Shown piece by piece: positions 1 through 64,000 of a DNA stretch of 64,000 nt. This DNA is from Vibrio pelagius (GTDB lineage: Bacteria; Pseudomonadota; Gammaproteobacteria; Enterobacterales; Vibrionaceae). The stretch lies in assembly GCF_024347575.1 (NCBI RefSeq), contig NZ_AP025504.1:248001-312000 (forward strand). Reading direction: 5' to 3'. Within the stretch, counting starts at the first letter, position 1, and each line of letters starts with the position of its first letter. The notes beneath the pieces are model-generated. The model saw nothing but the letters and a program-made list of their open reading frames with translations. It ran no database searches and was not told the DNA's origin. Position numbers and translations under genes: made by a program.

Positions 1-830
1 CCCCAACGATCTAATGAGTCGACCACCAAAATACGACTTTCAGGCACTAGAGAGGTAAGTAGCTTAGTTGGCTTTCGTGACGTGACTAGCCACAACGAAT
101 CATCATCTTCAAACAACGCTTTAAGGTTTGCTTTGTCTTGTTCTGACCACTCTAATTCCGCCGTGAACAATCTCTCTTCAACAAACAACTGACTGCCTGA
201 CGCAAAATCTTCAAGGTTTTCATTAAGCAGCACCACTGAATCGACTTCATTATCGAAAAGCATAGCTTGTTGTTGATTAATCAACTCGCGCACGTCCAGC
301 ATGATACGTTGTAGGTTACCATCAATCTGCTCAGCTTTCGTAGGCCAAAGCTTTTTAAAATCGTCTGCAACAATTGCTGCCATGCGAGTTAAATTCGTCG
401 GATTCAACCACGCATATTTTGATACTTGACCATTCGACAACGTCAACACTGCCACACCCTGTGCTCTCGGTGTGATAGCTTGCGCGGCATCTACCTCGAC
501 CAAACGAATATTGGCTTGTCTCGCATGTACAAACGTTAGATCTTCAGGCCATACTGAACCCAGAGTCAACGCAACCGTTGCTTCCGCACCCGACGCCATG
601 ACTTTCGATTGTCCTTTCGTTGAAAACCAATTCGGTAAACGTTCAATACCGTATCGCTTCGGGGGTAGATATTCCGTTGTTAGCTCTGTGCCTTTTGTTA
701 GTTCAGTCGCCAATGCATAAGTCACAGGCGTGCTGACCAAAATATCTTCAGCATGACTTGATGCAGAGAAGATACTCAAAGCGGCTAAACTGGACGCTAA
801 CCCTACTTTCTTTAACTTTCGATTAATCAT
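1..830 (-). CDS. TroA/ZnuA-like metal ABC binding protein, degenerate, 3' end outside window
   Basis: Reading the minus strand from the ATG at 830-828 gives an uninterrupted frame to the window edge (276 codons). It begins with a Sec signal peptide (about residues 1-27, ending SASSHA) and continues as a TroA-like two-lobe periplasmic protein; the segment around residues 135-145 (KYAWLNPTNL) matches the spot where ZnuA proteins have a metal-binding His before WLxP. That His is absent, as is the first-lobe PH motif. It overlaps the permease stop as TAATG, so it is translationally coupled to the ABC operon. I infer a second, ligand-poor binding protein serving the same transporter, perhaps not binding free metal ions. 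The C-terminus is missing. Confidence 0.75.
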   Translation of the reverse strand, partial: MINRKLKKVGLASSLAALSIFSASSHAEDILVSTPVTYALATELTKGTELTTEYLPPKRYGIERLPNWFSTKGQSKVMASGAEATVALTLGSVWPEDLTFVHARQANIRLVEVDAAQAITPRAQGVAVLTLSNGQVSKYAWLNPTNLTRMAAIVADDFKKLWPTKAEQIDGNLQRIMLDVRELINQQQAMLFDNEVDSVVLLNENLEDFASGSQLFVEERLFTAELEWSEQDKANLKALFEDDDSLWLVTSRKPTKLLTSLVPESRILVVDSLDRW

Positions 831-1705
831 TACGCTTTTCTCACGATTCGGTATAGTGTCGCCAGAAGGAAAAAGCTTGCAGACACAATAATGATAGAGG
901 CTCCTGAAGGGACAGGAAGTTTCAGCTCCATCGGCAATATGGTTCCAACTAGACATGCAATGGTTGCCAGCCATGCAGATAACAGCACAAAACTGCCCAT
1001 GCGCTTTGTTAACAAACGAGCTGTAGCGCCTGGAATGAGCAACAATGCACCCACCAACACGGCTCCAACAATCTTAACTGCAGCGATGGTGACCAAGGTG
1101 ATCATCATTACGAACAGATAGTCGTAGAAACTGGTGTTGTAACCACGCACTTTCGCAATATCGGGGCTAATACAGGTCAATAGAATACGGTTAAACGTTG
1201 GAATCAGCAGCAAGATAATCAAGGCGCAGCTTCCTGCTAAAATCGCTAAGTCGCGGTCCGTCACTGTTAATATCGAACCAAACAACACGTTCTCTAGCAT
1301 GTGGATATTGATCTTACGCGCAACGTACATAAGGAGCGCCGCGCCCACCGCTAATGCCAATGCTAGAAATACACCCACCAAAGTGTCGTAAGGAACGTTG
1401 GTTCTGTTTCTGACAAAATGCAGTAACAATGCGAAGATCATGCAGAAGCTAAAAAGTCCAATAAACGGGTTCTCTGGTGGTTCGCCAAGTAACACTCCGA
1501 TAGCAATCCCCGTCAATGCGGCGTGACCAACCGCCTCAGAAAAGAATGCCAAGCGTTTAGCAATAACCAAAGTACCTAAGCCACCAAGTAACGGGCCTAA
1601 CAGTAGCGCTGCCACCAGTGCGTTTACCATAAAGGCGTACATAAAACTTTCAGACAGTATTCCAGCCTCAACACCAGAAACCGCCAATTCGCGCAACCAA
1701 TCCAT
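830..1705 (-). CDS. Zinc/manganese-type (ABC-3 family) permease
   Basis: This 291-residue protein is very hydrophobic with about eight to nine membrane segments and has the hallmarks of ABC-3 family permeases (ZnuB, MntB, TroC): a GLGTLVIAKRLAFFSEAVGHAAL-type stretch near residues 40-65 and a VGALLLIPGATARL stretch near 220. It would form the inner-membrane channel for the ATPase and binding proteins next to it. Its start overlaps the ATPase stop (TAATG) and a strong GGAGG precedes it. Length matches the family. The transported metal cannot be told from sequence; zinc or manganese is usual, and a Fur-like box upstream of the operon raises the possibility of iron-linked control. Confidence 0.9.
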   Translation of the reverse strand: MDWLRELAVSGVEAGILSESFMYAFMVNALVAALLLGPLLGGLGTLVIAKRLAFFSEAVGHAALTGIAIGVLLGEPPENPFIGLFSFCMIFALLLHFVRNRTNVPYDTLVGVFLALALAVGAALLMYVARKINIHMLENVLFGSILTVTDRDLAILAGSCALIILLLIPTFNRILLTCISPDIAKVRGYNTSFYDYLFVMMITLVTIAAVKIVGAVLVGALLLIPGATARLLTKRMGSFVLLSAWLATIACLVGTILPMELKLPVPSGASIIIVSASFFLLATLYRIVRKA

Positions 1706-2439
1706 TACGCAACCTCCGACTGTTTGGTGTAATTGGCGCCACTGCTATAGTGTTGGAATAAGCTTTCAATCTTGCTTGGGTGCAACACTTCTTGATGCGC
1801 GCCACTGTCAACCAAGCCGCGATTGACAACATGAACATTCGCTTCAAGTCGTCTTACGGCTGTAACGTCGTGATGTACAGCTAGGATTGTTCTACCCTCA
1901 TCCACACACTCACGAATGAGCGACTCTAGGTATCTAACACCTTGTTCATCCATGCCTGTGGTTGGCTCATCGAGCACCAAAAGGCTTGGGTTATCCAGTA
2001 GTGCTTGAGCAAACAAAACACGTTGCTGTTCACCCCCCGATAGCTGTCCCATACGGCGGTCGCTACGTGTGGCCATGCCGACGCGATCTAGTTGGGCTAA
2101 AGCCATTTGTAATTGTTTAGACTTACGACGCCAAAACAAGGGTGTACGGCTCTGATTGAGCAGTACGAAATCCATGACGGTTAACGGTAAACTCGCCTCA
2201 AAAGTTGCTTTCTGTGGTACGTAACCAATACTTTGTTTCTCTGGCCAATGGATGTCGATATCACCACTAAAAGGCGTCAAACCAAGAACAGAGCGAAGCA
2301 GAGATGTTTTACCGCCACCGTTTGGTCCCATGATCACATGGCACTCGCCAGAGCCTAGTTCAAGTGAAATGTCCTCAAGAATGACATTATTGTCGTATTG
2401 GAGACCAAGGCGATGAATAGAAATTGAAGGGCCTTGCAT
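1705..2439 (-). CDS. Metal ABC transporter ATP-binding protein
   Basis: A 244-residue cytoplasmic ATPase of the ZnuC/MntA type. Walker A is GPNGGGKTS (about residues 38-46), the Q-loop lies in YVPQKA (about 73), the signature is LSGGEQQR (about 134-141) and Walker B is LLVLDEPTTG (about 152-161), followed by a switch His in AVHHD. All residues needed for hydrolysis are present. It overlaps both neighbours by one or a few bases, the permease downstream and the binding protein upstream, so all three are one transporter unit. Assignment to metal uptake rests on those neighbours. Confidence 0.92.
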   Translation of the reverse strand: MQGPSISIHRLGLQYDNNVILEDISLELGSGECHVIMGPNGGGKTSLLRSVLGLTPFSGDIDIHWPEKQSIGYVPQKATFEASLPLTVMDFVLLNQSRTPLFWRRKSKQLQMALAQLDRVGMATRSDRRMGQLSGGEQQRVLFAQALLDNPSLLVLDEPTTGMDEQGVRYLESLIRECVDEGRTILAVHHDVTAVRRLEANVHVVNRGLVDSGAHQEVLHPSKIESLFQHYSSGANYTKQSEVA

Positions 2440-3404
2440 TACGCCTTCCCTTTTTCTGATTGATTCTTAGCCGCAAACTTCATTGCTTCAATCAAAGTCT
2501 CTAAATTCTGTTTCATTTCCACTTCAACTTTGTCGTCTTCATATTCACCATGCGTCATGTGTGAGAAGCGATATAGCTGAACGCCGGTTTCAGCTTCAAT
2601 GGTGTCAACAAAACGGTTGGGCATATTCAGTTCGTAAAAGAGCACATCAATACCCGATTGGCGGATCTTCTCGATGGTTTCTTGAAGTTGGCTTGCGCTT
2701 GGCTCTACACCGTGTGCTGGTTCAATCACTGCCACAACATCAACACCAAAATCTTGTAGGATGTAACCATACGCATTATGAGTTGTCGCTACTTTCATCC
2801 CAGATGTGTCTAACTCACCTAAGGAAAGCATCGCGTCACGCTTCATGTAGCGGAACTTTTTCGCATACTTGCGAGCATTCTTGCGGTAAAACTTGGCATT
2901 TTCAGGGTCAAGCTTAGATAGTTCGCTAGCGATGGTGTAAACCTTTTGGATAGTCGTAGAAAGCCCAACGAAAGTATGAGGATTCACCGCACCTTGGCCT
3001 ACGGATTGCCCCAGTGCGGGTAGTAGTGGCACTTCTTTATTCGCTTCAATCACCACTAAGTCGTTACGTTGTGACGCTGCAATGACTTTAAGTGCGAAAT
3101 CATCGTGACCAATACCATTCACAACAATCGCATCCATCTGGCTGAGGCGTTTTAAGTCGTTTGTTTGTGGCAAGTAGTTATGTGGGTTAAAGCCTGCATC
3201 AACCAAAGGAAGGATATTAACTTTGTCACCGACTACCGCTTTAACGTAGCTATAGTAAGGCTGAAGTGTGATGCCGACAGTGAGTTTGTTTTCATCAATT
3301 TTGTAGTCTGCAGCGTGAGCAAACATAGAGCTTAAAGACGCCCAAAATAGGAAAAATAGTGTAATAATTCGCATACGCTCTCTCATTTTTTTAATGTTCA
3401 TCAT
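2439..3404 (-). CDS. TroA-type metal ABC substrate-binding protein
   Basis: A 321-residue exported protein of the cluster A-I (TroA/ZnuA) family. A signal peptide occupies about residues 11-32 (ends MFAHA). Probable metal ligands are visible: His75 in NPHNY, His143 in NPHTF, His209 in THNAYGY, and an acidic residue in the second lobe (DTIEAETG, about 267-274). There is no His-rich loop as in many ZnuA proteins. The gene overlaps the upstream DUF6162 gene by 14 bases and abuts the ATPase gene. Nearby in-frame ATG codons at residues 2, 7 and 11 leave the exact start uncertain. It delivers a divalent metal, probably zinc or manganese, to the permease. Confidence 0.9.
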   Translation of the reverse strand: MMNIKKMRERMRIITLFFLFWASLSSMFAHAADYKIDENKLTVGITLQPYYSYVKAVVGDKVNILPLVDAGFNPHNYLPQTNDLKRLSQMDAIVVNGIGHDDFALKVIAASQRNDLVVIEANKEVPLLPALGQSVGQGAVNPHTFVGLSTTIQKVYTIASELSKLDPENAKFYRKNARKYAKKFRYMKRDAMLSLGELDTSGMKVATTHNAYGYILQDFGVDVVAVIEPAHGVEPSASQLQETIEKIRQSGIDVLFYELNMPNRFVDTIEAETGVQLYRFSHMTHGEYEDDKVEVEMKQNLETLIEAMKFAAKNQSEKGKA

Positions 3405-3957
3405 CTTCGTGATGTTGGTTTTCTATCGCTTCTGATTCTGTCACCACCTGCTTCCAACCAGCATTTGATAACGTTTCAATATCGAATTTCATCGGTGCTT
3501 TGACCTGACCTTGGAGGTTAATCCATATTTCAGGAGCGATAGAGTTCGCGTTCATCAGAAAAGAGTCGGCGAAACCTGTTAGCTGCGGTGAAGCAAAGTA
3601 ATAGCCTGAACCAAGCCGTATCCAGTTGTGTTCACCTTTTCTTTTCCAACTCTGATCATGAATAAATGGAGCGACCCACTCTTCCTGTAGGAACTCTATA
3701 TTTGGCCATTGCTCGTCATTGTCGAAATAAAGATCTCTGATCTCTTCGTGAGCCAATCGTAAATCTGCAAGCATTGCGAGATTTTCTTGTTCAACGTCGG
3801 TAACAAGAATTTGATGCTCAAATGCTGTTGTGACGTGAATTTCTGCTTGGTGGTATGGAATCAAGAGCGTTGCAAAGCCTAAGATAGAAGCGATGATCAG
3901 CGCTACCCATTTGCCCTCTCTGCCGCCAGTATCGGCTCTAACAGACTGAATGATCAT
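3391..3957 (-). CDS. DUF6162 family membrane-anchored protein with acidic His tail
   Basis: A 188-residue protein with one N-terminal membrane segment (about residues 18-35) and a periplasmic domain. The last ten residues, ENQHHEDDEH, are rich in His, Asp and Glu, a composition typical of weak metal-binding tails. I recognise the family as DUF6162, which is found beside zinc-type ABC operons in Vibrio and Pseudomonas; no biochemical function is known to me. It overlaps the upstream small gene (3954-3957) and the downstream binding-protein gene (3391-3404), so it is an integral part of the operon. A role in handing metal to the binding protein is inference. Confidence 0.75.
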   Translation of the reverse strand: MIIQSVRADTGGREGKWVALIIASILGFATLLIPYHQAEIHVTTAFEHQILVTDVEQENLAMLADLRLAHEEIRDLYFDNDEQWPNIEFLQEEWVAPFIHDQSWKRKGEHNWIRLGSGYYFASPQLTGFADSFLMNANSIAPEIWINLQGQVKAPMKFDIETLSNAGWKQVVTESEAIENQHHEDDEH

Positions 3958-4289
3958 TTCTCACTGATCTCAACGACATCGACTTCAACAGGAAACTCAT
4001 GTCCAGAATCAAACACAATGTAAAAATCTGCGTCTGGTCTTTTAAATTCGGCTATCGAGCGTTTATCCGTCATCACTTTGGCAATTAAATTGTCTTCGTA
4101 ATCAAACATTTCAACTGAGTAGTCAATTGCCTTACTGCCATCAGAGTAACCCGCTTCACAAGCAACAATTTCGCTCTCAAACCAGCAGTTCATTAATGGG
4201 AAGTGTGCTTGTGCTGGTAATGCGATCGCTCCAAGACCCAAAGCCAAACATGGTTTAACTAAACCGATTAATTTTGTTTTTATTTTCAT
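3954..4289 (-). CDS. Small exported protein of the metal operon
   Basis: A 111-residue protein with a clear signal peptide (about residues 1-28, ending LPAQA) and a mature part of about 83 residues that begins HFPLMNCWFE. It holds two Cys (in NCWF and ACEAG) that could form a disulfide, and several acidic residues. I do not recognise the family by name. It overlaps the DUF6162 start by four bases (ATGA) and follows the DUF4198 gene, so it belongs to the metal operon and probably acts in the periplasm with its neighbours. Confidence 0.7.
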   Translation of the reverse strand: MKIKTKLIGLVKPCLALGLGAIALPAQAHFPLMNCWFESEIVACEAGYSDGSKAIDYSVEMFDYEDNLIAKVMTDKRSIAEFKRPDADFYIVFDSGHEFPVEVDVVEISEK

Positions 4290-4384
4290 AATTCTTTACC
4301 TAGCAAAGGGGAAACTCAGTGTCTTGACTGAGCAACAAAGGGCTCAAATGAGCCCCAGATATAAAGCCGTCTCTTTAGACGCGA

Positions 4385-5233
4385 TTATTGAAGAAGTGCT
4401 TCAAATGTTAGGTGAACATTTGAACTTGCTTTGTCCGCTAGTGGGTTGTCCTTCAATTCACCTTTGTAGTTCGCCTTCATTACGTAACGACCCGCGACAT
4501 CTGGAGTGAATGTGATTTGGCCATTTTCGTCACTCACCACATCGATTTGCTCTTGGTGGTTGCGATAAAGCGTACCTTCACGAGTAATTTCAGCAGTTAC
4601 CCCTTTCTGAACCTCACCGTTGTAGAAGAATTGGAAAGTAACCGGTTCACCTTCAATGATATCTGCAGGGTGAGTAATAGGTTTCATCTCCAGCAACTTG
4701 CCTTCAATCTCAAACGCTTTCTCAGTCGGCTTACCCACAGTGATGTAGCTTTCCGCTCGGGTGTAACTGATTTGAGTTACAACATCACGTGCCTTTTCAG
4801 GAAGTAACGCATCACGCTCAGCTTTATTCGCTCGCATCCATTTTACGGTGTCACGACGGCCCGCTTTATACTGCGTGTAGTATGACGGAACGTTATTTAC
4901 CGCTACCTTGTGCGTGCCTTCTTCTTCAAAATAGAAGTCAAAGCTTGAACGGCGTTTACCACGAATAACAAAATTAGGGCGCTCTTTGCGGCCATCTGGC
5001 ATGATGATTTGTGCGCTCTCGCTACCAGCAGGTTTATCAAAAACAAATGTTCCGTGAGATGCAGTCACATCAAAAGTCAGCCAATCGCCACCTTCTTTAG
5101 AAACTGTAAAATGAGAAGGAAGAATCCAGCGTGGGTGTGCTTGAGCCGTTGTGGTCGCTGCAAGACCGAATGCCATAACGCCAGCTAGAGCTAACGCTTT
5201 CATCTTTGTTTGTTTCATCATGAATAAGTCCAT
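4385..5233 (-). CDS. DUF4198 family periplasmic protein
   Basis: A 282-residue exported protein. The signal peptide ends near TTTAQAHP (about residue 33). The mature protein starts with a HPRWILPSHF motif typical of DUF4198, a beta-rich domain related to the NikK/NikL components that accompany nickel ECF transporters, and a second Ig-like domain covers about residues 180-280. Several in-frame ATG codons lie at residues 5, 6 and 11; the upstream one is used here, though a start at 5221 is equally plausible. It sits between DUF2271 and the ABC genes, supporting a role in metal binding or sensing in the periplasm; the metal is unknown. Confidence 0.8.
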   Translation of the reverse strand: MDLFMMKQTKMKALALAGVMAFGLAATTTAQAHPRWILPSHFTVSKEGGDWLTFDVTASHGTFVFDKPAGSESAQIIMPDGRKERPNFVIRGKRRSSFDFYFEEEGTHKVAVNNVPSYYTQYKAGRRDTVKWMRANKAERDALLPEKARDVVTQISYTRAESYITVGKPTEKAFEIEGKLLEMKPITHPADIIEGEPVTFQFFYNGEVQKGVTAEITREGTLYRNHQEQIDVVSDENGQITFTPDVAGRYVMKANYKGELKDNPLADKASSNVHLTFEALLQ

Positions 5234-5299
5234 TCTTTCTGTATAAATCGATTATTAGAGTTTTAAAGCTGCTTATGTGCTTTGCATTTAGTTGGGCGA

Positions 5300-5818
5300 T
5301 TAATTAACTAGGTAATCTAGAGTAATTTCACCGGTCTCTTCGGTAGGCTTTAATTGATAGCTGACGTTTTCGCTACCCAGTGTCACTTTTTGGCGCAAGT
5401 AGTTACGACCACCGTGCTCGCGAACCACTTCTATATGAATCGTGTATTCCCCTTGTTCTAACTTTTCACCGCTATCATTTTTGCCATCCCATACGAAACG
5501 GTATTGGCCTGCAGGACGCGTTGCAGACGTTACCGCATCAACCAATTCGCGATCGTAACGGCCTACTTTTCGCCACCAACTGCGCAAATCTTTCAGCCAT
5601 TCATCTTTGCCCACCCACAGTTCGATGGTTTTAACCGATTTACGTGAACTATCTTCCACCCATACCGCAACATAAGGTCTTGCGTACATCGTGGTATCAA
5701 TTTTTGGTAACTCGAACTGAACGTCTAACTTTGCCGATTCAGGTAGCGATTGAGCCATACTGAACGTCGGAAGAAGGGAAAGCGCAATCAGAGCTTTACT
5801 CCAGGTGATTTTTTTCAT
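5300..5818 (-). CDS. DUF2271 family periplasmic protein
   Basis: A 172-residue exported protein with a signal peptide ending at about residue 22 (FSMAQS). The mature domain carries the features of DUF2271: ARPYVAVWVEDSS, then VKTIELWVGKDEWLKDLRSWW, and a FlgD-like Ig segment around YRFVWDGKNDSGEKL. Genes of this family are commonly found with PepSY and DUF4198 genes near iron or haem uptake loci; the function is unknown. An AAGG Shine-Dalgarno sequence lies seven bases before the ATG. Co-oriented with its neighbours with short gaps of 66 and 52 bases. Confidence 0.8.
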   Translation of the reverse strand: MKKITWSKALIALSLLPTFSMAQSLPESAKLDVQFELPKIDTTMYARPYVAVWVEDSSRKSVKTIELWVGKDEWLKDLRSWWRKVGRYDRELVDAVTSATRPAGQYRFVWDGKNDSGEKLEQGEYTIHIEVVREHGGRNYLRQKVTLGSENVSYQLKPTEETGEITLDYLVN

Positions 5819-5870
5819 TATTTAACCTTAAAAAATCCGTTTCACTTGTTTGTGCAACTACTCATTAGTA

Positions 5871-6500
5871 CTAAGGAACAGCGACAAAATAGATAAACCA
5901 AGACAGGGCAGATCCAAACAGCGTCCACTTAATCGATGTATTAAGCGTTTTCTTTTTGGGAAGTAATAAACACACACCAGTGATCACAAAGAAGATCATC
6001 AGAAGCGCCGTGATGTCGATGAACCACTTCCAGACTTCACCGCTGTTTCGCCCCTTATGTAAGTCATTAAGTAAGGCAATGACGCCGTAATCTGTCGTCT
6101 CAACTTCAACAGTCTGCATCACCACATCTGCAAATACTGACGCGTTGTAACCTGGGCCTTTAAAGTCCATAGATATTTCGCCAATCAATAACTCGCCATT
6201 TTCGATTTCTGCGTAAATATCCAGTCCTGAAGGCGTACCCGATACGTTCGCTTGTTCAACTAAAAAGCGCTGAAAAGCATTCGCATCAGGTTTTAAACGT
6301 TCATTTTGAACAACGAATAGATCGCTAGGTAAGGCCAATGTTTGACTTTGAATGGTTGGCTTTGAAGCCTCGAACAGCTCTGGCCTATTTAGAGTGACAC
6401 CCGTCACTGAAAAGAACAGCACCACGAACAGAAGTGCCATTGAGATATACACATGAAGGCGGCGAGCCCACATTTGAACCGCCCTACTTTTTAACCACAT
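5871..6500 (-). CDS. PepSY-associated transmembrane protein
   Basis: A 209-residue inner-membrane protein if started at the ATG at 6500; a TTG start at 6533 would add 11 residues. It has membrane helices near residues 20-42, 155-175 and 185-205, with a PepSY-like periplasmic domain between. The motif RRLHVYISMALLF near the N-terminus and DLHKGRNSGEVWKWFID before the last helices are typical of PepSY-TM proteins linked to ferric-siderophore reduction. It is the first gene of the operon and lies 41 bases downstream of a Fur-like box. A role in reducing or handling metal in the periplasm is inference. Confidence 0.82.
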   Translation of the reverse strand: MWLKSRAVQMWARRLHVYISMALLFVVLFFSVTGVTLNRPELFEASKPTIQSQTLALPSDLFVVQNERLKPDANAFQRFLVEQANVSGTPSGLDIYAEIENGELLIGEISMDFKGPGYNASVFADVVMQTVEVETTDYGVIALLNDLHKGRNSGEVWKWFIDITALLMIFFVITGVCLLLPKKKTLNTSIKWTLFGSALSWFIYFVAVP

Positions 6501-6540
6501 ACCAAACGTACCTATAATATTTATGGGCGACAATTTAGTT

Positions 6541-6559
6541 GATAATCATTCTTATTGGC
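6541..6559 (-). promoter_or_regulatory. Fur-like box upstream of the metal operon
   Basis: The plus-strand 19-mer GATAATCATTCTTATTGGC matches the classical Fur box at 13 of 19 positions by my count. It lies just before the first gene of the metal operon, where a Fur repressor would cover the promoter. Matching was by eye, and a Zur site would look similar. Confidence 0.45.
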
Positions 6560-6582
6560 ATTCAATTTACATTGTTTACGTT

Positions 6583-6690
6583 TGTAATACCAATCACAGT
6601 AAGTAAGTGATCAAAAATAGCGCAGGAAAAAGGCTTGAGAACAAGGCAGAATTTTTGAGAGGTAATTGATTGAATTTTGGGGTGAGATTT
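6583..6690. repeat. Possible dispersed Vibrio intergenic repeat
   Basis: The intergenic stretch beginning TAATACCAATCACAGTAAG and running through a purine-rich GCGCAGGAAAAAGGC segment resembles a non-coding repeat I have seen scattered in Vibrio intergenic regions. Only one copy is in this window, so repetition cannot be shown here. It has no coding potential and sits between the Fur-like box and the terminator of the TonB operon. Confidence 0.35.
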
Positions 6691-6698
6691 ACAAAAAA

Positions 6699-6723
6699 AC
6701 GCCATCGACTGAGTCAATGGCGC
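6699..6723 (-). terminator. Terminator of the TonB operon
   Basis: A hairpin pairing CGCCAT with ATGGCG, with an inner GAC/GTC pairing, is followed on the minus strand by a run of seven T. It lies 42 bases after the stop of the last gene of the TonB cluster. Confidence 0.75.
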
Positions 6724-6764
6724 TTTTCTATAGACATTAGGATCAGCTCCTGTAACTTTAGCCG

Positions 6765-7943
6765 CTAGGCAGCATCGTTACTGCTCACTCTTCTGAGTTG
6801 AGATAGGTACTTGATCCAACCCTGAGCTGTTTTAGAGGACTCTAAGTTCTCTGCTTTCTTTGCGTGAATCAGAGCTTTGTCGAGGTCTTTTAGTTTATAC
6901 CAAGAGCGAACTTTCGCCAGCGCCACATCCGCTTGCTTATCCTTCTCTTTAACCTTATCCAGTTCAACCAGTGCTTTGCTGTAGTAACCCTGCTGGACCA
7001 TCAGTTGAGCAACGTTCCAGTGATATTTGGGTTTCTGCTTCGCTGCAAGAGTCCAGATTTCAATAGCTTGATCCCATTCACGCGCCAATTGCCAGTACGT
7101 TGCTTGCTCTGCCAGTAGCTGAGCGTCGCTTGATGCATTACTCAGCTTACTGATCTCTTTTGCGGCGCGTTCTGGAATACCACGTTTAGCATACAGTTGT
7201 GCCATTAAACGACGATCAGAGTCGCTGATCTCGACACCTTGTAATTCAGCCAATGCGAGTGTATTCAATGCTGCACGGTTACGATCTAGCCTCATTTGAA
7301 TACCAACCAATTGACGCCACCAGTTGGTTTTATCAGGTTGCAATTCAATTAAGCTTTCAAGCGTTGGAATAGACTGCTTCCACTGTTTGAGCTGCAATTG
7401 TGCACCAAGCTTCAGTGACAAAGGGGCTAAGTCTGGTGTTTTGTTAAACTTGTCGTACTGAGCAATTGCTGGTAAGACTTTTTTCCAGTTCTGTAGTTGA
7501 TACTCGGCTTGAGCTATACGCAACCAAAGCTGATCTTTCTTTTCTGCTTCTGGGGCTGTTTTAACCAACTCGTAGTAATGAGGTAAAGCTTTTTTAAACT
7601 CTTGTTCGTTCAACAGCAGATCGGCCAACATTCGCTGCGTGATCCAAGCTTGTTCATCCAACAGAAGGCCAGTATCCACAGCATAAGCTAACTGTTTTAT
7701 TGCTGCTGAAGGCTTACCATCTTGCCAGTAAAACACACCGAGCATACGTGCAACATAGGCTTTGTCGTAAGCTCGCGAAGACTCTATCGATGCCAGTGTT
7801 TCAATCGCCTCTTTTACCTTCTCTTCTTGTGAGAGTTGGTGTGCTTTCTGTACACGTATAGCGGTGTACTGACTAAGCTCTTTCGCTTGCAACATGAAGG
7901 GCATTAATATTAGCCCAACTAATATCCATACTTTTTTCATCAT
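6765..7943 (-). CDS. TPR protein of the TonB2/TonB3-type cluster
   Basis: A 392-residue exported protein with a signal peptide (about 1-20, ending MLQAKE) and repeated helix-turn-helix units through most of its length, for example ARMLGVFYWQDGKPSAAIKQLAYA and LMVQQGYYSKALVELDKV, typical of tetratricopeptide repeats. It is the last gene of the cluster and overlaps the TonB stop by four bases (ATGA). In Vibrio TonB2 loci a TPR gene occupies the same place downstream of tonB2. It probably acts as a periplasmic scaffold; the exact function is not known to me. Confidence 0.82.
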   Translation of the reverse strand: MMKKVWILVGLILMPFMLQAKELSQYTAIRVQKAHQLSQEEKVKEAIETLASIESSRAYDKAYVARMLGVFYWQDGKPSAAIKQLAYAVDTGLLLDEQAWITQRMLADLLLNEQEFKKALPHYYELVKTAPEAEKKDQLWLRIAQAEYQLQNWKKVLPAIAQYDKFNKTPDLAPLSLKLGAQLQLKQWKQSIPTLESLIELQPDKTNWWRQLVGIQMRLDRNRAALNTLALAELQGVEISDSDRRLMAQLYAKRGIPERAAKEISKLSNASSDAQLLAEQATYWQLAREWDQAIEIWTLAAKQKPKYHWNVAQLMVQQGYYSKALVELDKVKEKDKQADVALAKVRSWYKLKDLDKALIHAKKAENLESSKTAQGWIKYLSQLRRVSSNDAA

Positions 7944-8560
7944 TTAGCCAATTTGAATTCAAGCCTCACGGTTTGCCCTATTTGGGCTATCGCTTTGCCA
8001 TCAATCACCTTAGGTTGATACTTCCACTTTTTAAGAGCGCGCATCGCTTCACGCTCAAACATGCGGCGAGGGTTAGCTTCGGTCACTTGGATATCGATCG
8101 GTCGCCCTGTTTCATCAATAGTGAAACTCATTACAACATAACCTTCAGCACCACGTTTCAGAGCCTTTGCAGGGTAGCGAGGCTCAACACGATACAGAGG
8201 CATAGCTTGTTGATTAGTGCCAAAATCCGAAAATGTCGGAGCGTTAATTGCAAGACCATCAATCGATGTATTTAAGTCCAAGGCTGGTAGCGAAGACATA
8301 GTATTTAAAGGCGTCACGCTGGCCTGAGAGGTTGACGCCTGAGCTTCTGGTGGTGGCTCTGGCATCTCCGGCTGCTCTGGGACAGCACGTTGCCTTCTCT
8401 GAACTTCTTGCTCCTGCTCCATCATTACCATGTTGAAGGTTAAGCTCTCACTCTTCTCTGGTGCTCGTTGGTGACCATTGTCCACCATCCAAGCCATAAA
8501 AGAGAATAGAACCAAGCCCAAAGCACCGGCAATAGGGAGAGCGAGAAATAAGCGAATCAT
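7940..8560 (-). CDS. TonB energy-transducing protein, TonB2 class
   Basis: A 206-residue protein starting at the ATG at 8560, seven bases after GGGAG. It has an N-terminal membrane anchor (about residues 3-25), a short proline-rich linker (PEQPEMPEPPPEA) and a C-terminal TonB domain (about 120-206) with RVEPRYPAKALKRGAEGYV and the conserved YQP in KKWKYQPKV. The short length and the linker of limited Pro content match the TonB2 class in Vibrio rather than the longer TonB1. It transmits proton-motive force from ExbB/ExbD to outer-membrane receptors such as the one encoded at 11841-13928. Whether it is TonB2 or TonB3 cannot be settled here. Confidence 0.9.
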   Translation of the reverse strand: MIRLFLALPIAGALGLVLFSFMAWMVDNGHQRAPEKSESLTFNMVMMEQEQEVQRRQRAVPEQPEMPEPPPEAQASTSQASVTPLNTMSSLPALDLNTSIDGLAINAPTFSDFGTNQQAMPLYRVEPRYPAKALKRGAEGYVVMSFTIDETGRPIDIQVTEANPRRMFEREAMRALKKWKYQPKVIDGKAIAQIGQTVRLEFKLAK

Positions 8561-8577
8561 CGGCAAACTCCCTTACA

Positions 8578-8982
8578 CTATCGCTGTTCAGCGGCAAGCG
8601 CTATGTTTTTAACGCCGGCACCTTTCGCAGCATCCATCACCTTAACAACGGTGCCGTTGTAAGCATGTTCATCAGCTTGAATTACAAGTGATGCTTCGGG
8701 TTGCTCAAGCAATAGATGTTCGAGTGTCGCTTGTACACGCTCGACATCAATCAAACGTTTATCGATGTATATGTCGTTCGCAGATGTAATCGCCACAAAA
8801 ATGCCTGCATCTTTTTGGCTGACGACGTTAGATGCTTGAGGGCGATTCACTTCCACACCTGATTCGCGTACAAACGAGCTCGTCACGATAAAGAAAATAA
8901 GCATGATAAATACAATATCAAGCATCGAAGTCAGGTCGATTTGAGCCTCTTCGTTTTTGGAATGACGTCTTCCGAGTCTCAT
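8578..8982 (-). CDS. exbD: ExbD biopolymer transport protein
   Basis: A 134-residue ExbD. The start is set at the ATG at 8982 because AAGGAG lies eight bases upstream and the codon overlaps the ExbB stop as ATGA. A single membrane helix (about residues 22-42) contains the conserved proton-pathway Asp22 in LTSMLDIVFIML. The periplasmic domain follows (about 45-134). It works with ExbB and TonB in the inner membrane. An alternative upstream start would add 16 residues inside the exbB frame and is less likely. Confidence 0.93.
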   Translation of the reverse strand: MRLGRRHSKNEEAQIDLTSMLDIVFIMLIFFIVTSSFVRESGVEVNRPQASNVVSQKDAGIFVAITSANDIYIDKRLIDVERVQATLEHLLLEQPEASLVIQADEHAYNGTVVKVMDAAKGAGVKNIALAAEQR

Positions 8983-9527
8983 CGTTGACTCCTTAATGAT
9001 TTTTCTAATTTTATTTCTAAACGACTGCACACCTTCGCCAAACGTGCATGAACAAACATGCCCGCCAACGCAGCGACCATACCCGCCATTGTTGGTAACG
9101 TGGCAAGAGAAATCCCCGAAGCCATTAACTTAGGATCACTACTGCCTTGTGTCGCCATTACATCAAACACCGAGATCATACCCGTTACTGTGCCAAGCAG
9201 ACCCAGCATAGGACAAATCGCAACTAAGAGTTTGATGAAGTTTAGGTTCTGATTTAGTAATAGGCTTGCTTGACCCAACCAACCTTCTCGGATCGCTTTC
9301 GCGTGCCAAGAAGACTGATCATGTCTCTCATTCCATTGTTCAACCCAGGCTTTACGCTGTTTTGGAAAATAAAACGCCAAGTATAGAACGCGCTCGACCA
9401 CCAGTACCCAATAGACGAGTACAACAGCAGCCAACCACCACAGAACGAAACCGCCCTGATCCATGAAATCAGACAAGGATAGCAGCCAGTCACTGGAAAA
9501 TAGTGAACTAGACAACAAGATATCCAT
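8979..9527 (-). CDS. exbB: ExbB/TolQ-type proton channel
   Basis: A 182-residue integral membrane protein of the MotA/TolQ/ExbB family with helices near residues 28-50, 95-120 and 140-165. The diagnostic PMLGLLGTVTGMISVF motif lies near residues 103-118, followed by GISLATLPTMAGMVAA. It forms the proton channel with ExbD. It is shorter than E. coli ExbB, as is normal for TonB2-type clusters. Its start overlaps the TtpC-like stop (TAATG), and its stop overlaps exbD. Confidence 0.92.
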   Translation of the reverse strand: MDILLSSSLFSSDWLLSLSDFMDQGGFVLWWLAAVVLVYWVLVVERVLYLAFYFPKQRKAWVEQWNERHDQSSWHAKAIREGWLGQASLLLNQNLNFIKLLVAICPMLGLLGTVTGMISVFDVMATQGSSDPKLMASGISLATLPTMAGMVAALAGMFVHARLAKVCSRLEIKLEKSLRSQR

Positions 9528-10900
9528 TATGCCGCTGTCCCCATTGGCTCAACATCCGCTTCTGGTTGCGTCGCTTTTTCGGCTTGCTCCGCTACCAAAC
9601 CAATGCCTTGCTTCTCAAGGATGTTACGAATGTTCTCTGCTTGAGTGCTCAATAGGTTATGAGCCAGTAGCAACGGCATTGCAGCAACAAGACCAAGTAC
9701 TGTCGTTACTAGTGCCATTGAGATACCACCAGCCATTACTTTAGGATCGCCGTTACCAAATTGAGTAATCACTTGGAAGGTCTCGATCATACCTGTCACA
9801 GTACCCAATAGACCAAGCATTGGAGCCAGTGCTGCAAGCAGCTTAAGCATCGACAAGCCTTTCTCTAAATGCGTTTGCTCATCGACTACCGCTTCAAGCA
9901 GACGCAGTTCTAACGCTTCTACAGTTTGCTTTTGCTCTTTATTGTATACTGATAAAATACGACCTAGAGGGTTGTTACCTGGTTGTTCTGGCTTCTTAAG
10001 CTGAGAACGGATTTTCTGGCGAGCAACCGCGAGTGCGATACCGCGAACCAGAGCAATCACTAAACCGATTGCAAGTAGGCCGAGGATCACTTTGCCCACA
10101 ACACCACCCGCTTCTAAACGATCTTGTAGTGTTGGTGTCAGAGCTAGCTGCTCTAGCATGAAACCGCGAGAAGGGTCGACAATGATGTTCGACGGAGTAC
10201 CCGATGCAAGCGTGCTCAGTGAAGTCAACGTTGGGCCGTTATCCGGTTGCTTAAAGTAAGCGATAGCGTCGTTACGCTGTGTGTTCCAGTTAACGTAGCC
10301 TTGTTCTGTTACTAAACCTAATGAACCAATACGGTAAGCATCAACTTGACTCGTTGTACCTTCACCATCGATGAATGAAATCTTGTTCTTCGTTAGTTCG
10401 CTACTCGCTTGAATCTGCTCAGACATGCTTAGCCAAAGTGCAGTAAGTTGAGGCATAGAAGGAAGAGATTTCGCGTCGATGATTTCGTCAACGGTAGACG
10501 TGTATTCCGCTCGGTCAACACTGTTAACCGTATTGTGAAGCTCGACTTCAAGCTCTTTTGCATTCTGACGAACGACACCAAACAGTTCCCCAAGGCTGCC
10601 CGTCTCTAGACGTAGTTTCTCTTCTAGGCGCGCCAGAGTATCTTCATTGTCGCTAAACGTTTTGGTAAGAATATCTGTCTGTTCTTGAATTTGTTTGCGT
10701 TTCGCTTCGAGCTGCGCACGCAACGCTTTCAGCTCTTTTTCTGTCTGTTTGAAACCAGATTCACGGGCAACGTTATGTGCTGCTTGCGCTTTGTTTTCCA
10801 TCGCTGCTTTACCAACAAGTTCATTGGTATTTGCATTTGAGAAACCAGAAAAAGTGAGCGTAGAAAGACAAAGTAAGGTTGCTAAAGGTTTAAGTTTCAT
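9527..10900 (-). CDS. ttpC: TtpC-like MotA/TolQ/ExbB protein
   Basis: A 457-residue protein with a signal peptide (about 1-23, ending FSNAN), a long periplasmic coiled-coil region (about 30-115), a membrane segment near 265-287, and a C-terminal MotA/TolQ/ExbB domain with APMLGLLGTVTGMIETF near 355-372 and a second membrane pair. This is the layout of TtpC, the extra component essential for TonB2 function in Vibrio (about 454 residues in V. anguillarum). It lies directly before exbB and overlaps both neighbours by one base. The symbol is given by architecture and position. Confidence 0.88.
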   Translation of the reverse strand: MKLKPLATLLCLSTLTFSGFSNANTNELVGKAAMENKAQAAHNVARESGFKQTEKELKALRAQLEAKRKQIQEQTDILTKTFSDNEDTLARLEEKLRLETGSLGELFGVVRQNAKELEVELHNTVNSVDRAEYTSTVDEIIDAKSLPSMPQLTALWLSMSEQIQASSELTKNKISFIDGEGTTSQVDAYRIGSLGLVTEQGYVNWNTQRNDAIAYFKQPDNGPTLTSLSTLASGTPSNIIVDPSRGFMLEQLALTPTLQDRLEAGGVVGKVILGLLAIGLVIALVRGIALAVARQKIRSQLKKPEQPGNNPLGRILSVYNKEQKQTVEALELRLLEAVVDEQTHLEKGLSMLKLLAALAPMLGLLGTVTGMIETFQVITQFGNGDPKVMAGGISMALVTTVLGLVAAMPLLLAHNLLSTQAENIRNILEKQGIGLVAEQAEKATQPEADVEPMGTAA

Positions 10901-11667
10901 TATTTAGCCTCCGCAACATTAAGAGATACTGGAAGAGTGATCAGGCTCGGTGCCGCCTGCTGGCTTGCGATATCAAACGCCTTATCTAGCTCAGACTTCA
11001 TCGAAGTATCTTGAGCTTGCCATTGATTCGTTACTTGGTTCCAAGACCAGTACTGAGTGCCATTGAGGTTACGAGCCACTAGAGAAGCGCGACCTAAATG
11101 AAGTACGTCTGCTTCAATCACTTTATTTTCACTCAACGCGATTCGGCCTTGGTAAACACCTAACTTAATGCCGTAATCCATTTCAATTTGGTACGCTTCA
11201 AGAATACGGCGGTACTTTTCAGCATCGCTGACGTCTGCACGTGTCATCATTGCTTTTAGTTTTTCAACTCGTTCAAGGCGCTGTTCTTTCTTGATTGGAA
11301 CATCTTTTTCCACCAAGGCTTGTAGACCATCAATCATTTGATACATCAGCGGTACAACCCCCTGACGCGTATATTTGATTTCATCAATTTGGGCATTAAT
11401 GCTGTCAGCTTCTTTATTTTGGCTTTCAACTAAGGCTGCTAGGTGATCGTGATAAATTTCTAAATTTTTCACTTCTTCCTGTAAGCGCTCAATTTCCGCT
11501 TTGAGGGCTAAACTTGTTTCAGAGCTTTTATCAATAACTTTTTGGCTTGCAGCCGAAGCGTTATTGGTCTTATTTTGGATAGCTTGAGCTTGATCTAAGC
11601 TACTTGCTATTGAAGACGTTGCCATCATGCAGATTGCTAGGGCAAGACTGGTTTTTAGAAGATTCAT
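10900..11667 (-). CDS. DUF3450 family protein, leader of the TonB cluster
   Basis: A 255-residue exported protein from the ATG at 11667 (a TTG at 11679 is the other option). It has a signal peptide (about 1-22) followed by a coiled coil (about 40-100) with heptad-like Leu and Glu spacing, then a globular end. DUF3450 proteins precede ttpC in Vibrio TonB2 clusters, for example in V. cholerae. It is the first gene of a six-gene operon and overlaps ttpC by one base. A Fur-like box lies 45 bases upstream. Its molecular role is unknown. Confidence 0.85.
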   Translation of the reverse strand: MNLLKTSLALAICMMATSSIASSLDQAQAIQNKTNNASAASQKVIDKSSETSLALKAEIERLQEEVKNLEIYHDHLAALVESQNKEADSINAQIDEIKYTRQGVVPLMYQMIDGLQALVEKDVPIKKEQRLERVEKLKAMMTRADVSDAEKYRRILEAYQIEMDYGIKLGVYQGRIALSENKVIEADVLHLGRASLVARNLNGTQYWSWNQVTNQWQAQDTSMKSELDKAFDIASQQAAPSLITLPVSLNVAEAK

Positions 11668-11711
11668 AGTTGCCGTCAATTATTTTAGAAGAAATTCAAA
11701 TGAACTTTATT

Positions 11712-11730
11712 GATAAACACTCTCATTATC
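11712..11730 (-). promoter_or_regulatory. Fur-like box upstream of the TonB operon
   Basis: The plus-strand 19-mer GATAAACACTCTCATTATC matches the Fur consensus at 14 of 19 positions by eye, the best of the three in this window. It sits immediately upstream of the DUF3450-ttpC-exbB-exbD-tonB operon, as expected for an iron-repressed transport system. Confidence 0.55.
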
Positions 11731-11781
11731 ATTAAAAGTCACTCGCTTGGCTAGGGATATTTGAAAAAAACAACGAACTAA

Positions 11782-11803
11782 GGGGAAAGCCGAAGCCTCC
11801 CCC
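11782..11803 (-). terminator. UUCG-loop terminator of the receptor gene
   Basis: On the minus strand a nine-pair stem (GGGGGAGGC with GCTTTCCCC, two G-U pairs) closes a TTCG tetraloop and is followed shortly by a T-rich tract. It lies 38 bases after the stop of the TonB-dependent receptor gene and separates it from the TonB operon. Confidence 0.8.
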
Positions 11804-11840
11804 CTATTCATTAACTCAACACTTACTGTTTAGTAACAAA

Positions 11841-13928
11841 TTAGTACTTAACTTGTAGTGTTGCCATGTAGTTACGGCCTTCGCCAACCACTACACCTCG
11901 CGTGCTACCACCCTCTAGGTAGTCTGTATCAAATAGGTTTTCTACGTTGATACGAGCGACAAAATCTAGATTCTCGTCATACTTGAACGTGTGTGCAACA
12001 CCCATGTCTACGCGAGTATAAGCATCTTTCTTAAAGGTATTAGCACTTTCAGTGTAACGGTCACCTACGTGGTAAACACCCAGATTTACGTCTGTACCGT
12101 TCTTGAATGCATATGTAGACCAAATACTTGCCGTGAACTCAGGCACGTCCGCTGGTGTTTTGCCCTCTAGTTTAGGATCATTCTTATATTCCGCATCTAG
12201 GAACATTGTAGAAGCGCTTAGAGAGAATGCTTCTGTTAGATAACCTGTTGCTGCAAGCTCTGCACCGGTGTGAACCTGTTCACCAACTTGAGTGGTAATC
12301 TGGTCAACCGTGCCGATTGGTGTAGCCAGATCTTCTGTCACTTGCATGTTTGACTGAGTGATCTGGAACAGTGCACCAGAAACAAACAAGCGTTCATCAA
12401 ACAGTTCCCACTTCGTACCTACTTCGTAAAGCGTACCTTTCTTCGCGTCTTGCTCTTTTCCAAAGTTAACATCTTTTTCGTTAGAAATGTCTGCTACGGG
12501 TTCAAAGCTCTCAGAGTAAACAGCGTAAATAGAGCCGTTCTCTGCAGGCGAATAGATCAGGCCAGCTTTAGGAAGGATATTGTTGTAACTTTTCTCGACC
12601 CCTTTGCTGCTCTTAGTTTTATCATATGCAAGGCGAGCACCTGCAAGTACTTGCCACTGTTCATTAAGTGTCACTAAATCTTGAACGTAGACGCCATAAT
12701 GCTGACTTTCTGAATGCGATAAGCCCGATGTATCCATGTTGTAATGAATGTCAGCAGGCATATCAAAGCCATTCTCACATGCCGTTGGATTGGATTGACA
12801 AGCTAGTCCTGCGTAGTACAGCTGTTTGTAATCATAGTGCAACCCATTCGCACCAATTAGCAGACGATGGTTTACGCCAAGCGCATCAAAGTCACCGGTA
12901 AAATCAACATACGCAGTGTCAAACGTCCATTCATCGTGACGATCAGAAACTTTGTAACCCGTGCCATCTAACACGTTATCAGATTCTGTACGACGACGTT
13001 CATAAAACTGACGAGAGATACCTGTCTTTACAGACCAAGTTTCATTGATATTCGCAGCAACAGTCACGCCGTAGTTTGCTACGTCGTTGTCTGTCTGAGC
13101 AAAGCGTTGGTCGTTTACGATATCAGGGTTAATGACTTTGCCTGTAGTTGTGTCGATCTTAGAACCATTGTCTAAATCACCTAGCTCTTGAGTACGGTCG
13201 TAGTGTAGAGACAACATCACATCTTCGTTAATGTCGTAATCAACGAACAGGCCACCAACAAAACGTTCTGTTTCTACGTCAGTGCCATCAAAGCGAGTGC
13301 GGTATGAGTCTTGGTTTTCTTGAGAAACGATAACGCGAGCACGAAGTGTTTGCTCATCGTTAAGAGAACCACTCACGTCAGCAACAGTGCGAGTGTAATT
13401 GTCAGAGCCGATATCTTGGCTTACGTTCACTTGAGTCTCGTAAGTAGGCTTTTTAGCAACCATATTGACAAGACCGCCCGGAGCAGACTCACCATAAAGA
13501 AGACCAGCAGGACCTTTTAATACCTCTACACGCTCCAATAGTTCAACAGGTTGGCGGTAGTGAGACCAGTGCTGTACCCCATCACGCAAATAACCATTGC
13601 CACTGTCTAGCGCGAAACCACGTAGATTAAAACGTTCACGGTTAGTCGATTTTGAACCAGCAGAAATAGAAGCGTCGTTTTTCAGTACTTCACCTAAAGT
13701 ACTTGCACGTTGCTCATCGATGATTTGCTCATCAATGATTGAAACTTGTCCTGGAGTCTCTAGTTGAGTTGCCTCCATGCGCATTGCTGTTGTGTTGGTG
13801 TCTGCCTTGTAACCGTAGTCACGACCTTCAACAACCATATGCTCATCTGTTTTTGCTGTTTCTGCTAATACAGCTGGTGACGCCAATACTGCGCCAATCA
13901 CCAAAGCCAATGGGCTTTTTGAAAACAT
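11841..13928 (-). CDS. TonB-dependent siderophore-type receptor
   Basis: A 695-residue outer-membrane receptor. The start at 13928 is chosen because AAGGAC and GGAG lie just upstream and a normal signal peptide follows (MFSKSP to VLAET). A likely TonB box is EHMVVEG (about residues 29-35). The plug domain (about 50-160) contains NLRGFALDSGNGYLRDGV and VEVLKGPAGLLYGESAPGGLVNMV, the pattern of the FhuA-like siderophore receptor group. The 22-strand barrel fills the rest, with a YxxRVDMGVAH segment near the end and a terminal aromatic residue. The ligand is not predictable; a ferric hydroxamate is one possibility. A Fur-like box lies upstream and its energising operon is next door. Confidence 0.92.
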   Translation of the reverse strand: MFSKSPLALVIGAVLASPAVLAETAKTDEHMVVEGRDYGYKADTNTTAMRMEATQLETPGQVSIIDEQIIDEQRASTLGEVLKNDASISAGSKSTNRERFNLRGFALDSGNGYLRDGVQHWSHYRQPVELLERVEVLKGPAGLLYGESAPGGLVNMVAKKPTYETQVNVSQDIGSDNYTRTVADVSGSLNDEQTLRARVIVSQENQDSYRTRFDGTDVETERFVGGLFVDYDINEDVMLSLHYDRTQELGDLDNGSKIDTTTGKVINPDIVNDQRFAQTDNDVANYGVTVAANINETWSVKTGISRQFYERRRTESDNVLDGTGYKVSDRHDEWTFDTAYVDFTGDFDALGVNHRLLIGANGLHYDYKQLYYAGLACQSNPTACENGFDMPADIHYNMDTSGLSHSESQHYGVYVQDLVTLNEQWQVLAGARLAYDKTKSSKGVEKSYNNILPKAGLIYSPAENGSIYAVYSESFEPVADISNEKDVNFGKEQDAKKGTLYEVGTKWELFDERLFVSGALFQITQSNMQVTEDLATPIGTVDQITTQVGEQVHTGAELAATGYLTEAFSLSASTMFLDAEYKNDPKLEGKTPADVPEFTASIWSTYAFKNGTDVNLGVYHVGDRYTESANTFKKDAYTRVDMGVAHTFKYDENLDFVARINVENLFDTDYLEGGSTRGVVVGEGRNYMATLQVKY

Positions 13929-14032
13929 GTCCTTTTCTCCGAATTTTTTATTATTCAAACAACTGCCCTTTCGGTGCTTTGTTTGATCTACCGTTTCCGG
14001 TACCACTGAATATTTCGGAGAGGAATATAAGT

Positions 14033-14051
14033 GATAACCATTACCATTTGC
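14033..14051 (-). promoter_or_regulatory. Fur-like box upstream of the TonB-dependent receptor
   Basis: The plus-strand 19-mer GATAACCATTACCATTTGC matches the Fur consensus at 13 of 19 positions by eye. It lies about 105 bases before the receptor start codon, in the region expected for the promoter. Confidence 0.5.
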
Positions 14052-14476
14052 ATTAAATTTACATTCTTTGCATTTGTAAAGTTATGTAAAGGTGTTACGG
14101 AAGATACCCACTTTATAATTTTATCGGTTCAATTACCGATTCTGGCTTCTTGTGATGTTTGATTAGTTGCCCGGTCAGCGTGATTTGTGTCTCTATCATT
14201 CGTTGAACACCCCGTTATTTAGAAATGAAATCATCCTTTCATATGTAACTCGATCCGCTTCACTGATTAAAGAGGAAGTCATTAAAAATCAGTAACAAAT
14301 GTTAACTTAAATGATCTAACTTTGTTTTTATTTTGTATTTCTCGACAATAATCAGGTGACTTTGATCACATCTATAATTTTGCCCAACATTTTTATTTTT
14401 TTATTTATTCTCGCGACTGCTAATCTGCCGCTCACTTTGAAAGGTCTCAAAGTTATAATTAAAAGGAGTGTTCTAA
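14052..14476. other. Intergenic region between receptor and symporter
   Basis: This AT-rich stretch divides the divergently transcribed receptor and symporter genes. It holds the promoters of both. A CRP-like box and a TATAAT hexamer are noted separately; otherwise I see no gene in it. Confidence 0.6.
14355..14370 (+). promoter_or_regulatory. CRP-like box upstream of the symporter
   Basis: GGTGACTTTGATCACA reads on the minus strand as TGTGATCAAAGTCACC, matching the TGTGA-N6-TCACA CRP site in all but the last position. A TATAAT hexamer lies three bases further (14373-14378). If that hexamer is the -10, the site centre falls near -22, more fitting for repression than activation. Confidence 0.45.
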
Positions 14477-15778
14477 ATGAATACCAAGAAACCTATGTCT
14501 CTGACTGGCCGCGTTATTCTCGGTATGGTCGCAGGTATCTTAGTGGGATTTGCCATTCAATCCCTGTTTGCAGAAAGTGGCTTTGTTAATACATACATTG
14601 TTAACGGACTATTTGAAGTTGGCGGTAAAATCTTTGTCGCTAGCTTAAAAATGCTTGTTGTTCCTTTGGTCTTTGTCTCTCTAGTATGCGGTACTAGTTC
14701 ATTGAAAGACCTATCCACGTTGGGTCGTATGGGCGGTAAAACACTGGCTCTTTACATTGGTACCACAGCGGTTGCAATTACTCTTGCTCTAACCATCGGT
14801 AATTTCTTCCAACCTGGTGCGGGTGCTGACCTAACCGCAGCGAGCTCATTCAAATCGGCTGATGCGCCTTCTCTAGGCCAAGTCATCATCGACATGTTCC
14901 CAACCAACCCTATCCATGCGATGGCTGAAGGTAAAACACTTCAAGTGATCGTATTTGCAGTATTATTCGGCATTGCAATCAGTGCTGCGGGTAAACCGGG
15001 TGAGCGTATTGCGGCAGTATTCCAAGATCTGAACGAAGTGATCATGAAGCTTGTTGCCCTACTCATGAACCTAGCACCTTATGGTGTGTTCTTCTTGATG
15101 GCGAAACTGTTCTCAGGTCTCGGCTTGGGTGCGATTTGGAATCTTGCTGAATACTTCCTAGTTCTTGCGGGTACTCTGATACTTCACGGTCTAGTGACAT
15201 ACAGCTTGATGTTAAAAGGCTTTACTGGCCTAAATCCAATTACGTTCCTACGTAAGATGGAGGACGCTATCATGTTCGCATTCTCTACGGCTTCTTCAAA
15301 CGCGACAATTCCAGTAACTATGGAAACAGCGAAGAACCGAATGGGCGTGGATAATAAAGTTGCTTCATTTACTGTTCCTTTGGGTGCGACAGTAAACATG
15401 GACGGTACTGCGATCATGCAAGGTGTGGCAACGGCGTTCATCGCGCAAGCGTACAACATCGACCTGTCTATGACCGACTACCTAATGGTGATCATGACGG
15501 CGACATTGGCTTCCGTGGGCACGGCAGGTGTCCCTGGTGTGGGCCTAGTTATGCTAGCAATGGTTCTTAACCAAGTTGGTCTACCGCTAGAAGGTATTGC
15601 ACTTATCATGGGTGTTGACCGTCTGCTGGATATGATCCGTACCGCGGTTAACATTACAGGTGATAGCGCAGTCTCGATTATTGTTGCTAAGTCTGAAGGT
15701 GCGTTCGATGAAACACGCTTCAACGACCCAGCAGCGGGTGAAAAAGAAGAGCAAGTAAGCTTAGCTCGCCAAGCATAG
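14477..15778 (+). CDS. Dicarboxylate/amino acid:cation symporter (DAACS family)
   Basis: A 433-residue inner-membrane protein with about eight helices and two hairpins of the glutamate/aspartate transporter fold. Hairpin 1 is FSTASSNATIPVTMETA (about 272-288), the NMDG motif lies in TVNMDGTAIMQG (about 307-318), and hairpin 2 includes SVGTAGVPGVGLV (about 347-359); the substrate Asp and Asn of helix 8 are in DRLLDMIRTAVNITGD (about 383-398). It imports glutamate, aspartate or C4-dicarboxylates with Na+ or H+. AAGGAG lies seven to eight bases before the ATG. It stands alone, ended by a hairpin shared with the convergent sensor kinase gene. Confidence 0.92.
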   Translation: MNTKKPMSLTGRVILGMVAGILVGFAIQSLFAESGFVNTYIVNGLFEVGGKIFVASLKMLVVPLVFVSLVCGTSSLKDLSTLGRMGGKTLALYIGTTAVAITLALTIGNFFQPGAGADLTAASSFKSADAPSLGQVIIDMFPTNPIHAMAEGKTLQVIVFAVLFGIAISAAGKPGERIAAVFQDLNEVIMKLVALLMNLAPYGVFFLMAKLFSGLGLGAIWNLAEYFLVLAGTLILHGLVTYSLMLKGFTGLNPITFLRKMEDAIMFAFSTASSNATIPVTMETAKNRMGVDNKVASFTVPLGATVNMDGTAIMQGVATAFIAQAYNIDLSMTDYLMVIMTATLASVGTAGVPGVGLVMLAMVLNQVGLPLEGIALIMGVDRLLDMIRTAVNITGDSAVSIIVAKSEGAFDETRFNDPAAGEKEEQVSLARQA

Positions 15779-15800
15779 TCTCTTTTTCACAACATCACTC

Positions 15801-15826
15801 AACGCCGCTTTTTATAAAGCGGCGTT
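15801..15826. terminator. Bidirectional terminator between symporter and histidine kinase genes
   Basis: AACGCCGCTTT pairs with AAAGCGGCGTT around a TTAT loop, followed on the plus strand by TTTTGTTTT; the minus strand is also flanked by A/T-rich sequence. It serves the plus-strand symporter and probably the convergent kinase gene. Confidence 0.9.
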
Positions 15827-15832
15827 TTTGTT

Positions 15833-17236
15833 TTACAACTGAGTTTCAGGTTGAATTGGGAACATAAGGCTTATCCTCAATCCGCCTTCTAATTTGTTCT
15901 CGGCTTTTACATGGCCATTCATCACCGCCATCGACTCTTTAACGATAGCTAGCCCCAAACCATACCCGCCGGACTTTTTATCACGCGCTGTTTCTAGGCG
16001 TGTAAACGGGCTAAACACACTCGAAAGTTGTTCATCAGGAATTCCAGGTCCATTGTCTTCTATAGAAATGACAGTGTAACGCTTATCTGAAGTCTCTTCG
16101 CAGTAATATGTGGTCAATACAATGTGTGCTTTTGAGCCCGTGTATTTTATGGCATTCCCCACAATATTTCTCACCACACGAAGAATAAGCCTTTCATCAA
16201 GAGCGACACTTGGTGTCTGGTTCGACAAGTGAGCCACCAACGTTTGCTCGCCTCTAAGGTCGTGTTGCATTTCAGAAACAAGCATAGAGCAGTAATGTTC
16301 GACATTCATCAATGTCACGTTAGCATCATAGCGTGCATTCTCTACACGGCTGTATTCGAGTATTTCACCAACGAGGTCATTCATCTCCTTGGTTTCATTC
16401 TCAAGTCTATCAATCAGGCGCGCCGATTTATCTTCAACACTATTGCGCAGCAGATGCAGCACTAGATTCTGTCTCGCTAGTGGCGTTCTTAGCTCATGAG
16501 AAACATCGCGAATTAGACGGCGCTGCTTCTCGCCCAATGACTTAATCTCTTGCGTCATATGGTCAAAGTCGTTCGCCAATTCATTGAACTCTCTAGTGTT
16601 CGATTTCAGCTCTGAGACAACCTCGACCGAGAAATCACCTTGCGCCAATCGACGACTCGCCTCTCGTAACCGGTCTAACGGCTGCTGGAGACGCCTTGAA
16701 AGGATCTGAGAGAACAAAAGCAAGATGACAAAAGCAATAAACACCTTCATTAATGAAGAGTACGTCGAAAAGGTATGAGCTGGATGAAAGTATCTTGGAA
16801 ACTGAACCACTAATAGGTTGCCGTGTTTTAAAGGAATACCAAGAATGGGTTGATTCACTTGCGCATCAAGCTGATGATCTAAATCTCTTAAAAACCTCAG
16901 CTTAAACTCAAAGTGCGGGTGCATATGGCGATGGGTGATTGGATGTTTATCTTTATCGAGTACAAACAGATAATAATCTTGTGCATTCGCCCAATCTGCC
17001 AATTCATCCATATCCCCCTCTTCAATTAAGATATCGGCTTGATAAGCCAGATCTAACATATCTGACTTCACAGACTCCGGAACCTTGAGCAAAGCTCTCA
17101 TCAATGCCTTTTCCGCAATACCCTGAAAGATGAAAATGCTGACAATAATGATCGTTAGGTAGGCAAACAGCTGAAACGTCAAACCGTCCTTACGTTTCTC
17201 GATGAAAGAAGGACAGCGAAAATATTTTAGACTCAT
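15833..17236 (-). CDS. Sensor histidine kinase, CpxA-like layout
   Basis: A 467-residue membrane kinase. Two membrane helices (about residues 22-42 and 160-180) flank a periplasmic sensor domain, then a HAMP linker (about 180-235), a dimerisation/phosphoacceptor domain with the H-box RDVSHELRTPLAR (about 243-255), and a HATPase domain with NAIKYTG (N box), DNGPGIPDEQ (G1) and GGYGLGLAIVKE (G2). The SHELRTPLAR form of the H-box is shared with CpxA. It overlaps the response regulator gene upstream by four bases, so the pair is co-translated. The stimulus is unknown. Confidence 0.92.
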   Translation of the reverse strand: MSLKYFRCPSFIEKRKDGLTFQLFAYLTIIIVSIFIFQGIAEKALMRALLKVPESVKSDMLDLAYQADILIEEGDMDELADWANAQDYYLFVLDKDKHPITHRHMHPHFEFKLRFLRDLDHQLDAQVNQPILGIPLKHGNLLVVQFPRYFHPAHTFSTYSSLMKVFIAFVILLLFSQILSRRLQQPLDRLREASRRLAQGDFSVEVVSELKSNTREFNELANDFDHMTQEIKSLGEKQRRLIRDVSHELRTPLARQNLVLHLLRNSVEDKSARLIDRLENETKEMNDLVGEILEYSRVENARYDANVTLMNVEHYCSMLVSEMQHDLRGEQTLVAHLSNQTPSVALDERLILRVVRNIVGNAIKYTGSKAHIVLTTYYCEETSDKRYTVISIEDNGPGIPDEQLSSVFSPFTRLETARDKKSGGYGLGLAIVKESMAVMNGHVKAENKLEGGLRISLMFPIQPETQL

Positions 17237-17898
17237 GCACTTACGGACTCTAAGTAGCTGTAACCTTTGCCGCGAACCGTTTTAATGTGTTGTTTAGAAA
17301 TACCCGCTTGTACTAACTTGCGACGAATATTGCTGATATGCATATCCAGATTACGATCAAACGGACACAGCTCCCTCTTGAGCACATGGACTTGAAGGTC
17401 AGATTTCGAAACAACAATGCCGTTATGCTTAATCAAATAATCAAGCAGGTCTTTTTCTGTCCCAGTCAGAGGAATACGAGCCAACTGTTCACACAAGCCC
17501 TCGTTCGTGCTCGCAACAGACTGGCGCTGACGCTCAAATCCGACACGACGGAGAATCACTTTAATGCGAGTCAAAAGCTCAGGCACATTAAATGGCTTAG
17601 CAATATACTGGTCAGCACCCGCTTGATAGCCATCTAACATGGATGCGTCATCATTGAGCGCTGTTAACATAAGAATCGGAGTGGCAAAGCGCTGACAAAT
17701 GCGTCTTGCGACCTGCAACCCGTTGAGGTTTGGCAGCATCACATCCAGTAGAACCAAATCTACCGGATTCTGCTGAATAAATTCCAAAGCGCTCTCACCA
17801 CAATGGACCTTATCAACATGATAACCCTCTGTTTCTAACACTTCACAGAGCAATTCACATAACTGAATATCATCGTCAACAACTAGAATGCGAGACAT
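17233..17898 (-). CDS. OmpR-family response regulator
   Basis: A 221-residue regulator started at the ATG at 17898; the four codons before it (TTG GTG GTG GTG) are in frame but less likely. The receiver domain (about 1-115) has the acidic pair in VDDD, the phosphoacceptor Asp in LVLLDVMLPNLNG, Thr in MLTAL and Lys in IAKPF. A winged-helix DNA-binding domain (about 130-220) carries the family ending VRGKGYSYL. It is the cognate partner of the kinase encoded by the overlapping downstream gene. Targets are unknown; the AT-rich upstream region might hold autoregulatory sites. Confidence 0.92.
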   Translation of the reverse strand: MSRILVVDDDIQLCELLCEVLETEGYHVDKVHCGESALEFIQQNPVDLVLLDVMLPNLNGLQVARRICQRFATPILMLTALNDDASMLDGYQAGADQYIAKPFNVPELLTRIKVILRRVGFERQRQSVASTNEGLCEQLARIPLTGTEKDLLDYLIKHNGIVVSKSDLQVHVLKRELCPFDRNLDMHISNIRRKLVQAGISKQHIKTVRGKGYSYLESVSA

Positions 17899-17978
17899 CA
17901 CCACCACCAATTAAATAATAATGGTTTGCATTTTAATTATCATAAAATTGATTTCAATTATAAAATTGCACTATTTGG

Positions 17979-18452
17979 CTACATTAAGAGATCTTTCTCG
18001 ATTGGAACAAATTTTGTTGCGGAGTCGATGAGGTTTTGAGCGGTTAGTCCCGGCACGCCGTAAACTTCCACTTTGGTATTGAAGCGCGATTTTATACGTT
18101 CAACTAAGATCTCGAAGTCACCATCACCAGAAACAAGAATAATGGTATCGACAGCCTCCGCCAACTCGATTGCATCTAACGCGATACCGACATCCCAATC
18201 ACCTTTAGCACTACCATCTCGCCGTTGAATAAAAGGTTTTAGCTTTACGTCAAAGCCCACTCCACGGAGGATGTGATGGAATTGACGCTGTTTGGGATCT
18301 TGACTAGAAATAGCGTAAGCATGAGCTGATACAACATTTCTACCGGTGGTTGCCACATACCAAAATTGGTTGTAGTCAAAATTACTTCGATATTTATCTC
18401 TGGTTGTGTAATACACGTTTTGAACATCAACCAGAATTGCAATATTTTCCAT
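17979..18452 (-). CDS. NYN domain (LabA/DUF88) protein
   Basis: A 157-residue cytoplasmic protein with the PIN-like NYN nuclease fold. The acidic residues of the predicted active site are in AILVDVQNVYY (about 5-15), KGDWDVGIALDAI (about 83-95) and ILVSGDGDFEILV (about 104-116). NYN proteins are thought to act on RNA; family members are about this length. It lies 80 bases upstream of the two-component genes on the same strand but with its own short promoter-like AT-rich spacer, so a shared function is unproven. Confidence 0.88.
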   Translation of the reverse strand: MENIAILVDVQNVYYTTRDKYRSNFDYNQFWYVATTGRNVVSAHAYAISSQDPKQRQFHHILRGVGFDVKLKPFIQRRDGSAKGDWDVGIALDAIELAEAVDTIILVSGDGDFEILVERIKSRFNTKVEVYGVPGLTAQNLIDSATKFVPIEKDLLM

Positions 18453-18692
18453 CTATGGTGCCTGCGGCTCTATGCCGTTATTTGTAGCTAAAAAATGAGC
18501 CTTTACCCTATTCGATCTGCTAGGTAAATGCGAGCCGCTTATCGTTGATTTGAACCTATCTACTATGCTTTACGTATCAGCATTTATTCATCGCTTGATT
18601 ATTGTGCAGAGTTTGCTGCTCACGCTTTCAAAAATAGTCATTAAAGCGGTTTACTGATAGAAACACACGCATTGGTTGAAAGGAGTCATAGG

Positions 18693-19139
18693 ATGCTAGG
18701 AAGAATACTCGCTATTGCAGGCATCATTGCTTGCTCTCACACCGCTCTCGCTTATCCGGCCTATGAACAATCACACAGCTTGCCTCATCGCAGTGTCATC
18801 TTGTTCGCACCTGACCAAGACACCAAGGTGGAAGAGTTTATGAACAGTGTTTTGATCAATAACTGTCAGATTGACGAACGCGACATTGTGGTCATGGTAA
18901 TCGCCGAGAACGGTTACACTATGCCCAGCTGGTTAAAAGAAGAGTTCAATTTAGAAGCAGTTAAGAAGATCTATGAGATCCCCAAAGGTGAACACACAGG
19001 GATTTTGATTGGCAAGGATGGTAAAGAGAAACATCGATGGAGTGGCACAACAGATTGGGCGTTCTTGGCTAACTTCATCGACCAAATGCCGATGCGCCAA
19101 CAAGAGATGCAGCGACAATCGAGCCGCTGCAGCATCTAA
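18693..19139 (+). CDS. DUF4174 family exported protein
   Basis: A 148-residue protein started at the ATG at 18693, with AAGGAG nine bases upstream; an in-frame TTG at 18672 is ignored. A signal peptide (about 1-20, ending TALAYP) precedes a thioredoxin-like fold domain with RSVILFAPDQD near the start and GEHTGILIGKDGKEKHRW near the end, the pattern of DUF4174. There is no CXXC, so no redox activity is predicted. Function unknown. It is transcribed alone, convergent with cobA. Confidence 0.8.
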   Translation: MLGRILAIAGIIACSHTALAYPAYEQSHSLPHRSVILFAPDQDTKVEEFMNSVLINNCQIDERDIVVMVIAENGYTMPSWLKEEFNLEAVKKIYEIPKGEHTGILIGKDGKEKHRWSGTTDWAFLANFIDQMPMRQQEMQRQSSRCSI

Positions 19140-19160
19140 GGGCGCAAATGGAGCGGTATA

Positions 19161-19916
19161 CTACTGATTAAACCAAGCTAACTTTTCATGAAGTTGAGCG
19201 ACGCTACCAACAACAATCAGAGCTGGGCTTTTAGCTTGCCCGGCGAGCTCAGCCAAATCGCTTAAACCACCTCTGAAGACTTTCTGTTCCTGACGCGTGC
19301 CATTTTCGATGATAGCCACAGGCATATCTTGACGCATACCGTTATCAGTCAGGTTCTTCTGGATGTTTGGACTCTCTTTCAATCCCATGTAGAAAACAAT
19401 GGTGTGGTTATGTTGAGCGAGTGATTTCCAGTCAATGTCTTCACCGTCTTTCTTGAGGTGACCGGTGATGAACTGTACGCTTTGAGCGTGATCGCGATGC
19501 GTCAGAGGGATGCCTGCATAAGCTGTCGCGCCAGCTGCGGCGGTAATCCCTGGAACCACCTCAAAAGCGACACTATTCTCAGCAAGGGTTTCACACTCTT
19601 CCCCACCGCGCCCGAAAATGAACGAATCACCACCTTTTAAACGTACAACGCGTTTATTTTCTTGAGCTTTAGTCACAAGTAGTTGATTGATTTGATCTTG
19701 TGGTACGCAGTGATGATCAAGCTTTTTACCGACATAAAGCATCTCTGCATCTGGATTAGCCATCGCTAAGATTGCCTTAGATACAAGACGGTCATAAACC
19801 ACAACGTCAGCCTGGTGAATCACTCGTGCGGCTTTAACGGTTAATAAATCAGGATCACCCGGACCGGCACCCACCAAAGAAACGAAACCTTGTTTTACTG
19901 ATTGCTGCTCACTCAT
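19161..19916 (-). CDS. cobA: Uroporphyrinogen-III C-methyltransferase (SUMT)
   Basis: A 251-residue enzyme that methylates uroporphyrinogen III at C2 and C7 using S-adenosylmethionine to make precorrin-2, the precursor of siroheme. Visible signatures are SLVGAGPGDPDLLTVKA near the N-terminus, VVYDRLVS, VRLKGGDSFIFGRGGEE (about 82-98) and the GITAAAGATAYAGIPLTHR stretch (about 124-142), all of the SUMT family. It lacks the CysG N-terminal domain. It closes the nirB-nirD-transporter cluster, which makes sense because NirB needs siroheme. Confidence 0.95.
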   Translation of the reverse strand: MSEQQSVKQGFVSLVGAGPGDPDLLTVKAARVIHQADVVVYDRLVSKAILAMANPDAEMLYVGKKLDHHCVPQDQINQLLVTKAQENKRVVRLKGGDSFIFGRGGEECETLAENSVAFEVVPGITAAAGATAYAGIPLTHRDHAQSVQFITGHLKKDGEDIDWKSLAQHNHTIVFYMGLKESPNIQKNLTDNGMRQDMPVAIIENGTRQEQKVFRGGLSDLAELAGQAKSPALIVVGSVAQLHEKLAWFNQ

Positions 19917-20110
19917 TGCTTACGCCTATTTTAATTATTTTGCTGTAATTCACTGTATCAACAAGAAAACAACTCGTCGATCACAGTTTTTGCATATTTC
20001 ATAACTAATTGAATTAACGTTTGGGGTTATTCTCGTTGCAATTCTGTATCACTGTTTATCATTCTATTAAAAGCATAGTGAATATTGATGTTCACACCAA
20101 AGAAGCCAAA

Positions 20111-20140
20111 AAAGGCCCCACAGTACACTGCAGGGCCTTT
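20111..20140 (-). terminator. Terminator after the nitrite transporter gene
   Basis: AAAGGCCC pairs with GGGCCTTT; the minus strand continues with further T after the stem. It lies between the transporter gene and cobA, suggesting that cobA may also have its own promoter or depend on read-through. Confidence 0.75.
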
Positions 20141-20175
20141 CCGTTAACTCATCCGTTTAATCGCTCAGGTCAGGA

Positions 20176-20985
20176 TTATTTAATCGCTGGCGCTGTTTTA
20201 GCGTGAGTCAGGTAAAGTGGGATACATGTCATTACTAGACCACCAACGATGTTACCTAGGATTGTTGGGATAAGGTTGAAGTTCAACCAAGTCGCGATAC
20301 CGAAGTCAGCACCAAGAATCATACCTAGTGGGAATAGGAACATGTTTACTACTGTGTGCTCAAACACAAGTGCGAAGAAGATGAAGATTGGGAACCACAT
20401 CATCGCTACACGGCCAGACACTGAACGAGCTGTCATGTTACCAATAACACCGAGACATACCATAAGGTTACAGAAGATACCGCGAACGAAACATGTGATC
20501 CATCCGTCCATACCCATGTTTTCAAAACCTAAGCTACGCGCAGTTGATACCGCAATAAATTTTTGAGCAACTGCGTTTGGATCGAGAGAGAAGTTACCAG
20601 TTAGAGACACTGCAACTAAGAATGCGACAAGCAGAGAACCAATAAGGTTACCTAGGCCAACAAGCCCCCAACAACGCAGGATACGACCCCATGTCACACC
20701 CGGGCGGTTGTCAAACTTTGCCAATGGAGCTAGACCGAATACACCTGTCACTAGGTCATAACCCATCACACTTAAGATGACAAAACCCACTGGGAAAACA
20801 AGTGCGCCAACAAGCCCGATGCCCGTTTGAACCATTGCTGTAATCGCTACAACAACCGCAAGAGAAAGAATCACCCCTGCCATAGTGCTGCGGATTAGGA
20901 GATCGCGAGTACTTGTTTTCGTTTTCGCCTCGCCCACATCGATCATAGTTTGAACAAATTCTACAGGTTTAAAATCAGAAGACAT
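20176..20985 (-). CDS. nirC: Formate/nitrite transporter family protein (NirC type)
   Basis: A 269-residue inner-membrane channel with six helices. Family features include GLVGALVFPVGFVILSVMGYDLVTGVFGLAPL (first half) and NLMVCLGVIGNMTARSVSGR with FALVFEHTVVNMFLFPLGM (second half), where the conserved His lies in EHTVVN. It moves nitrite (or related monovalent anions) across the membrane for the NirBD reductase encoded just upstream. Placement between nirD and cobA supports NirC over a formate channel. It is cytoplasmic-membrane located and likely expressed with nirBD. Confidence 0.88.
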   Translation of the reverse strand: MSSDFKPVEFVQTMIDVGEAKTKTSTRDLLIRSTMAGVILSLAVVVAITAMVQTGIGLVGALVFPVGFVILSVMGYDLVTGVFGLAPLAKFDNRPGVTWGRILRCWGLVGLGNLIGSLLVAFLVAVSLTGNFSLDPNAVAQKFIAVSTARSLGFENMGMDGWITCFVRGIFCNLMVCLGVIGNMTARSVSGRVAMMWFPIFIFFALVFEHTVVNMFLFPLGMILGADFGIATWLNFNLIPTILGNIVGGLVMTCIPLYLTHAKTAPAIK

Positions 20986-21035
20986 AAATTGTCCTTAAAA
21001 AGTTAAATTTAAAAAATAAAAATTGGATAGGAAAA

Positions 21036-21076
21036 GGCTCTAGTTGTCATCATGACAATCATCACTCACTAGAGCC
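21036..21076 (-). terminator. Nested hairpin after nirD
   Basis: GGCTCTAGT pairs with ACTAGAGCC over a 23-base interior that itself contains the palindrome TTGTCATCATGACAA; the minus strand ends in TTTTCC. It probably attenuates transcription between nirD and the transporter gene. Confidence 0.7.
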
Positions 21077-21099
21077 CTTGAACTATCAAATCTTGACGA

Positions 21100-21423
21100 T
21101 TACGCCGCGACTTCTACCGCACCTTTCACAACACGCGCTTTGTAGGATTTCACGCTCATACGCTCATCTTCCATACATAGGCCAGTCGCTAGATTGAAGC
21201 GCTGCTTCTTAAGTGGGCTTGCTACCCATAATTCGTCTTTGTGCTCACAGATAAGGCCGCGAGAAAGCACGTTTGATTGGAAAAATGGGTCCATATTATT
21301 GATTGCGAACACTTCTTCCGTTGCACGTGGGCGGAAGATTGCTACCTGCTCGCCGTTCAATAGTGCAACAACACCAGTACCTGGGATGATGTCTTCAATT
21401 TTACAAACTTTTGTAAATGCCAT
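21100..21423 (-). CDS. nirD: Nitrite reductase (NADH) small subunit
   Basis: A 107-residue Rieske-fold protein that partners NirB. It shows KICDIEDIIPGTGVVALLNGEQVAIFRP-like features and ends with VKSYKARVVKGAVEV, typical of NirD. It has Cys residues at KVCKIED, LICEHKD and GLCMED but not the paired CXH/CXXH motifs of true Rieske proteins, which is normal for NirD. It starts 15 bases after the nirB stop. Confidence 0.93.
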   Translation of the reverse strand: MAFTKVCKIEDIIPGTGVVALLNGEQVAIFRPRATEEVFAINNMDPFFQSNVLSRGLICEHKDELWVASPLKKQRFNLATGLCMEDERMSVKSYKARVVKGAVEVAA

Positions 21424-21438
21424 GATGTCGTTCCCCTA

Positions 21439-23997
21439 TTACTCTGCCGCTACGTGAAGGATGTCGCCCTTCGCTTCTGGGTGTTTTTCAGTAAATGTCG
21501 CTGGACGGTGTTGCTCACGACCATCAGTGACAAACACTACGTTGTCATCTCGCTCATCAGAGTTGATGAAATGAGAGAAACGCTTCAATTGTGTCTCGTC
21601 GTTGATTGTGTCAGTCCACTCACAGCTGAAGTTCTCTACTAGGCTAGCGATGTCAGCTTCTAATTGATCATTGATGCCTAGTTTGTCTTCTATGATGACT
21701 TCACGTAGGTAGTCGATGCCACCCTCTAGGTTCTCAAACCATACTGAAGTGCGTTGTAGTGGCGCAGCAGTACGGATGTAGAACATCATGAAACGGTCGA
21801 TGTACTTGATCAGTGTCTCTTGGTCTAGGTCGCCTGCTAGTAATGTTGCGTGGCGAGGTTTCATACCGCCGTTACCACACACGTACATGTTCCAACCTGC
21901 ATCTGTCGCGATAATACCAAGGTCTTTACCTTGCGCTTCCGCACACTCACGAGTACAGCCAGACACACCGAACTTCATCTTATGAGGAGTACGGATGCCT
22001 TTGTAACGGTTCTCAATCATTACGCCAAGACCAACAGAGTCTTGAACACCGTAACGACACCAAGTAGAACCGACACATGTCTTAGCCATACGTAGAGACT
22101 TACCGTAAGCTTGACCAGTCTCGTAACCCGCTTCGATTAGTTTCTTCCAGATTGTTGGAAGATCATCTTTTTGAGCGCCGAACAGACCGATACGTTGAGC
22201 ACCTGTCACTTTCGTGTATAGGTTGTACTCTGCTGCTACATTAGCCAATGCTGCTAGAGCTGCTGGCGTTACTTCACCACCCGCCATACGTGGGATAACA
22301 GAGTAAGTACCATCTTTTTGGATGTTACCTAGGAAGTTATCGTTGGTATCGTGCAGCTTAACTAGAGACGGCTTAAGGATGTGGTCACCCCAGTTTGAAG
22401 CAAGGATCGAACCAGCAAGTGGCTTACATACTTCACAACCGTAACCCGTACCGTGCTTCTCAAGTAGCTCTTCAAACGACTTGATTTCACCGATGCGTAC
22501 TAAGTGGAATAGCTCCTGACGAGAGTAAGCGAAGTGCTCACATACGTCGTCTTTCACTTCAACACCTGCTTTTTCAAGCTCAGCATTTAGAACTGAAGTC
22601 ACTAGAGGGATACAACCACCACAACCCGTACCTGCACCCGTTACAGCTTTGATATCACCAATAGTGTGGTGCCCTTGAGCAACCGCTTCTGCAATCTTGC
22701 CTTTTGTAACATCAAAACAAGAACAGATAACGGCAGACTCTGGCAGTGCGTCAGCGCCTAATGTTGGCTTCTCTGCACCAGCGTGAGCAGGCAGGATTAG
22801 CGCATCTGGGTGCTCTGGTAGGTCGATTTCGTTCAACATAAGTTGTAGAAGATCGCCGTAGTCAGACGTATCACCCACCATTACTGCACCAAGCAGTTTC
22901 TTGTTGTCTTCAGAAACGATTAGACGTTTGTAAACTTCTTGATCTTCGTTTTGGTAGACGTAGCTCTTACAGCCAGGAGTACGGCCGTTAGCGTCACCAA
23001 TTGAACCTACTTTCACGCCCAGAAGCTTAAGCTTCGCAGACATGTCAGCACCTTCAAACTTGCTTTCGTTACCAACGATATGGTCAACCGCTACCGTCGC
23101 CATCTTGTAACCTGGCGCAACTAGACCGTAGAAAGTTTCGTTCCAAGACGCACATTCACCAATAGCGTAGATGCTGTCATCAGAAGTCTGACAGAAATCA
23201 TTGATAGCGATACCGCCGCGTGGAGCAACGTCTAGCTTCATGTCACGAGCAAGTTTATCTTGAGGGCGAATACCCGCAGAGAATACGATGAAGTCAGTTT
23301 CGAGCTCTGTACCGTCTGCAAAGCGCATAACGTTACGTGCTTCTTTACCTTCAGGAGCAATTTCAAGCGTGTTTTTGCTAGTGTGAACTTTCACACCCAT
23401 GCTTTCGATTTTTTGACGAAGTTGGTTACCACCCGCTTGGTCCAGTTGCTCAGCCATTAGCTTAGGCGCAAACTCAACCACATGAGTCTCTACACCCAGT
23501 GCTTTTAGAGCACCAGCTGCTTCAAGTCCTAAAAGACCACCACCGATGACAACACCGACTTTGCTCTTTTTCGCACACGCTTCGATCGCTTTAAGATCTT
23601 CGATAGTACGGTACACAAAACAGTCTTTGCTCTCGCGGCCTTTAATAGGTGGAACGAATGGGAAAGAGCCTGTCGCCATGATCAGCTTGTCGTATTGGAT
23701 TTCACGACCAGAGCTTGAGTAAACAATCTTCTTCTCACGGTTTACTGTGATAGCGCGTTCGCCGATCAACATGTTGATACCATGTTTCTCGTAGAAGCCC
23801 TCTTTAACTAAAGAAAGTTCGTCTGCTGTGTGGTGTGAAAAGTAAGAAGAAAGGTGTACGCGGTCATACGCAACACGTGGCTCTTCACAGAACACCGTAA
23901 TGTCCATGTTGGCTACGTCTGTCTTCTCGACTAAATCTTCGATATAGCGATGGCCTACCATCCCGTTACCGATTACGACTAGCTTCATCTTGCTCAT
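21439..23997 (-). CDS. nirB: Nitrite reductase (NADH) large subunit
   Basis: An 852-residue cytoplasmic enzyme that reduces nitrite to ammonium with NADH. The N-terminus is an FAD/NAD-binding disulfide-reductase-like domain (VVIGNGMVGHRYIED; second nucleotide motif VVIGGGLLGLEAAGALKALG near 151-170). A BFD-like [2Fe-2S] domain (about 420-475) has CSCFDVTKG and GAGTGCGGCIPLV. The sulfite/nitrite reductase half-domain and siroheme/[4Fe-4S] domain (about 555-790) contain CVGSTWCRYG and GCTRECAE with MYVCGNGG, supplying the cluster Cys. Length is normal. It is the first gene of the cluster and is preceded by FNR-like and NarL/NarP-like boxes. Confidence 0.96.
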   Translation of the reverse strand: MSKMKLVVIGNGMVGHRYIEDLVEKTDVANMDITVFCEEPRVAYDRVHLSSYFSHHTADELSLVKEGFYEKHGINMLIGERAITVNREKKIVYSSSGREIQYDKLIMATGSFPFVPPIKGRESKDCFVYRTIEDLKAIEACAKKSKVGVVIGGGLLGLEAAGALKALGVETHVVEFAPKLMAEQLDQAGGNQLRQKIESMGVKVHTSKNTLEIAPEGKEARNVMRFADGTELETDFIVFSAGIRPQDKLARDMKLDVAPRGGIAINDFCQTSDDSIYAIGECASWNETFYGLVAPGYKMATVAVDHIVGNESKFEGADMSAKLKLLGVKVGSIGDANGRTPGCKSYVYQNEDQEVYKRLIVSEDNKKLLGAVMVGDTSDYGDLLQLMLNEIDLPEHPDALILPAHAGAEKPTLGADALPESAVICSCFDVTKGKIAEAVAQGHHTIGDIKAVTGAGTGCGGCIPLVTSVLNAELEKAGVEVKDDVCEHFAYSRQELFHLVRIGEIKSFEELLEKHGTGYGCEVCKPLAGSILASNWGDHILKPSLVKLHDTNDNFLGNIQKDGTYSVIPRMAGGEVTPAALAALANVAAEYNLYTKVTGAQRIGLFGAQKDDLPTIWKKLIEAGYETGQAYGKSLRMAKTCVGSTWCRYGVQDSVGLGVMIENRYKGIRTPHKMKFGVSGCTRECAEAQGKDLGIIATDAGWNMYVCGNGGMKPRHATLLAGDLDQETLIKYIDRFMMFYIRTAAPLQRTSVWFENLEGGIDYLREVIIEDKLGINDQLEADIASLVENFSCEWTDTINDETQLKRFSHFINSDERDDNVVFVTDGREQHRPATFTEKHPEAKGDILHVAAE

Positions 23998-24036
23998 AAG
24001 AATTCCTGAAAGGTTATAATTTTCTTAACTGAGCGA

Positions 24037-24042
24037 ATAATG
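24037..24042 (-). promoter_or_regulatory. Candidate -10 element of nirB
   Basis: The minus-strand hexamer CATTAT would place the transcription start near 24030, which puts the FNR-like box centre at -41.5, the class II position used in E. coli nirB. A second candidate, CATAAT at 24044-24049, fits less well. Confidence 0.4.
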
Positions 24043-24064
24043 AATTATGAAAGAAAATGAAAAT

Positions 24065-24078
24065 ATGATGTAAATCAA
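24065..24078 (-). promoter_or_regulatory. FNR-like box upstream of nirB
   Basis: ATGATGTAAATCAA matches the FNR consensus TTGAT-N4-ATCAA in nine of ten fixed positions. It lies 68 bases before the nirB start codon and suits anaerobic activation of the nitrite reductase operon. Confidence 0.7.
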
Positions 24079-24091
24079 TTACGAAAATGAA

Positions 24092-24108
24092 CTACCCGAA
24101 AGGGGTAG
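24092..24108 (-). promoter_or_regulatory. NarL/NarP-like inverted repeat upstream of nirB
   Basis: CTACCCGAAAGGGGTAG contains a perfect six-base inverted repeat made of TACCC-type half-sites. Its centre is 28.5 bases from the FNR-like box centre, close to the 28-base separation in E. coli nirB. The spacing between heptamers is one base shorter than the usual 7-2-7 layout, so assignment to NarL/NarP is tentative. Confidence 0.5.
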
Positions 24109-24360
24109 AACAAAAGAGGTATAATCGATTGCGAATGGACCAAAGCAAACGTATAACCTGACTTTATCTATGGTTAAATGCAACCTATAGGTGCAACCAA
24201 ACACATATCAATATGTAGTAAAATTTCACACAGAGTAACTTAAAAGTAAATTAGATGACAATAATTTTCATTTAGTCACTAGATGATGGCGCATTTTTAA
24301 AATTCATCCGCTCAAATGACAAAGTGTTTGCCAATGTGAAAAGTTCTATCGTAATGCTCG
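24109..24360. other. Intergenic region upstream of nirB and downstream of the epimerase gene
   Basis: This AT-rich region contains a self-complementary ACCTATAGGT at 24183-24192 but no gene or further motif that I can support. Confidence 0.5.
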
Positions 24361-25191
24361 CTACGGCTGATTAGAAAGGGAGGGTTGAATGTAGTGGCGT
24401 AGAGTTGAGGTTGGTTTAAACAATGAGCTCACGGGTAGATCGAGGTTTAATCTCTCAATCTCTGTCGCAGACGAACCAAACTGGGCTTCAAATTCCTCCC
24501 AATTCATATTTTTGATCTTTTTAATCCATCCAACTTTCAAAAGTAAACGGGCAAAATTTTCAGGGGTGAAGCCTTCTTTCTCTGCAATAAAGTGTTGTTT
24601 GGTATCCGTTTGGTTTTGTACTAAACATAGATAAAAGCGAGCGATATCTTCAACATGGATATATTGATTATGCCCTTGTGTTGGCGTCGCCACTGATAGA
24701 GACCCATTTAACGTTTCAACAATCCTCCTCAACTGACAATTATCACCACCATAAACCAAACTCGGACAATAAACGACATGCCATTTACGCCTTAGCGCTC
24801 GCTCAATCGTTGTTACATCCGGCTCAACAACAGAAAGTGGTTTGAGTTTAAACCCTCTCAACTCATCGTAGTTTGCTTTCCCAAAGAGCCAAACACCTGA
24901 TGTGTGGATTTTTGTCGCCCCTGCTTTTGCCAAGCCATCTAACTTTAATAGTAATTTGGACTCAATATTGGCAATTTCAGATGGCGAATATTCTGACCAA
25001 TGAGGTCTCGCGCAATTGATTACTACATCAAAGTCACCTTCGAATTTCGAACATTCCTCATATATGCCTTCAGGACAGAGTATTGCGCTTCGCTCTCTAC
25101 CATAGAGATACACCTCAGCTCCACTTTCCTTGAACAAATTCGTCACATGTCGACCGACATAACCATTAGAACCTGATATCAGTACTTTCAT
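24361..25191 (-). CDS. NAD-dependent epimerase/dehydratase (extended SDR)
   Basis: A 276-residue Rossmann-fold protein with the nucleotide-binding motif GSNGYVGRH (about 7-15). The stretch VVINCARPHWSEYSP follows the fourth strand. The YxxxK catalytic pair of typical extended SDRs is not obvious (the region has ANYDELRGFK), and a sugar-nucleotide substrate cannot be assigned. Shorter than classical UDP-glucose epimerases (about 330). It has no close operon partner; the LysE-type gene lies 100 bases upstream on the same strand. Confidence 0.78.
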   Translation of the reverse strand: MKVLISGSNGYVGRHVTNLFKESGAEVYLYGRERSAILCPEGIYEECSKFEGDFDVVINCARPHWSEYSPSEIANIESKLLLKLDGLAKAGATKIHTSGVWLFGKANYDELRGFKLKPLSVVEPDVTTIERALRRKWHVVYCPSLVYGGDNCQLRRIVETLNGSLSVATPTQGHNQYIHVEDIARFYLCLVQNQTDTKQHFIAEKEGFTPENFARLLLKVGWIKKIKNMNWEEFEAQFGSSATEIERLNLDLPVSSLFKPTSTLRHYIQPSLSNQP

Positions 25192-25291
25192 TAATGCTTT
25201 CCCTTAGCCAAATCGACAAGAACATCAGATCATAAAAAACAGATAGCAAAATAGGCGAGCCAAGGACCGCCTATTCTATGAGTGAAGTTAA

Positions 25292-25918
25292 TTAACGGTT
25301 GATCGCTAAGTAAGAACCTGCGGCAATCATAATGCCACCCGCGCTCTGGTTTAACCTTTTGTGCGCACGAGGTGTTTTCAACAAAGTCACCATTCGACCC
25401 GCCCCCATCGCAATCAGCAACAAGCCAGTCATTAAAGCGACAAACGCTAACACCGCAACGAGTACGATATCTTGTGAACGAAGCACAGTGAGATCGATGA
25501 ACGTTGGCAAGAACGAAATGTAAAACAGAATCACTTTCGGGTTTGACGCAGAAATTAAAAAGCCTTGCGCAAAACTTGCCAGTGCTGACTTTTGGCTTTG
25601 CTTGGCAACTTGCTCTGCCGATCCCTGCACTTCGGGTAGGCTTCTGAACATCTTGTACCCAAGGTAAATCAAGTAAGCAGCACCAACGTAACGAATCACT
25701 TCGAAGGCGAATGACCAATTTTCTGCAACCGTAGCTAAACCAAAACAAGCAAGTACGAGATAAATCATGTCACTGCATGTCATTCCTAACGAAAGTGTGA
25801 TGCATTTTTTCCAACCGTGAACCATACCGCGCGCCAATATTGCAAACACGCCCGGCCCTGGGGTAATACCGAACACAAACATGGCTATAAAAAATGTAAC
25901 TGCGCTTTCAAATGACAT
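25292..25918 (-). CDS. LysE/RhtB family amino acid exporter
   Basis: A 208-residue inner-membrane protein with six helices. The N-terminal signature FGITPGPGVFAILARGMVHGWK (about 16-37) and YVGAAYLIYLGYKMFRS (about 76-92) are typical of the LysE/RhtB family, which exports amino acids such as homoserine, threonine or lysine. The middle section ASNPKVILFYISFLPTF is also diagnostic. The substrate is not predictable. A GGAGTAGAGG sequence precedes the ATG. Confidence 0.92.
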   Translation of the reverse strand: MSFESAVTFFIAMFVFGITPGPGVFAILARGMVHGWKKCITLSLGMTCSDMIYLVLACFGLATVAENWSFAFEVIRYVGAAYLIYLGYKMFRSLPEVQGSAEQVAKQSQKSALASFAQGFLISASNPKVILFYISFLPTFIDLTVLRSQDIVLVAVLAFVALMTGLLLIAMGAGRMVTLLKTPRAHKRLNQSAGGIMIAAGSYLAINR

Positions 25919-26287
25919 CCTCTACTCCTTCCTTAGATATACGCTAGAAGAGCTTTGAAGCTAACACGGAGTTTACTATTGAGTAAAGATTAAACATTGC
26001 TCTATTCATTGACTCAGACAATCAATCACCTAAAACACAGCTATAAGGTTCTAACGCTAGTCACTTGTACATAAAGATAGTGATGGATTCCATTAACAGC
26101 AGAGTACCTAATTGAGACTAATACGAAGCTGATTGAATGATTCATCTTGGGAGAAATCTAACCTGGAAAGCTGGGGAATTTTCGACGTTTTCAACAATAA
26201 AATTATGTCGGTGAGATTGATAGTCGATGAGACGCCTAGTAGTAATAATGGGCAAAGATCCTCTTTGCCCATATGATTCACTTTGCT
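25919..26287. other. Intergenic region between exporter and aspartoacylase-family genes
   Basis: The region holds the upstream sequence of the exporter gene and, at its left end, the terminator hairpin of nothing but non-coding DNA next to the aspartoacylase-family gene stop. No further gene or motif is supported. Confidence 0.5.
26248..26272 (-). terminator. Hairpin after the aspartoacylase-family gene
   Basis: ATGGGCAAAGA pairs perfectly with TCTTTGCCCAT around a three-base loop, 16 bases after the stop codon on the minus strand. The T tract after it is weak (TATTACTACT), so termination may be partial. Confidence 0.65.
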
Positions 26288-27283
26288 TTATTTGATTAGA
26301 CGAACTATCAATGAGCCTGGAGCGCGAAGTGTTTCAAGGTTATAGCTGATAACTGTTCCAGATTCAGGCGCAGTATATCTCAGCAACTCATTGCCAAGTG
26401 AATCGAACTGGATTGCCAGTAGATCGCCCTGCTCGACTTTCTGCATCAATGAAACCTGTGGTTCTACAAAACCGCCCTGTTTTGCTTTGATACTGATGAT
26501 CTTGTCACCTTCTAGTGGGGAGTTCAGTTTAGAAACTTCACCCTCAATGACGCCTTCCGCTGTGAGGATGTTGATAACCCCTTGAGTCGCGCGTTCAACC
26601 AGTTCACGTTCAAAGTAACGACCTGCTCCCACTTCCACTGTAATACTCGGCACACCGTGGGTATTCCACGCCGTTTCCAACACTCCTTTCTCACCCGGAT
26701 CGTTCAATACCACATCCGCGTTCATCAGAGCTGCCATCTGTTTTGCTTTTTCGACTCTATAGTCTGCGAAAACATACAGCGGATAGCATGTGCCCGAAGT
26801 TTGCGTGTGCAGGTCAATCGCGATATCGGCATTTGGCAACAATAGATTGTTCCATAGCGTTCCTAGATAGCGCTCAACTTCATTCCCTTCAACATTACCA
26901 GGGAAGAAACGGTTGAGGTTTGACGGCGATGTATCAGGATCGACCGGGAAGAAATTGCGACTGTGATTTAATATACCGCTCAAGTTAATCGTTGGGACAA
27001 TAGTGACGCAACCCGCGATATTTTGATCAACAAGACGTTGTGCAACTTTCATTGCTGTCATGATACCGTTCTGTTCATCACCATGAACACCAGCAGTAAT
27101 CACAACTTTCTTGCCCTGATCACGGCCTTTAAAAACTCGAACAGGTAACTGCTGCCATTGCCCGATAGCATTGGTTGCGACAGCAAAGCTCAAGGTATGA
27201 TCACCCGGCGAGAGATCATCCACATTTAACGAGTGAAGGTATTCAAGAACTTGTGTTTGACTATGTGTCGTCATTTCTGACAT
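26288..27283 (-). CDS. Succinylglutamate desuccinylase/aspartoacylase family protein
   Basis: A 331-residue zinc-dependent deacylase of the M14-like AstE/AspA family. Zinc ligands are visible in AGVHGDEQNG (His and Glu of HGDE) and IAIDLHTQTSG (His), and the catalytic Glu in TVEVGAGRYFE. A C-terminal beta domain (about 255-331) resembles the lipoyl-like end of this family. The ATG at 27283 is preferred over a TTG at 27295. It removes an acyl group from an N-acyl amino acid; the neighbour at 27396 encodes a YfcC-type carrier that could import the substrate, but a hairpin lies between them. Confidence 0.85.
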   Translation of the reverse strand: MSEMTTHSQTQVLEYLHSLNVDDLSPGDHTLSFAVATNAIGQWQQLPVRVFKGRDQGKKVVITAGVHGDEQNGIMTAMKVAQRLVDQNIAGCVTIVPTINLSGILNHSRNFFPVDPDTSPSNLNRFFPGNVEGNEVERYLGTLWNNLLLPNADIAIDLHTQTSGTCYPLYVFADYRVEKAKQMAALMNADVVLNDPGEKGVLETAWNTHGVPSITVEVGAGRYFERELVERATQGVINILTAEGVIEGEVSKLNSPLEGDKIISIKAKQGGFVEPQVSLMQKVEQGDLLAIQFDSLGNELLRYTAPESGTVISYNLETLRAPGSLIVRLIK

Positions 27284-27312
27284 ATCGATTTCCAATAGAT
27301 TTAATAAACAAC

Positions 27313-27336
27313 AAAGGCGAGTCTCAGCTCGCCTTT
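27313..27336 (-). terminator. Hairpin after the YfcC-family gene
   Basis: AAAGGCGAG pairs perfectly with CTCGCCTTT around a six-base loop, downstream of the YfcC-family gene and before the aspartoacylase-family gene. The minus strand continues TGTTGTTTATT. Likely a terminator or attenuator between the two genes. Confidence 0.75.
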
Positions 27337-27395
27337 GGTCGTAGTGTAATATAAGCCCGTCAATGAATTCGGGATCGTGAGTTAGTTTTCAACGA

Positions 27396-28925
27396 TTAAG
27401 CAAAACCCATAAGGTGTGCTGCAATAACGACCACACTCGCTAGTACAAACAGCAGACCGATAAAGCGACCACAGAATTTAACCCATACTCCCCAATCGAT
27501 ACGACACACGCCCAGAGTCGCCATTAGAGAAGCAGACGTCGGTACGATGATGTTCGTAAAGCCATCACCCAGTTGGAACGCCAGTACTGCAACTTGACGT
27601 GTTACGCCCGCGATATCTGCCAACGGAGAAAGAAGAGGCATGGTTAGTGCTGCTTGACCAGAACCTGACGTCACGAAGAAGTTAAATACAGATTGGAAGA
27701 CAAACATCAGCCAAGCTGCCATCACGTCTGGAAGACCACTAATGAAAGCGCCTGCGCTGTTTAGAATCGAGTTTAGTACGCTTGCTTCGCTACCAGAACC
27801 ACCGCCTAAAATTAGAAGGACACCTTTCGCACAACCGACCAGAAGCGCGGGCGCTAACATCATTCCCGCCCCCTCTTTAAACGCATTTGCTGCATCATTA
27901 AGAGACATGCCGTTCAAACGGAAAATAGCGCCGATGATTGCCACAATAAAGCCCATAGTGAAGAACTGAGAAGCAATTTCTGGGATGTACCAAGCATGGA
28001 CGACTACGCCATAAATTACCCAACCAGTAGTACCCACAACAGTTAGCATGACGAGTGTATCTGCGAAAGACCATCTCGCTACAGGTTGGTCATCTTGTTC
28101 TTGCTTACGGAAATGTTTGTCAGTTGCAAAGGTAAATGACGATTCTGGGTTCGCTTTAATGCGTGATGCATACAACATGGTGAAACCAATACCCACAACG
28201 GTAAAGCACGCCCACATCACCATACGGAAAGTCATGCCAGACAGCACAGGAATACCAGCGATACCTTGCGCGATTGCTACTGAGAATGGGTTCATCCAAG
28301 ACGTTGCAAATCCAATTTGAGTCGCAACGTAAGTGACCATCACGGTAGTAATACTGTCGTAGCCAAGTCGAACCATCAGTGGAGCAATGATAATCGCAAA
28401 TGCGACCGCTTCTTCCCCCATACCGAAGACTGCACCACCCAAAGAAAACAGTAGAAACAGCACTGGGATAAACAGCGCTTCGCTGCCTTTGGTTTTATTG
28501 ATCAGGTGAAGAATACCGTTATCAATAGTACCGGTGCGAATAACCACACCAAATGAACCACCAATGATCAACATGAACATGATTACGCCAATTGCGCTGC
28601 CCCACTTCGAGCCTGATACCAGACCTTCGAATGGGAAGTTCATTAGGCCAATACCGCCACCAGACGCAAAGAAGCCAACCGTGTTGTAGACAAGCTCACC
28701 GTTTTCATCGGTTGCGTAACTAAAAGAAGCAGGGTCGATCACAGTGCGCGTTTTTTCTGCACCATCAACAATGAAAGAGACGTCTTGGCTTTCAAAAGTA
28801 CCAGCAGGAATGAAATAAGTCGCTGCTGCAGCGAAAATACCGATTATGAAAATCAGGATCAAAGTATCTGGCAATTGCCATGATTTAGATTTCTCTAGAG
28901 AAGAGATAGAAGATGCTTGAGACAT
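27396..28925 (-). CDS. YfcC/ArcD-like (DcuC superfamily) carrier
   Basis: A 509-residue inner-membrane protein with about 12-13 helices. The N-terminal PDTLILIFIIGIFAAAATYFIPAG-type segment and the GMGEEAVAFAIIIAPLMVRLGYDS motif (about 168-190) are typical of the YfcC family, related to basic amino acid antiporters and C4-dicarboxylate carriers. A second motif, TSGSGQAALTMPLLSPLADI (about 414-433), is conserved in the family. Its gene partner encodes an N-acyl amino acid deacylase, so uptake of an acylated or free amino acid is a fair inference. Confidence 0.86.
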   Translation of the reverse strand: MSQASSISSLEKSKSWQLPDTLILIFIIGIFAAAATYFIPAGTFESQDVSFIVDGAEKTRTVIDPASFSYATDENGELVYNTVGFFASGGGIGLMNFPFEGLVSGSKWGSAIGVIMFMLIIGGSFGVVIRTGTIDNGILHLINKTKGSEALFIPVLFLLFSLGGAVFGMGEEAVAFAIIIAPLMVRLGYDSITTVMVTYVATQIGFATSWMNPFSVAIAQGIAGIPVLSGMTFRMVMWACFTVVGIGFTMLYASRIKANPESSFTFATDKHFRKQEQDDQPVARWSFADTLVMLTVVGTTGWVIYGVVVHAWYIPEIASQFFTMGFIVAIIGAIFRLNGMSLNDAANAFKEGAGMMLAPALLVGCAKGVLLILGGGSGSEASVLNSILNSAGAFISGLPDVMAAWLMFVFQSVFNFFVTSGSGQAALTMPLLSPLADIAGVTRQVAVLAFQLGDGFTNIIVPTSASLMATLGVCRIDWGVWVKFCGRFIGLLFVLASVVVIAAHLMGFA

Positions 28926-29198
28926 AGAAAATTATTATTCAAAAAAGATGCATGAATTATCAATAAAAGCACCAGTAACTTCAACCTAATTTTTCACCCT
29001 TAGTGAATTAATAACCTGTAATTAAAACAAAAATAAACAACAACTACTGAAACTGAGCATTTATTAAGCATTAAATATCAACCAAACATTCTGGATATAA
29101 ATTAAATCTACAACTTTGATTTACTTATGGAATGCAAAGATTGTTTTTTGAACAATACTATTTAGATACATGCATAATCTCACTCATAGGAAACAAAC

Positions 29199-29771
29199 AT
29201 GAATAGATTGCTCACACTAGGATTAATGGCTTGCAGTTTTCCATTACTGGCATCGGGACATTTTCAAGTAAACGAACATCTATCAACGGTCAACTTCGCT
29301 TCGATCAAAAAGCAATATATCGTTGAACCTGCGGTCATATCAGGCGTAAGTGGTAAAATCGACGAGAAAGGACGCCTAGAGATCACTGTCCCACTCAATA
29401 CGCTAGACACGGGCGTATCTATACGTAACGAAAGATTGAGAGCGATGTTCTTTGATGAGAAGAGATTTCCATCGGTTAACGTTACGGCAACCGTGCCTGA
29501 GCAATTAATGGGTGATGAAGACCTCGCCATTCAGAAGATGCTCCCGGCCACTGTTGAGCTCTATGGTCAGTCAAAAGAGCTAATCTTTACAGTAAACATC
29601 GTCAAATCGGGAGGTCATTTGATGGTATCTACTGCTAAGCCAACGGTTATTTCAGGCTTTGACTTTGGTATACCAAAAGAGAGCCTAGACAGTGTGTCAA
29701 ATACCGTCGGTGATATTGCACTTTCACCCAATGTACCAGTGAACTTTTCATTGGTGTTAGAGAAACGCTAA
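29199..29771 (+). CDS. YceI family periplasmic protein
   Basis: A 190-residue exported protein with a signal peptide (about 1-18, ending LLASG) and a lipocalin-like YceI domain. It shows FQVNEHLSTVNFASIKKQYIVEPAVISGVSGKID at the start and DTGVSIRNERLRAMFFDEKRFPSVNVTA in the middle, both family hallmarks. YceI proteins bind isoprenoid-like lipids; a physiological role here is unknown. ATAGGAAAC precedes the ATG. Transcribed divergently from the carrier gene. Confidence 0.88.
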   Translation: MNRLLTLGLMACSFPLLASGHFQVNEHLSTVNFASIKKQYIVEPAVISGVSGKIDEKGRLEITVPLNTLDTGVSIRNERLRAMFFDEKRFPSVNVTATVPEQLMGDEDLAIQKMLPATVELYGQSKELIFTVNIVKSGGHLMVSTAKPTVISGFDFGIPKESLDSVSNTVGDIALSPNVPVNFSLVLEKR

Positions 29772-29784
29772 CTCTAAACTTCAA

Positions 29785-29811
29785 GGCTTGGGTAATCACA
29801 TACTCCAAGCC
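29785..29811 (+). terminator. Hairpin after the yceI-like gene
   Basis: GGCTTGG pairs with CCAAGCC over a 13-base loop, 14 bases after the stop codon, followed by GTTCTT. A modest terminator candidate. Confidence 0.5.
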
Positions 29812-29930
29812 GTTCTTAGAGGCTCGCTATAACGGTCACTGTTTTTTGGAGCTAAACGCACCGAGATTTCAGTCTAAATGTTAAATGAGCCTTTCAACTT
29901 CAACTCATCCTTTCCAATTTAGCGGAGTCA

Positions 29931-30662
29931 TCAACGTCCGCCAGCAATATCAATAAAAGTACCCGTCACATAAGAAGCTTCGTCAGATAGCAACCATACT
30001 ATGGATTCAGCGACCTCTAACGGTGTCCCTCCTCGCTTAAGTGGGATGTTAGGCGCTAAGCGTTCAACGCGATTAGGCTCTCCCCCGTCAGCATGCATTT
30101 CTGTGTGAATAAAGCCCGGTCTAACCCCATTAACTCGAATACCTTGCTCCGCTAGTTCTAATGAAAGACCTTTGGTTAATGAGTCCATTGCCCCTTTGGA
30201 AGCAGCGTAATCTATATATTCAAATGGTGCACCGATTCGAGAGGCAGACGACGAGACATTGACGATAGAACCGGGCCCATCGATTTGATTGATGAATGCC
30301 TTACAACACAGAAAACAACTTCCGATGTTCGCTGCCATTACCTTGTTAAAACGTGCATAGTCAATGTCCGCCAAACGAGATTGAGTAAAAAGCACACCAG
30401 CATTGTTCACCAGATGCGTTACCTGTCCAAACTCTTGGTTTACGGCAGAAAACAGTGCCTCCACTTCGGATTCGATAGACACATCCGCTTGAAAAGCCAT
30501 CGCGTTGCCACCCTTTGCAACAATCTCAGCAACCACCAATTCGGCTGCTCTGTGATCTTTGCGGTAGTTAACACAAACACGGTAGCCTTTACTTGCTAGC
30601 AAAATGGCCGTTGATGCACCAATACCGCGCCCTCCGCCAGTGACAATTACTACTTTCTGCAT
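29931..30662 (-). CDS. Short-chain dehydrogenase/reductase
   Basis: A 243-residue classical SDR. The cofactor motif is TGGGRGIGA (about 8-16), NNAGV follows (about 87-91), and the catalytic residues are Ser in VNVSSSASR and the YAASK tetrad motif (about 154-158). The C-terminus has GTFIDIAGGR, typical of FabG-like reductases. Substrate unknown. AAGGAAAAACG precedes the ATG. A tiny predicted membrane-protein gene lies 60 bases upstream on the same strand. Confidence 0.9.
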   Translation of the reverse strand: MQKVVIVTGGGRGIGASTAILLASKGYRVCVNYRKDHRAAELVVAEIVAKGGNAMAFQADVSIESEVEALFSAVNQEFGQVTHLVNNAGVLFTQSRLADIDYARFNKVMAANIGSCFLCCKAFINQIDGPGSIVNVSSSASRIGAPFEYIDYAASKGAMDSLTKGLSLELAEQGIRVNGVRPGFIHTEMHADGGEPNRVERLAPNIPLKRGGTPLEVAESIVWLLSDEASYVTGTFIDIAGGR

Positions 30663-30722
30663 CGTTTTTCCTTATCTTTATGACGCATATATCATTCACG
30701 TGAGTTGAGTGCGTCTTGAACG

Positions 30723-30818
30723 TTATGAAATTCCACTCATTACCTTGTAATACACCAAACCAAACAAGCCCGCGAACACCAAAACTGTAGTCAAGATTTT
30801 TAACCATAGAAACTTCAT
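30723..30818 (-). CDS. Possible 31-residue single-span membrane protein
   Basis: The minus strand from the ATG at 30818 encodes MKFLWLKILTTVLVFAGLFG and continues LVYYKVMSGIS before TAA. It has a basic N-terminus, one hydrophobic helix of about 18 residues and a short tail, the composition of known small membrane proteins. A purine-rich AAAGG lies 11 bases upstream, which is rather far. It might be a small regulatory or stress membrane protein, or chance; comparison with other Vibrio genomes would decide. It is upstream of and co-oriented with the SDR gene. Confidence 0.45.
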   Translation of the reverse strand: MKFLWLKILTTVLVFAGLFGLVYYKVMSGIS

Positions 30819-30919
30819 ATTCGCATCTACCTTTATATTGTTTTTATGGAAGTTGATGATATGCAAAAGAAATGTGGTGAACAAGGCGTGCTACACAAAG
30901 CTACTGGTTAGATCAAAAA

Positions 30920-30948
30920 AAGCAGAGCCATTATTAAGGGCTCTGCTT
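30920..30948 (-). terminator. Terminator of the LPMO gene
   Basis: AAGCAGAGCC pairs with GGCTCTGCTT and the minus strand continues with TTTTTT. It lies 45 bases after the LPMO stop codon. Confidence 0.88.
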
Positions 30949-30992
30949 CGGTTATTGGTTAAAAACCACTTGTTGGTCAATCGTCAATGCGA

Positions 30993-32459
30993 TTAATTAG
31001 CTGGACGCCATACACCCCATTGATCTTTTTCGTACGTTACTTGTGGGTTATCACCACCTTGAATCCACCATTGTGCTTTCCACTTTTGATCAGCGTAGCT
31101 CACAATCTCACCGCCAAGGTAAGTTTTAGTTGCGCTCCAAGCATCAGGCTCTGGCGTCGGTGGTGGTGTGACTTCATCATCAGCAATCACTTCAAAACTA
31201 AAGGTCTGTTCACGCTCACTGTTGATCGCATTCGCAGAGAATGTCAGTGTTTCATTTTGCGTAACAGGCGTCGTATCAATCAGCACCGAAGCCGTACCAT
31301 TGTTCTCAATCGTTACAGATGTGCCAGTGGTTTGAGTGAAGTTCGCTGGTTCTTCCGTCGCAATTACAACTTTATCACCCGCGTTAACCACTTTATCACT
31401 CTTCACAAGTTCATAGATGTCTCCCAGTAGCGGCTCTACGTTTCCATCGTCATCTTTAATCAGCTTTAGTTCACCTGAAGCACGACTATCTCGAGAATTA
31501 AAGAAATTGCGTGAAGGATCGTTTTGGAAATACATGTAATGTTCCATTTCCGCGTGCCAATCACCAATGAAAATAGCGCCATCTTTGAACTCTTCATGCC
31601 AACCATTAATTTCTGATGCAAGCAGTCGTTCCCAGTCATTAATGTTTGATAAATCGATCTTAATGTCGAAACTACGCGCTACGTCACCATACTTATTGAT
31701 AATGTCGTACTGAACAGTATCGCCTGTTTCAGGTGCCTCGAAATCGGTTGGAATGTAAAGATCGCCGCGAATAAGATCAGGTTCTGGTCCTGGCTCTGGT
31801 GGAGGCGTTTCGCCATTAACAATTGTGATATCAGAACAGTTGTAGAAACCCTCTCCTGCTGCATCATTACGTTGCCATCGTACGAATAAGATAGCGTCAC
31901 CAGAGCGATCAGACGGAATAGTGACATCCATGCGGTACTTACCGCCATTAACTGGCACATTACCTTCAGTCTGAATGAGGTCTAAATCCCCCCAAGCCAG
32001 TGCTTTACTTAAATCAGCGTTGGGCTTGGTTAGGTAAAACTCCCAGAATGATGGATTGTGTGGTGCCGTCGCGTTAAATACAAACTCAAATGTGCCTGCT
32101 TTCACTTCAGTACGAGTCCAACCTGTATGAGGTGCGCCCATACCTTGTTTCTGCGGGTCATTTGCATAACAAAGTGTGCCATCAGGGATAGCAGTTCGGA
32201 CAGCATTGATGTTGTTGAAGTCAGTAATGTTTTTTGCGTATTCGTTGCGTTGAACAAAAGGGTAAGTACCAGAGATATCTTTAGCGTTCGCACAAGCTGC
32301 ATTAGGCGGATTACCTGACCAAATTCCACCTTGTTCATAACAGATGTTTTGACGAGCACTTGGAAACTCAGACCAACCGTGAGCGTGAGCAGTGGTAGAC
32401 ATGCCTGATAACAAGGCCATACTTACCGCTAGCTTTAACATACTTTTATTTGCAGTCAC
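30993..32459 (-). CDS. AA10 lytic polysaccharide monooxygenase with C-terminal chitin-binding module
   Basis: A 488-residue secreted protein. The signal peptide ends at Ala26, so the mature chain begins with His27-Gly-Trp, the first ligand of the copper His brace; the second is His111 in GAPHTGW. The AA10 catalytic domain spans about 27-215 with the family motif ATAPHNPSFWEFYLTK, a proline-rich linker follows, then a middle domain (about 228-345), an Ig-like domain (about 345-430) and a CBM5/12 chitin-binding module (about 438-488, WSATKTYLGGEIVSY and WKAQWWIQGG). It oxidatively cleaves chitin outside the cell. The GTG start at 32459 has GAGAG six bases upstream. Confidence 0.93.
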   Translation of the reverse strand: MTANKSMLKLAVSMALLSGMSTTAHAHGWSEFPSARQNICYEQGGIWSGNPPNAACANAKDISGTYPFVQRNEYAKNITDFNNINAVRTAIPDGTLCYANDPQKQGMGAPHTGWTRTEVKAGTFEFVFNATAPHNPSFWEFYLTKPNADLSKALAWGDLDLIQTEGNVPVNGGKYRMDVTIPSDRSGDAILFVRWQRNDAAGEGFYNCSDITIVNGETPPPEPGPEPDLIRGDLYIPTDFEAPETGDTVQYDIINKYGDVARSFDIKIDLSNINDWERLLASEINGWHEEFKDGAIFIGDWHAEMEHYMYFQNDPSRNFFNSRDSRASGELKLIKDDDGNVEPLLGDIYELVKSDKVVNAGDKVVIATEEPANFTQTTGTSVTIENNGTASVLIDTTPVTQNETLTFSANAINSEREQTFSFEVIADDEVTPPPTPEPDAWSATKTYLGGEIVSYADQKWKAQWWIQGGDNPQVTYEKDQWGVWRPAN

Positions 32460-32936
32460 TTTTAACTCTCTACATTTATTATTTTACATTTCAATTACGT
32501 GATAATTTAAAAAGCACCACTGCTTTAATCACGTTGAACTATTTTCACTACGAAAACCAAGAAAATAATAGTTATTAAAAACAACAATTAAAGACAAATT
32601 TGTTTTGAAAGGAATTAAAGTCACAAATTTACATATGAAACAAATTTTAACTCAACAAGAACGGACAATAACAAAATTAAATCAATAACTTAAACACAAA
32701 TCAACATTGTATACCTTTGTATCAAAAGATAACAAAAGTTATGAAGATCAACCATATACGCTCAAACAAAAAAATAGAGGAGATGTGATATTGAATCCAT
32801 TTACCCATTGAGGAAGTGTATTTTCAAACATAGCATATTACTTACTTATAAAAGAAGGCCAATAAATAAGTAGTAATTATCTTAAGTGCTCTTTTTTAAA
32901 ATAACACGCAGTTAAATCGGAATTAAAAATAGAAAA
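32460..32936. other. AT-rich intergenic region upstream of the LPMO gene
   Basis: About 480 bases of AT-rich, A-tract-bearing DNA. It must hold the LPMO promoter. I see no gene, strong hairpin or CRP-type palindrome that I can support. Confidence 0.5.
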
Positions 32937-33845
32937 TCATTTCGTACGACTTTCTCCCTTATTCACGGAATTTAAAAGATAGTCGATAAACGCTTTCTTT
33001 CGTTTAGGCATCAATTGCCTCTCGGCATACACTAAACTCACTGTGACATCAGGCATCTTATAGTCAGGCAGTAATTGAACCAATTTACCCGGCTCAAAGT
33101 GCTCACGACAGATGAACTCTGGTAAGACCGCGATACCTAGCCCGTCAATGCATGCACTCAGACATGCAGTCACTGTATTGACTCTTAGTTGAGAAGGCAG
33201 TTCAATTGGAATCGGCTCACCATCAGTTGGAGTTATGGTCAGTTTTGGTACCCTCACGGCTTTGTTCGATACTTGAATCATCTTGTGTGGGGAAACGAGA
33301 TCTTTATGTGAATCAATGCTCCCAAAGTTCTTTAAATACTGCGGGCTGGCGACAATAACTCTGGCCGAAGTTGCCAAATATCGCGATATCAAACTCGAAT
33401 CAACAAGATCCCCGATCTGCGCGTACACATCGATCCCCTCACCTACAATGTCAACCTCACGGTTAGTTAACTCCAAATTCATCGTCACACTTGGGTGCTC
33501 ATGTAGGAATTGATGAATGTAAGGGGCCAATACTTGTTGGCCTAGCTCAACAGGAAACACAACACGCAGTGGTCCACGTATCAAATCTTGATTAGCTGTC
33601 ACTTCCAACTCTGCTTGGCTCATGATTTCAAGCATTTGCAGACTCGATGTATAAAACCGCTCACCTTCTGGAGTTAATACCAAACTTCGCGTAGAGCGCG
33701 TGACCAGTCTCACGCCTAAATGCAGCTCTAACTCGGCCAACTTACGACTGACCGTGGATTTTGTCATATCCAGAACTTCGGCTGCATGAGTGAAACTTCC
33801 ACACTCCACCACTTGTACGAAAACGGACACAGCATTGAGATCCAT
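32937..33845 (-). CDS. LysR-family transcriptional regulator
   Basis: A 302-residue regulator started at the ATG at 33845, which has GAGGG six bases upstream; 24 further in-frame codons upstream are unlikely to be used. The N-terminal helix-turn-helix is FVQVVECGSFTHAAEVLDMTKSTVSRKLAELE-type (about 9-40), with an effector-binding domain after residue 90. It is divergent from the EmrAB-type efflux genes 122 bases away, the usual arrangement for a LysR regulator and its target. Inducer unknown. Confidence 0.92.
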   Translation of the reverse strand: MDLNAVSVFVQVVECGSFTHAAEVLDMTKSTVSRKLAELELHLGVRLVTRSTRSLVLTPEGERFYTSSLQMLEIMSQAELEVTANQDLIRGPLRVVFPVELGQQVLAPYIHQFLHEHPSVTMNLELTNREVDIVGEGIDVYAQIGDLVDSSLISRYLATSARVIVASPQYLKNFGSIDSHKDLVSPHKMIQVSNKAVRVPKLTITPTDGEPIPIELPSQLRVNTVTACLSACIDGLGIAVLPEFICREHFEPGKLVQLLPDYKMPDVTVSLVYAERQLMPKRKKAFIDYLLNSVNKGESRTK

Positions 33846-33967
33846 AGTTACCCTCTGTGCTTTGATTAGTAATATTTGTGCAACAGTGCTTCTTATTTTT
33901 CCTATATTATCAACCAATCGATTTCATTTACAATTCGTTACATCTATAAGAACGAGATCAAACAAAA

Positions 33968-35029
33968 ATGACCGATTCAAAGCCAACAGCTCAAACTAAA
34001 AACAAGAAACGCAACAAGGCACCACTGATTGCAACTGCAATTATGTTAGCGCTCGGCCTCAGTGGAGGTGGTTACTGGTACGGCTATGGCCAATATTTTG
34101 AATCAACAGATAATGCCTATTTGCAGGGTGACATCACTAACATTAGTCCAAAAGTATCGGGCTACATTACCACCTCATATGTGCATGATAACCAAGTCGT
34201 CAATAAGGGTGACCTATTGGTTGAAATTGACGATCGAGACTATCAAACCGCGCTATCTCAAGCCAATGCTCACTTAGCGGTTGTTGAAACAAGTGTATCC
34301 AACCTATTGGCTCAAAAAGAACTGCAAAACAGTCAAATTCTACAGGCCGCAAGTCGCGTTGACTCGGCCAAAGCAGAATATGAGCGTTCACTGCAACAGA
34401 CGCAACGCTCACGCAGCTTACTTACTCGCAACTATGCCTCTCAAGATGAAGTCGACAGTATGTTGGCTCAACAAAAAGTGGCTCTAGCTGCGCTTGAAGA
34501 AGCGAAGGCGAACCTTGTAGCAAGCCATGACCAGTTGACTGTTATAGACAGTGAGATTGAACAAGCAAAAGCTTCGGTGACAGAAGCGATCGCTCAACGT
34601 GATCAAGCGCAGCTCAACCTCGATTACACCAAAGTATACGCACCTACTTCAGGTGTGATTGGTAAACGAAGCGTTCGTGAAGGTCTATTAGTGCAAGCTG
34701 GGACTCCGTTGATGAGCTTAGTACCAAACGGAGACATCTGGATTGAAGCGAACTTCAAAGAGACTCAACTCAATGGCATTCACCAAGGACAGAGCGTTGA
34801 AATTGAACTCGATGCGTTCCCCGGCCACCCATTGGAAGGCACAGTGGATAGTTTTTCACCGGCGACCGGGGCGAAATTTGCGCTACTCCCACCTGAAAAT
34901 GCGACTGGTAACTTCACAAAGATTGTTCAACGCGTTCCTGTGAAGATCACCATACCCGATCAGAAAGAACTCAAAGGTCGCCTGCTACCTGGATTGTCTG
35001 TTGTCGCGACAATCGATACTCGAGGCTAA
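33968..35029 (+). CDS. EmrA-like membrane fusion protein
   Basis: A 353-residue HlyD-family adaptor. One N-terminal membrane helix (about 20-40) anchors it; the DNAYLQGDITNISPKVSGYI segment (about 52-71) is the standard EmrA signature, followed by a biotinyl-lipoyl half, a coiled-coil hairpin (about 95-205) and the beta-barrel domain with LVPNGDIWIEANFKETQL. It links the inner-membrane pump encoded next to an outer-membrane TolC-type channel, which is not in the window. It begins the efflux operon divergent from the LysR gene. Confidence 0.93.
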   Translation: MTDSKPTAQTKNKKRNKAPLIATAIMLALGLSGGGYWYGYGQYFESTDNAYLQGDITNISPKVSGYITTSYVHDNQVVNKGDLLVEIDDRDYQTALSQANAHLAVVETSVSNLLAQKELQNSQILQAASRVDSAKAEYERSLQQTQRSRSLLTRNYASQDEVDSMLAQQKVALAALEEAKANLVASHDQLTVIDSEIEQAKASVTEAIAQRDQAQLNLDYTKVYAPTSGVIGKRSVREGLLVQAGTPLMSLVPNGDIWIEANFKETQLNGIHQGQSVEIELDAFPGHPLEGTVDSFSPATGAKFALLPPENATGNFTKIVQRVPVKITIPDQKELKGRLLPGLSVVATIDTRG

Positions 35030-35033
35030 ATCG

Positions 35034-36590
35034 ATGAGTGAAGTTATTAATAACTCGGCACTCTCTGAACAAACGAATAGTGAGGTACCAACTCGTCACT
35101 GGATCGCACTCTTTGGAGGGCTAATCGGTGCGTTTATGGCGATCTTAGATATCCAGATCACCAACTCTTCACTCAAAGACATTCAAGGTGCACTCTCAGC
35201 CACACTCGATGAGAGTTCATGGATCTCTACCTCATATTTAGTTGCAGAGATGATTGCGATACCACTAAGTGGTTGGTTATCTAAAGCGCTCGGTAAACGC
35301 CGTTACCTCACTTGGACAACCGCTATTTTTACCCTTTCATCGTTGCTCTGCTCTTTCTCATGGAATATGACCTCAATGATCGTGTTCCGCGCGATGCAAG
35401 GCTTCAGTGGAGGCGCGTTAATCCCACTCGCATTTTCATTGGTTATCCAGCTACTACCTCTCAACAAACGAGCAGTTGGTATGGCGCTGTTTGGGGTGAC
35501 CGCAACATTCGCACCGTCGATTGGCCCTACATTTGGTGGCTGGTTAACTGAGAACCTGTCTTGGCACTACATTTTCTACATCAACATCCCACCAGCACTG
35601 TTGGTGATCACCATGATTCGTTATGGACTTGATGATGAAAAGCTTGATTTAGCCTCGCTGAAAAAAGCAGACTGGTTTGGTATCGCGACCATGGCTCTGG
35701 GACTTGGCTGCTTAGAAGTCGTGCTAGAGGAAGGCAATCGCGAAGAGTGGTTCAGCTCAAGCTTTATCGTCACGCTCGCCATTATATCTGCAGTCAGTTT
35801 GGTCTATTTCATCATCAACGAATTGCAACATAAGAAGCCATTAGTCAACTTACGCTTGCTCAAGGATAGTCAATTCGCGCTATCTTGTATCGCCTATCTA
35901 ATTTTAGGTATGGCGCTCTTAGGATCCATCTACGTACTGCCTTTGTATCTCACCCAGATACAACAATACAACGCGATGGAAATTGGTGAAGTACTTATGT
36001 GGATGGGTTTTCCACAACTGCTAATTTTTCCACTGGTGCCAAAACTTACACAAGTCATCAAACCCAAATACCTCGTCACATTTGGTTTCGCGATGTTTGG
36101 TTTAAGTTGCTTTGTAAACACCCATATGACAGTTGATTTTGGTGGGCAACAGTTGATTCTATCAATGATTCTGCGTGCAATTGGCAGCCCGTTTATTATG
36201 GTACCTCTATCCTTAGTGGCGATGAAAAACATCAATAGAATGGACACACCAGACGCATCGACACTCACAAATGTCATGAGAAACTTAGGCGGTGCGTTTA
36301 GTATCGCGGTCATTGCGACATTACTGGACAATAAAACTCGCGAGCATTTAGCGCATATAAAAGAGTCTTTACCCTCAGTGAGCCAACTTGGTTGGCAAAC
36401 ATTGCAACAGCAGCAAGCGTTTTTCATTCAATCAGGTAGTGATGCAGCGACGGCCATGCAGCAAGCACAAGCTAGCCTACTCGCCACAATGCAACGCGAC
36501 GCCGCTATCATGGCTTACAATGACGTGTTTTTAATGATGACTGCGTTTCTCGCCTTTGCGTCCTTTCTCATATTCAATATGAAGGACTAA
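35034..36590 (+). CDS. EmrB-like DHA2 family MFS efflux pump
   Basis: A 518-residue inner-membrane transporter with 14 helices, of the DHA2 drug:H+ antiporter family. Motif D1 appears as AILDIQITNSSLKDI (about 32-46), motif A-like GWLSKALGKRRYL (about 82-94), and motif C as FGVTATFAPSIGPTFGGWL (about 155-173). Started at the ATG at 35034, four bases after the emrA-like stop; an upstream frame overlaps that gene. Together with the adaptor it likely exports hydrophobic or anionic compounds under control of the LysR neighbour. Confidence 0.93.
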   Translation: MSEVINNSALSEQTNSEVPTRHWIALFGGLIGAFMAILDIQITNSSLKDIQGALSATLDESSWISTSYLVAEMIAIPLSGWLSKALGKRRYLTWTTAIFTLSSLLCSFSWNMTSMIVFRAMQGFSGGALIPLAFSLVIQLLPLNKRAVGMALFGVTATFAPSIGPTFGGWLTENLSWHYIFYINIPPALLVITMIRYGLDDEKLDLASLKKADWFGIATMALGLGCLEVVLEEGNREEWFSSSFIVTLAIISAVSLVYFIINELQHKKPLVNLRLLKDSQFALSCIAYLILGMALLGSIYVLPLYLTQIQQYNAMEIGEVLMWMGFPQLLIFPLVPKLTQVIKPKYLVTFGFAMFGLSCFVNTHMTVDFGGQQLILSMILRAIGSPFIMVPLSLVAMKNINRMDTPDASTLTNVMRNLGGAFSIAVIATLLDNKTREHLAHIKESLPSVSQLGWQTLQQQQAFFIQSGSDAATAMQQAQASLLATMQRDAAIMAYNDVFLMMTAFLAFASFLIFNMKD

Positions 36591-36762
36591 TGATTTGAAC
36601 TCGTTCATGGATGAACGGGTGCCGATAAAATGTGAAGCATTTCGCATAATATTGATGATTACCAATATCTTAAAACCACAAAACAGCTTCTACCTCACTT
36701 GACATTATGCACCTTGACACCTAGATTCTAAATTAGGATAAAACGCTAGGATAGCTACAAAA

Positions 36763-38334
36763 ATGACAATGAAGTTGCCACCTGACCTGAGCATTTTGAT
36801 TGTCGATGATTCGAAAAGCGCCACCATACTTATAAAACAACAATTAGTGAGCCTTGGAATCTCGCACGACAAAATCTACATCGCTACGGACTACCGCCAA
36901 GCAATAAGAACTGTCGAAAGACACACCTTAGATGTACTTTTAATTGATTATCATCTTGAGCAAACATTCACGGGGTTCGAGTTACTCGGTATTCTTTATC
37001 GTAAACGTTTGATAGATCATACAGTAGCAACCATTTTATTGTCAGGTGACATGCGCCAAGAAACCGTGTTAACGGCCTTATCTGGCGAGGCTCATCACTT
37101 TATATCGAAACCAATTAAGACCCCAATCCTTGGAAATAAAATTGCTCTTGCGGTTGAAGAATCCCATCAAATAACGCAGCAGAAGCAGTACTATCCAATC
37201 GATACTCCCGCAGCATTACAGCAAGCATTGTCTGTGCCCAATACACAAAAAAGCGTGCAGTATGAGGCGAGCCTAATCGAACACTTAATCGGTGCTGAAC
37301 AGTGGGAACTGTTAGCGTATGTTCTTCGAGAATCAGCGACCAACATGCACCCAACCAAATTGGTTGCTGAAGCATTAGTGCTCGATAGTCTAGGTAAAGC
37401 TCAGCAAGCCATCGACAAACTTCATAACTACCTGATCGCTCGCCCTTTATCTCTGAACGTGATCGACTGTTTGAGCTGCATTTACGAAAAACACAACATG
37501 CTGCTTCCTGCACTGAAATTGGCTATTCGCGCGTTTGAACTCACGCCAAGCATCAGTCACCGAGCGATTAGAGCCATAGACCTTGCAGAAAGTGCCGATA
37601 ACATACAAATCTTGATTACGTTGGGGCAGATGTATGCAACCAACATTTCGCCAGCAGATATCGATGTTATAAATTCAATTTCTAACTATTTCCACTCACT
37701 TCAAGTGGCCTATGAGAAGGAGACCAGTGTTGCCAACAAACGCTCACTTCTTGAGCAAGCGAACCAATTTACGAATCAAGTTAATTTGAAACTAACGCAA
37801 CATCAACAGCAACAAGTGTTAGCCGCTTTGTCTGTATTCCAGTGTCAGGTTTTGCATCTAGAAGGTAATCATCAGTTAGCCCATCAAAAACTCATCCGGG
37901 CAGCGGCACTGCTCTGTCATGTATTAAATGAAACTCCCACTGTACTGCTAAACCAGCTGCTTCCTCTCCTTAATATCTACGGAGAGTATTCTTTATACCG
38001 AGACTTAGGGGATTTCCTTAAAGCGCGAGGAGAATCAAACAATCAATTTACGCTAGGGCATGATACCAACCCAATCAATTGCCTCAATATGGATAGTCTG
38101 GGATCTATACAACAACTGAAAGACTACATTAACACTTATCCCTATTCCGTTGCTGCAAAACTTGACTATCTATTTGCCGTCAACAAAACTCAAACAGAAG
38201 AAAAACTTACGAATGAATTCATTGCGCAATTACAACAGTTAGAGTTGCCTTATAAATGGAATCGATGGATTAGTGAATCTGCCAGGTCCGGTTTTTCTAC
38301 CAAGCCACCGAGCCCACTTTCACTATGTAACTGA
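36763..38334 (+). CDS. Response regulator with TPR-like output region (VieB-like layout)
   Basis: A 523-residue cytoplasmic protein. A receiver domain (about 9-132) has the acidic pair Asp15-Asp16, phosphoacceptor Asp62 in LLIDYHLE, a Ser in ILLSGD and Lys in ISKPI. The remaining 390 residues are helical with TPR-like pairs (LVAEALVLDSLGKAQQAIDKLHNYLIARP, CLSCIYEKHNMLLPALKLAIRAFEL) and no DNA-binding or enzymatic domain. This matches the layout of VieB from V. cholerae, which modulates a sensor kinase. The downstream gene encodes an Hpt protein; no sensor kinase lies beside them. Confidence 0.85.
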   Translation: MTMKLPPDLSILIVDDSKSATILIKQQLVSLGISHDKIYIATDYRQAIRTVERHTLDVLLIDYHLEQTFTGFELLGILYRKRLIDHTVATILLSGDMRQETVLTALSGEAHHFISKPIKTPILGNKIALAVEESHQITQQKQYYPIDTPAALQQALSVPNTQKSVQYEASLIEHLIGAEQWELLAYVLRESATNMHPTKLVAEALVLDSLGKAQQAIDKLHNYLIARPLSLNVIDCLSCIYEKHNMLLPALKLAIRAFELTPSISHRAIRAIDLAESADNIQILITLGQMYATNISPADIDVINSISNYFHSLQVAYEKETSVANKRSLLEQANQFTNQVNLKLTQHQQQQVLAALSVFQCQVLHLEGNHQLAHQKLIRAAALLCHVLNETPTVLLNQLLPLLNIYGEYSLYRDLGDFLKARGESNNQFTLGHDTNPINCLNMDSLGSIQQLKDYINTYPYSVAAKLDYLFAVNKTQTEEKLTNEFIAQLQQLELPYKWNRWISESARSGFSTKPPSPLSLCN

Positions 38335-38345
38335 CAGGAGTCTCT

Positions 38346-38678
38346 ATGCTAGATTTTGACGCTTTAAACGCCTATTTAGATAATGATCAAGACGTAATTT
38401 TCGCCGTTCTATCGACTTATCAAGAAGACCATGCAAATTCTCTCGAGGAAATTAAAGACCTTGTCGCACAACAAGATTGGGGCAAATTACACTTTACTGT
38501 TCATACTTTGAAAGGGATATTGGTGAGCTTTGGCGAAGAGACTGCAACCTCCGCTTTAGAAAACGTAGAACAAAATGCGCTCAAAGACTTAGCACCATCC
38601 GATGAGGATCTAGCGGTTATTTACAGTGAAGTGAAAGTCATTAACCAACAGATCGAAGAAGTTCTCGCTAGTTATTGA
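38346..38678 (+). CDS. Stand-alone Hpt phosphotransfer protein
   Basis: A 110-residue four-helix protein with the phosphorylatable His53 in VHTLKGILVSFG, the canonical Hpt motif. It passes phosphoryl groups between a hybrid kinase and a response regulator. It starts 12 bases after the REC-TPR gene with GACAGGAG before the ATG, so both are one operon and likely partners in a phosphorelay with a distant hybrid kinase. Confidence 0.92.
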   Translation: MLDFDALNAYLDNDQDVIFAVLSTYQEDHANSLEEIKDLVAQQDWGKLHFTVHTLKGILVSFGEETATSALENVEQNALKDLAPSDEDLAVIYSEVKVINQQIEEVLASY

Positions 38679-38715
38679 CCAAATATTGTCTAAAGCTTTG
38701 TTCGTTATAAAACCC

Positions 38716-38746
38716 ATTCGGCTCACGATGTAATCGAGAGCCGAAT
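38716..38746 (+). terminator. Terminator of the REC-TPR/Hpt operon
   Basis: ATTCGGCTC pairs perfectly with GAGCCGAAT over a 13-base loop, 37 bases after the Hpt stop, followed by TACTTTGCT. Confidence 0.7.
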
Positions 38747-39183
38747 TACTTTGCTCTAAGCGTTAAATAACACCCTCACCCTGTCCTTATCAGCAGGAGA
38801 GAAATGAAATTCCATACTTATTGCTACTACCAAGTCCGAACCAAGCTACAACTGAGTATGAAAATATCAGACCCTGTGTGACAACAAAAAGCGCTCACCT
38901 ATTCCTGAGAAGGTTTTGGACAGGACTGAGTTGCTATCATAAGAACACTCTAGTTTTTATCATAACTTTTTATAACATAATGATACAGTTAAGAAATATA
39001 GTGAGCCGACTATACTCATCTAATAAAAGCGACCTATTTCAAAACAGTTCTGGTAATACGCTTGATGCTTACCAGTTTCTGCCGTAACTGAAAGAGTGCT
39101 GTCAAATAAGTAAAAGCTATCCTCTTTCTATATGATTCTTCGCTTTAGTATCTATATCTATTAGTCACAATTTTTATTAAGTA
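38747..39183. other. AT-rich region with no supported gene
   Basis: An open frame from 38821 to 39087 on the plus strand starts with TTG, lacks a ribosome-binding site and has an unconvincing composition. I see no other gene. The region marks the start of an AT-rich patch that runs to about 41.2 kb. Confidence 0.5.
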
Positions 39184-39456
39184 TTAATAACATTTTTTCC
39201 AGACCAATAAATTAATGTCTCCATTGAGCATATTGTTGACACTAAATATGTACTCATTATTTTTGTTATCATGTGAGGTATAATTAAATGCTTCAGGTAA
39301 GACTTCTACCTCTGTCATTGCCTGTATGTGATTGTTTCTTGAGTTACTGTATAGAACCACATGATTGAAAAGCTCCCATTTCTCAGTACCAATTACGCAT
39401 TTATATGGATCAGAGTTTATTGAAGCGCTTACAAACACTAATAATAAAGTTTGCAC
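39184..39456 (-). CDS. Possible small exported protein, start damaged or non-ATG
   Basis: This frame encodes 90 residues from a GTG codon and begins with a hydrophobic segment (VQTLLLVFVSAS) like a signal peptide, followed by a polar part with two Cys. No ATG lies in frame. Just upstream the minus strand reads ATGAAATAATTGTG; without one or two bases there, ATGAAA would be in frame with the signal segment, so the gene may be frameshifted at its start or may use ATT/GTG. I do not recognise the protein. AT-rich relative to neighbours. Confidence 0.35.
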   Translation of the reverse strand: MQTLLLVFVSASINSDPYKCVIGTEKWELFNHVVLYSNSRNNHIQAMTEVEVLPEAFNYTSHDNKNNEYIFSVNNMLNGDINLLVWKKCY

Positions 39457-39793
39457 AATTATTTCATTATTATTAATAATTCGCAGTGCATTCTAATATA
39501 GCAAAAACTATACTTACCTGCGCACGTATGTAAACCAGACAATGGTCAAAACACTCGTTAAAACTAATGATTTCATATTGATAATTTAGAACTGTCAATA
39601 ATCTAAGCGTTGTATCTACGGAGGCTGCCTCACAGTTTTTTGAGCAAGATTTCAAATCAGAATAAAAGAAAGCAAGTAGAAATGTATCTACTCCATAAAG
39701 GAAAAAGTGACCTCGCTAACCACAACAGTTTGCTCAAGATGGATGCAACTAGTTTTGTAATATTTAACTTTGGCAATTAATAAATGAATCTAT
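39457..39793. other. AT-rich region with no supported gene
   Basis: A 60-codon minus-strand frame at 39473-39655 has several Cys and no ribosome-binding site; I do not accept it. Nothing else is supported here. Confidence 0.45.
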
Positions 39794-40168
39794 TTAGTCC
39801 ATTTCCTGAAGTACATCATAATAGTGAACTCCGTATTTAGTTGCTATAGCGCTTATTTCATCTATATGTAACTCTTCTCCTTTATCTAATTCAAGCTTCT
39901 TAATTTCGATAGCAGCTCTTTTCGCTCTGTCCTCGAGAGCACTATGACTCGCCTCATTATGTTTACTACCTTGTCGAGCAATATCTGGTTTAGATTGCAA
40001 ATCATTTTTAGGATAAGAAGTAGTCTTCTTTATACCAGCAGGACTGTTTCTATCTTTTGTGAACACCTTTAATAAAAAGACAACTGGCAAGTATACAAAG
40101 ACAACGAAGGCGAAAGTGTATGGTAGAAGCTTGAACGCAAAAATAATGGGCAGTAACAATATATCCAT
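39794..40168 (-). CDS. Hypothetical membrane-anchored protein
   Basis: A 124-residue protein with a long N-terminal hydrophobic region (about 1-35, one or two helices), a charged linker (about 38-80) and a predicted helical C-terminal domain ending HYYDVLQEMD. The tail (DRAKRAAIEIKKLELDKGEELHIDEISAIATKYG) looks like a folded helix-turn-helix-like unit, but I do not recognise it. It is preceded by another small gene on the same strand with a 38-base gap. Function unknown. Confidence 0.6.
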   Translation of the reverse strand: MDILLLPIIFAFKLLPYTFAFVVFVYLPVVFLLKVFTKDRNSPAGIKKTTSYPKNDLQSKPDIARQGSKHNEASHSALEDRAKRAAIEIKKLELDKGEELHIDEISAIATKYGVHYYDVLQEMD

Positions 40169-40206
40169 TCTAACGTAATTCTTTTAAATCAATGAAAATG
40201 GGTGAA

Positions 40207-40446
40207 TTAATCTAATAGTTTTAACATCTGAAAGTAGTTACTTGGCTTTTCTTGCTTTTCCCATTCTTTATATTCTTCTATAACTGTATTTTTTCTTTCA
40301 GGTGATTTAGATGAAGCAAGTAATTCACAGAAAAATTCGGCGTCTTCAACACACATGCCTTCTTTTATCAATAACTCTTCTAACTTACACCAAGCTCCAT
40401 CTTTAATCACACAAAGCTCTATAAGCTTTGTCACTTTTTCATTCAT
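40207..40446 (-). CDS. Hypothetical small cytoplasmic protein
   Basis: A 79-residue acidic protein, mostly helical, started at the ATG at 40446 (a TTG at 40455 adds three residues). It has three Cys (ELCVIK, AWCKLEE, MCVEDAEFFCELL) and no signal or membrane segment. It does not match a family I know. Co-oriented with the 124-residue gene, so possibly an operon. Confidence 0.55.
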   Translation of the reverse strand: MNEKVTKLIELCVIKDGAWCKLEELLIKEGMCVEDAEFFCELLASSKSPERKNTVIEEYKEWEKQEKPSNYFQMLKLLD

Positions 40447-40618
40447 ACTATTCAATCCAAAGGTAACCGCCTCGTTAATAAAATCGGAACCGAGTTAGTC
40501 GCCAATCAGTTATCCTTTATTTTTTCAAACACTTAGTTTAAAGTGTTCTTCTTTCATACAGTAGATATTATTTGCAATATGTTTTGAACGGTCTTGAATC
40601 AAATCTAGTGGCCTAGTA

Positions 40619-41122
40619 TCACATCTTCGGCAGTGGAACATTAGGTAAGGCTATGCGTCCTGTACGCTGATAGTATGCAGCTCTCTTAGCTCCATACATA
40701 GACAATTGAGATTCATAATTACCTACCGAGTCAGTTGTTAACGAGTTAATATTATTAAATAACTCGTTAGTTTTAAGTAGTTGCGTAAAAGACTGATTTA
40801 TTTTAGCAGTATTTCTATCCCACTCTTCTTGGCTAAGCCTTCCATCTTCACCAACCATGTCTTTTACTGATTTTAAAGCGAAGCCTGTTATCTCTTCTTG
40901 AGTAATGTTTGGTTCTTGATCTTTATAACACTTAATCGTGTTAGCATCTATCAACTGAACATTATTACAAGTGTCAGCATTAACAAAAAAGTAATGCCCA
41001 TCAATGGCAAATAAAGTGTCATTAGGGTGTTTTGAGTACCATACTTGATTTTCCCATGTCATATTTGCACAAGCAGTCGTTAATAAAGAAATCATTATTG
41101 CGCCAACTCGAATGCTATTCAT
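40619..41122 (-). CDS. Hypothetical lipoprotein
   Basis: A 167-residue protein started at the ATG at 41122, which has a near-perfect AGGAGG five bases upstream. The N-terminus is a lipoprotein-like signal (MNSIRVGAIMISLLTTAC), with Cys18 as the likely lipidated residue although position -3 is Thr instead of Leu. The mature part contains a second Cys pair (DTCNN, IKCYKD) and a helical C-terminus. Not recognised. It is the right-most gene of the AT-rich patch. Confidence 0.65.
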   Translation of the reverse strand: MNSIRVGAIMISLLTTACANMTWENQVWYSKHPNDTLFAIDGHYFFVNADTCNNVQLIDANTIKCYKDQEPNITQEEITGFALKSVKDMVGEDGRLSQEEWDRNTAKINQSFTQLLKTNELFNNINSLTTDSVGNYESQLSMYGAKRAAYYQRTGRIALPNVPLPKM

Positions 41123-41482
41123 ATTTCCTCCTAGCTTAGTAGGTGAGCTAGGCATCTAGCTGCACAGGTTAGTATAATAGGAGTAACGACAATTAGTGAG
41201 AAATGCCCTAACTTTTGTAAACGAGATCACATTTGGTAAGATAGGTAACTAATCCAGTGGCTAACTTTACATATTAGGAGATAAGCTCTAAAACAGTTTG
41301 GGGCAAAGACGAGTTACAACAGTCACTGAAACGGGAAACGTCTTTGGACATTTCCGTTTTAGCGAACAGGCTCATTATTATGCCATACAGTCAGAGTGGT
41401 GGTGATAATATTCTTTCGCACCATGAAAAGGAGCAAGCTAAAGCTCACTCCTGGATAATACTATTGTTATCACGGCCTAGAT
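41123..41482. other. Region between the AT-rich patch and the polysaccharide operon
   Basis: Non-coding. It holds the upstream sequence of the lipoprotein gene and, at 41430-41451, the terminator of the large minus-strand operon. No gene seen. Confidence 0.55.
41430..41451 (-). terminator. Terminator of the polysaccharide operon
   Basis: On the minus strand GGAGTGAGC pairs with GCTTGCTCC (two G-U pairs) around a TTTA loop, followed by TTTTC. It lies 32 bases after the stop of the last gene of the 11-gene operon. Confidence 0.7.
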
Positions 41483-42772
41483 TTATGCTGGTGCACTTGC
41501 TCTGGCATTCAAGGATTTAGCACTAGAAATCCAATGTTGTACCGACTGAGGAGACATTATTTTCGGGTTGCCTAAATCGCTATCTCTTGCTGAAGCGAGC
41601 TCGGGAGGAAGCACATCAATGAGCAGTTCGAGATCTTTATGTGAATTGATTTCTCGCGTGAACACATCCGCCATCTCTTCACTGTAAGAGCCCCCTCTTG
41701 CTTTCGCGGCCTTTACTAATCCATCCAGCAATACATACCACGTGGTCATCGGCCCTTGAACCACTGACGCCGACTCTGCAGCTGAATCAATGAATGCAAA
41801 TGGCACAGTTACAATCGGTTGGTTGAACTCCATTGCAGCGAAGATCCAATCCGTATCAAATGAGAAGTCAAACACTGTCGGGTTTTCAAGAATTTTCTGT
41901 AAGATATCTCTACCATATAATTTGAATGCCGCTTGCGTATCCTTAATACCACTATCAAAAATCTGCGCACCTATCATACGCTGCATATGACGTAACGTCT
42001 TAATACCAACACCCCATCGCTCTTCTTGTTTCACTAAAATGGAGTCAGGATGTTTGCGGTTACCCAATACGACTTGCTTTCCATCACGGCTATATGGAGC
42101 GAGAGCTAAACCTATTTGCCCCAAATGGACAGAGTTATCGGCATCGGTATAAAGAACAGCATCAACACCATCTTCCAAGGACTGCTCACAGCCAAGAATA
42201 ATCGCTCCACCCTTTCTAGAGTCGTCTGCACTCGCTAAATTGCGAAGAGCACCAGATGCCACAGGTAGTGCATCCTCCAGTTTAAGTACTTTGATCTTAG
42301 CTCGAATACCTGCGTCGTAGGTTTGTTTAATAGAACGAGCAATTTCCGCACTTCCATGTGGACACCCGTCGTCAACCGCATACAGTGTCCAATCAACATT
42401 AGTGCCGTTCGTTACCCATTGAAGTTGCTCCACTTTCGTTCTGAGTGAATCTTCGCCGTGCAGATTATCTGCCGACTTGGGATTCAAGCGATTGTGCTCT
42501 CCCCACATCGCGAATACCACGCCAATTTTAATCGGCTGACAAATTGACTGTGTTTCTCTGCGTGATTCGACAAGCTTCACCGCCAACTTGAATTCGAGTG
42601 GCGCATTAAACTGAATTGAAAGGTCTTTGAGGTCTTGGTTTGAGAGTTTATCTAGCTGTAGTAAACGGTCTGCTAGCCTGAGTAAGCTTTGTTGATGTTG
42701 TGGCTCAGTCAAATCAAACTTTTCATTCGATTTATTTAAGAGCTCAATAGCGGTAGACAAAGAAGTATCCAT
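41483..42772 (-). CDS. Soluble GT2-type glycosyltransferase
   Basis: A 429-residue protein without membrane helices. After about 85 N-terminal helical residues comes a GT-A fold domain: GVVFAMWGEHNR (strand 1), VDDGCPHGSAEIA (about 135-147), the metal-binding YTDADNSVHLGQI (about 206-218), VVLGNRKHPDS and DTQAAFKLYGRDIL, the last resembling the DTQCGFKLF motif of dolichyl-phosphate glucose/mannose synthases. It would transfer a sugar to a carrier or acceptor. It is the last gene of the 11-gene operon and is 79 bases from the GH16 gene; AGGGAATATGT precedes the ATG. Confidence 0.8.
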   Translation of the reverse strand: MDTSLSTAIELLNKSNEKFDLTEPQHQQSLLRLADRLLQLDKLSNQDLKDLSIQFNAPLEFKLAVKLVESRRETQSICQPIKIGVVFAMWGEHNRLNPKSADNLHGEDSLRTKVEQLQWVTNGTNVDWTLYAVDDGCPHGSAEIARSIKQTYDAGIRAKIKVLKLEDALPVASGALRNLASADDSRKGGAIILGCEQSLEDGVDAVLYTDADNSVHLGQIGLALAPYSRDGKQVVLGNRKHPDSILVKQEERWGVGIKTLRHMQRMIGAQIFDSGIKDTQAAFKLYGRDILQKILENPTVFDFSFDTDWIFAAMEFNQPIVTVPFAFIDSAAESASVVQGPMTTWYVLLDGLVKAAKARGGSYSEEMADVFTREINSHKDLELLIDVLPPELASARDSDLGNPKIMSPQSVQHWISSAKSLNARASAPA

Positions 42773-42851
42773 ACATATTCCCTAGCGTGACGTTATTGTG
42801 ATCACTTAAAGCTTAGTATGCTAATCTTTTCATATCAAAGTGATGGTAGCT

Positions 42852-43643
42852 TTATTTTGTTTTGCACCTCTCATTTTCCTTGAAACTAAAATTCCGGTAT
42901 TTTGCACGATACTGTCTGACTTTATTTTCACGGAATTTACCCGCCCAGTTACTAATCTCCGGATCTGTTGCCCAGATATTAGCCATCACTCTAAGATAGG
43001 AACTTTCTATGCTTGGGGTTGGGTCGTAGGGATTGTTATTAACACGAAGTACTAACTGCCCGTCTACAAACCACTCAATCCGATCTTCTCCCCAGTAAAT
43101 GCCATAACGATGAAAAGCCTTAGAAGCGTCAAAACCAAGGAAAATCAGGGTTTCGTGTGAGTTGGTATAATCATCGTCGTCTGTCCAAAAGTTCAACTGA
43201 ACCATGTTGGTATTAGACCCTAAAAACTCAATATCGATCTCGTTATGTCGGCCACTACCACCTTCCGGTTTATCATAAGGCCCCGAGAACAAGAAAAATG
43301 AGCTGACCACACCGGGAGCTCGAGCAGGCTTCATATCGATCTCAAAGCATCCGTAAGGAAAAAATTCATGGCTGCGAAACTCCCCACCGTAGAAGCGCAA
43401 CTCACCCTCTTCGTCTTGCTTCCCATCTGGAGCTAGATCCAAGGTTAAACCCTTTTTATTGAACGTAGCCGACTTAGCTTCCCAACGACTTAAGAACGGG
43501 AAACCGTTCTCCCAACCATCCGATAACCACCAACGGCTTTCATCAAAGGTTCGCAAGGGATCATCGAAGCTTTCCGCACTGACAAACGAGCTTGTCAAAG
43601 CCAGTGATACAGCTAAAGCACAATAGGTTTTGGGTGGCACCAT
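42852..43643 (-). CDS. Secreted GH16 beta-glucanase, lichenase type
   Basis: A 263-residue exported enzyme (signal peptide about 1-23, ending SFVSA). The active-site motif EIDIEF spans residues 135-140; Glu135 is the expected nucleophile and Glu139 the acid/base. Neighbouring stretches GGEFRSHEFFPYGCFEIDMK and LGFDASKAFHRYGIYW closely resemble Bacillus licheninase and ExoK-type enzymes, and the motif lacks the extra residue of laminarinases and agarases. Predicted to cut beta-1,3-1,4- or related glucans. Within a polysaccharide operon it probably trims, releases or sets the length of the product. Confidence 0.9.
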   Translation of the reverse strand: MVPPKTYCALAVSLALTSSFVSAESFDDPLRTFDESRWWLSDGWENGFPFLSRWEAKSATFNKKGLTLDLAPDGKQDEEGELRFYGGEFRSHEFFPYGCFEIDMKPARAPGVVSSFFLFSGPYDKPEGGSGRHNEIDIEFLGSNTNMVQLNFWTDDDDYTNSHETLIFLGFDASKAFHRYGIYWGEDRIEWFVDGQLVLRVNNNPYDPTPSIESSYLRVMANIWATDPEISNWAGKFRENKVRQYRAKYRNFSFKENERCKTK

Positions 43644-43712
43644 GACTCGCTCACTTATTCATTTGTATTCATAATGTAAGCCTAATACATACGATGGATT
43701 TTTCACCTCTAA

Positions 43713-44900
43713 TTACTGATTATCTTCTACTGGAGCGAAACTGCGCCTTTGAATAGCTTGAACCGCCGGGACTGGTGCCGCCTGCCCTATATTCCCCTTT
43801 GGGATCGCATTCACAGACGGTGTAGTGAGCTCAAGGTTTTGTTGCGTAGTCGTGTCTGCGTTTGTTGTTGCTTGCTGTTCTGAAGTAGAAGGCAACCCTG
43901 ATGTATGAGATATACTTGTCTCAATAATCGGTTCTGCTGTACCAAGAGGTGTAAAAACTGCGACGCCTTCTTCACTTGAAGTTGTACCATCTTTATTCTC
44001 GGCAGCTGGTATCGTAGCTTCATGAGGTGTTTTTGATAACCTAGATACGCCTTGTTGAACTTGTTGCTGCGCAGGCGGTTGAGACGAAACAGGCGTAATT
44101 GGTGAATGGAAACTGCCTTTGGTCGAGCTTACCTTTCCCCCACTGAATTGTTGCTGTGTCGTTCCTGCTGTGCCTTGCACCGATCCTTTTGGCGTCACCA
44201 TTTGGCCAGTTAAGTCTTGTTGTTGAGTAACATTTTGGCTGGAAGTAGAGGTTTCTGTAGGTTCGACAATAAATGTCTGTTTGCTTGCGAAATCCTTATC
44301 GAGCATTAGTTTACTGTTAGGTGTGTATTGTTTGAGTTGTTCACCAGACGGTTTCAACGCGCTTTCCGTCGGTATTGGGTTGGCTGGTTGCTTACGAATC
44401 AGACCAGCTGAAGGGGATTCGTATCTAAAAAAGTCGAGTTTTTGATCCCAAATATCAATCAACGAAGAGAATTGAATCCATGCATCATCCGCGTAAGCAG
44501 AGGGGCCACCGGAGTTTGTTGCGATAGAAAAGCGAGCGTCAAACGCTTTATAATCGACCTGTAACTGCTGACGATATACACCCCACTTACTTCCTCCCAT
44601 CAAAAAATATCTAACACTATTGGACCAATACTCATAAGCGACAGGATCTTCTACTTTTTCAGCCGCCATTGCCGCAAGTGCATCCGCTAGACCTGCAGTT
44701 TGCCACATCTCTTGTGTTCCGATCTTATGTTCGAGACTGAGAGCCCGATTCGCTTGTTGATGCATTAGACTAGCGGCTTGCGTATATCGGCCTTGGGATA
44801 GAAGAAGCGTTGGAGTGCTCAATAAGTCTATGGATGTTTGACTCAGCGCCCAAACAGGAAAGGAAGCAGCAAACAAGATAAGTACAATTAAGCTTCTCAT
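43713..44900 (-). CDS. Exported protein with Gln/Thr/Ser-rich C-terminal half
   Basis: A 395-residue protein started at the ATG at 44900, which overlaps the stop of the upstream DUF3131 gene (ATGA) and follows GGAGAC. A signal peptide (about 1-19, ending VWALS) precedes a helical domain to about residue 160 (TQAASLMHQQANRALSLEHK, DAFDARF-type helices, possibly TPR-like). The rest is low-complexity, rich in Gln, Thr, Ser and Pro, and probably disordered. No family recognised. Its position between DUF3131 and GH16 genes suggests a periplasmic or cell-surface partner of polysaccharide export. Confidence 0.75.
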   Translation of the reverse strand: MRSLIVLILFAASFPVWALSQTSIDLLSTPTLLLSQGRYTQAASLMHQQANRALSLEHKIGTQEMWQTAGLADALAAMAAEKVEDPVAYEYWSNSVRYFLMGGSKWGVYRQQLQVDYKAFDARFSIATNSGGPSAYADDAWIQFSSLIDIWDQKLDFFRYESPSAGLIRKQPANPIPTESALKPSGEQLKQYTPNSKLMLDKDFASKQTFIVEPTETSTSSQNVTQQQDLTGQMVTPKGSVQGTAGTTQQQFSGGKVSSTKGSFHSPITPVSSQPPAQQQVQQGVSRLSKTPHEATIPAAENKDGTTSSEEGVAVFTPLGTAEPIIETSISHTSGLPSTSEQQATTNADTTTQQNLELTTPSVNAIPKGNIGQAAPVPAVQAIQRRSFAPVEDNQ

Positions 44901-46279
44901 CGGAATGTCTCCACCATACATTTTCCGGGATGATCAAAACGGGAGTTAAACTTAACGTCGCGGTACTCTTTTGACTTATTGGCTTTGTAAAGCTTACCAC
45001 TCTGCTTGTACAACAGAGCCTCAAGCACGCCTGCATTGGTCTTCAAACTGATGCTTTTTTCATAAGCACTGGTAAGTTCATAACGACCTTCATACCACCC
45101 TCTCTGCGGATCATACAGCTCTTTTACTAGCGTCATTAGTCGGTCGGTATAATCGGTCTTCCATAGAGCCCACATTTGAAAAGCAACACGCGTTGACACT
45201 AGCGCTTTCTCATCATGTGAAGAACCATCTTCGGCCAGTGTTATCCAAGGCGTACCCAAGCCATATATCGCATCGTAAACGAAATAAGGTTCACCAGTAA
45301 CAACATGCTCTCCACGCGCAGTGTAAATTCGCTCGTTATCCCAACGTGCCTCTTGCACTTGATAGATGGCGTCTGCCATTGCTGCTAGCGTGTTATTGGT
45401 ATGTTTTGAGTCACTTGACGTCGTGTCCCCGACTTTATCCCAGTTGAACTCAAGCCCCATCCACAAATAGGGTGTTGAGTAAATTGGACGTAAAACATTA
45501 AATACCCGCGGATCACGACCGTCAAAAATAAGATCGATATCGTAAATCGTCGCTACATCGTAGGGCTCTATGTTCATCGCTTTTTCAGGCACGATCTGCC
45601 AGTCCAAATAACCGTAAGATGTGTACTCTTCTAGCCCCAAGCGCCCCTCTTTATATCGAATCAATTGGCCGTCCTGAATCATGCTCCCATAAAGCTCTCC
45701 ATCAAGGCTAATCAACTCACAAAAGTTCCAACGCAATACTGCCTTATCGACGTATTCGGAGAATTCAGGAGAGTGTCTCTTTACAATGGCGAGTGCGATT
45801 AGAAGACGGCCAACATCGAGTGATGACCAACCAATATCTTGTGGCTGGTTGCCATAGTTAACCATGCCACCACTTTGCGTGCTGTACACCTTATTAGGTG
45901 CGAGGCCGTAGCTAAGCTCCATCTTGTTAAGAAAACTCAGAACCAAAGTTAGACGCTCGTCATACTCTTTGTTTGAGATGAATTCAAACTCTCTCGCAGC
46001 AATCAACGAGATAAGATAATCCGCCAAACCTGCCATATTCGTGGTAGGAAAGTTATCAATACTATTCACTAAACCCGTCGTAACTTGGGTATTGTTATCG
46101 ATATACTTCCACGCCGTTTGCGCCCACATCAGTTCTTCTTCAGTCAACGACGCATGACGACCTTGTCGAAATACCTGTGATTGGCTAAACGAATCAACAC
46201 CGTTGGTCACACCTTGGTAAACCACACCGCAGCCAGATACAGACACCGATAACAGAAGTAAACTCCACTTCTTCAGCAT
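44897..46279 (-). CDS. DUF3131 lipoprotein, paralogue 1
   Basis: A 460-residue protein with a lipoprotein signal (lipobox SVSGC, Cys17). The domain (about 45-440) is DUF3131, an alpha-helical toroid-like domain found with glycan synthases. It opens with LMWAQTAWKYIDNNTQVTTG and LVNSIDNFPTTN, contains GWSSLDVGRLLIAL and YFVYDAIYGLGTPW, and ends with KTNAGVLEALLYKQSGKL. The fold resembles glycoside hydrolases acting on glucans, but no catalytic residues are established. It is one of three tandem paralogues sharing these motifs in the same order. Confidence 0.85.
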   Translation of the reverse strand: MLKKWSLLLLSVSVSGCGVVYQGVTNGVDSFSQSQVFRQGRHASLTEEELMWAQTAWKYIDNNTQVTTGLVNSIDNFPTTNMAGLADYLISLIAAREFEFISNKEYDERLTLVLSFLNKMELSYGLAPNKVYSTQSGGMVNYGNQPQDIGWSSLDVGRLLIALAIVKRHSPEFSEYVDKAVLRWNFCELISLDGELYGSMIQDGQLIRYKEGRLGLEEYTSYGYLDWQIVPEKAMNIEPYDVATIYDIDLIFDGRDPRVFNVLRPIYSTPYLWMGLEFNWDKVGDTTSSDSKHTNNTLAAMADAIYQVQEARWDNERIYTARGEHVVTGEPYFVYDAIYGLGTPWITLAEDGSSHDEKALVSTRVAFQMWALWKTDYTDRLMTLVKELYDPQRGWYEGRYELTSAYEKSISLKTNAGVLEALLYKQSGKLYKANKSKEYRDVKFNSRFDHPGKCMVETFR

Positions 46280-46288
46280 TCAATAACC

Positions 46289-47689
46289 TTATTCTACGGG
46301 TTTGATTTTTTTACGAGGCAAACACTGCCCTTCATAACCGAATGGTGACTCCAATGCTTTCTCCCATAAGCTCGGTGCTAACTGGTCTTTGTATTGAAGT
46401 AATTTTCCCTGTTTTTTATACAACAAGATCTCTAGTGTGATGCCGTTATTATTGGAGGTGAAAGTGTTAATCAGACCAGTCCCATTCTCGAAGATACCTT
46501 CATAGAAACCTTTCTCTCGATCGTAAGCGGTAGAAACATGATCAAACAACAGGTCGGTGTATTCGGTATCCCAGAGAACCCACATCCCCATCGCGCCTTT
46601 AATGGCGACCGCTGCGTACTGAGGCAGATACTCACCCACTTCAGAGATGGTGTTCCATGCAAAACCATCGGTATAAATAGTGTCGTAGACGAAGTAAGGC
46701 GCACCGGCTAATTGGTGCTCCGTCCGCGCGGTAATAATACCGGTTTGCTTGTAACGTTCTTCCTGTACACGATAGATTTGTAGAGCAAACTCAGCCATCC
46801 ATTCATGTGAATATCTGGAATCGTGTGGACTTCGGTCTTCCACCAAGTCCCAGCCCAATTCAATACCATCCAACACATAACTTTCAGTTACAACGTAACT
46901 ATGTGCTTTTAGTTTACGCGGATCACGCGTATCGTAAGGAATGTCATAACCGAAAAGGTTAATCGTGGCGTAAGGTTCGGCCATGGCCGCTTGAGTCGTA
47001 TCAAACCCCCACAATTCAAAGCCTTTGGCTGCATACTCTTCATAACCAAGTCGCCCTTCTTGGAGGTACTGTACCTCTTTTCCAGGTTCAAGTAGCGCGC
47101 CAAACATGGTGCCGTTTTCATCCACCACGTTACAGTAGTTCCACCTTAACATCACCGAGTCGATACTCGTGGCGAATTCAGGGTAACGGTTCTTAAGGAT
47201 ATAAAGCCAAATCATCAAACGACCTAAGTCGAGAGCTGAATACCCAATTTCACCCGGTTGGTTACCGTAGTCCACTTTTGCCGCGGTTTGGGTGTTATAC
47301 GCCTTGTTTGGTAACTCCCCCATGAATAGGTCGAGCGTATTTAAAGTTGTTAGGAAACGAACAAGTCGTCTATCAAACTCTTCTTTTTCAATAATCCCTA
47401 ACTCATACGCACTGGTCATGCCCGCGAGATAGGATGCCGCATCCCACCATGTCACAGATGGATAGTTATTTACCGCATTTACCAAGCCCGTCGACTCTTG
47501 GTAGTTATTTTCAAAATACTTCCAAGCGATACGAGCCATATCCATCTCTTTCTCCGTCAGCTCGCCTTGACGAGGTTTAGGGACAGTCCAGTGTGTATTT
47601 CGGTCAACAATATCATCAGAGAATTGATTGTATTTACTACCGCAACCAACGATTGCAAGAGTGATCAAGCCAAGACTAATCGTTCGCAT
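46289..47689 (-). CDS. DUF3131 lipoprotein, paralogue 2
   Basis: A 466-residue lipoprotein (lipobox AIVGC, Cys16). Motifs match paralogue 1: MARIAWKYFENNYQESTG, LVNAVNNYPSVTWWDAASY, GYSALDLGRLMIWLYIL, APYFVYDTIYTDGFAWN and TSNNNGITLEILLYKKQGKL. Both this and paralogue 1 lie nine bases apart. Two lipid-anchored copies plus a membrane-anchored third suggest a set acting at different envelope layers or on different steps. Exact activity unknown. Confidence 0.85.
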   Translation of the reverse strand: MRTISLGLITLAIVGCGSKYNQFSDDIVDRNTHWTVPKPRQGELTEKEMDMARIAWKYFENNYQESTGLVNAVNNYPSVTWWDAASYLAGMTSAYELGIIEKEEFDRRLVRFLTTLNTLDLFMGELPNKAYNTQTAAKVDYGNQPGEIGYSALDLGRLMIWLYILKNRYPEFATSIDSVMLRWNYCNVVDENGTMFGALLEPGKEVQYLQEGRLGYEEYAAKGFELWGFDTTQAAMAEPYATINLFGYDIPYDTRDPRKLKAHSYVVTESYVLDGIELGWDLVEDRSPHDSRYSHEWMAEFALQIYRVQEERYKQTGIITARTEHQLAGAPYFVYDTIYTDGFAWNTISEVGEYLPQYAAVAIKGAMGMWVLWDTEYTDLLFDHVSTAYDREKGFYEGIFENGTGLINTFTSNNNGITLEILLYKKQGKLLQYKDQLAPSLWEKALESPFGYEGQCLPRKKIKPVE

Positions 47690-47722
47690 ATAAATTCCTT
47701 CTTATTATTTTAATTCGCTGAT

Positions 47723-49045
47723 TTACTTCAACTCACCAATCGTCAATAGCGGCCCATTCTCAATGTATGCCAATGACTCAAGGACGATTCCGTTGGTGTT
47801 TGCTGTCACTGCTTTGTTAGTGCGCCCATCAATTTCATAACGACCTGAGTACCAACCTTTCTCATCCGAATAAAGGTCAGAAGCTTCGTTGATCAGAACA
47901 TCGGTGTAATCTGAATCATAAAGCGCGTACCAACCGAATGCGGCTTTAGTTGAAAGAGTTTTTAGGTGTGATTGGTCTTTACCGTCATCAGAGATGGCAT
48001 TCCATTTTTCACCATCCGAGAATACCGTGTTGTAGACAAAGTATGGCGCCTCATCAACGTTATCCTCACTCACAGCGGTAACAATACCTGTGTCTTCGTA
48101 ACGACGCTCTTGAGCTTGGAAAATACGGTGTGCAAATACCTTTGAAACACTGTCCGCACCAAACTCAATACCATCAAGAATGTAAGATTCACTCACTACA
48201 TAGTTATGGGCGTGGAATTTTGAAGGGTCACGTTTATCTGTCGGAATTTCGATACCATAGATATCAACCATCTCTAGGTAATCGATATATTTCATAGAGT
48301 TAAATACATCACGCCCCATCAAAGCTAATGACTTGGACGCATACTCTTCGTAACCAATACGACCCTCTTGCACTAACTCCATAACGCTTGCATCGGATGT
48401 TGGACGAGCACCGTACATATAACCGTCCACCAGCATTGCACTCACTTTCCAGTGGTTGAGTACGTCATTTACCTGCTTATTAAACTGCGGGTATTGCCAA
48501 ATCATAATGTTCATAGGAACAAGGATTCGACCGATATCGATCGCCGACCAGCCAATGCCGTTTTCAATAGGATTGTTGGCGTAGTCCACCATCTCTAGAG
48601 TTTGCGTGTTGTAAGCCTTATTGGGTAATAGGCCATCAACGAGCGGCAAGCGCGCCAAAGTCGCGAGTGCTTTTTCCATACGCAGCTCAAACTCTTCTGT
48701 TGAAATGATATTGATCTTCTCTGCTGAAATGAGTCCCATTAAATAAGAAGCGGTATCCCACATAGTGGTCGATGGATAACCATCCACTGAATTCACTAAG
48801 CCTGTATTTTCTTGATAGTTGTTCTCAAAATATTGCCAAGCCACACTTGCCCACTCGTACTCCTGCTCGGAGAGTACGCGTGAAGACTTAAATGGAATAT
48901 CTTCTGGAATTTCGAAGGTAATATTTCCGAGTACTCTTCCCGATTCGCGAGTTTCGATGCTGAAAGCAATAATAAGCGCTGTCGCTAAGCCCAAGATGAA
49001 CACAATATGATGGCGAGCGTTAACCATCGATTTTTTAAACCCCAT
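47723..49045 (-). CDS. DUF3131 protein with N-terminal membrane anchor, paralogue 3
   Basis: A 440-residue protein with one N-terminal hydrophobic helix (about 13-30) and no lipobox, so it is probably held in the inner membrane facing the periplasm. DUF3131 motifs are YEWASVAWQYFENNYQENTG, LVNSVDGYPSTTMWDTASY, GWSAIDIGRILVPMNIM, APYFVYNTVFSDGEKWN and TANTNGIVLESLAYIENGPL. It overlaps the GT2 gene by 11 bases with GAGGAG seven bases before the ATG, so it is coupled to the synthase and may be its periplasmic partner. Confidence 0.85.
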   Translation of the reverse strand: MGFKKSMVNARHHIVFILGLATALIIAFSIETRESGRVLGNITFEIPEDIPFKSSRVLSEQEYEWASVAWQYFENNYQENTGLVNSVDGYPSTTMWDTASYLMGLISAEKINIISTEEFELRMEKALATLARLPLVDGLLPNKAYNTQTLEMVDYANNPIENGIGWSAIDIGRILVPMNIMIWQYPQFNKQVNDVLNHWKVSAMLVDGYMYGARPTSDASVMELVQEGRIGYEEYASKSLALMGRDVFNSMKYIDYLEMVDIYGIEIPTDKRDPSKFHAHNYVVSESYILDGIEFGADSVSKVFAHRIFQAQERRYEDTGIVTAVSEDNVDEAPYFVYNTVFSDGEKWNAISDDGKDQSHLKTLSTKAAFGWYALYDSDYTDVLINEASDLYSDEKGWYSGRYEIDGRTNKAVTANTNGIVLESLAYIENGPLLTIGELK

Positions 49046-50891
49046 ACTTCAACTCCTCTGAATTGGCAGTTTCTTCACCTTCGCTTTCAGCTGGTGGTGT
49101 CCAGAATGCTGCTGCGATCATTCCCCACATCGCCAACATGTTATTTAGTATCCAAAATGTATTTAGAACAAGACCGCCCACAGAGTAATCGCCCCATGAA
49201 CCGGTTGAGTGACCAAACCATGCAAACAGCAAGCTAAACAGACTTAATCCGAATACCGCCGCTTGCGGAATGACTAGCTTGAAAAAGTTACCTGTTTGTC
49301 GTTCTTTCGGTGTTGTCGGGAAGCTGATTTTCCGCCCGCGTAGCACTGTCCATAACGCCCGCAAGTTAACCGGGAAGAATGAAAGGAAGTTCGTTTTGCC
49401 TTTATAGCCCGCGACGCCCCAAGTCCCTATCATCATCGCCAACTCAGCAGTGATAACATAAGGTAAGAAGTGCAAATAGAACGTCACGTCATAGGCACTT
49501 ACTGGTGCAATTGAAGTGAGGAAGTAGATAATTGGACACGCTAGGAAAATAATGTTCCAGATAGCCGACAAATTGGACCAAAAACTCGCGCCATACATCA
49601 GCTTCTGTTTGAAGTTGAGCCCTTTGCGGAAAATCGGGTTGTCATTCATAAAGATGTCAATCGACCCACCAGAGTACTTAAATCGTTGTACTGTCCACGT
49701 TTGTAGATCTTGTGGAGAGAGCATTTTACTCTCTACATTAGGGTGCATAACGGAACGCCAGTTACGCTCGCGATCAGAGTGGAGCACGATCGACGTGTAA
49801 AGATCTTCAGATACGTGAAATTTGTAAGGCGTGAATTCCGTATCAAACAAGATTTCATCGCGCAAATTATCCGACACCGACTGGTCGACCTTTTTCTCTT
49901 TGGTTAGACGACGGATCTGCGCCTCGATTTCATCTTGTTCTTTAGTAATCTGTTCTGCATAAGCTCTTAACGCCGCTTCCATGACTGCTTCACGGCGGTG
50001 AATCGACCCTGCGCCACAGCAGAATGATGCGTTTACCCAGTTACGACGGCGTTGAATGACGTCGTAAAACATCTGTGGATCATTTACAAATGGGTCTTCA
50101 CCAAGTGTGACTGGACCATAGAACCTTTCGATACCTGAACCGATAGATTTTGCCCATTTACCCAACTTTCTTTCAAGGAACTTAGGTAAACGCTCGCCTT
50201 CTGGTAGGTCGAAGAACCATTGAGGTGTTTGAACCCAAGCCACTGTTGGATCTCTGAAGTAACCAAGCGTGTTTTCAAGAATGGTTGAGAAAGGACGCGT
50301 ATCAGCATCACAGATGACAACGAAGTCTCCGCTAGTGCGTTCCATCGCGTTTCTTAAATTACCTGCCTTAAAGCCGACATTACCGTCGCGAGTAATGTAG
50401 CCAATGCCCATTTCTTTGGCCATCGCTTCCATTTCAGGTCGTTTACCATCATCAAGAATGAAGATTTTGATGGTGATATCGTGCGGGTAAGTGATTTTCT
50501 GCGCGTCTAATATACTCAGCTTAACCAGTTCGGGCTCTTCATCGTAGCTTGGAAAGAACACGTCAACACTGATAGGTCTGTCTTCTTGAGTGTCTAAGCT
50601 ACACTCTGAAATCTTGTATGGTGGCGCTTTCTTTGGTTCATCCTCGACTTTCCACAAGTTATAAGTGAACAGCATCGAACCAATAAAGGCACAAGATTCT
50701 GCAAATGCCAAAGGCAACGAAAACCACAAAGCGTCGTAGTTAAGGGCATACATCCAGCGCCAACCTAAATACCAAATGCCAAGTGTTAAGTTACATGTTG
50801 CCAAATACTGATATAGAAGTTCTCTGGGAATACTATGTGGCACAGGCTCTGGTGGTACTCTGTGCTCAAACTTCTCAAAATAATTATCCAT
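49035..50891 (-). CDS. Membrane GT2 polysaccharide synthase, cellulose-synthase-like
   Basis: A 618-residue inner-membrane protein. Two N-terminal helices (about 28-50 and 55-79) precede a GT2 catalytic domain with VFFPSYDEEP (about 111-120), ILDDGKRPE (Asp147-148), CDADTRPF (Asp195, Asp197), TPQWFF (222-227), FCCGAGSIHRR (290-300) and SEDLYTS (361-367). A charged insert (about 310-350) separates the last two. The expected QxxRW appears as QRFKY (402-406). Several C-terminal helices follow (about 430-600). No PilZ domain. It probably polymerises and exports a glucan using NDP-glucose. Confidence 0.9.
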   Translation of the reverse strand: MDNYFEKFEHRVPPEPVPHSIPRELLYQYLATCNLTLGIWYLGWRWMYALNYDALWFSLPLAFAESCAFIGSMLFTYNLWKVEDEPKKAPPYKISECSLDTQEDRPISVDVFFPSYDEEPELVKLSILDAQKITYPHDITIKIFILDDGKRPEMEAMAKEMGIGYITRDGNVGFKAGNLRNAMERTSGDFVVICDADTRPFSTILENTLGYFRDPTVAWVQTPQWFFDLPEGERLPKFLERKLGKWAKSIGSGIERFYGPVTLGEDPFVNDPQMFYDVIQRRRNWVNASFCCGAGSIHRREAVMEAALRAYAEQITKEQDEIEAQIRRLTKEKKVDQSVSDNLRDEILFDTEFTPYKFHVSEDLYTSIVLHSDRERNWRSVMHPNVESKMLSPQDLQTWTVQRFKYSGGSIDIFMNDNPIFRKGLNFKQKLMYGASFWSNLSAIWNIIFLACPIIYFLTSIAPVSAYDVTFYLHFLPYVITAELAMMIGTWGVAGYKGKTNFLSFFPVNLRALWTVLRGRKISFPTTPKERQTGNFFKLVIPQAAVFGLSLFSLLFAWFGHSTGSWGDYSVGGLVLNTFWILNNMLAMWGMIAAAFWTPPAESEGEETANSEELKYGV

Positions 50892-50941
50892 TTATTCCTT
50901 TCCCTATTTTATTGACCTAGCCAGCTCTTATTTGACTTTTA

Positions 50942-51424
50942 TTAGGGGGGAGACACATTCTCTATGAGGTCACTTTCCTCTAGCTCTTTGGTCATCATGA
51001 AGCAGTTTTCTCCATCTTCTACGCGTAGCTTGACGTCATCCATCAAAGCAGAAACGATCATGAATCCTCTTCCGGATGTTGTCCAAGTCGTGTCGTCATC
51101 CGGGTCCATATCAACAAACTCATTGGACAGTGCCTTTTCCAGTTGCGTTTGTGTCATAGACTCACCTCTATCGATGATGTCGATACAGATGGTCTTTGTT
51201 TCTGAGTCTTCATTGAGATTGCACTTTACTTTGACAGGCTTGCCTTCTTGTTCGCTATACGCATGTATGTAAGTGTTGTTCACCATCTCAACCACACACA
51301 ACTCCAGTTGAGTGGCCAACACGGGAGAAATGCCTATACCAGACCAATAATCGTTGAGTTCTATTGCGACTTGACGTGAAGTCTCTAAAGAGCTTTTGTA
51401 CGCTTGTTCGAATACGTCTAACAT
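50942..51424 (-). CDS. RsbW-like anti-sigma/serine kinase
   Basis: A 160-residue HATPase_c_2 protein started at the ATG at 51424, seven bases after GAGGAG. The N box is ELCVVEMVNNTYIHAY (about 42-57), G1 is IDIIDRGESM and G2 is TTSGRGFMIVSAL (about 119-131), so ATP binding is intact. In partner-switch modules this protein phosphorylates the STAS antagonist and holds a target protein; the STAS and phosphatase partners are encoded two and three genes upstream. Confidence 0.9.
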   Translation of the reverse strand: MLDVFEQAYKSSLETSRQVAIELNDYWSGIGISPVLATQLELCVVEMVNNTYIHAYSEQEGKPVKVKCNLNEDSETKTICIDIIDRGESMTQTQLEKALSNEFVDMDPDDDTTWTTSGRGFMIVSALMDDVKLRVEDGENCFMMTKELEESDLIENVSPP

Positions 51425-51439
51425 CGGCACACTCCTCTG

Positions 51440-52564
51440 CTACATACCATTCAACATGTCTGATACACGATTGTGCGCAGCATGAGAACGAAGATTGCAC
51501 CAGTCCAAGTCATGATTCTGCACACCATCATGACCAATGCAGTACTGACCAAAAATGGTTTGATGCTTTATATGACAATTTTCCTTGATATGGATGTTGT
51601 CGAAGATAAGTGACTCTTCGACCACTGCTTTTTCATCCAACTGACAATTAGCCCCAATAAGCGCAGGACCGATCACTTTGGCATTCGGATCGACTTTGCA
51701 TCCGCTACCTATTACAACGGGAGGCTGAAGATTACAGTTATTCAGGTCAACAACCGTATTGATCCCGACCCACACCCCAGCTTTAACTTGAGTTCCTGGA
51801 ATGCGGTAGCCCGGTACTTTGCCTTCTAATATATCTTTGGTCACACTCCAGATATCGGTGATATTACCTACGTCAAGCCACTGGAAGTTCATTTCAACCG
51901 CGTAAAACGGGACGTGCTTCTCCACCAACATTGGGAACAACTCACTACCAATGTCGTATTCGCCCTCTTTCGGAATGTAGTCAAAGATCGCAGGCTCAAA
52001 GATGTAGATACCTGTGTTGATTTGCGTAGAGAGTGCTTCTTCTTTTGATGGTTTTTCTTGGAAACTAGTGACCAGCCCTTTTTCGTCCGCAACGACAACG
52101 CCGTATTTTTCAACGTCATCTAGAATGACACTTTTGGTAATAATAGTAGCGATGCCGCCATTCTTTTTATGCTTACGTACGGCTTCTGTCAGATCCAAAT
52201 CAATCCAAGCATCACCACAAACCACCACAAAAGTTTCATCAAAGAAGCCTGAAAACTGTTGAATTTTCTGCATCCCACCAGCAGAACCGAGCGCTTTGCT
52301 TTGATACTTACCATCAACGCATTCGCCCTCATAAGAGTAAGAGAGCTGAACGTCGAAATGATGCCCATCGCCGAAATACCCTTCGATCACTTCAGCTAAG
52401 TGACTAGTGTTAATCACAATCTTATTGATATTGTGTTGCGAAAAGAGCTCAATCATCGATTCCATTACCGGCTTACCCAGAATTGGGATCATTGGCTTAG
52501 GCAGCGATTGAGTGATTGGCTTCACTCGTGTACCTTTCCCTGCCGCTAAGATCATTCCCTTCAT
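51440..52564 (-). CDS. Sugar-phosphate nucleotidyltransferase with left-handed beta-helix
   Basis: A 374-residue cytoplasmic enzyme. The N-terminal pyrophosphorylase domain carries LAAGKGTRVKPITQSLPKP (about 5-23) and the metal-binding CGDAW-type motif (VVCGDAWIDLD, about 110-120). The C-terminal part (about 255-350) is a hexapeptide-repeat helix (VIGSGCKVDPNAKVIGPALIGANCQLDEKAVV). It makes a nucleotide sugar such as GDP-mannose or UDP-/dTDP-glucose; the base cannot be told from sequence. It lies in the midst of the partner-switch genes and supplies donor for the synthase downstream. Confidence 0.87.
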   Translation of the reverse strand: MKGMILAAGKGTRVKPITQSLPKPMIPILGKPVMESMIELFSQHNINKIVINTSHLAEVIEGYFGDGHHFDVQLSYSYEGECVDGKYQSKALGSAGGMQKIQQFSGFFDETFVVVCGDAWIDLDLTEAVRKHKKNGGIATIITKSVILDDVEKYGVVVADEKGLVTSFQEKPSKEEALSTQINTGIYIFEPAIFDYIPKEGEYDIGSELFPMLVEKHVPFYAVEMNFQWLDVGNITDIWSVTKDILEGKVPGYRIPGTQVKAGVWVGINTVVDLNNCNLQPPVVIGSGCKVDPNAKVIGPALIGANCQLDEKAVVEESLIFDNIHIKENCHIKHQTIFGQYCIGHDGVQNHDLDWCNLRSHAAHNRVSDMLNGM

Positions 52565-52575
52565 ATCGATCCCCT

Positions 52576-52908
52576 TTACACAGCGGTTGCGAGTGCTTCA
52601 TCGACACTGGTATAAGTCTTGATCAACCTATCCATACGCGTAAGTTTAAACAGGTCTTGAACTGGCTTTTGAGCGTTAGCAACGGCAATTTTCTTATCGC
52701 GAAGCATCTTGTACACACCCATTACTGCACCCAAGCCACTGCTATCCATAAACTTAACGTTGCTAATATCTAGCACAACGTTTGGTAATAGCTCAGGCGT
52801 AAGTGTCTCCAAAACTTCTCTAAACTGGGGTGCTAATTTGGCGTCAAATCGCTCTTCGTTTACTTGAAGAACTGTGCTGTTGCCTTGTTGACTAATTTCA
52901 TATCGCAT
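52576..52908 (-). CDS. STAS-domain anti-sigma factor antagonist
   Basis: A 110-residue STAS protein started at the ATG at 52908, with AAGGAG eight bases upstream; it overlaps the upstream phosphatase gene by 49 bases. The phosphorylation motif FMDSSGLGAVMG contains Ser56 and Ser57, and DISNVKF before it is the usual beta strand. In the dephosphorylated state such proteins bind the RsbW-like kinase and free its target. The kinase and phosphatase are co-encoded, making a complete switch. Confidence 0.9.
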   Translation of the reverse strand: MRYEISQQGNSTVLQVNEERFDAKLAPQFREVLETLTPELLPNVVLDISNVKFMDSSGLGAVMGVYKMLRDKKIAVANAQKPVQDLFKLTRMDRLIKTYTSVDEALATAV

Positions 52909-54113
52909 TGAGCTTCTCCTTCCTGAGGACCTTTCCATTCCGCAACTAGAACACTGACGTCGTCATCAAAACAATCTGACTTCGTCCAGTCTCTAACACT
53001 GTTTACTAGTAATTCGGTTTGCTGTTGAATCGGGTATTGATTCAGTTGTTCGATCGCATTACGCAAGCCTTCTTCGGAGTATTGCTCGTCTCCGTTATCC
53101 GCTTCTGTAATACCATCCGAGTAAAACCAGATTTTATCGCCTGGTTCGAGTTGAATTTGCGCAGCTTGATATTCGACATCGTCAAAGGCGCCAACAACGA
53201 AGTTATCGTGACCAATCAGTTCTGCATTTCCTTGATTGCCGTGACACCATACCAAAGGTGGATGACCTGCACAGCAGTACGACATTAGACCTGTCTTAAC
53301 ATTGAGCACGGCATAAATCATTGTGAAATAAAGGATATTGGCATCACTACTCATGTACATTTCATTGAGTTTAGAAACCACATCTGCAGGCGCACACACG
53401 GTTGATGTATCGCCATCGTTTTTCAGAACCACAGAAGAGCTACCATTCTGAACGGATAAGCTGGTTTGCACCGAGAAAGACATTAGTGCCGAAGAGACGC
53501 CATGACCGGCAACGTCAAACAGGTAGAAAGCAACGTGATCGGTGTCTAGCTGCATGTAGCCCAACATATCACCACCCACTTGAGCACTTGGGAGCGAGAT
53601 GTAGCTCAACTCTACACAGCTAAAATGTTTTGTTTTGGGTAAGATTTGACGAATGAGTTCACTTGCGGAGTCAAGGTCTCGCTTAATCGTTTCGTACGCT
53701 TGATCCAATTTAGTGTTTTTATCAACGACCTCGTTATGAAGTGCTAGAGTGCGAAACCCAGCGCGAATACGCGCGTCAAGTTCGTCGATTGAAGTTTTCT
53801 TATCAATGAAACCATCGGCACCTGCGTCAATGCCACTGATAATGGACGCTTCATCACCTTTAGAAGAGAGAAGAACAAAGAAGATGTAGCGATGGTAGTT
53901 TTTGGATTTAAGCTCGTTGCAAAGATCTACCCCGCTCATTCCTGGCATCATCCAGTCGCTAAGTACAAATTGAATGTCGGCGTTATCTGCTAACATCTGC
54001 AACGCTATCTCACCGCTAGTTGCAGTATGTATCTGATAACCGCGCTTTTTTAAAACCGAACTCATATAAACCAGGATGGTTCGGTTATCATCAACAAGCA
54101 GAATATCCTTCAT
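52860..54113 (-). CDS. Response regulator with PP2C (SpoIIE/RsbU-type) phosphatase
   Basis: A 417-residue protein started at the ATG at 54113, which has AGGG eight bases upstream; a frame with ten more codons exists. The receiver domain (about 1-120) has ILLVDDNRT, phosphoacceptor in FVLSDWMMPGMSG, and KKTS. A short coiled linker (about 120-155) leads to the SpoIIE phosphatase domain with SLPSAQVGGDMLGYM (about 178-192), LFDVAGHGVSSALMS, FYSDGITEA and DCFDDDVSVLVAEW, which hold the metal-binding Asp residues. Phosphorylation of the receiver would control dephosphorylation of the STAS protein. First gene of the 11-gene operon; divergent from the barrel gene. Confidence 0.9.
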   Translation of the reverse strand: MKDILLVDDNRTILVYMSSVLKKRGYQIHTATSGEIALQMLADNADIQFVLSDWMMPGMSGVDLCNELKSKNYHRYIFFVLLSSKGDEASIISGIDAGADGFIDKKTSIDELDARIRAGFRTLALHNEVVDKNTKLDQAYETIKRDLDSASELIRQILPKTKHFSCVELSYISLPSAQVGGDMLGYMQLDTDHVAFYLFDVAGHGVSSALMSFSVQTSLSVQNGSSSVVLKNDGDTSTVCAPADVVSKLNEMYMSSDANILYFTMIYAVLNVKTGLMSYCCAGHPPLVWCHGNQGNAELIGHDNFVVGAFDDVEYQAAQIQLEPGDKIWFYSDGITEADNGDEQYSEEGLRNAIEQLNQYPIQQQTELLVNSVRDWTKSDCFDDDVSVLVAEWKGPQEGEAQCDMKLVNKATAQFFK

Positions 54114-54303
54114 TCTTTTCCCTAAGTCTTTCTGACGTTTCAATCACACTTCTGCCAATTTTATCTTTGGCTTTTGTTAACGTGCTTTATTACTTTAGGT
54201 TAGACTCAACTCATTGCTTTGCAAATTGTTTCTTATATTTTTGTTGTACTTAAGTTAACGTTGTGCGGTATGTAACACAATTACACGGAGTGAATTGTTA
54301 ATA

Positions 54304-55302
54304 ATGACAGTAATTATTCAGCGCAGAATACTTATCGCTATCGCTCTATTGCCAAATAGCACATGGGCAGACAGCTTTCTGGCAAATACCGCTCCCCATG
54401 CGCCTCCCCCACAAGAGCGTGCGACGCTTTCAAGTAGCAGCAATAACCTCTCTGCATCTAAAGGACCAACCGATGATGAGATAGACGAGATTTGGAAAGG
54501 CGTATCCAGTTCATTCACCTTCCCTTTTCAAGAGTGGGAAGACAGAGAACTGTTTGATGGGTTAAGTGGCAATGTGGGTTATCACCAACCATTGGCTGAA
54601 ACCGAATCAGCGAACATTCCAGCGGGCAGTACTCAAGGACCTACCAATCTCAATCAGACGTTAACTCTCTCCTTAAAATACGCGATTGCCGGCGCTTGGT
54701 TTGTCTCTGGTACGGTTTATCACTACTTAGATAGTGACCAACAGCAGGCATGGAACCCAGATTTTACCTACGTATTCGGATACAGCGATTGGCGACCTTA
54801 TACTCTGAGCTTGGTCTATTCGAACTACGGCGGGAACCGATTTAATCCCGACCCTGGGCAGAATCGGACGGAATTCAAACAGGGCACTTGGTCGCTTGGT
54901 TGGAAATTCCCTATCAAGTCACCTTTCGTCGATCTGTTCAGGTTTACTGACGATGGAGCCATAGGCTGTCAAATTGACTATAACTTTACGCCTGAGTATT
55001 TCAATCTTGCGACAACCGAATACAAAAACAACCATCAAACCTTGAGCCTAGGTTGTAAATATTCGATTTGGGGGAACTGGTATGTCAATGGTACGGCGTT
55101 TTACTATTTTGACAAACAGCAACAACAGCCTTGGAACCCAGACTACACCTACGGTTTTGGTTACTTTGACTGGCGACCGGGCACCTTCACTTTGCAATAT
55201 AACAATTATTCTGGGAATCGATGGAACTCTTCTGACAGAGGTGAAGGGACAGGACGCTTCAAAGATGGCTCAATCACCCTAGCATACAGTTTCGCTTTCT
55301 AA
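54304..55302 (+). CDS. Outer-membrane beta-barrel protein with internal duplication
   Basis: A 332-residue exported protein started at the ATG at 54304 (a TTG at 54295 is closer to GGAG and cannot be excluded). A signal peptide ends near STWADS. The mature chain has a flexible start and alternating hydrophobic strands, ending with the aromatic YSFAF typical of barrels. Two homologous halves are visible: about 120-184 (LSLKYAIAGAWFVSGT, WNPDFTYVFGYSDWRP) and about 245-309 (LSLGCKYSIWGNWYVNGT, WNPDYTYGFGYFDWRP). It is not a family I can name. It lies between the partner-switch operon and the RTX gene, so it may be a polysaccharide or protein exit channel. Confidence 0.8.
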   Translation: MTVIIQRRILIAIALLPNSTWADSFLANTAPHAPPPQERATLSSSSNNLSASKGPTDDEIDEIWKGVSSSFTFPFQEWEDRELFDGLSGNVGYHQPLAETESANIPAGSTQGPTNLNQTLTLSLKYAIAGAWFVSGTVYHYLDSDQQQAWNPDFTYVFGYSDWRPYTLSLVYSNYGGNRFNPDPGQNRTEFKQGTWSLGWKFPIKSPFVDLFRFTDDGAIGCQIDYNFTPEYFNLATTEYKNNHQTLSLGCKYSIWGNWYVNGTAFYYFDKQQQQPWNPDYTYGFGYFDWRPGTFTLQYNNYSGNRWNSSDRGEGTGRFKDGSITLAYSFAF

Positions 55303-55403
55303 ATTATTCTACCTATTAGTTGTTGATTTCATTCATTTTGAGAATCTTTGTGGCAAAGATCTTCAAGCCGTCTAATCTTAAGTTACAACTTGAATTATGC
55401 AAC

Positions 55404-55419
55404 TGGCACCATAAATGCA
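55404..55419 (+). promoter_or_regulatory. Candidate sigma-54 promoter of the RTX gene
   Basis: TGGCACCATAAATGCA has GG and GC exactly ten bases apart and matches the -24/-12 consensus TGGCACG-N4-TTGCA except at two positions. It is about 100 bases upstream of the RTX start codon, a fitting distance. A predicted start lies near 55430. No enhancer-binding protein gene is seen in the window. Confidence 0.5.
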
Positions 55420-55519
55420 ATTAGCAATATGAGATTCAAATAAACGCGCTAAATGCAAGACCAGATTATTTGAACCGTAACGTCCAAACACATCATCTTA
55501 TACGGCTAGGAGAAGGCTC

Positions 55520-58500
55520 ATGGAAGGAACAAAACACGACGATCTTATTGTTGGTACAGAGCAAGATGACGCGGTAAACAGCCGCTCTGGTAATGATGAG
55601 ATAAGCACGCTTGCAGGTGATGATTTTGTCACTGCAGGAGAAGGTAGCGACAAAATCTCAACAGGCAGCGGTAATGACACTGTTTTAGGCGATGTTGAAT
55701 ATGCCCTCGAAGAGAACGATGACACGCCGGCGAGTGGCGATGACTCGTGGGGTGAATCGTATACCGCTTATGAGTTTGTAGCTGAAACCAACGAGCAACA
55801 AGCTTCTCACACCGTAAGATTAGATAACTTTGCAGTTAACCAGGCGGTAAACACCTCTACCACAGTTGGCGGTCTCGCCGCTAACAGCACTGTGACGGTT
55901 CAACTCACCGATGAAAATGGCGCCATTATCGCTTCTCAAATTGCGACGGTAGACGCTAGCGGGAATATTACTGTCGATATTGATATCCCTGAGTCATCTA
56001 TTGGTGACAATGGCGAAGTCACCTTTAGCTTCTTGAACGAAAGTGGCGAGCCTATCTCTACCATAAGCGACATGAACGTGGCCGTTCGCAACATCTACGA
56101 CGATACTATTGACGGCGGCAGTGGCGATGACATTTTGAAAGGCCAACAAGGTAATGACACCATCTATGGTGGCGAAGGGAATGACTTCCTCGATGGTGAC
56201 ATCAATGATGATACTTTATACGGCGAAGAAGGTGACGACGTTTTAGTTGGCGGTAATGGAGATGACTACCTAGATGGTGGGACGGGTAACGATACCCTAC
56301 TCGGCTCTGACGGTGACGACACTATTCACGGTGGTGACGGTGACGACCTGCTGATGGGTGAGTTAGGTGACGATACGATCCATGGCGGTGAAGGGCACGA
56401 TACTCTGATCGGTAATGACGGGCAAGATGCGCTTTATGGTGGCGAAGGTAACGACAAGCTCTTCGGTGGTAAAGGCGACGATGTTCTTGAAGGAAACCAA
56501 GGCAACGATGAAATTCATGGTGAAGAAGGAGACGACATCATCGCTGGCGGCGAAGGTGACGACTTCGTACTTGGTGGTGCAGGTGCTGACCAAATTTCGG
56601 GCGACGCAGGTAACGACCTTCTACTGGGTGGCGATGGCGACGACACCATTACAGGCGGTGAGGGTCACGATACCTTAGTGGGTGAATACGGTGATGACAC
56701 CATGAGTGGTGGAGCTGGACACGACACGCTCTATGGTGACATCGGTGATGACACATTAACGGGTGGCGCTGGTAACGACCAACTCTTCGGTGGCGAAGGC
56801 GATGACGTGATTGATGGCGGCGAAGGTGACGACATTATTCATGGTAACGAAGGTGTTGATACCATCACAACCGGTCTTGGTGACGACCAAGTTTATGCCG
56901 GCTCTGGGGATGACATCATTGATACCGGGGAAGGCGCTGACACGGTATTTGGTGAAACGGGGCACAACCAAATTACGTCTGGTGCTGGCGACGATACTGT
57001 CTACACAGATTTCGGTGACGATACCATTGATACTGGTGAAGGTCATGACACCATATTCGCGGGCGACGGTGACAACACGTTGAACACTGGTTCTGGTGAC
57101 GACTTGATGTATACCGGTGCTGGGAAAGATTCGATTCAAACAGGCGCTGGCCACGACACTGTTTATGCAGGCGACGGAGACAATACGGTCGATTCAGGCG
57201 CTGATCACGACGCCGTATACTCAGGCAGTGGCGCCGATAATATCAATCTTGGCGAAGGCCACGACAAAGCGTTCACTGGTGCAGGACAAGATACCATCGT
57301 CGCAGGCGCGGGTAACGACCAAGTCTATGCAGGTGGAGACGACGATGTTATCCAAGGTGTATCAGGCAACAACCAACTCTTTGGTGAAGAAGGCAATGAC
57401 ACCATTACTGCCGGCTTGAATGCCAGTGAACTCTATGGTGGTAGCGGTGAAGATACACTGACTGGCTCTACTGAGAGCGACCGCCTTTACGGTGGTAGCG
57501 GTGATGACTCAATTCAAGCTGGTGAAGGTGACGATTTCATTGAAGGTAACCAAGGTAGCGATGAAATCTACGCAGGCGTCGGTAATGACACTGTACTAGG
57601 TGGCGCTAACGATGATGTGATTCACGGTGGTACAGGTAGCGATACCCTAATTGGTGATGACGGCGACGATATCATCAAAGGTGAAGAAGGCGACGACATT
57701 CTAGTTGGTGGTACGGGTAACGACCAGCTCGACGGTGGTACTGGTCGTAGTGAAATCTACGGTGAAAGCGGTGATGACGTGCTAGTCAGTGCAGACCAAG
57801 ATGACCTGCTCTCTGGTGGTTCAGGTAACGATACCATCTCGTCTGGCGCTGGTCATGACACCGTTTATGCTGGTTCAGGTACCGATAACATTACAACTGG
57901 AGAAGGTAATGACACCGTATATGGTGAGTCTGGGTCAAATACCATTGCAACAGGCTTAGGTGACGATACTGTCTACGGTGGTATCAACTCAGACAACATC
58001 GATACTGGCGAAGGTGCTGACCAAATCTACGCAGGTGACGGTTCGGATACTATCGACGCTGGCGCAGGGAACGACCACATTGACGCAGGCAGTGGTGACG
58101 ACCTACTTAAAGGTGGAGACGGTGACGACGCACTATTTGGTGGTGCAGGTAACGATGAACTTATTGGTGGAGACGGTTATGACCTTCTTGCCGGCGGCGA
58201 AGGTGACGACATTATTCGCGATGACGGCCAAGACACGCTACTCGGTGAACAAGGTAACGACACACTCATTGCGGCAGCGACAGGTAGCCACAACATTTTC
58301 GGTGGCGAAGGTGATGATACGCTTATCGGTAGTGAACAAGCGGACACCCTATACGGTGGCGCCGATAGCGATACGATTACAGGCGCTGGCGGAGACGATA
58401 TTCTTTATGCCGGTAGCGGTAACGACTCCATTGATGCAGGAACTGGTGATGACACCGTGTACGGCGAAGATGGCGCAAACAAAATCACACTCGGTGAGGG

Positions 58501-60382
58501 TGACGACACACTTTATGGTGGTGCAGGAGCTGACACAGCAACCGGTGGTTTGGGCGATGACACTCTTTCTGGTGCAGCGGGCAATGACAACCTGTCCGGC
58601 AATGAAGGTGAAGACTTAATTGATGCAGGCGAAGGTCACGATACCGTATCTGGTGGCGATGACAACGACCTTATTTTCGGTGGCGCTGGCAATGATAACT
58701 TGTCAGGTGATGCTGGAGATGACCAAATCTACTCAGGTGCAGGCGACGATACCCTATCTGGTGGTTTAGGCGATGATAAACTCATTGCAGAAGGCGGTAG
58801 CAATACCCTATCAGGCGACGAAGGCGACGATACCTTACTCGGTGGTTCGGGTGCCGATACCCTGTTAGGTGGTGACGGTAACGACTATATTGAAGATACT
58901 TCAGACAACAACATCGTCGATGGTGGTGATGGTGATGACAATATCCAACTGACTGGTGCTAGTAACACGGTCACTGGTGGTGCAGGTGCTGATGTTATCA
59001 GCTCTACCGGCGGTGGAGTAAATGACATTTCCGGTGACGATGGTAACGACACAATCACAGTGGCTGGCAGCGCCAACACAATTGCTGGTGGCGAAGGCAA
59101 CGACACGATTACCGCCAGTGGCGGCACTAACAATATCAGCGGCGGTGAAGGTAATGACAATATCACCGCAAGCGGCGAAACCAATACCATCACAGGTGGT
59201 GAAGGTAACGATACCATCAGAGTAAACTCAGGTAACAGTACTGTTTCTGGTGATGAAGGTAACGATTCAATCACCACTGGTAGCGGTTCAGACAGCCTTT
59301 ACGGTGGTATCGGTGCAGACACCCTATCCTCTGGCGCGGGCAACGATCGTCTATTTGGTGGTGCCGATGACGACAAACTTTACGCAGGCGATGGAGACGA
59401 TACCCTCGAAGGTGGCGACGGCAATGACATCATATACGGTCAAAATGACCAAGATACTTTAGATGGCGGCGCAGGTAACGATTACCTATCTGGCGGTTCT
59501 GGCGATGATACTCTCGTAGGTGGTACAGGCAACGATACCCTAAGAGGTGATTCAGGCGAAGACACGCTGTGGGGCGGTTCTGGAGACGATAACCTAGGTG
59601 GTGGTGGCTCCGCCGATACACTATTTGGTGAGGACGGCGACGACACATTATCAGGTAATGGAGGCAACGATATGTTATATGGTGCAAGCGGTGACGACAA
59701 ACTGTCTGGCGGCTCTGGTGACGACTATGTGTCGGGCGGCGAAGGCAACGATACCCTAAGCGGCAATAATGACTCAGATACCCTAGATGGCGGCGAAGGC
59801 GACGATAAACTGTCTGGTGACTCTGGTAATGACACTCTATTCGGACAAGTCGGAAACGACATTCTAGATGGTGGTGAAGGTATCGACCAACTCTATGGTG
59901 GTGCGGGTAACGACCAACTTATCTTTGACTCAAGTGAACTTGAGTCTGGTCAAGCGGGAGTCGTTCACTTTAGCGGTGGTTCAGACTTCGATGTACTGGT
60001 TGTAGGCGGCGACAATCAAAGTCAAATGATCGATATGACGCACAATACTTTCCAAGAGATTGAAGGTGTGAAGATCAGCTCAAGTGACACAGAACTTGCC
60101 TTGGCTCTGGATAAGATTGCAGCCAATAACACTGCTGGTGAAACTGCGGGTCAATTTGTATGTACTGGTGCAAGCAGTATCGATGTTTCCGGTTGGGGTT
60201 GGCAACTTACTGAGAGCCACCTAGAGATGAGTGATACTCTTCAAGACATCTATCGTGAAAGTAACATCGACACAGGCTCGCTATACGGCTATCGCTTTGA
60301 GAGTGAAGCAGGACAAGAGGTGGTTATCTGGAGTGACTTGAATAGCGGAGACATCCACTTCCCAGATTCAGAAGACGTATAG
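55520..60382 (+). CDS. Giant RTX calcium-binding repeat protein, type I secreted
   Basis: A 1620-residue acidic protein without N-terminal signal peptide. A first short RTX patch (about 7-57) and an acidic linker lead to an Ig-like domain (about 78-192). Residues about 193-1470 are almost solely nonapeptide repeats of the GGxGxDxUx type (on the order of 140), forming parallel beta rolls that fold on Ca2+. The last 150 residues are a non-repeat domain with the secretion signal expected at the end (...DIHFPDSEDV). It has no VCBS or adhesin lectin domains and no LapG-type retention module that I can see. Likely secreted by the convergent type I system to the matrix or surface. AGGAGAAGG precedes the ATG. 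Confidence 0.93.
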   Translation: MEGTKHDDLIVGTEQDDAVNSRSGNDEISTLAGDDFVTAGEGSDKISTGSGNDTVLGDVEYALEENDDTPASGDDSWGESYTAYEFVAETNEQQASHTVRLDNFAVNQAVNTSTTVGGLAANSTVTVQLTDENGAIIASQIATVDASGNITVDIDIPESSIGDNGEVTFSFLNESGEPISTISDMNVAVRNIYDDTIDGGSGDDILKGQQGNDTIYGGEGNDFLDGDINDDTLYGEEGDDVLVGGNGDDYLDGGTGNDTLLGSDGDDTIHGGDGDDLLMGELGDDTIHGGEGHDTLIGNDGQDALYGGEGNDKLFGGKGDDVLEGNQGNDEIHGEEGDDIIAGGEGDDFVLGGAGADQISGDAGNDLLLGGDGDDTITGGEGHDTLVGEYGDDTMSGGAGHDTLYGDIGDDTLTGGAGNDQLFGGEGDDVIDGGEGDDIIHGNEGVDTITTGLGDDQVYAGSGDDIIDTGEGADTVFGETGHNQITSGAGDDTVYTDFGDDTIDTGEGHDTIFAGDGDNTLNTGSGDDLMYTGAGKDSIQTGAGHDTVYAGDGDNTVDSGADHDAVYSGSGADNINLGEGHDKAFTGAGQDTIVAGAGNDQVYAGGDDDVIQGVSGNNQLFGEEGNDTITAGLNASELYGGSGEDTLTGSTESDRLYGGSGDDSIQAGEGDDFIEGNQGSDEIYAGVGNDTVLGGANDDVIHGGTGSDTLIGDDGDDIIKGEEGDDILVGGTGNDQLDGGTGRSEIYGESGDDVLVSADQDDLLSGGSGNDTISSGAGHDTVYAGSGTDNITTGEGNDTVYGESGSNTIATGLGDDTVYGGINSDNIDTGEGADQIYAGDGSDTIDAGAGNDHIDAGSGDDLLKGGDGDDALFGGAGNDELIGGDGYDLLAGGEGDDIIRDDGQDTLLGEQGNDTLIAAATGSHNIFGGEGDDTLIGSEQADTLYGGADSDTITGAGGDDILYAGSGNDSIDAGTGDDTVYGEDGANKITLGEGDDTLYGGAGADTATGGLGDDTLSGAAGNDNLSGNEGEDLIDAGEGHDTVSGGDDNDLIFGGAGNDNLSGDAGDDQIYSGAGDDTLSGGLGDDKLIAEGGSNTLSGDEGDDTLLGGSGADTLLGGDGNDYIEDTSDNNIVDGGDGDDNIQLTGASNTVTGGAGADVISSTGGGVNDISGDDGNDTITVAGSANTIAGGEGNDTITASGGTNNISGGEGNDNITASGETNTITGGEGNDTIRVNSGNSTVSGDEGNDSITTGSGSDSLYGGIGADTLSSGAGNDRLFGGADDDKLYAGDGDDTLEGGDGNDIIYGQNDQDTLDGGAGNDYLSGGSGDDTLVGGTGNDTLRGDSGEDTLWGGSGDDNLGGGGSADTLFGEDGDDTLSGNGGNDMLYGASGDDKLSGGSGDDYVSGGEGNDTLSGNNDSDTLDGGEGDDKLSGDSGNDTLFGQVGNDILDGGEGIDQLYGGAGNDQLIFDSSELESGQAGVVHFSGGSDFDVLVVGGDNQSQMIDMTHNTFQEIEGVKISSSDTELALALDKIAANNTAGETAGQFVCTGASSIDVSGWGWQLTESHLEMSDTLQDIYRESNIDTGSLYGYRFESEAGQEVVIWSDLNSGDIHFPDSEDV

Positions 60383-60410
60383 CACTCTTCATTAAGCTAA
60401 CTCACCAACA

Positions 60411-60431
60411 AGCGGCTCATTATGAGCCGCT
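60411..60431 (+). terminator. Terminator of the RTX gene
   Basis: AGCGGCTCAT pairs with ATGAGCCGCT with a minimal loop, 29 bases after the RTX stop, followed by TTCTATTCT. Confidence 0.88.
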
Positions 60432-60701
60432 TTCTATTCTAAGATTACTAAGCCAAAACCATTAATTTACTTCCCTAGCCCATTGGCTCCCGATCCGTTA
60501 CTTAACCAATCCCCTGTCAAAAAACTGATTACATTAAATAGCTAACCCACATAGTTAGACCTAGCTATTAAGTCACCTCAGTCGCTAGCTTGGTGTTTGA
60601 ATCCACCGTCAATCCTTTTCGACTCCCACGAAAAAATGGACTCATGCGAGTCCATTTCAAAAGCTATATTGTTCCCAGATATCTATCGGAACTGATTTCG
60701 A
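60432..60701. other. Convergent intergenic region
   Basis: The region between the RTX gene and the end of the type I secretion operon. It holds the terminator hairpin of the minus-strand operon and no other feature I can support. Confidence 0.5.
60634..60657 (-). terminator. Terminator of the type I secretion operon
   Basis: AAATGGACTC pairs with GAGTCCATTT around a four-base loop; the minus strand continues TTTTTT overlapping the stem foot. It lies 45 bases after the coiled-coil gene stop. Confidence 0.88.
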
Positions 60702-61463
60702 CTACCCCTCGATACACAATTCTCGGGTTTTGCGGGTTATCTGTGCATCATTTGAAATCACAAAAAAGTAATAATCTGAGTTAAGTTCATTTTGTTGAAT
60801 GTAAGTACGCATATGGTTGAGCATACTTTTCGCTTCTCCATAACGCTCTAAATACTCAGGATCACACTTATTAACTAGGTCTAAGTCCACACGCAAGTTT
60901 GAGAATTTAGTCATGATTTCATCGACACGCTTCTCTGTCTCTGCCCGTTGAGCCTGCGTTGAATACTCACCCTCTAACTCTGTTCGTTGAGCCTCTAGCG
61001 CTTTTTGACTCTGTTGCTCAAGTGCGACCTTCTCTTTGGCTAATTGCTCATTCATTGCAAGTTTGGCCCTTTTGACTGAATCTTTCTCTGAGAGGTATCG
61101 AGAACGGTAAGTACGAGCTGTTTTATTGGCCTTAGCTAATGCGATATTGGAAGCTGCTAGCTTCTCGGTGAGTTCATCTATTTCGTGCGACATTTCCACC
61201 AATTTTAAATCTGCTGCTGCCACTTGTTTTTCATGCGTATCATCATCCATCTGTTTAAGGTAGGTCATTGAAGCTATTTGATCCGTGAGCTCCGCTATCA
61301 CCTCATTCAGAGCCTCAATATCCGCCTCTTTTTCCGAGACTTTTTCTGCTATCAAAGTATCAATTCGCGATTCAATATTGGCATTTTTATAGCCAAAGTA
61401 GCCTGCTGCAGCGGTCGACGTTATGGCTACGGCAGTCATCAACGCAATAGTTCCTTTACTCAC
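60702..61463 (-). CDS. Membrane-anchored coiled-coil protein of the secretion operon
   Basis: A 253-residue protein with one N-terminal membrane segment (about 5-25) and a long coiled coil (about 28-185) with heptad Leu/Ile and many Glu, Lys and Gln. A small C-terminal domain (about 190-253) has two Cys (NKCDPEY, RELCIEG). Orientation is uncertain; the periplasm is likely. No family recognised. It is the last gene of the operon, 10 bases after the zinc-ribbon gene, and might bridge envelope parts of the secretion machine or gate it. Confidence 0.75.
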   Translation of the reverse strand: MSKGTIALMTAVAITSTAAAGYFGYKNANIESRIDTLIAEKVSEKEADIEALNEVIAELTDQIASMTYLKQMDDDTHEKQVAAADLKLVEMSHEIDELTEKLAASNIALAKANKTARTYRSRYLSEKDSVKRAKLAMNEQLAKEKVALEQQSQKALEAQRTELEGEYSTQAQRAETEKRVDEIMTKFSNLRVDLDLVNKCDPEYLERYGEAKSMLNHMRTYIQQNELNSDYYFFVISNDAQITRKTRELCIEG

Positions 61464-61473
61464 AGTAGCCTCC

Positions 61474-61728
61474 TCAAATCACCTGTTTGTAACACTTTTG
61501 CTCACACTTAGGACAGATATAGGATTGACGATCAATCCGCTGAGAACAGTGCGGACATATTCCCTGCTTTCGATCACTGCTCATCAATAACAGAATCAAA
61601 CCAATTGGGCCTAATACATAGCCTAAAAGCACACCAGCTACTAAGTTGTTCTTTTTGAATCCAACGTACGTGCTCAATATAAAAAAGCATAAATAGAAGC
61701 CCAGCCAAAACACCATTGATTCGTGCAT
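61474..61728 (-). CDS. Small membrane protein with double-CXXC zinc ribbon
   Basis: An 84-residue protein with two membrane helices (about 7-22 and 28-48) and a cytoplasmic tail holding CPHCSQR and CPKCEQK, four Cys that form a zinc ribbon. Its start overlaps the HlyD stop by one base, so it is co-translated with the adaptor. Similar short zinc-ribbon membrane proteins occur widely, but I know of no role in type I secretion. It could help assemble or regulate the transporter. Confidence 0.8.
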   Translation of the reverse strand: MHESMVFWLGFYLCFFILSTYVGFKKNNLVAGVLLGYVLGPIGLILLLMSSDRKQGICPHCSQRIDRQSYICPKCEQKCYKQVI

Positions 61729-63041
61729 TACGCCTCCCTCATCGCTTTTGCCATACCACTAGTGAGTGGGCCTATTAGGTAATCCCAAAGCGTGCGCTCT
61801 TCAACCAAGATCAAGACTTCGGTGAGCATTCCAGGATAGAGTTCAATTCGGTTTTCAGCTTGCAATGATTGAAGATCTTCCCGATCAAACCGGATTTTAA
61901 CCAGATAACCTTGGTCTTTTTCATCCGCATCACCACCTTTGACCACTCGGTCTGCAGACACATGAATCACCTCGCCCAATACTGGCGGTACTTGCCTTGC
62001 ACTGTATGCGGTAAGGCGTATTCTTGCATCTTGGCCCGAGCGGACAATATCTATATCTCTAGGCGGTACAATAGCTTCAACAATCAACTCATCGCTGTCT
62101 GGCACGATCTCCATTAGCACTTGTCCCGGGCGCACCACGCCACCAACACTTGAGATGTTCAAACCAACAACACGTCCTTTAAATTCACTGCGAATCTGGA
62201 TACGTGAACGCACATCTTCCAAGGTATTCATTACCTGTTTGACGTCTCGTACCTCGTCATTAACCGATTTAAGTTGTTGGGCATAATCGCGTTTTAAATC
62301 TAACAGCTGACTTTTGTAACTTTGTTCTAGTGTTTCGAGTTCTCGCTTTGTGACATCGATAGTGACATTAATCTCAGCTAACTCCCCTTCAATTCGTGCG
62401 AGATGACGACGAAGCTCTAACATACGAGTTTTAGATACGTAACCTTTAGCAACTAAGCCCTTGGTCATATCGATCTCTTGTTTAATCAAATCACGCTGTG
62501 AAGCCACGGCTTTTTTCTGAAATTGATTACCCTGAATCTTTTCCTTATAAAGAGTCGATTTTTGGTTGTACAAAGAGTCAATCAACTGCTTTCTCAACAA
62601 CCCTTGTTCGAACTGCACTCGCTCACTGTTCACAATAGGCATAATAATCAACGAATCTTGCCCTTCATTAATTAAACCATCAGGCCATTTCAGCTCTTCC
62701 GACTCATTGAGAAGTGCCTCAAGGCGTGCCTTTTGCGCCACCAGCGAGAAATTGCGGTAAAGGTAACGTTTATAATCGGATTCGGACTTGGCATCAGAGA
62801 GTTCTAGCAGCACTTGACCAACCTCCACCTGCTGACCATCTTGCACTAGCACCTCTTTCACCCAGCCACCTTGTAAATGCTGGATCTGCTTTCGCTTACT
62901 TTCAACAACCAAGTTTCCGTGCGCGACTGAAGCGGAGCTCAAAGGCATGGTCATAGACCAAAACAGAAAGCCTCCGACCGTCACCAATAAAATCGCAGAG
63001 CCAAGAGTGATCAATTTGCGTGTACTAAATTCACGTTCCAT
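61728..63041 (-). CDS. HlyD-family type I secretion adaptor
   Basis: A 437-residue membrane fusion protein of the PrtE/HasE type. One N-terminal membrane helix (about 13-33), a lipoyl half (KQIQHLQGGWVKEVLVQDGQQV, about 50-71), a long coiled-coil hairpin (about 90-285), the second lipoyl half (SEFKGRVVGLNISSVGGVV), and a C-terminal beta-barrel domain (VEAIVPPRDIDIVRSGQDARIRL). It spans the periplasm between the ABC protein and an outer-membrane TolC-like channel, which is not encoded here. Probable cargo is the RTX protein. Confidence 0.93.
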   Translation of the reverse strand: MEREFSTRKLITLGSAILLVTVGGFLFWSMTMPLSSASVAHGNLVVESKRKQIQHLQGGWVKEVLVQDGQQVEVGQVLLELSDAKSESDYKRYLYRNFSLVAQKARLEALLNESEELKWPDGLINEGQDSLIIMPIVNSERVQFEQGLLRKQLIDSLYNQKSTLYKEKIQGNQFQKKAVASQRDLIKQEIDMTKGLVAKGYVSKTRMLELRRHLARIEGELAEINVTIDVTKRELETLEQSYKSQLLDLKRDYAQQLKSVNDEVRDVKQVMNTLEDVRSRIQIRSEFKGRVVGLNISSVGGVVRPGQVLMEIVPDSDELIVEAIVPPRDIDIVRSGQDARIRLTAYSARQVPPVLGEVIHVSADRVVKGGDADEKDQGYLVKIRFDREDLQSLQAENRIELYPGMLTEVLILVEERTLWDYLIGPLTSGMAKAMREA

Positions 63042-63049
63042 AACTGCCC

Positions 63050-64000
63050 CTACCCTCTACGTTGCTCTTTAACTTGGTCGATATTGTTGGTGTTGATGGT
63101 GTCACCATCTCTCAGCCCCAAGAACTGTTCACACGTTCCTGCTTTCTCAACGCGTCCCTCTTTGAGGCTGATTACCCAATCCATTTGACGTAAAAAGCCA
63201 GGGCGATGGGAGATCATGACTACCGTTATGCGGTTCTCTTTGCAGTGTTGAAGAACAATGGCGAGCGCCGTTTCACCTTCAGGATCGAGATTGGAATTAG
63301 GTTCATCAAGAACCAGCACTTTAGGATTCGAATAGATCGCACGCGCGAGGCCGATACGTTGCTTCTGACCGCCAGAAAGCAGAATCCCACCCTCACCGAT
63401 ATAGGTGTCATACCCATCAGGCAACGCCATGATCAACTCATGTATACAAGCGAGCTTCGCTGCAGAGACCACCTCTGCATCATTGCAGTCAGAGAATCGA
63501 GAGATATTCTGCTTCACTGTTCCGGCAAGCAACCCGACATGCTGAGGAAGATAACCAATATATTGACCAAATTGGTTTTGGTCCCACTTTTCAACGGTTG
63601 CACCATCAATCTTGATCTCACCAACGCTTGGTTTATGTATGCCCATCAACAGGCTGGCCAACGATGATTTACCAGAGCCAGAATTACCCATAACCGCGAG
63701 AGCATGCCCCGCCCCCAACTTAAAGTTGATACCCTGTAACGTTGGTGATTTTGCACCCGGAAACTTTAGCGAGACATTATTAAATTGAATCTCTCCTCGT
63801 GGTTGAGGAAGCAGAGTTTTAACCGATGGATTGGTTAATGAAGCGCATTTTTTGAGACGGCTCCATGATTGATATGCGCTGTACCAAGATTTCCACCCAC
63901 TGACGGCACTTTCAAATGGACTCAGTACACGACCAATTAGTATGGAACTAGCGATAACAGCGCCTAGCCCTATTTGCTGTTGCAACGCCAAATAAACACC
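63050..64000 (-). CDS. Type I secretion ABC transporter, 5' end outside window
   Basis: The C-terminal 317 codons of a PrtD/HasD-type transporter; the frame runs off the window at 64000 (GGT GTT TAT before the first in-frame TTG). The end of the membrane domain holds the QQQIGLGAVIASSILIGR segment. The ATPase domain has Walker A GNSGSGKSS, Q-loop YLPQHVGLL, signature LSGGQKQRIGLARA and Walker B VLVLDEPNSNLD. The His switch is in MISHRPG. It lies eight bases upstream of the HlyD gene and powers secretion of a substrate, most likely the neighbouring RTX protein. Confidence 0.93.
   Translation of the reverse strand, partial: GVYLALQQQIGLGAVIASSILIGRVLSPFESAVSGWKSWYSAYQSWSRLKKCASLTNPSVKTLLPQPRGEIQFNNVSLKFPGAKSPTLQGINFKLGAGHALAVMGNSGSGKSSLASLLMGIHKPSVGEIKIDGATVEKWDQNQFGQYIGYLPQHVGLLAGTVKQNISRFSDCNDAEVVSAAKLACIHELIMALPDGYDTYIGEGGILLSGGQKQRIGLARAIYSNPKVLVLDEPNSNLDPEGETALAIVLQHCKENRITVVMISHRPGFLRQMDWVISLKEGRVEKAGTCEQFLGLRDGDTINTNNIDQVKEQRRG

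What the first reader, a model, noticed from the sequence alone, without database searches (positions are those of the whole stretch)
41483..54113. Eleven-gene operon joining a partner-switch module to a beta-glucan-like synthesis set
Seen: co-oriented genes with overlaps or short gaps for REC-PP2C, STAS, nucleotidyltransferase, RsbW-like kinase, membrane GT2, three DUF3131 proteins, an exported Gln-rich protein, a lichenase-type GH16 and a soluble GT2. Known: partner switches release a target when the STAS protein is dephosphorylated; SypE/SypA do this for biofilm in V. fischeri. Inference: the switch here controls the operon's polymer, since no sigma factor is in the block, possibly by acting directly on the synthase or on transcription. 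The combination of a three-protein switch interleaved with sugar donor and synthase genes is unfamiliar to me.
Basis: partly seen in the sequence, partly recalled or inferred. Interest (0 to 1): 0.82.

Follow-up and report, generated by a model that had tools for sequence, protein, structure and literature searches.

The report
Phospho-switch built into glucan-synthesis operon
A marine Vibrio carries a widespread but uncharacterised sugar-polymer operon whose on/off protein switch appears to act directly on the enzymes that make the polymer, because in some relatives without the nearby switch enzymes the same protein is found fused to the enzyme that makes the sugar donor.

Summary
The eleven genes are real, co-oriented and tightly packed. 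They belong to a conserved locus around a BcsA-like synthase (GT2M) without PilZ; 63 of 66 named loci with at least 9 kb upstream held also carry REC-PP2C, STAS and RsbW-type kinase. In print I found it only as genes: the rpoQ operon and island GI-VSA4 of Aliivibrio salmonicida (by gene order) and Klebsiella "block 3b".

Verdict: new variant of a known kind. The STAS target is inferred; the polymer is unknown, probably a beta-glucan.

The parts
52860..54113 (-). REC-PP2C (SpoIIE-type) phosphatase, response-regulator controlled; ORF extends to a TTG at 54143
52576..52938 (-). STAS protein (anti-anti-sigma type), proposed output of the switch; phosphosite motif MDSSG
52741..52743 (-). codon of the proposed phosphoserine: Ser66 of the ORF, Ser56 if translation starts at the inner Met
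   Evidence: computed from the ORF; alignment
51440..52564 (-). Sugar-1-phosphate nucleotidyltransferase with hexapeptide repeats; best PDB match UTP-glucose-1-phosphate uridylyltransferase 8x7s (E 9.8e-123)
50942..51430 (-). RsbW/SpoIIAB-type serine kinase (HATPase_c_2); the only short, high-scoring one in this genome
49035..50891 (-). GT2M: BcsA-like membrane synthase without PilZ
49815..49943 (-). 43-residue insertion (residues 317-359) just before the SED motif of GT2M; candidate docking site (inference)
49305..49322 (-). gating-loop-like motif FPTTPK (residues 524-529)
47723..49045 (-). DUF3131 protein a, N-terminal membrane anchor; GH189/GH144-like fold
46289..47689 (-). DUF3131 protein b, lipoprotein-like N-terminus (lipobox read by eye)
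44897..46279 (-). DUF3131 protein c, lipoprotein-like N-terminus (lipobox read by eye)
43713..44921 (-). Exported Gln-rich protein, no Pfam family; recurs at this place in related loci
42852..43643 (-). GH16 beta-glucanase-like, EIDIEF motif; lineage-specific accessory
41483..42772 (-). Soluble GT2 glycosyltransferase; no solved relative by phmmer
54295..55302 (+). Divergent exported beta-barrel-like protein, candidate outer-membrane exporter (inference); no Pfam family

Best explanation
This is a secreted beta-glucan operon with its own post-translational switch. A signal phosphorylates or dephosphorylates REC-PP2C; the RsbW-type kinase phosphorylates STAS on its serine and PP2C removes the phosphate (family knowledge). 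Dephosphorylated STAS is the output: it binds the operon's nucleotidyltransferase (probably a UDP-glucose pyrophosphorylase) and/or the cytoplasmic face of GT2M, so that donor supply and polymerisation turn on together. This takes the place of the c-di-GMP/PilZ control of ordinary BcsA. The chain enters the periplasm, is trimmed or transglycosylated by the DUF3131 proteins and a lineage-specific hydrolase (GH16 here, GH2/GH9 elsewhere), and leaves through the outer membrane. Shown: gene content, conservation, fold, fusion and phosphosite pattern. Inferred: STAS contacts, activation and polymer identity.
For: Three-gene switch in 63 of 66 loci with at least 9 kb upstream. In 398 phylum genomes 15 have GT2M at E<=1e-60, this one included; of the other 14 loci STAS is in 12, PP2C in 6, kinase in 5. 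STAS-NTP fusions in 7 of 19 Rhodobacteraceae-type loci, with no kinase or PP2C hit in the held 20 kb; 9 of 19 with full switch and no fusion. Phosphoserine in 88 of 89 STAS rows where kinase and PP2C are present, 0 of 7 in fused loci, 0 of 71 fused proteins, with 11 different residues at the site and the preceding Asp lost in 71 of 71. The site corresponds to Ser56 of the SypA-like protein in L015, the residue reported as phosphorylated in SypA. NTP best PDB hit is UTP-glucose-1-phosphate uridylyltransferase. No PilZ in the window GT2M; FxVTxK-like motif in 75 of 79 relatives. Only short high-scoring RsbW-type kinase in this genome. DUF3131 fold.
Against: No biochemistry; complexes could not be modelled. 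The fusion family may have one origin, so members are not independent. In fusions the next residue is often Ser (45 of 71), so a shifted phosphosite is not excluded; only 47 of the 71 carry a precomputed Pfam STAS domain (my count), and of four fusions scanned three pass a STAS cut-off, the L125 query itself falling just short. STAS-only loci are mixed: L119, L121 Ala; L122, L123 Ser without the Asp; L120 intact DSTG although its genome shows no short kinase among the listed hits; several contigs are short. Genomes of five of seven fusion loci have one unlinked RsbW-type kinase (G067, G464, G401, G597, G412; G135 and G427 show none among the listed hits). NTP is found in 50 of the 66 loci, so it cannot be the only target. 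Aliivibrio loci hold a sigma factor and a GGDEF-EAL protein and L089 a PilZ protein beside GT2M. Two loci have PP2C alone (L118, L135).
Confidence: 0.55

Rival explanations
1. Classical partner switch: the kinase is an anti-sigma factor and the switch controls transcription (RpoQ in Aliivibrio, an unlinked regulator elsewhere).
For: A sigma-70 gene lies 1.7 kb upstream of GT2M in both Aliivibrio loci; A. salmonicida rpoQ is described as one operon with VSAL_II0320-II0325 (PMC6499059 passage). This genome has RpoQ-like pieces on another contig.
Against: An RpoQ relative was found in 2 of 114 loci (one query). STAS remains with GT2M or NTP, mostly without its phosphoserine, where kinase and PP2C are not nearby; a pure anti-anti-sigma role would not predict that.
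Confidence: 0.15
2. The kinase, not STAS, is the effector: free kinase binds and inhibits GT2M or NTP, and dephospho-STAS titrates it away.
For: The textbook direction of RsbV/RsbW systems (recalled); the kinase gene lies directly upstream of GT2M in this window.
Against: STAS persists with the synthase or fused to NTP where no kinase is nearby, which titration does not predict; STAS is more constant than kinase in the phylum sample (12 versus 5 of 14). Unlinked kinases exist in some of those genomes.
Confidence: 0.15
3. As in S. meliloti, the switch acts on a diguanylate cyclase and c-di-GMP turns on the synthase.
For: BgrU/V/W-BgrR precedent (passage in PMC7647112); GGDEF-EAL relatives in 5 of 114 loci and a PilZ protein beside GT2M in L089.
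Against: The window GT2M has no PilZ domain; no relative of that GGDEF-EAL query in the other 109 loci (one query). S. meliloti megaplasmid GT2 hits listed (query: GT2M of L070) are about 27% identical.
Confidence: 0.12
4. The STAS domain of the fusions is a spare structural domain; loss of Ser shows only drift and the fusion says nothing about the target.
For: Fused STAS domains score low and are divergent, some with no score from my STAS model; a single fusion origin is possible.
Against: An N-terminal extension of this size is retained in 71 listed proteins (47 with a Pfam STAS call), and separate STAS and NTP genes are adjacent in Vibrionaceae and Shewanella loci.
Confidence: 0.15

Closest known systems
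Sinorhizobium meliloti Bgr partner switch / BgsA mixed-linkage beta-glucan (Baena 2019; not read, passages citing it seen in PMC7647112 and PMC8546604)
   Same: Phosphatase, kinase and STAS protein control a beta-glucan made by a GT2.
   Different: The target there is a diguanylate cyclase; here no cyclase is in the block. That the Bgr and Bgs genes are unlinked is recalled, not checked.
Vibrio fischeri SypE/SypA (PMC4517449, PMC8256260 passages)
   Same: STAS is active when unphosphorylated, its Ser56 is controlled by kinase/phosphatase, and it promotes polysaccharide/biofilm.
   Different: One bifunctional SypE versus separate kinase and PP2C; SypA target unknown; syp is a different polysaccharide locus. 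Aliivibrio locus L015 has a SypA-like STAS gene about 8 kb from GT2M.
Aliivibrio salmonicida rpoQ operon VSAL_II0319-II0325 and island GI-VSA4 (PMC6499059, PMC6420764, PMC2627896 passages)
   Same: By gene order and product names the same locus: glycosyl transferase, membrane protein, two lipoproteins, exported protein, anti-sigma F antagonist II0328, response regulator II0329.
   Different: In the passages read, only expression and annotation; mapping inferred from L015/L022, not from A. salmonicida sequence.
Klebsiella pneumoniae block 3b (PMC12974863 passages)
   Same: Cellulose synthase, three DUF3131, OpgC, hybrid kinase, anti-sigma factor and antagonist.
   Different: A population-genetics block; function not studied in the passages read; sequence not compared.
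Bacterial cellulose synthase BcsA
   Same: GT2 core, membrane helices, FxVTxK-like gating loop.
   Different: No PilZ, QRFKY instead of QxxRW, extra insertion; far below the CelA cut-off (204 versus 699 bits).
[quoted passage not shown]
   Same: DUF3131 fold; N-terminal-half sequence similarity to GH189.
   Different: Free-standing, probably periplasmic proteins beside a BcsA-like synthase; activity unknown.

Membership tests
RsbU/RsbV/RsbW-type partner switch | PP2C phosphatase, STAS with phosphorylatable Ser and HATPase kinase encoded together | tested here: met
RsbU/RsbV/RsbW-type partner switch | client is a sigma factor | tested here: inconclusive
   no sigma gene in this block; RpoQ relative in 2 of 114 loci by one query; an unlinked client cannot be excluded
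BcsA (CelA equivalog) | score over the curated cut-off | tested here: not met
   204 versus 699 bits
BcsA (CelA equivalog) | C-terminal PilZ domain | tested here: not met
   no PilZ in Pfam scan; alignment to BcsA ends near the GT2M C-terminus
BcsA (CelA equivalog) | QxxRW acceptor motif | tested here: not met
   QRFKY; Q402, R403, K405 and Y406 invariant in 16
BcsA (CelA equivalog) | FxVTxK gating-loop motif | tested here: met
   relaxed pattern F-x-[VTIA]-T-x-K in 75 of 79 full-length GT2M
GH189/GH144 group (SGL clan) for DUF3131 | (alpha/alpha)6 fold most like clan members | tested here: met
GH189/GH144 group (SGL clan) for DUF3131 | sequence relationship | tested here: met
   profile hit to 8wy1 E 5e-6, short N-terminal stretch; profile-profile probability 95.5 to 12 CGS-type proteins but only 33 to a GH144-type set, and no significant match for the later half alone
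GH189/GH144 group (SGL clan) for DUF3131 | conserved general acid and nucleophile | tested here: inconclusive
   E227, E294, E327 nearly invariant in 224; mapping to E1356/E1442 not resolved
GH189/GH144 group (SGL clan) for DUF3131 | activity on beta-1,2-glucan | not testable with these tools
   needs enzyme assay
GH16 lichenase | lichenase-like sequence with EIDIEF active-site motif | tested here: met
   best PDB hits are 1,3-1,4-beta-glucanases; motif in the window protein and relatives
GH16 lichenase | NCBIfam BglS equivalog cut-off | tested here: not met
   196.5 versus 300 bits
S. meliloti Bgr-type system | diguanylate cyclase as target | tested here: inconclusive
   none in the block; GGDEF-EAL relative in 5 of 114 loci by one query; unlinked cyclases not tested
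Syp system | syp polysaccharide genes and bifunctional SypE | tested here: not met
   separate PP2C and kinase, BcsA-like synthase

The most novel reading that the evidence does not exclude
The dephosphorylated STAS protein is a regulatory subunit that physically couples a UDP-glucose pyrophosphorylase to a PilZ-less BcsA-type synthase. A serine phospho-switch would then gate both donor supply and chain growth, in place of c-di-GMP, and the STAS-NTP fusions are its permanently switched-on form.
Probability: 0.35. Interest if true: 0.85.

Novelty: new variant of a known kind. Interest (0 to 1): 0.62.

Why it matters
Several STAS outputs of non-sigma partner switches, SypA among them, have no known target (PMC8256260, PMC4517449 passages). 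Here comparative data point to a concrete one, the sugar-nucleotide enzyme and the synthase, testable with purified proteins. The locus is spread over Vibrionaceae, Shewanella, enterobacterial plasmids, Rhodobacteraceae and other groups; by gene-order mapping it responds to quorum-sensing signals in A. salmonicida; its polymer is unknown. The DUF3131 assignment gives a family of unknown function a likely enzymatic role.

Tried and rejected
Single-sequence AlphaFold of DUF3131a gave pLDDT 31 and was discarded; the 36-row alignment gave 91.7. Mapping the catalytic acids of GH189 onto DUF3131 by profile alignment failed in the C-terminal half, and a GH144-type profile matched at only 33% probability, so no catalytic residue is claimed. 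The thought that GT2M is S. meliloti BgsA was dropped: S. meliloti megaplasmid hits listed (query GT2M of L070, rows sampled) are about 27% identical; which of them is BgsA was not checked. NC_003078 has no annotation in the plasmid collection, so the bgr genes could not be read. Thiothrix sheath polymer as the product: no paper found. A BcsS relationship of the beta-barrel protein: the L089 BcsS query hit only its own locus. The fold comparison covers Foldseek's 1000 best chains only. Literature searches for this combination found no characterised system: within the held open-access library only.

Caveats on counts. The 80 named loci are the best 80 of 378, so they lean towards V. fortis-like synthases; 14 with under 9 kb upstream were dropped for the 63-of-66 count. 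The 66 include L028/L031 and L038/L039, which share the GT2M core sequence. The 114 loci (80 + L087-L089 + L113-L143) include four genomes drawn twice by shared GT2M core and contig length (L043/L113, L013/L115, L057/L127, L086/L128). GH2, GH9, OpgC, RpoQ, GGDEF-EAL, PilZ and BcsS were each sought with one query. Counting distinct STAS sequences, Ser is kept in 82 of 83 full-switch rows; the odd row is a second STAS hit in L074. The 89 rows include the SypA-like STAS of L015. A strict N-box pattern matched only 45 of 75 kinases, so the pattern was too narrow or the box varies; 71 of 72 PP2C show DxxGHG.
Full report
WHAT IS THERE. The window lies in a Vibrio fortis-like genome (GT2M is 98% identical to a V. 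fortis protein; window at G000:C2:248001-312000). On the minus strand, in order of transcription, are REC-PP2C, STAS, a nucleotidyltransferase (NTP), an RsbW-type kinase, a membrane GT2 (GT2M), three DUF3131 proteins, a Gln-rich exported protein, GH16 and a soluble GT2. A beta-barrel-like protein is encoded divergently at 54295-55302; relatives occur in 52 of 80 related loci, often at one end of the cluster.

CONSERVATION. A profile of GT2M (A1) brought in 80 named loci, the best of 378. Iterated HMMs made from the window proteins gave the gene order: PP2C, STAS, NTP, kinase, GT2M, DUF3131 recurs in Vibrio, Photobacterium and Shewanella, with variants in Ferrimonas, Leucothrix, Thiothrix, Desulfoluna and alphaproteobacteria. 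Of 66 loci with at least 9 kb upstream of GT2M, PP2C is found in 65, STAS in 65, short kinase in 64, all three in 63, NTP in 50 and DUF3131 in 66; 14 loci were set aside for short flanks. The exceptions are L056 (no kinase hit), L067 (no PP2C hit) and L083 (no STAS or kinase hit). Annotated plasmids of Pantoea, Paracoccus and Sphingobium show the same set in other arrangements; the Sphingobium stretch has no annotated DUF3131 but keeps GT2M with kinase, STAS and phosphatase, and has a PilZ protein next to GT2M.

ACCESSORY ENZYMES. GH16 was found in 22 of 114 loci and GH2 and/or GH9 in 38; none has both. The GH2 of L016 is nearest to beta-mannosidases and the GH9 of L017 to endoglucanases among solved structures. 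GH16 here is nearest to 1,3-1,4-beta-glucanases, with EIDIEF. OpgC-like acyltransferases occur in 10 of 114 loci. The NTP's best solved relative is a UTP-glucose-1-phosphate uridylyltransferase (E 9.8e-123). A glucan made from UDP-glucose is therefore likely; its linkage is unknown.

THE SYNTHASE. GT2M aligns with BcsA over the GT2 core and membrane helices up to residue 593 of 618, and carries a 43-residue insertion before SED; Pfam finds no PilZ. The invariant residues include DDG, DAD, SED, QRxKY and F524-T527-K529. A gating-loop-like motif is in 75 of 79 full-length relatives. It scores far below the CelA cut-off. So it works like BcsA but is not a member of that equivalog, and the c-di-GMP domain that opens the gate in BcsA is missing.

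WHAT THE SWITCH ACTS ON. A sample of 398 genomes of the phylum gave 15 with GT2M at E<=1e-60, this one included. I fetched the other 14. STAS-like sequence is present in 12, PP2C in 6, kinase in 5; L118 has PP2C only and L124 is a 3.2-kb contig with none. In family f19 a STAS gene stands directly before GT2M (L119, L121, L122, L123) or further upstream (L120) with no kinase or phosphatase hit on the held contig; most of these contigs are short. In the alphaproteobacterial order of G067, 19 of 244 genomes have GT2M, all 19 examined: 9 have PP2C, STAS and kinase; 7 have STAS fused to NTP and neither of the other two nearby; 1 (L138) has a 493-residue NTP without a STAS hit; 2 (L118, L135) have PP2C only. 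Full switch and fusion never occur together in these 19.

THE PHOSPHOSITE. The window STAS has MDSSG, with Ser66 in the ORF, Ser56 from the inner Met. In the SypA-like protein of L015 the first Ser of DSSG is also residue 56, the residue reported as phosphorylated in SypA (PMC4517449 passages). In loci with both kinase and PP2C, 88 of 89 STAS rows (87 loci) have Ser there (82 of 83 distinct sequences); the exception is a second STAS hit in L074. In the 7 fused loci the residue is R, R, R, T, N, F or Y. A database search with one fusion gave 392 hits, 120 listed; 71 of the 120 have an N-terminal extension of at least 95 residues before NTP (47 of them with a precomputed Pfam STAS domain, my count), and none of the 71 has Ser or Thr at the site (R 23, M 11, A 10, Y 7 and others), while the preceding Asp is lost in all 71; the following residue is Ser in 45 of 71, so a shifted site is not strictly excluded. 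Pfam confirms STAS above cut-off in 3 of 4 fusions scanned, L125 falling just short. STAS-only loci are mixed: 2 Ala, 2 Ser without the preceding Asp, 1 intact.

KINASES ELSEWHERE IN THOSE GENOMES. Among the hits listed, G135 and G427 (fusion) and G164 and G052 (STAS only) show no short, high-scoring RsbW-type kinase; G067, G464, G401, G597 and G412 (fusion), G497 (L138), G205 and G513 (PP2C only), and G104 and G168 (STAS only) have an unlinked one. The list was cut at its low end. In this genome the operon's kinase is the only short, high-scoring one (74.8 bits; the next, 29.3 bits, is in a 432-residue frame). Reading: the serine is kept where its kinase and phosphatase are kept beside it, while the STAS domain stays with the donor-making enzyme and the synthase. 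That makes STAS, in its unphosphorylated form, the likely output, as SypA is, and points to NTP and/or GT2M as its partner. The fusions may descend from one event, so these numbers show a pattern, not independent replicates; the variety of residues at the site argues for released constraint.

WHAT IS IN PRINT. 'DUF3131' occurs in three papers of the library. One lists Klebsiella block 3b with cellulose synthase, three DUF3131, OpgC, hybrid kinase, anti-sigma factor and antagonist. In A. salmonicida, VSAL_II0319-II0325 are described as an operon of rpoQ, signalling protein, glycosyl transferase, membrane protein, two lipoproteins and exported protein, lowered in a luxI mutant (PMC6499059). II0321 and II0322 rise about 28-fold and II0328, an anti-sigma F antagonist, about 48-fold at high density (PMC6420764); II0321-II0335 were called island GI-VSA4 (PMC2627896). 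The order and products match Aliivibrio loci L015/L022, so I take them as the same locus; this is inferred from order. Of all papers I saw only search listings and passages. S. meliloti BgrU/V/W controls diguanylate cyclase BgrR (passage in PMC7647112).

CONCLUSION. A genuine, widespread and, as far as these searches show, uncharacterised polysaccharide system with a built-in partner switch: known kind, new variant. The new point is the evidence that STAS is the output and that its partner is the sugar-nucleotide enzyme or the synthase.

Noticed in passing
window 55520-60382: A 1620-residue protein made almost wholly of RTX nonapeptide repeats (50 Pfam stretches), with type I secretion genes nearby (HlyD-type 61728-63041, ABC transporter running past 63991); long ORFs sit at the same place in several related Vibrio loci, one of them (L012) seen to be RTX.
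   Followed up: partly
L005:5776-7209 and 7311-10673 (just past the window's right end): A fourth DUF3131 gene followed by a 1120-residue hybrid histidine kinase; with the Hpt protein at window 38346-38678 this could be the phosphorelay feeding the REC domain of the switch.
   Followed up: partly
window 36763-38678: REC-domain protein followed by an Hpt-domain protein just beyond the operon's distal end; REC-hit ORFs recur at the same place in several related Vibrio loci.
   Followed up: partly
G000:C1:2683778-2684636 (L144, L147): Pieces resembling the RpoQ sigma factor of Aliivibrio (53% and 33% identical) in two separate open frames; they look like a broken or divergent copy. Described only.
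   Followed up: no
L087 (Pantoea stewartii plasmid NZ_CP099541.1): The glucan locus lies about 5 kb from a class 1 integron integrase gene with resistance genes on the same plasmid; related synthase hits also occur on two Salmonella plasmids.
   Followed up: no
L119-L124 (family f19): The synthase with one or two DUF3131 proteins (and, where the contig reaches, an OMP-like protein) in small genomes; in five of the six a STAS gene without linked kinase stands upstream.
   Followed up: partly
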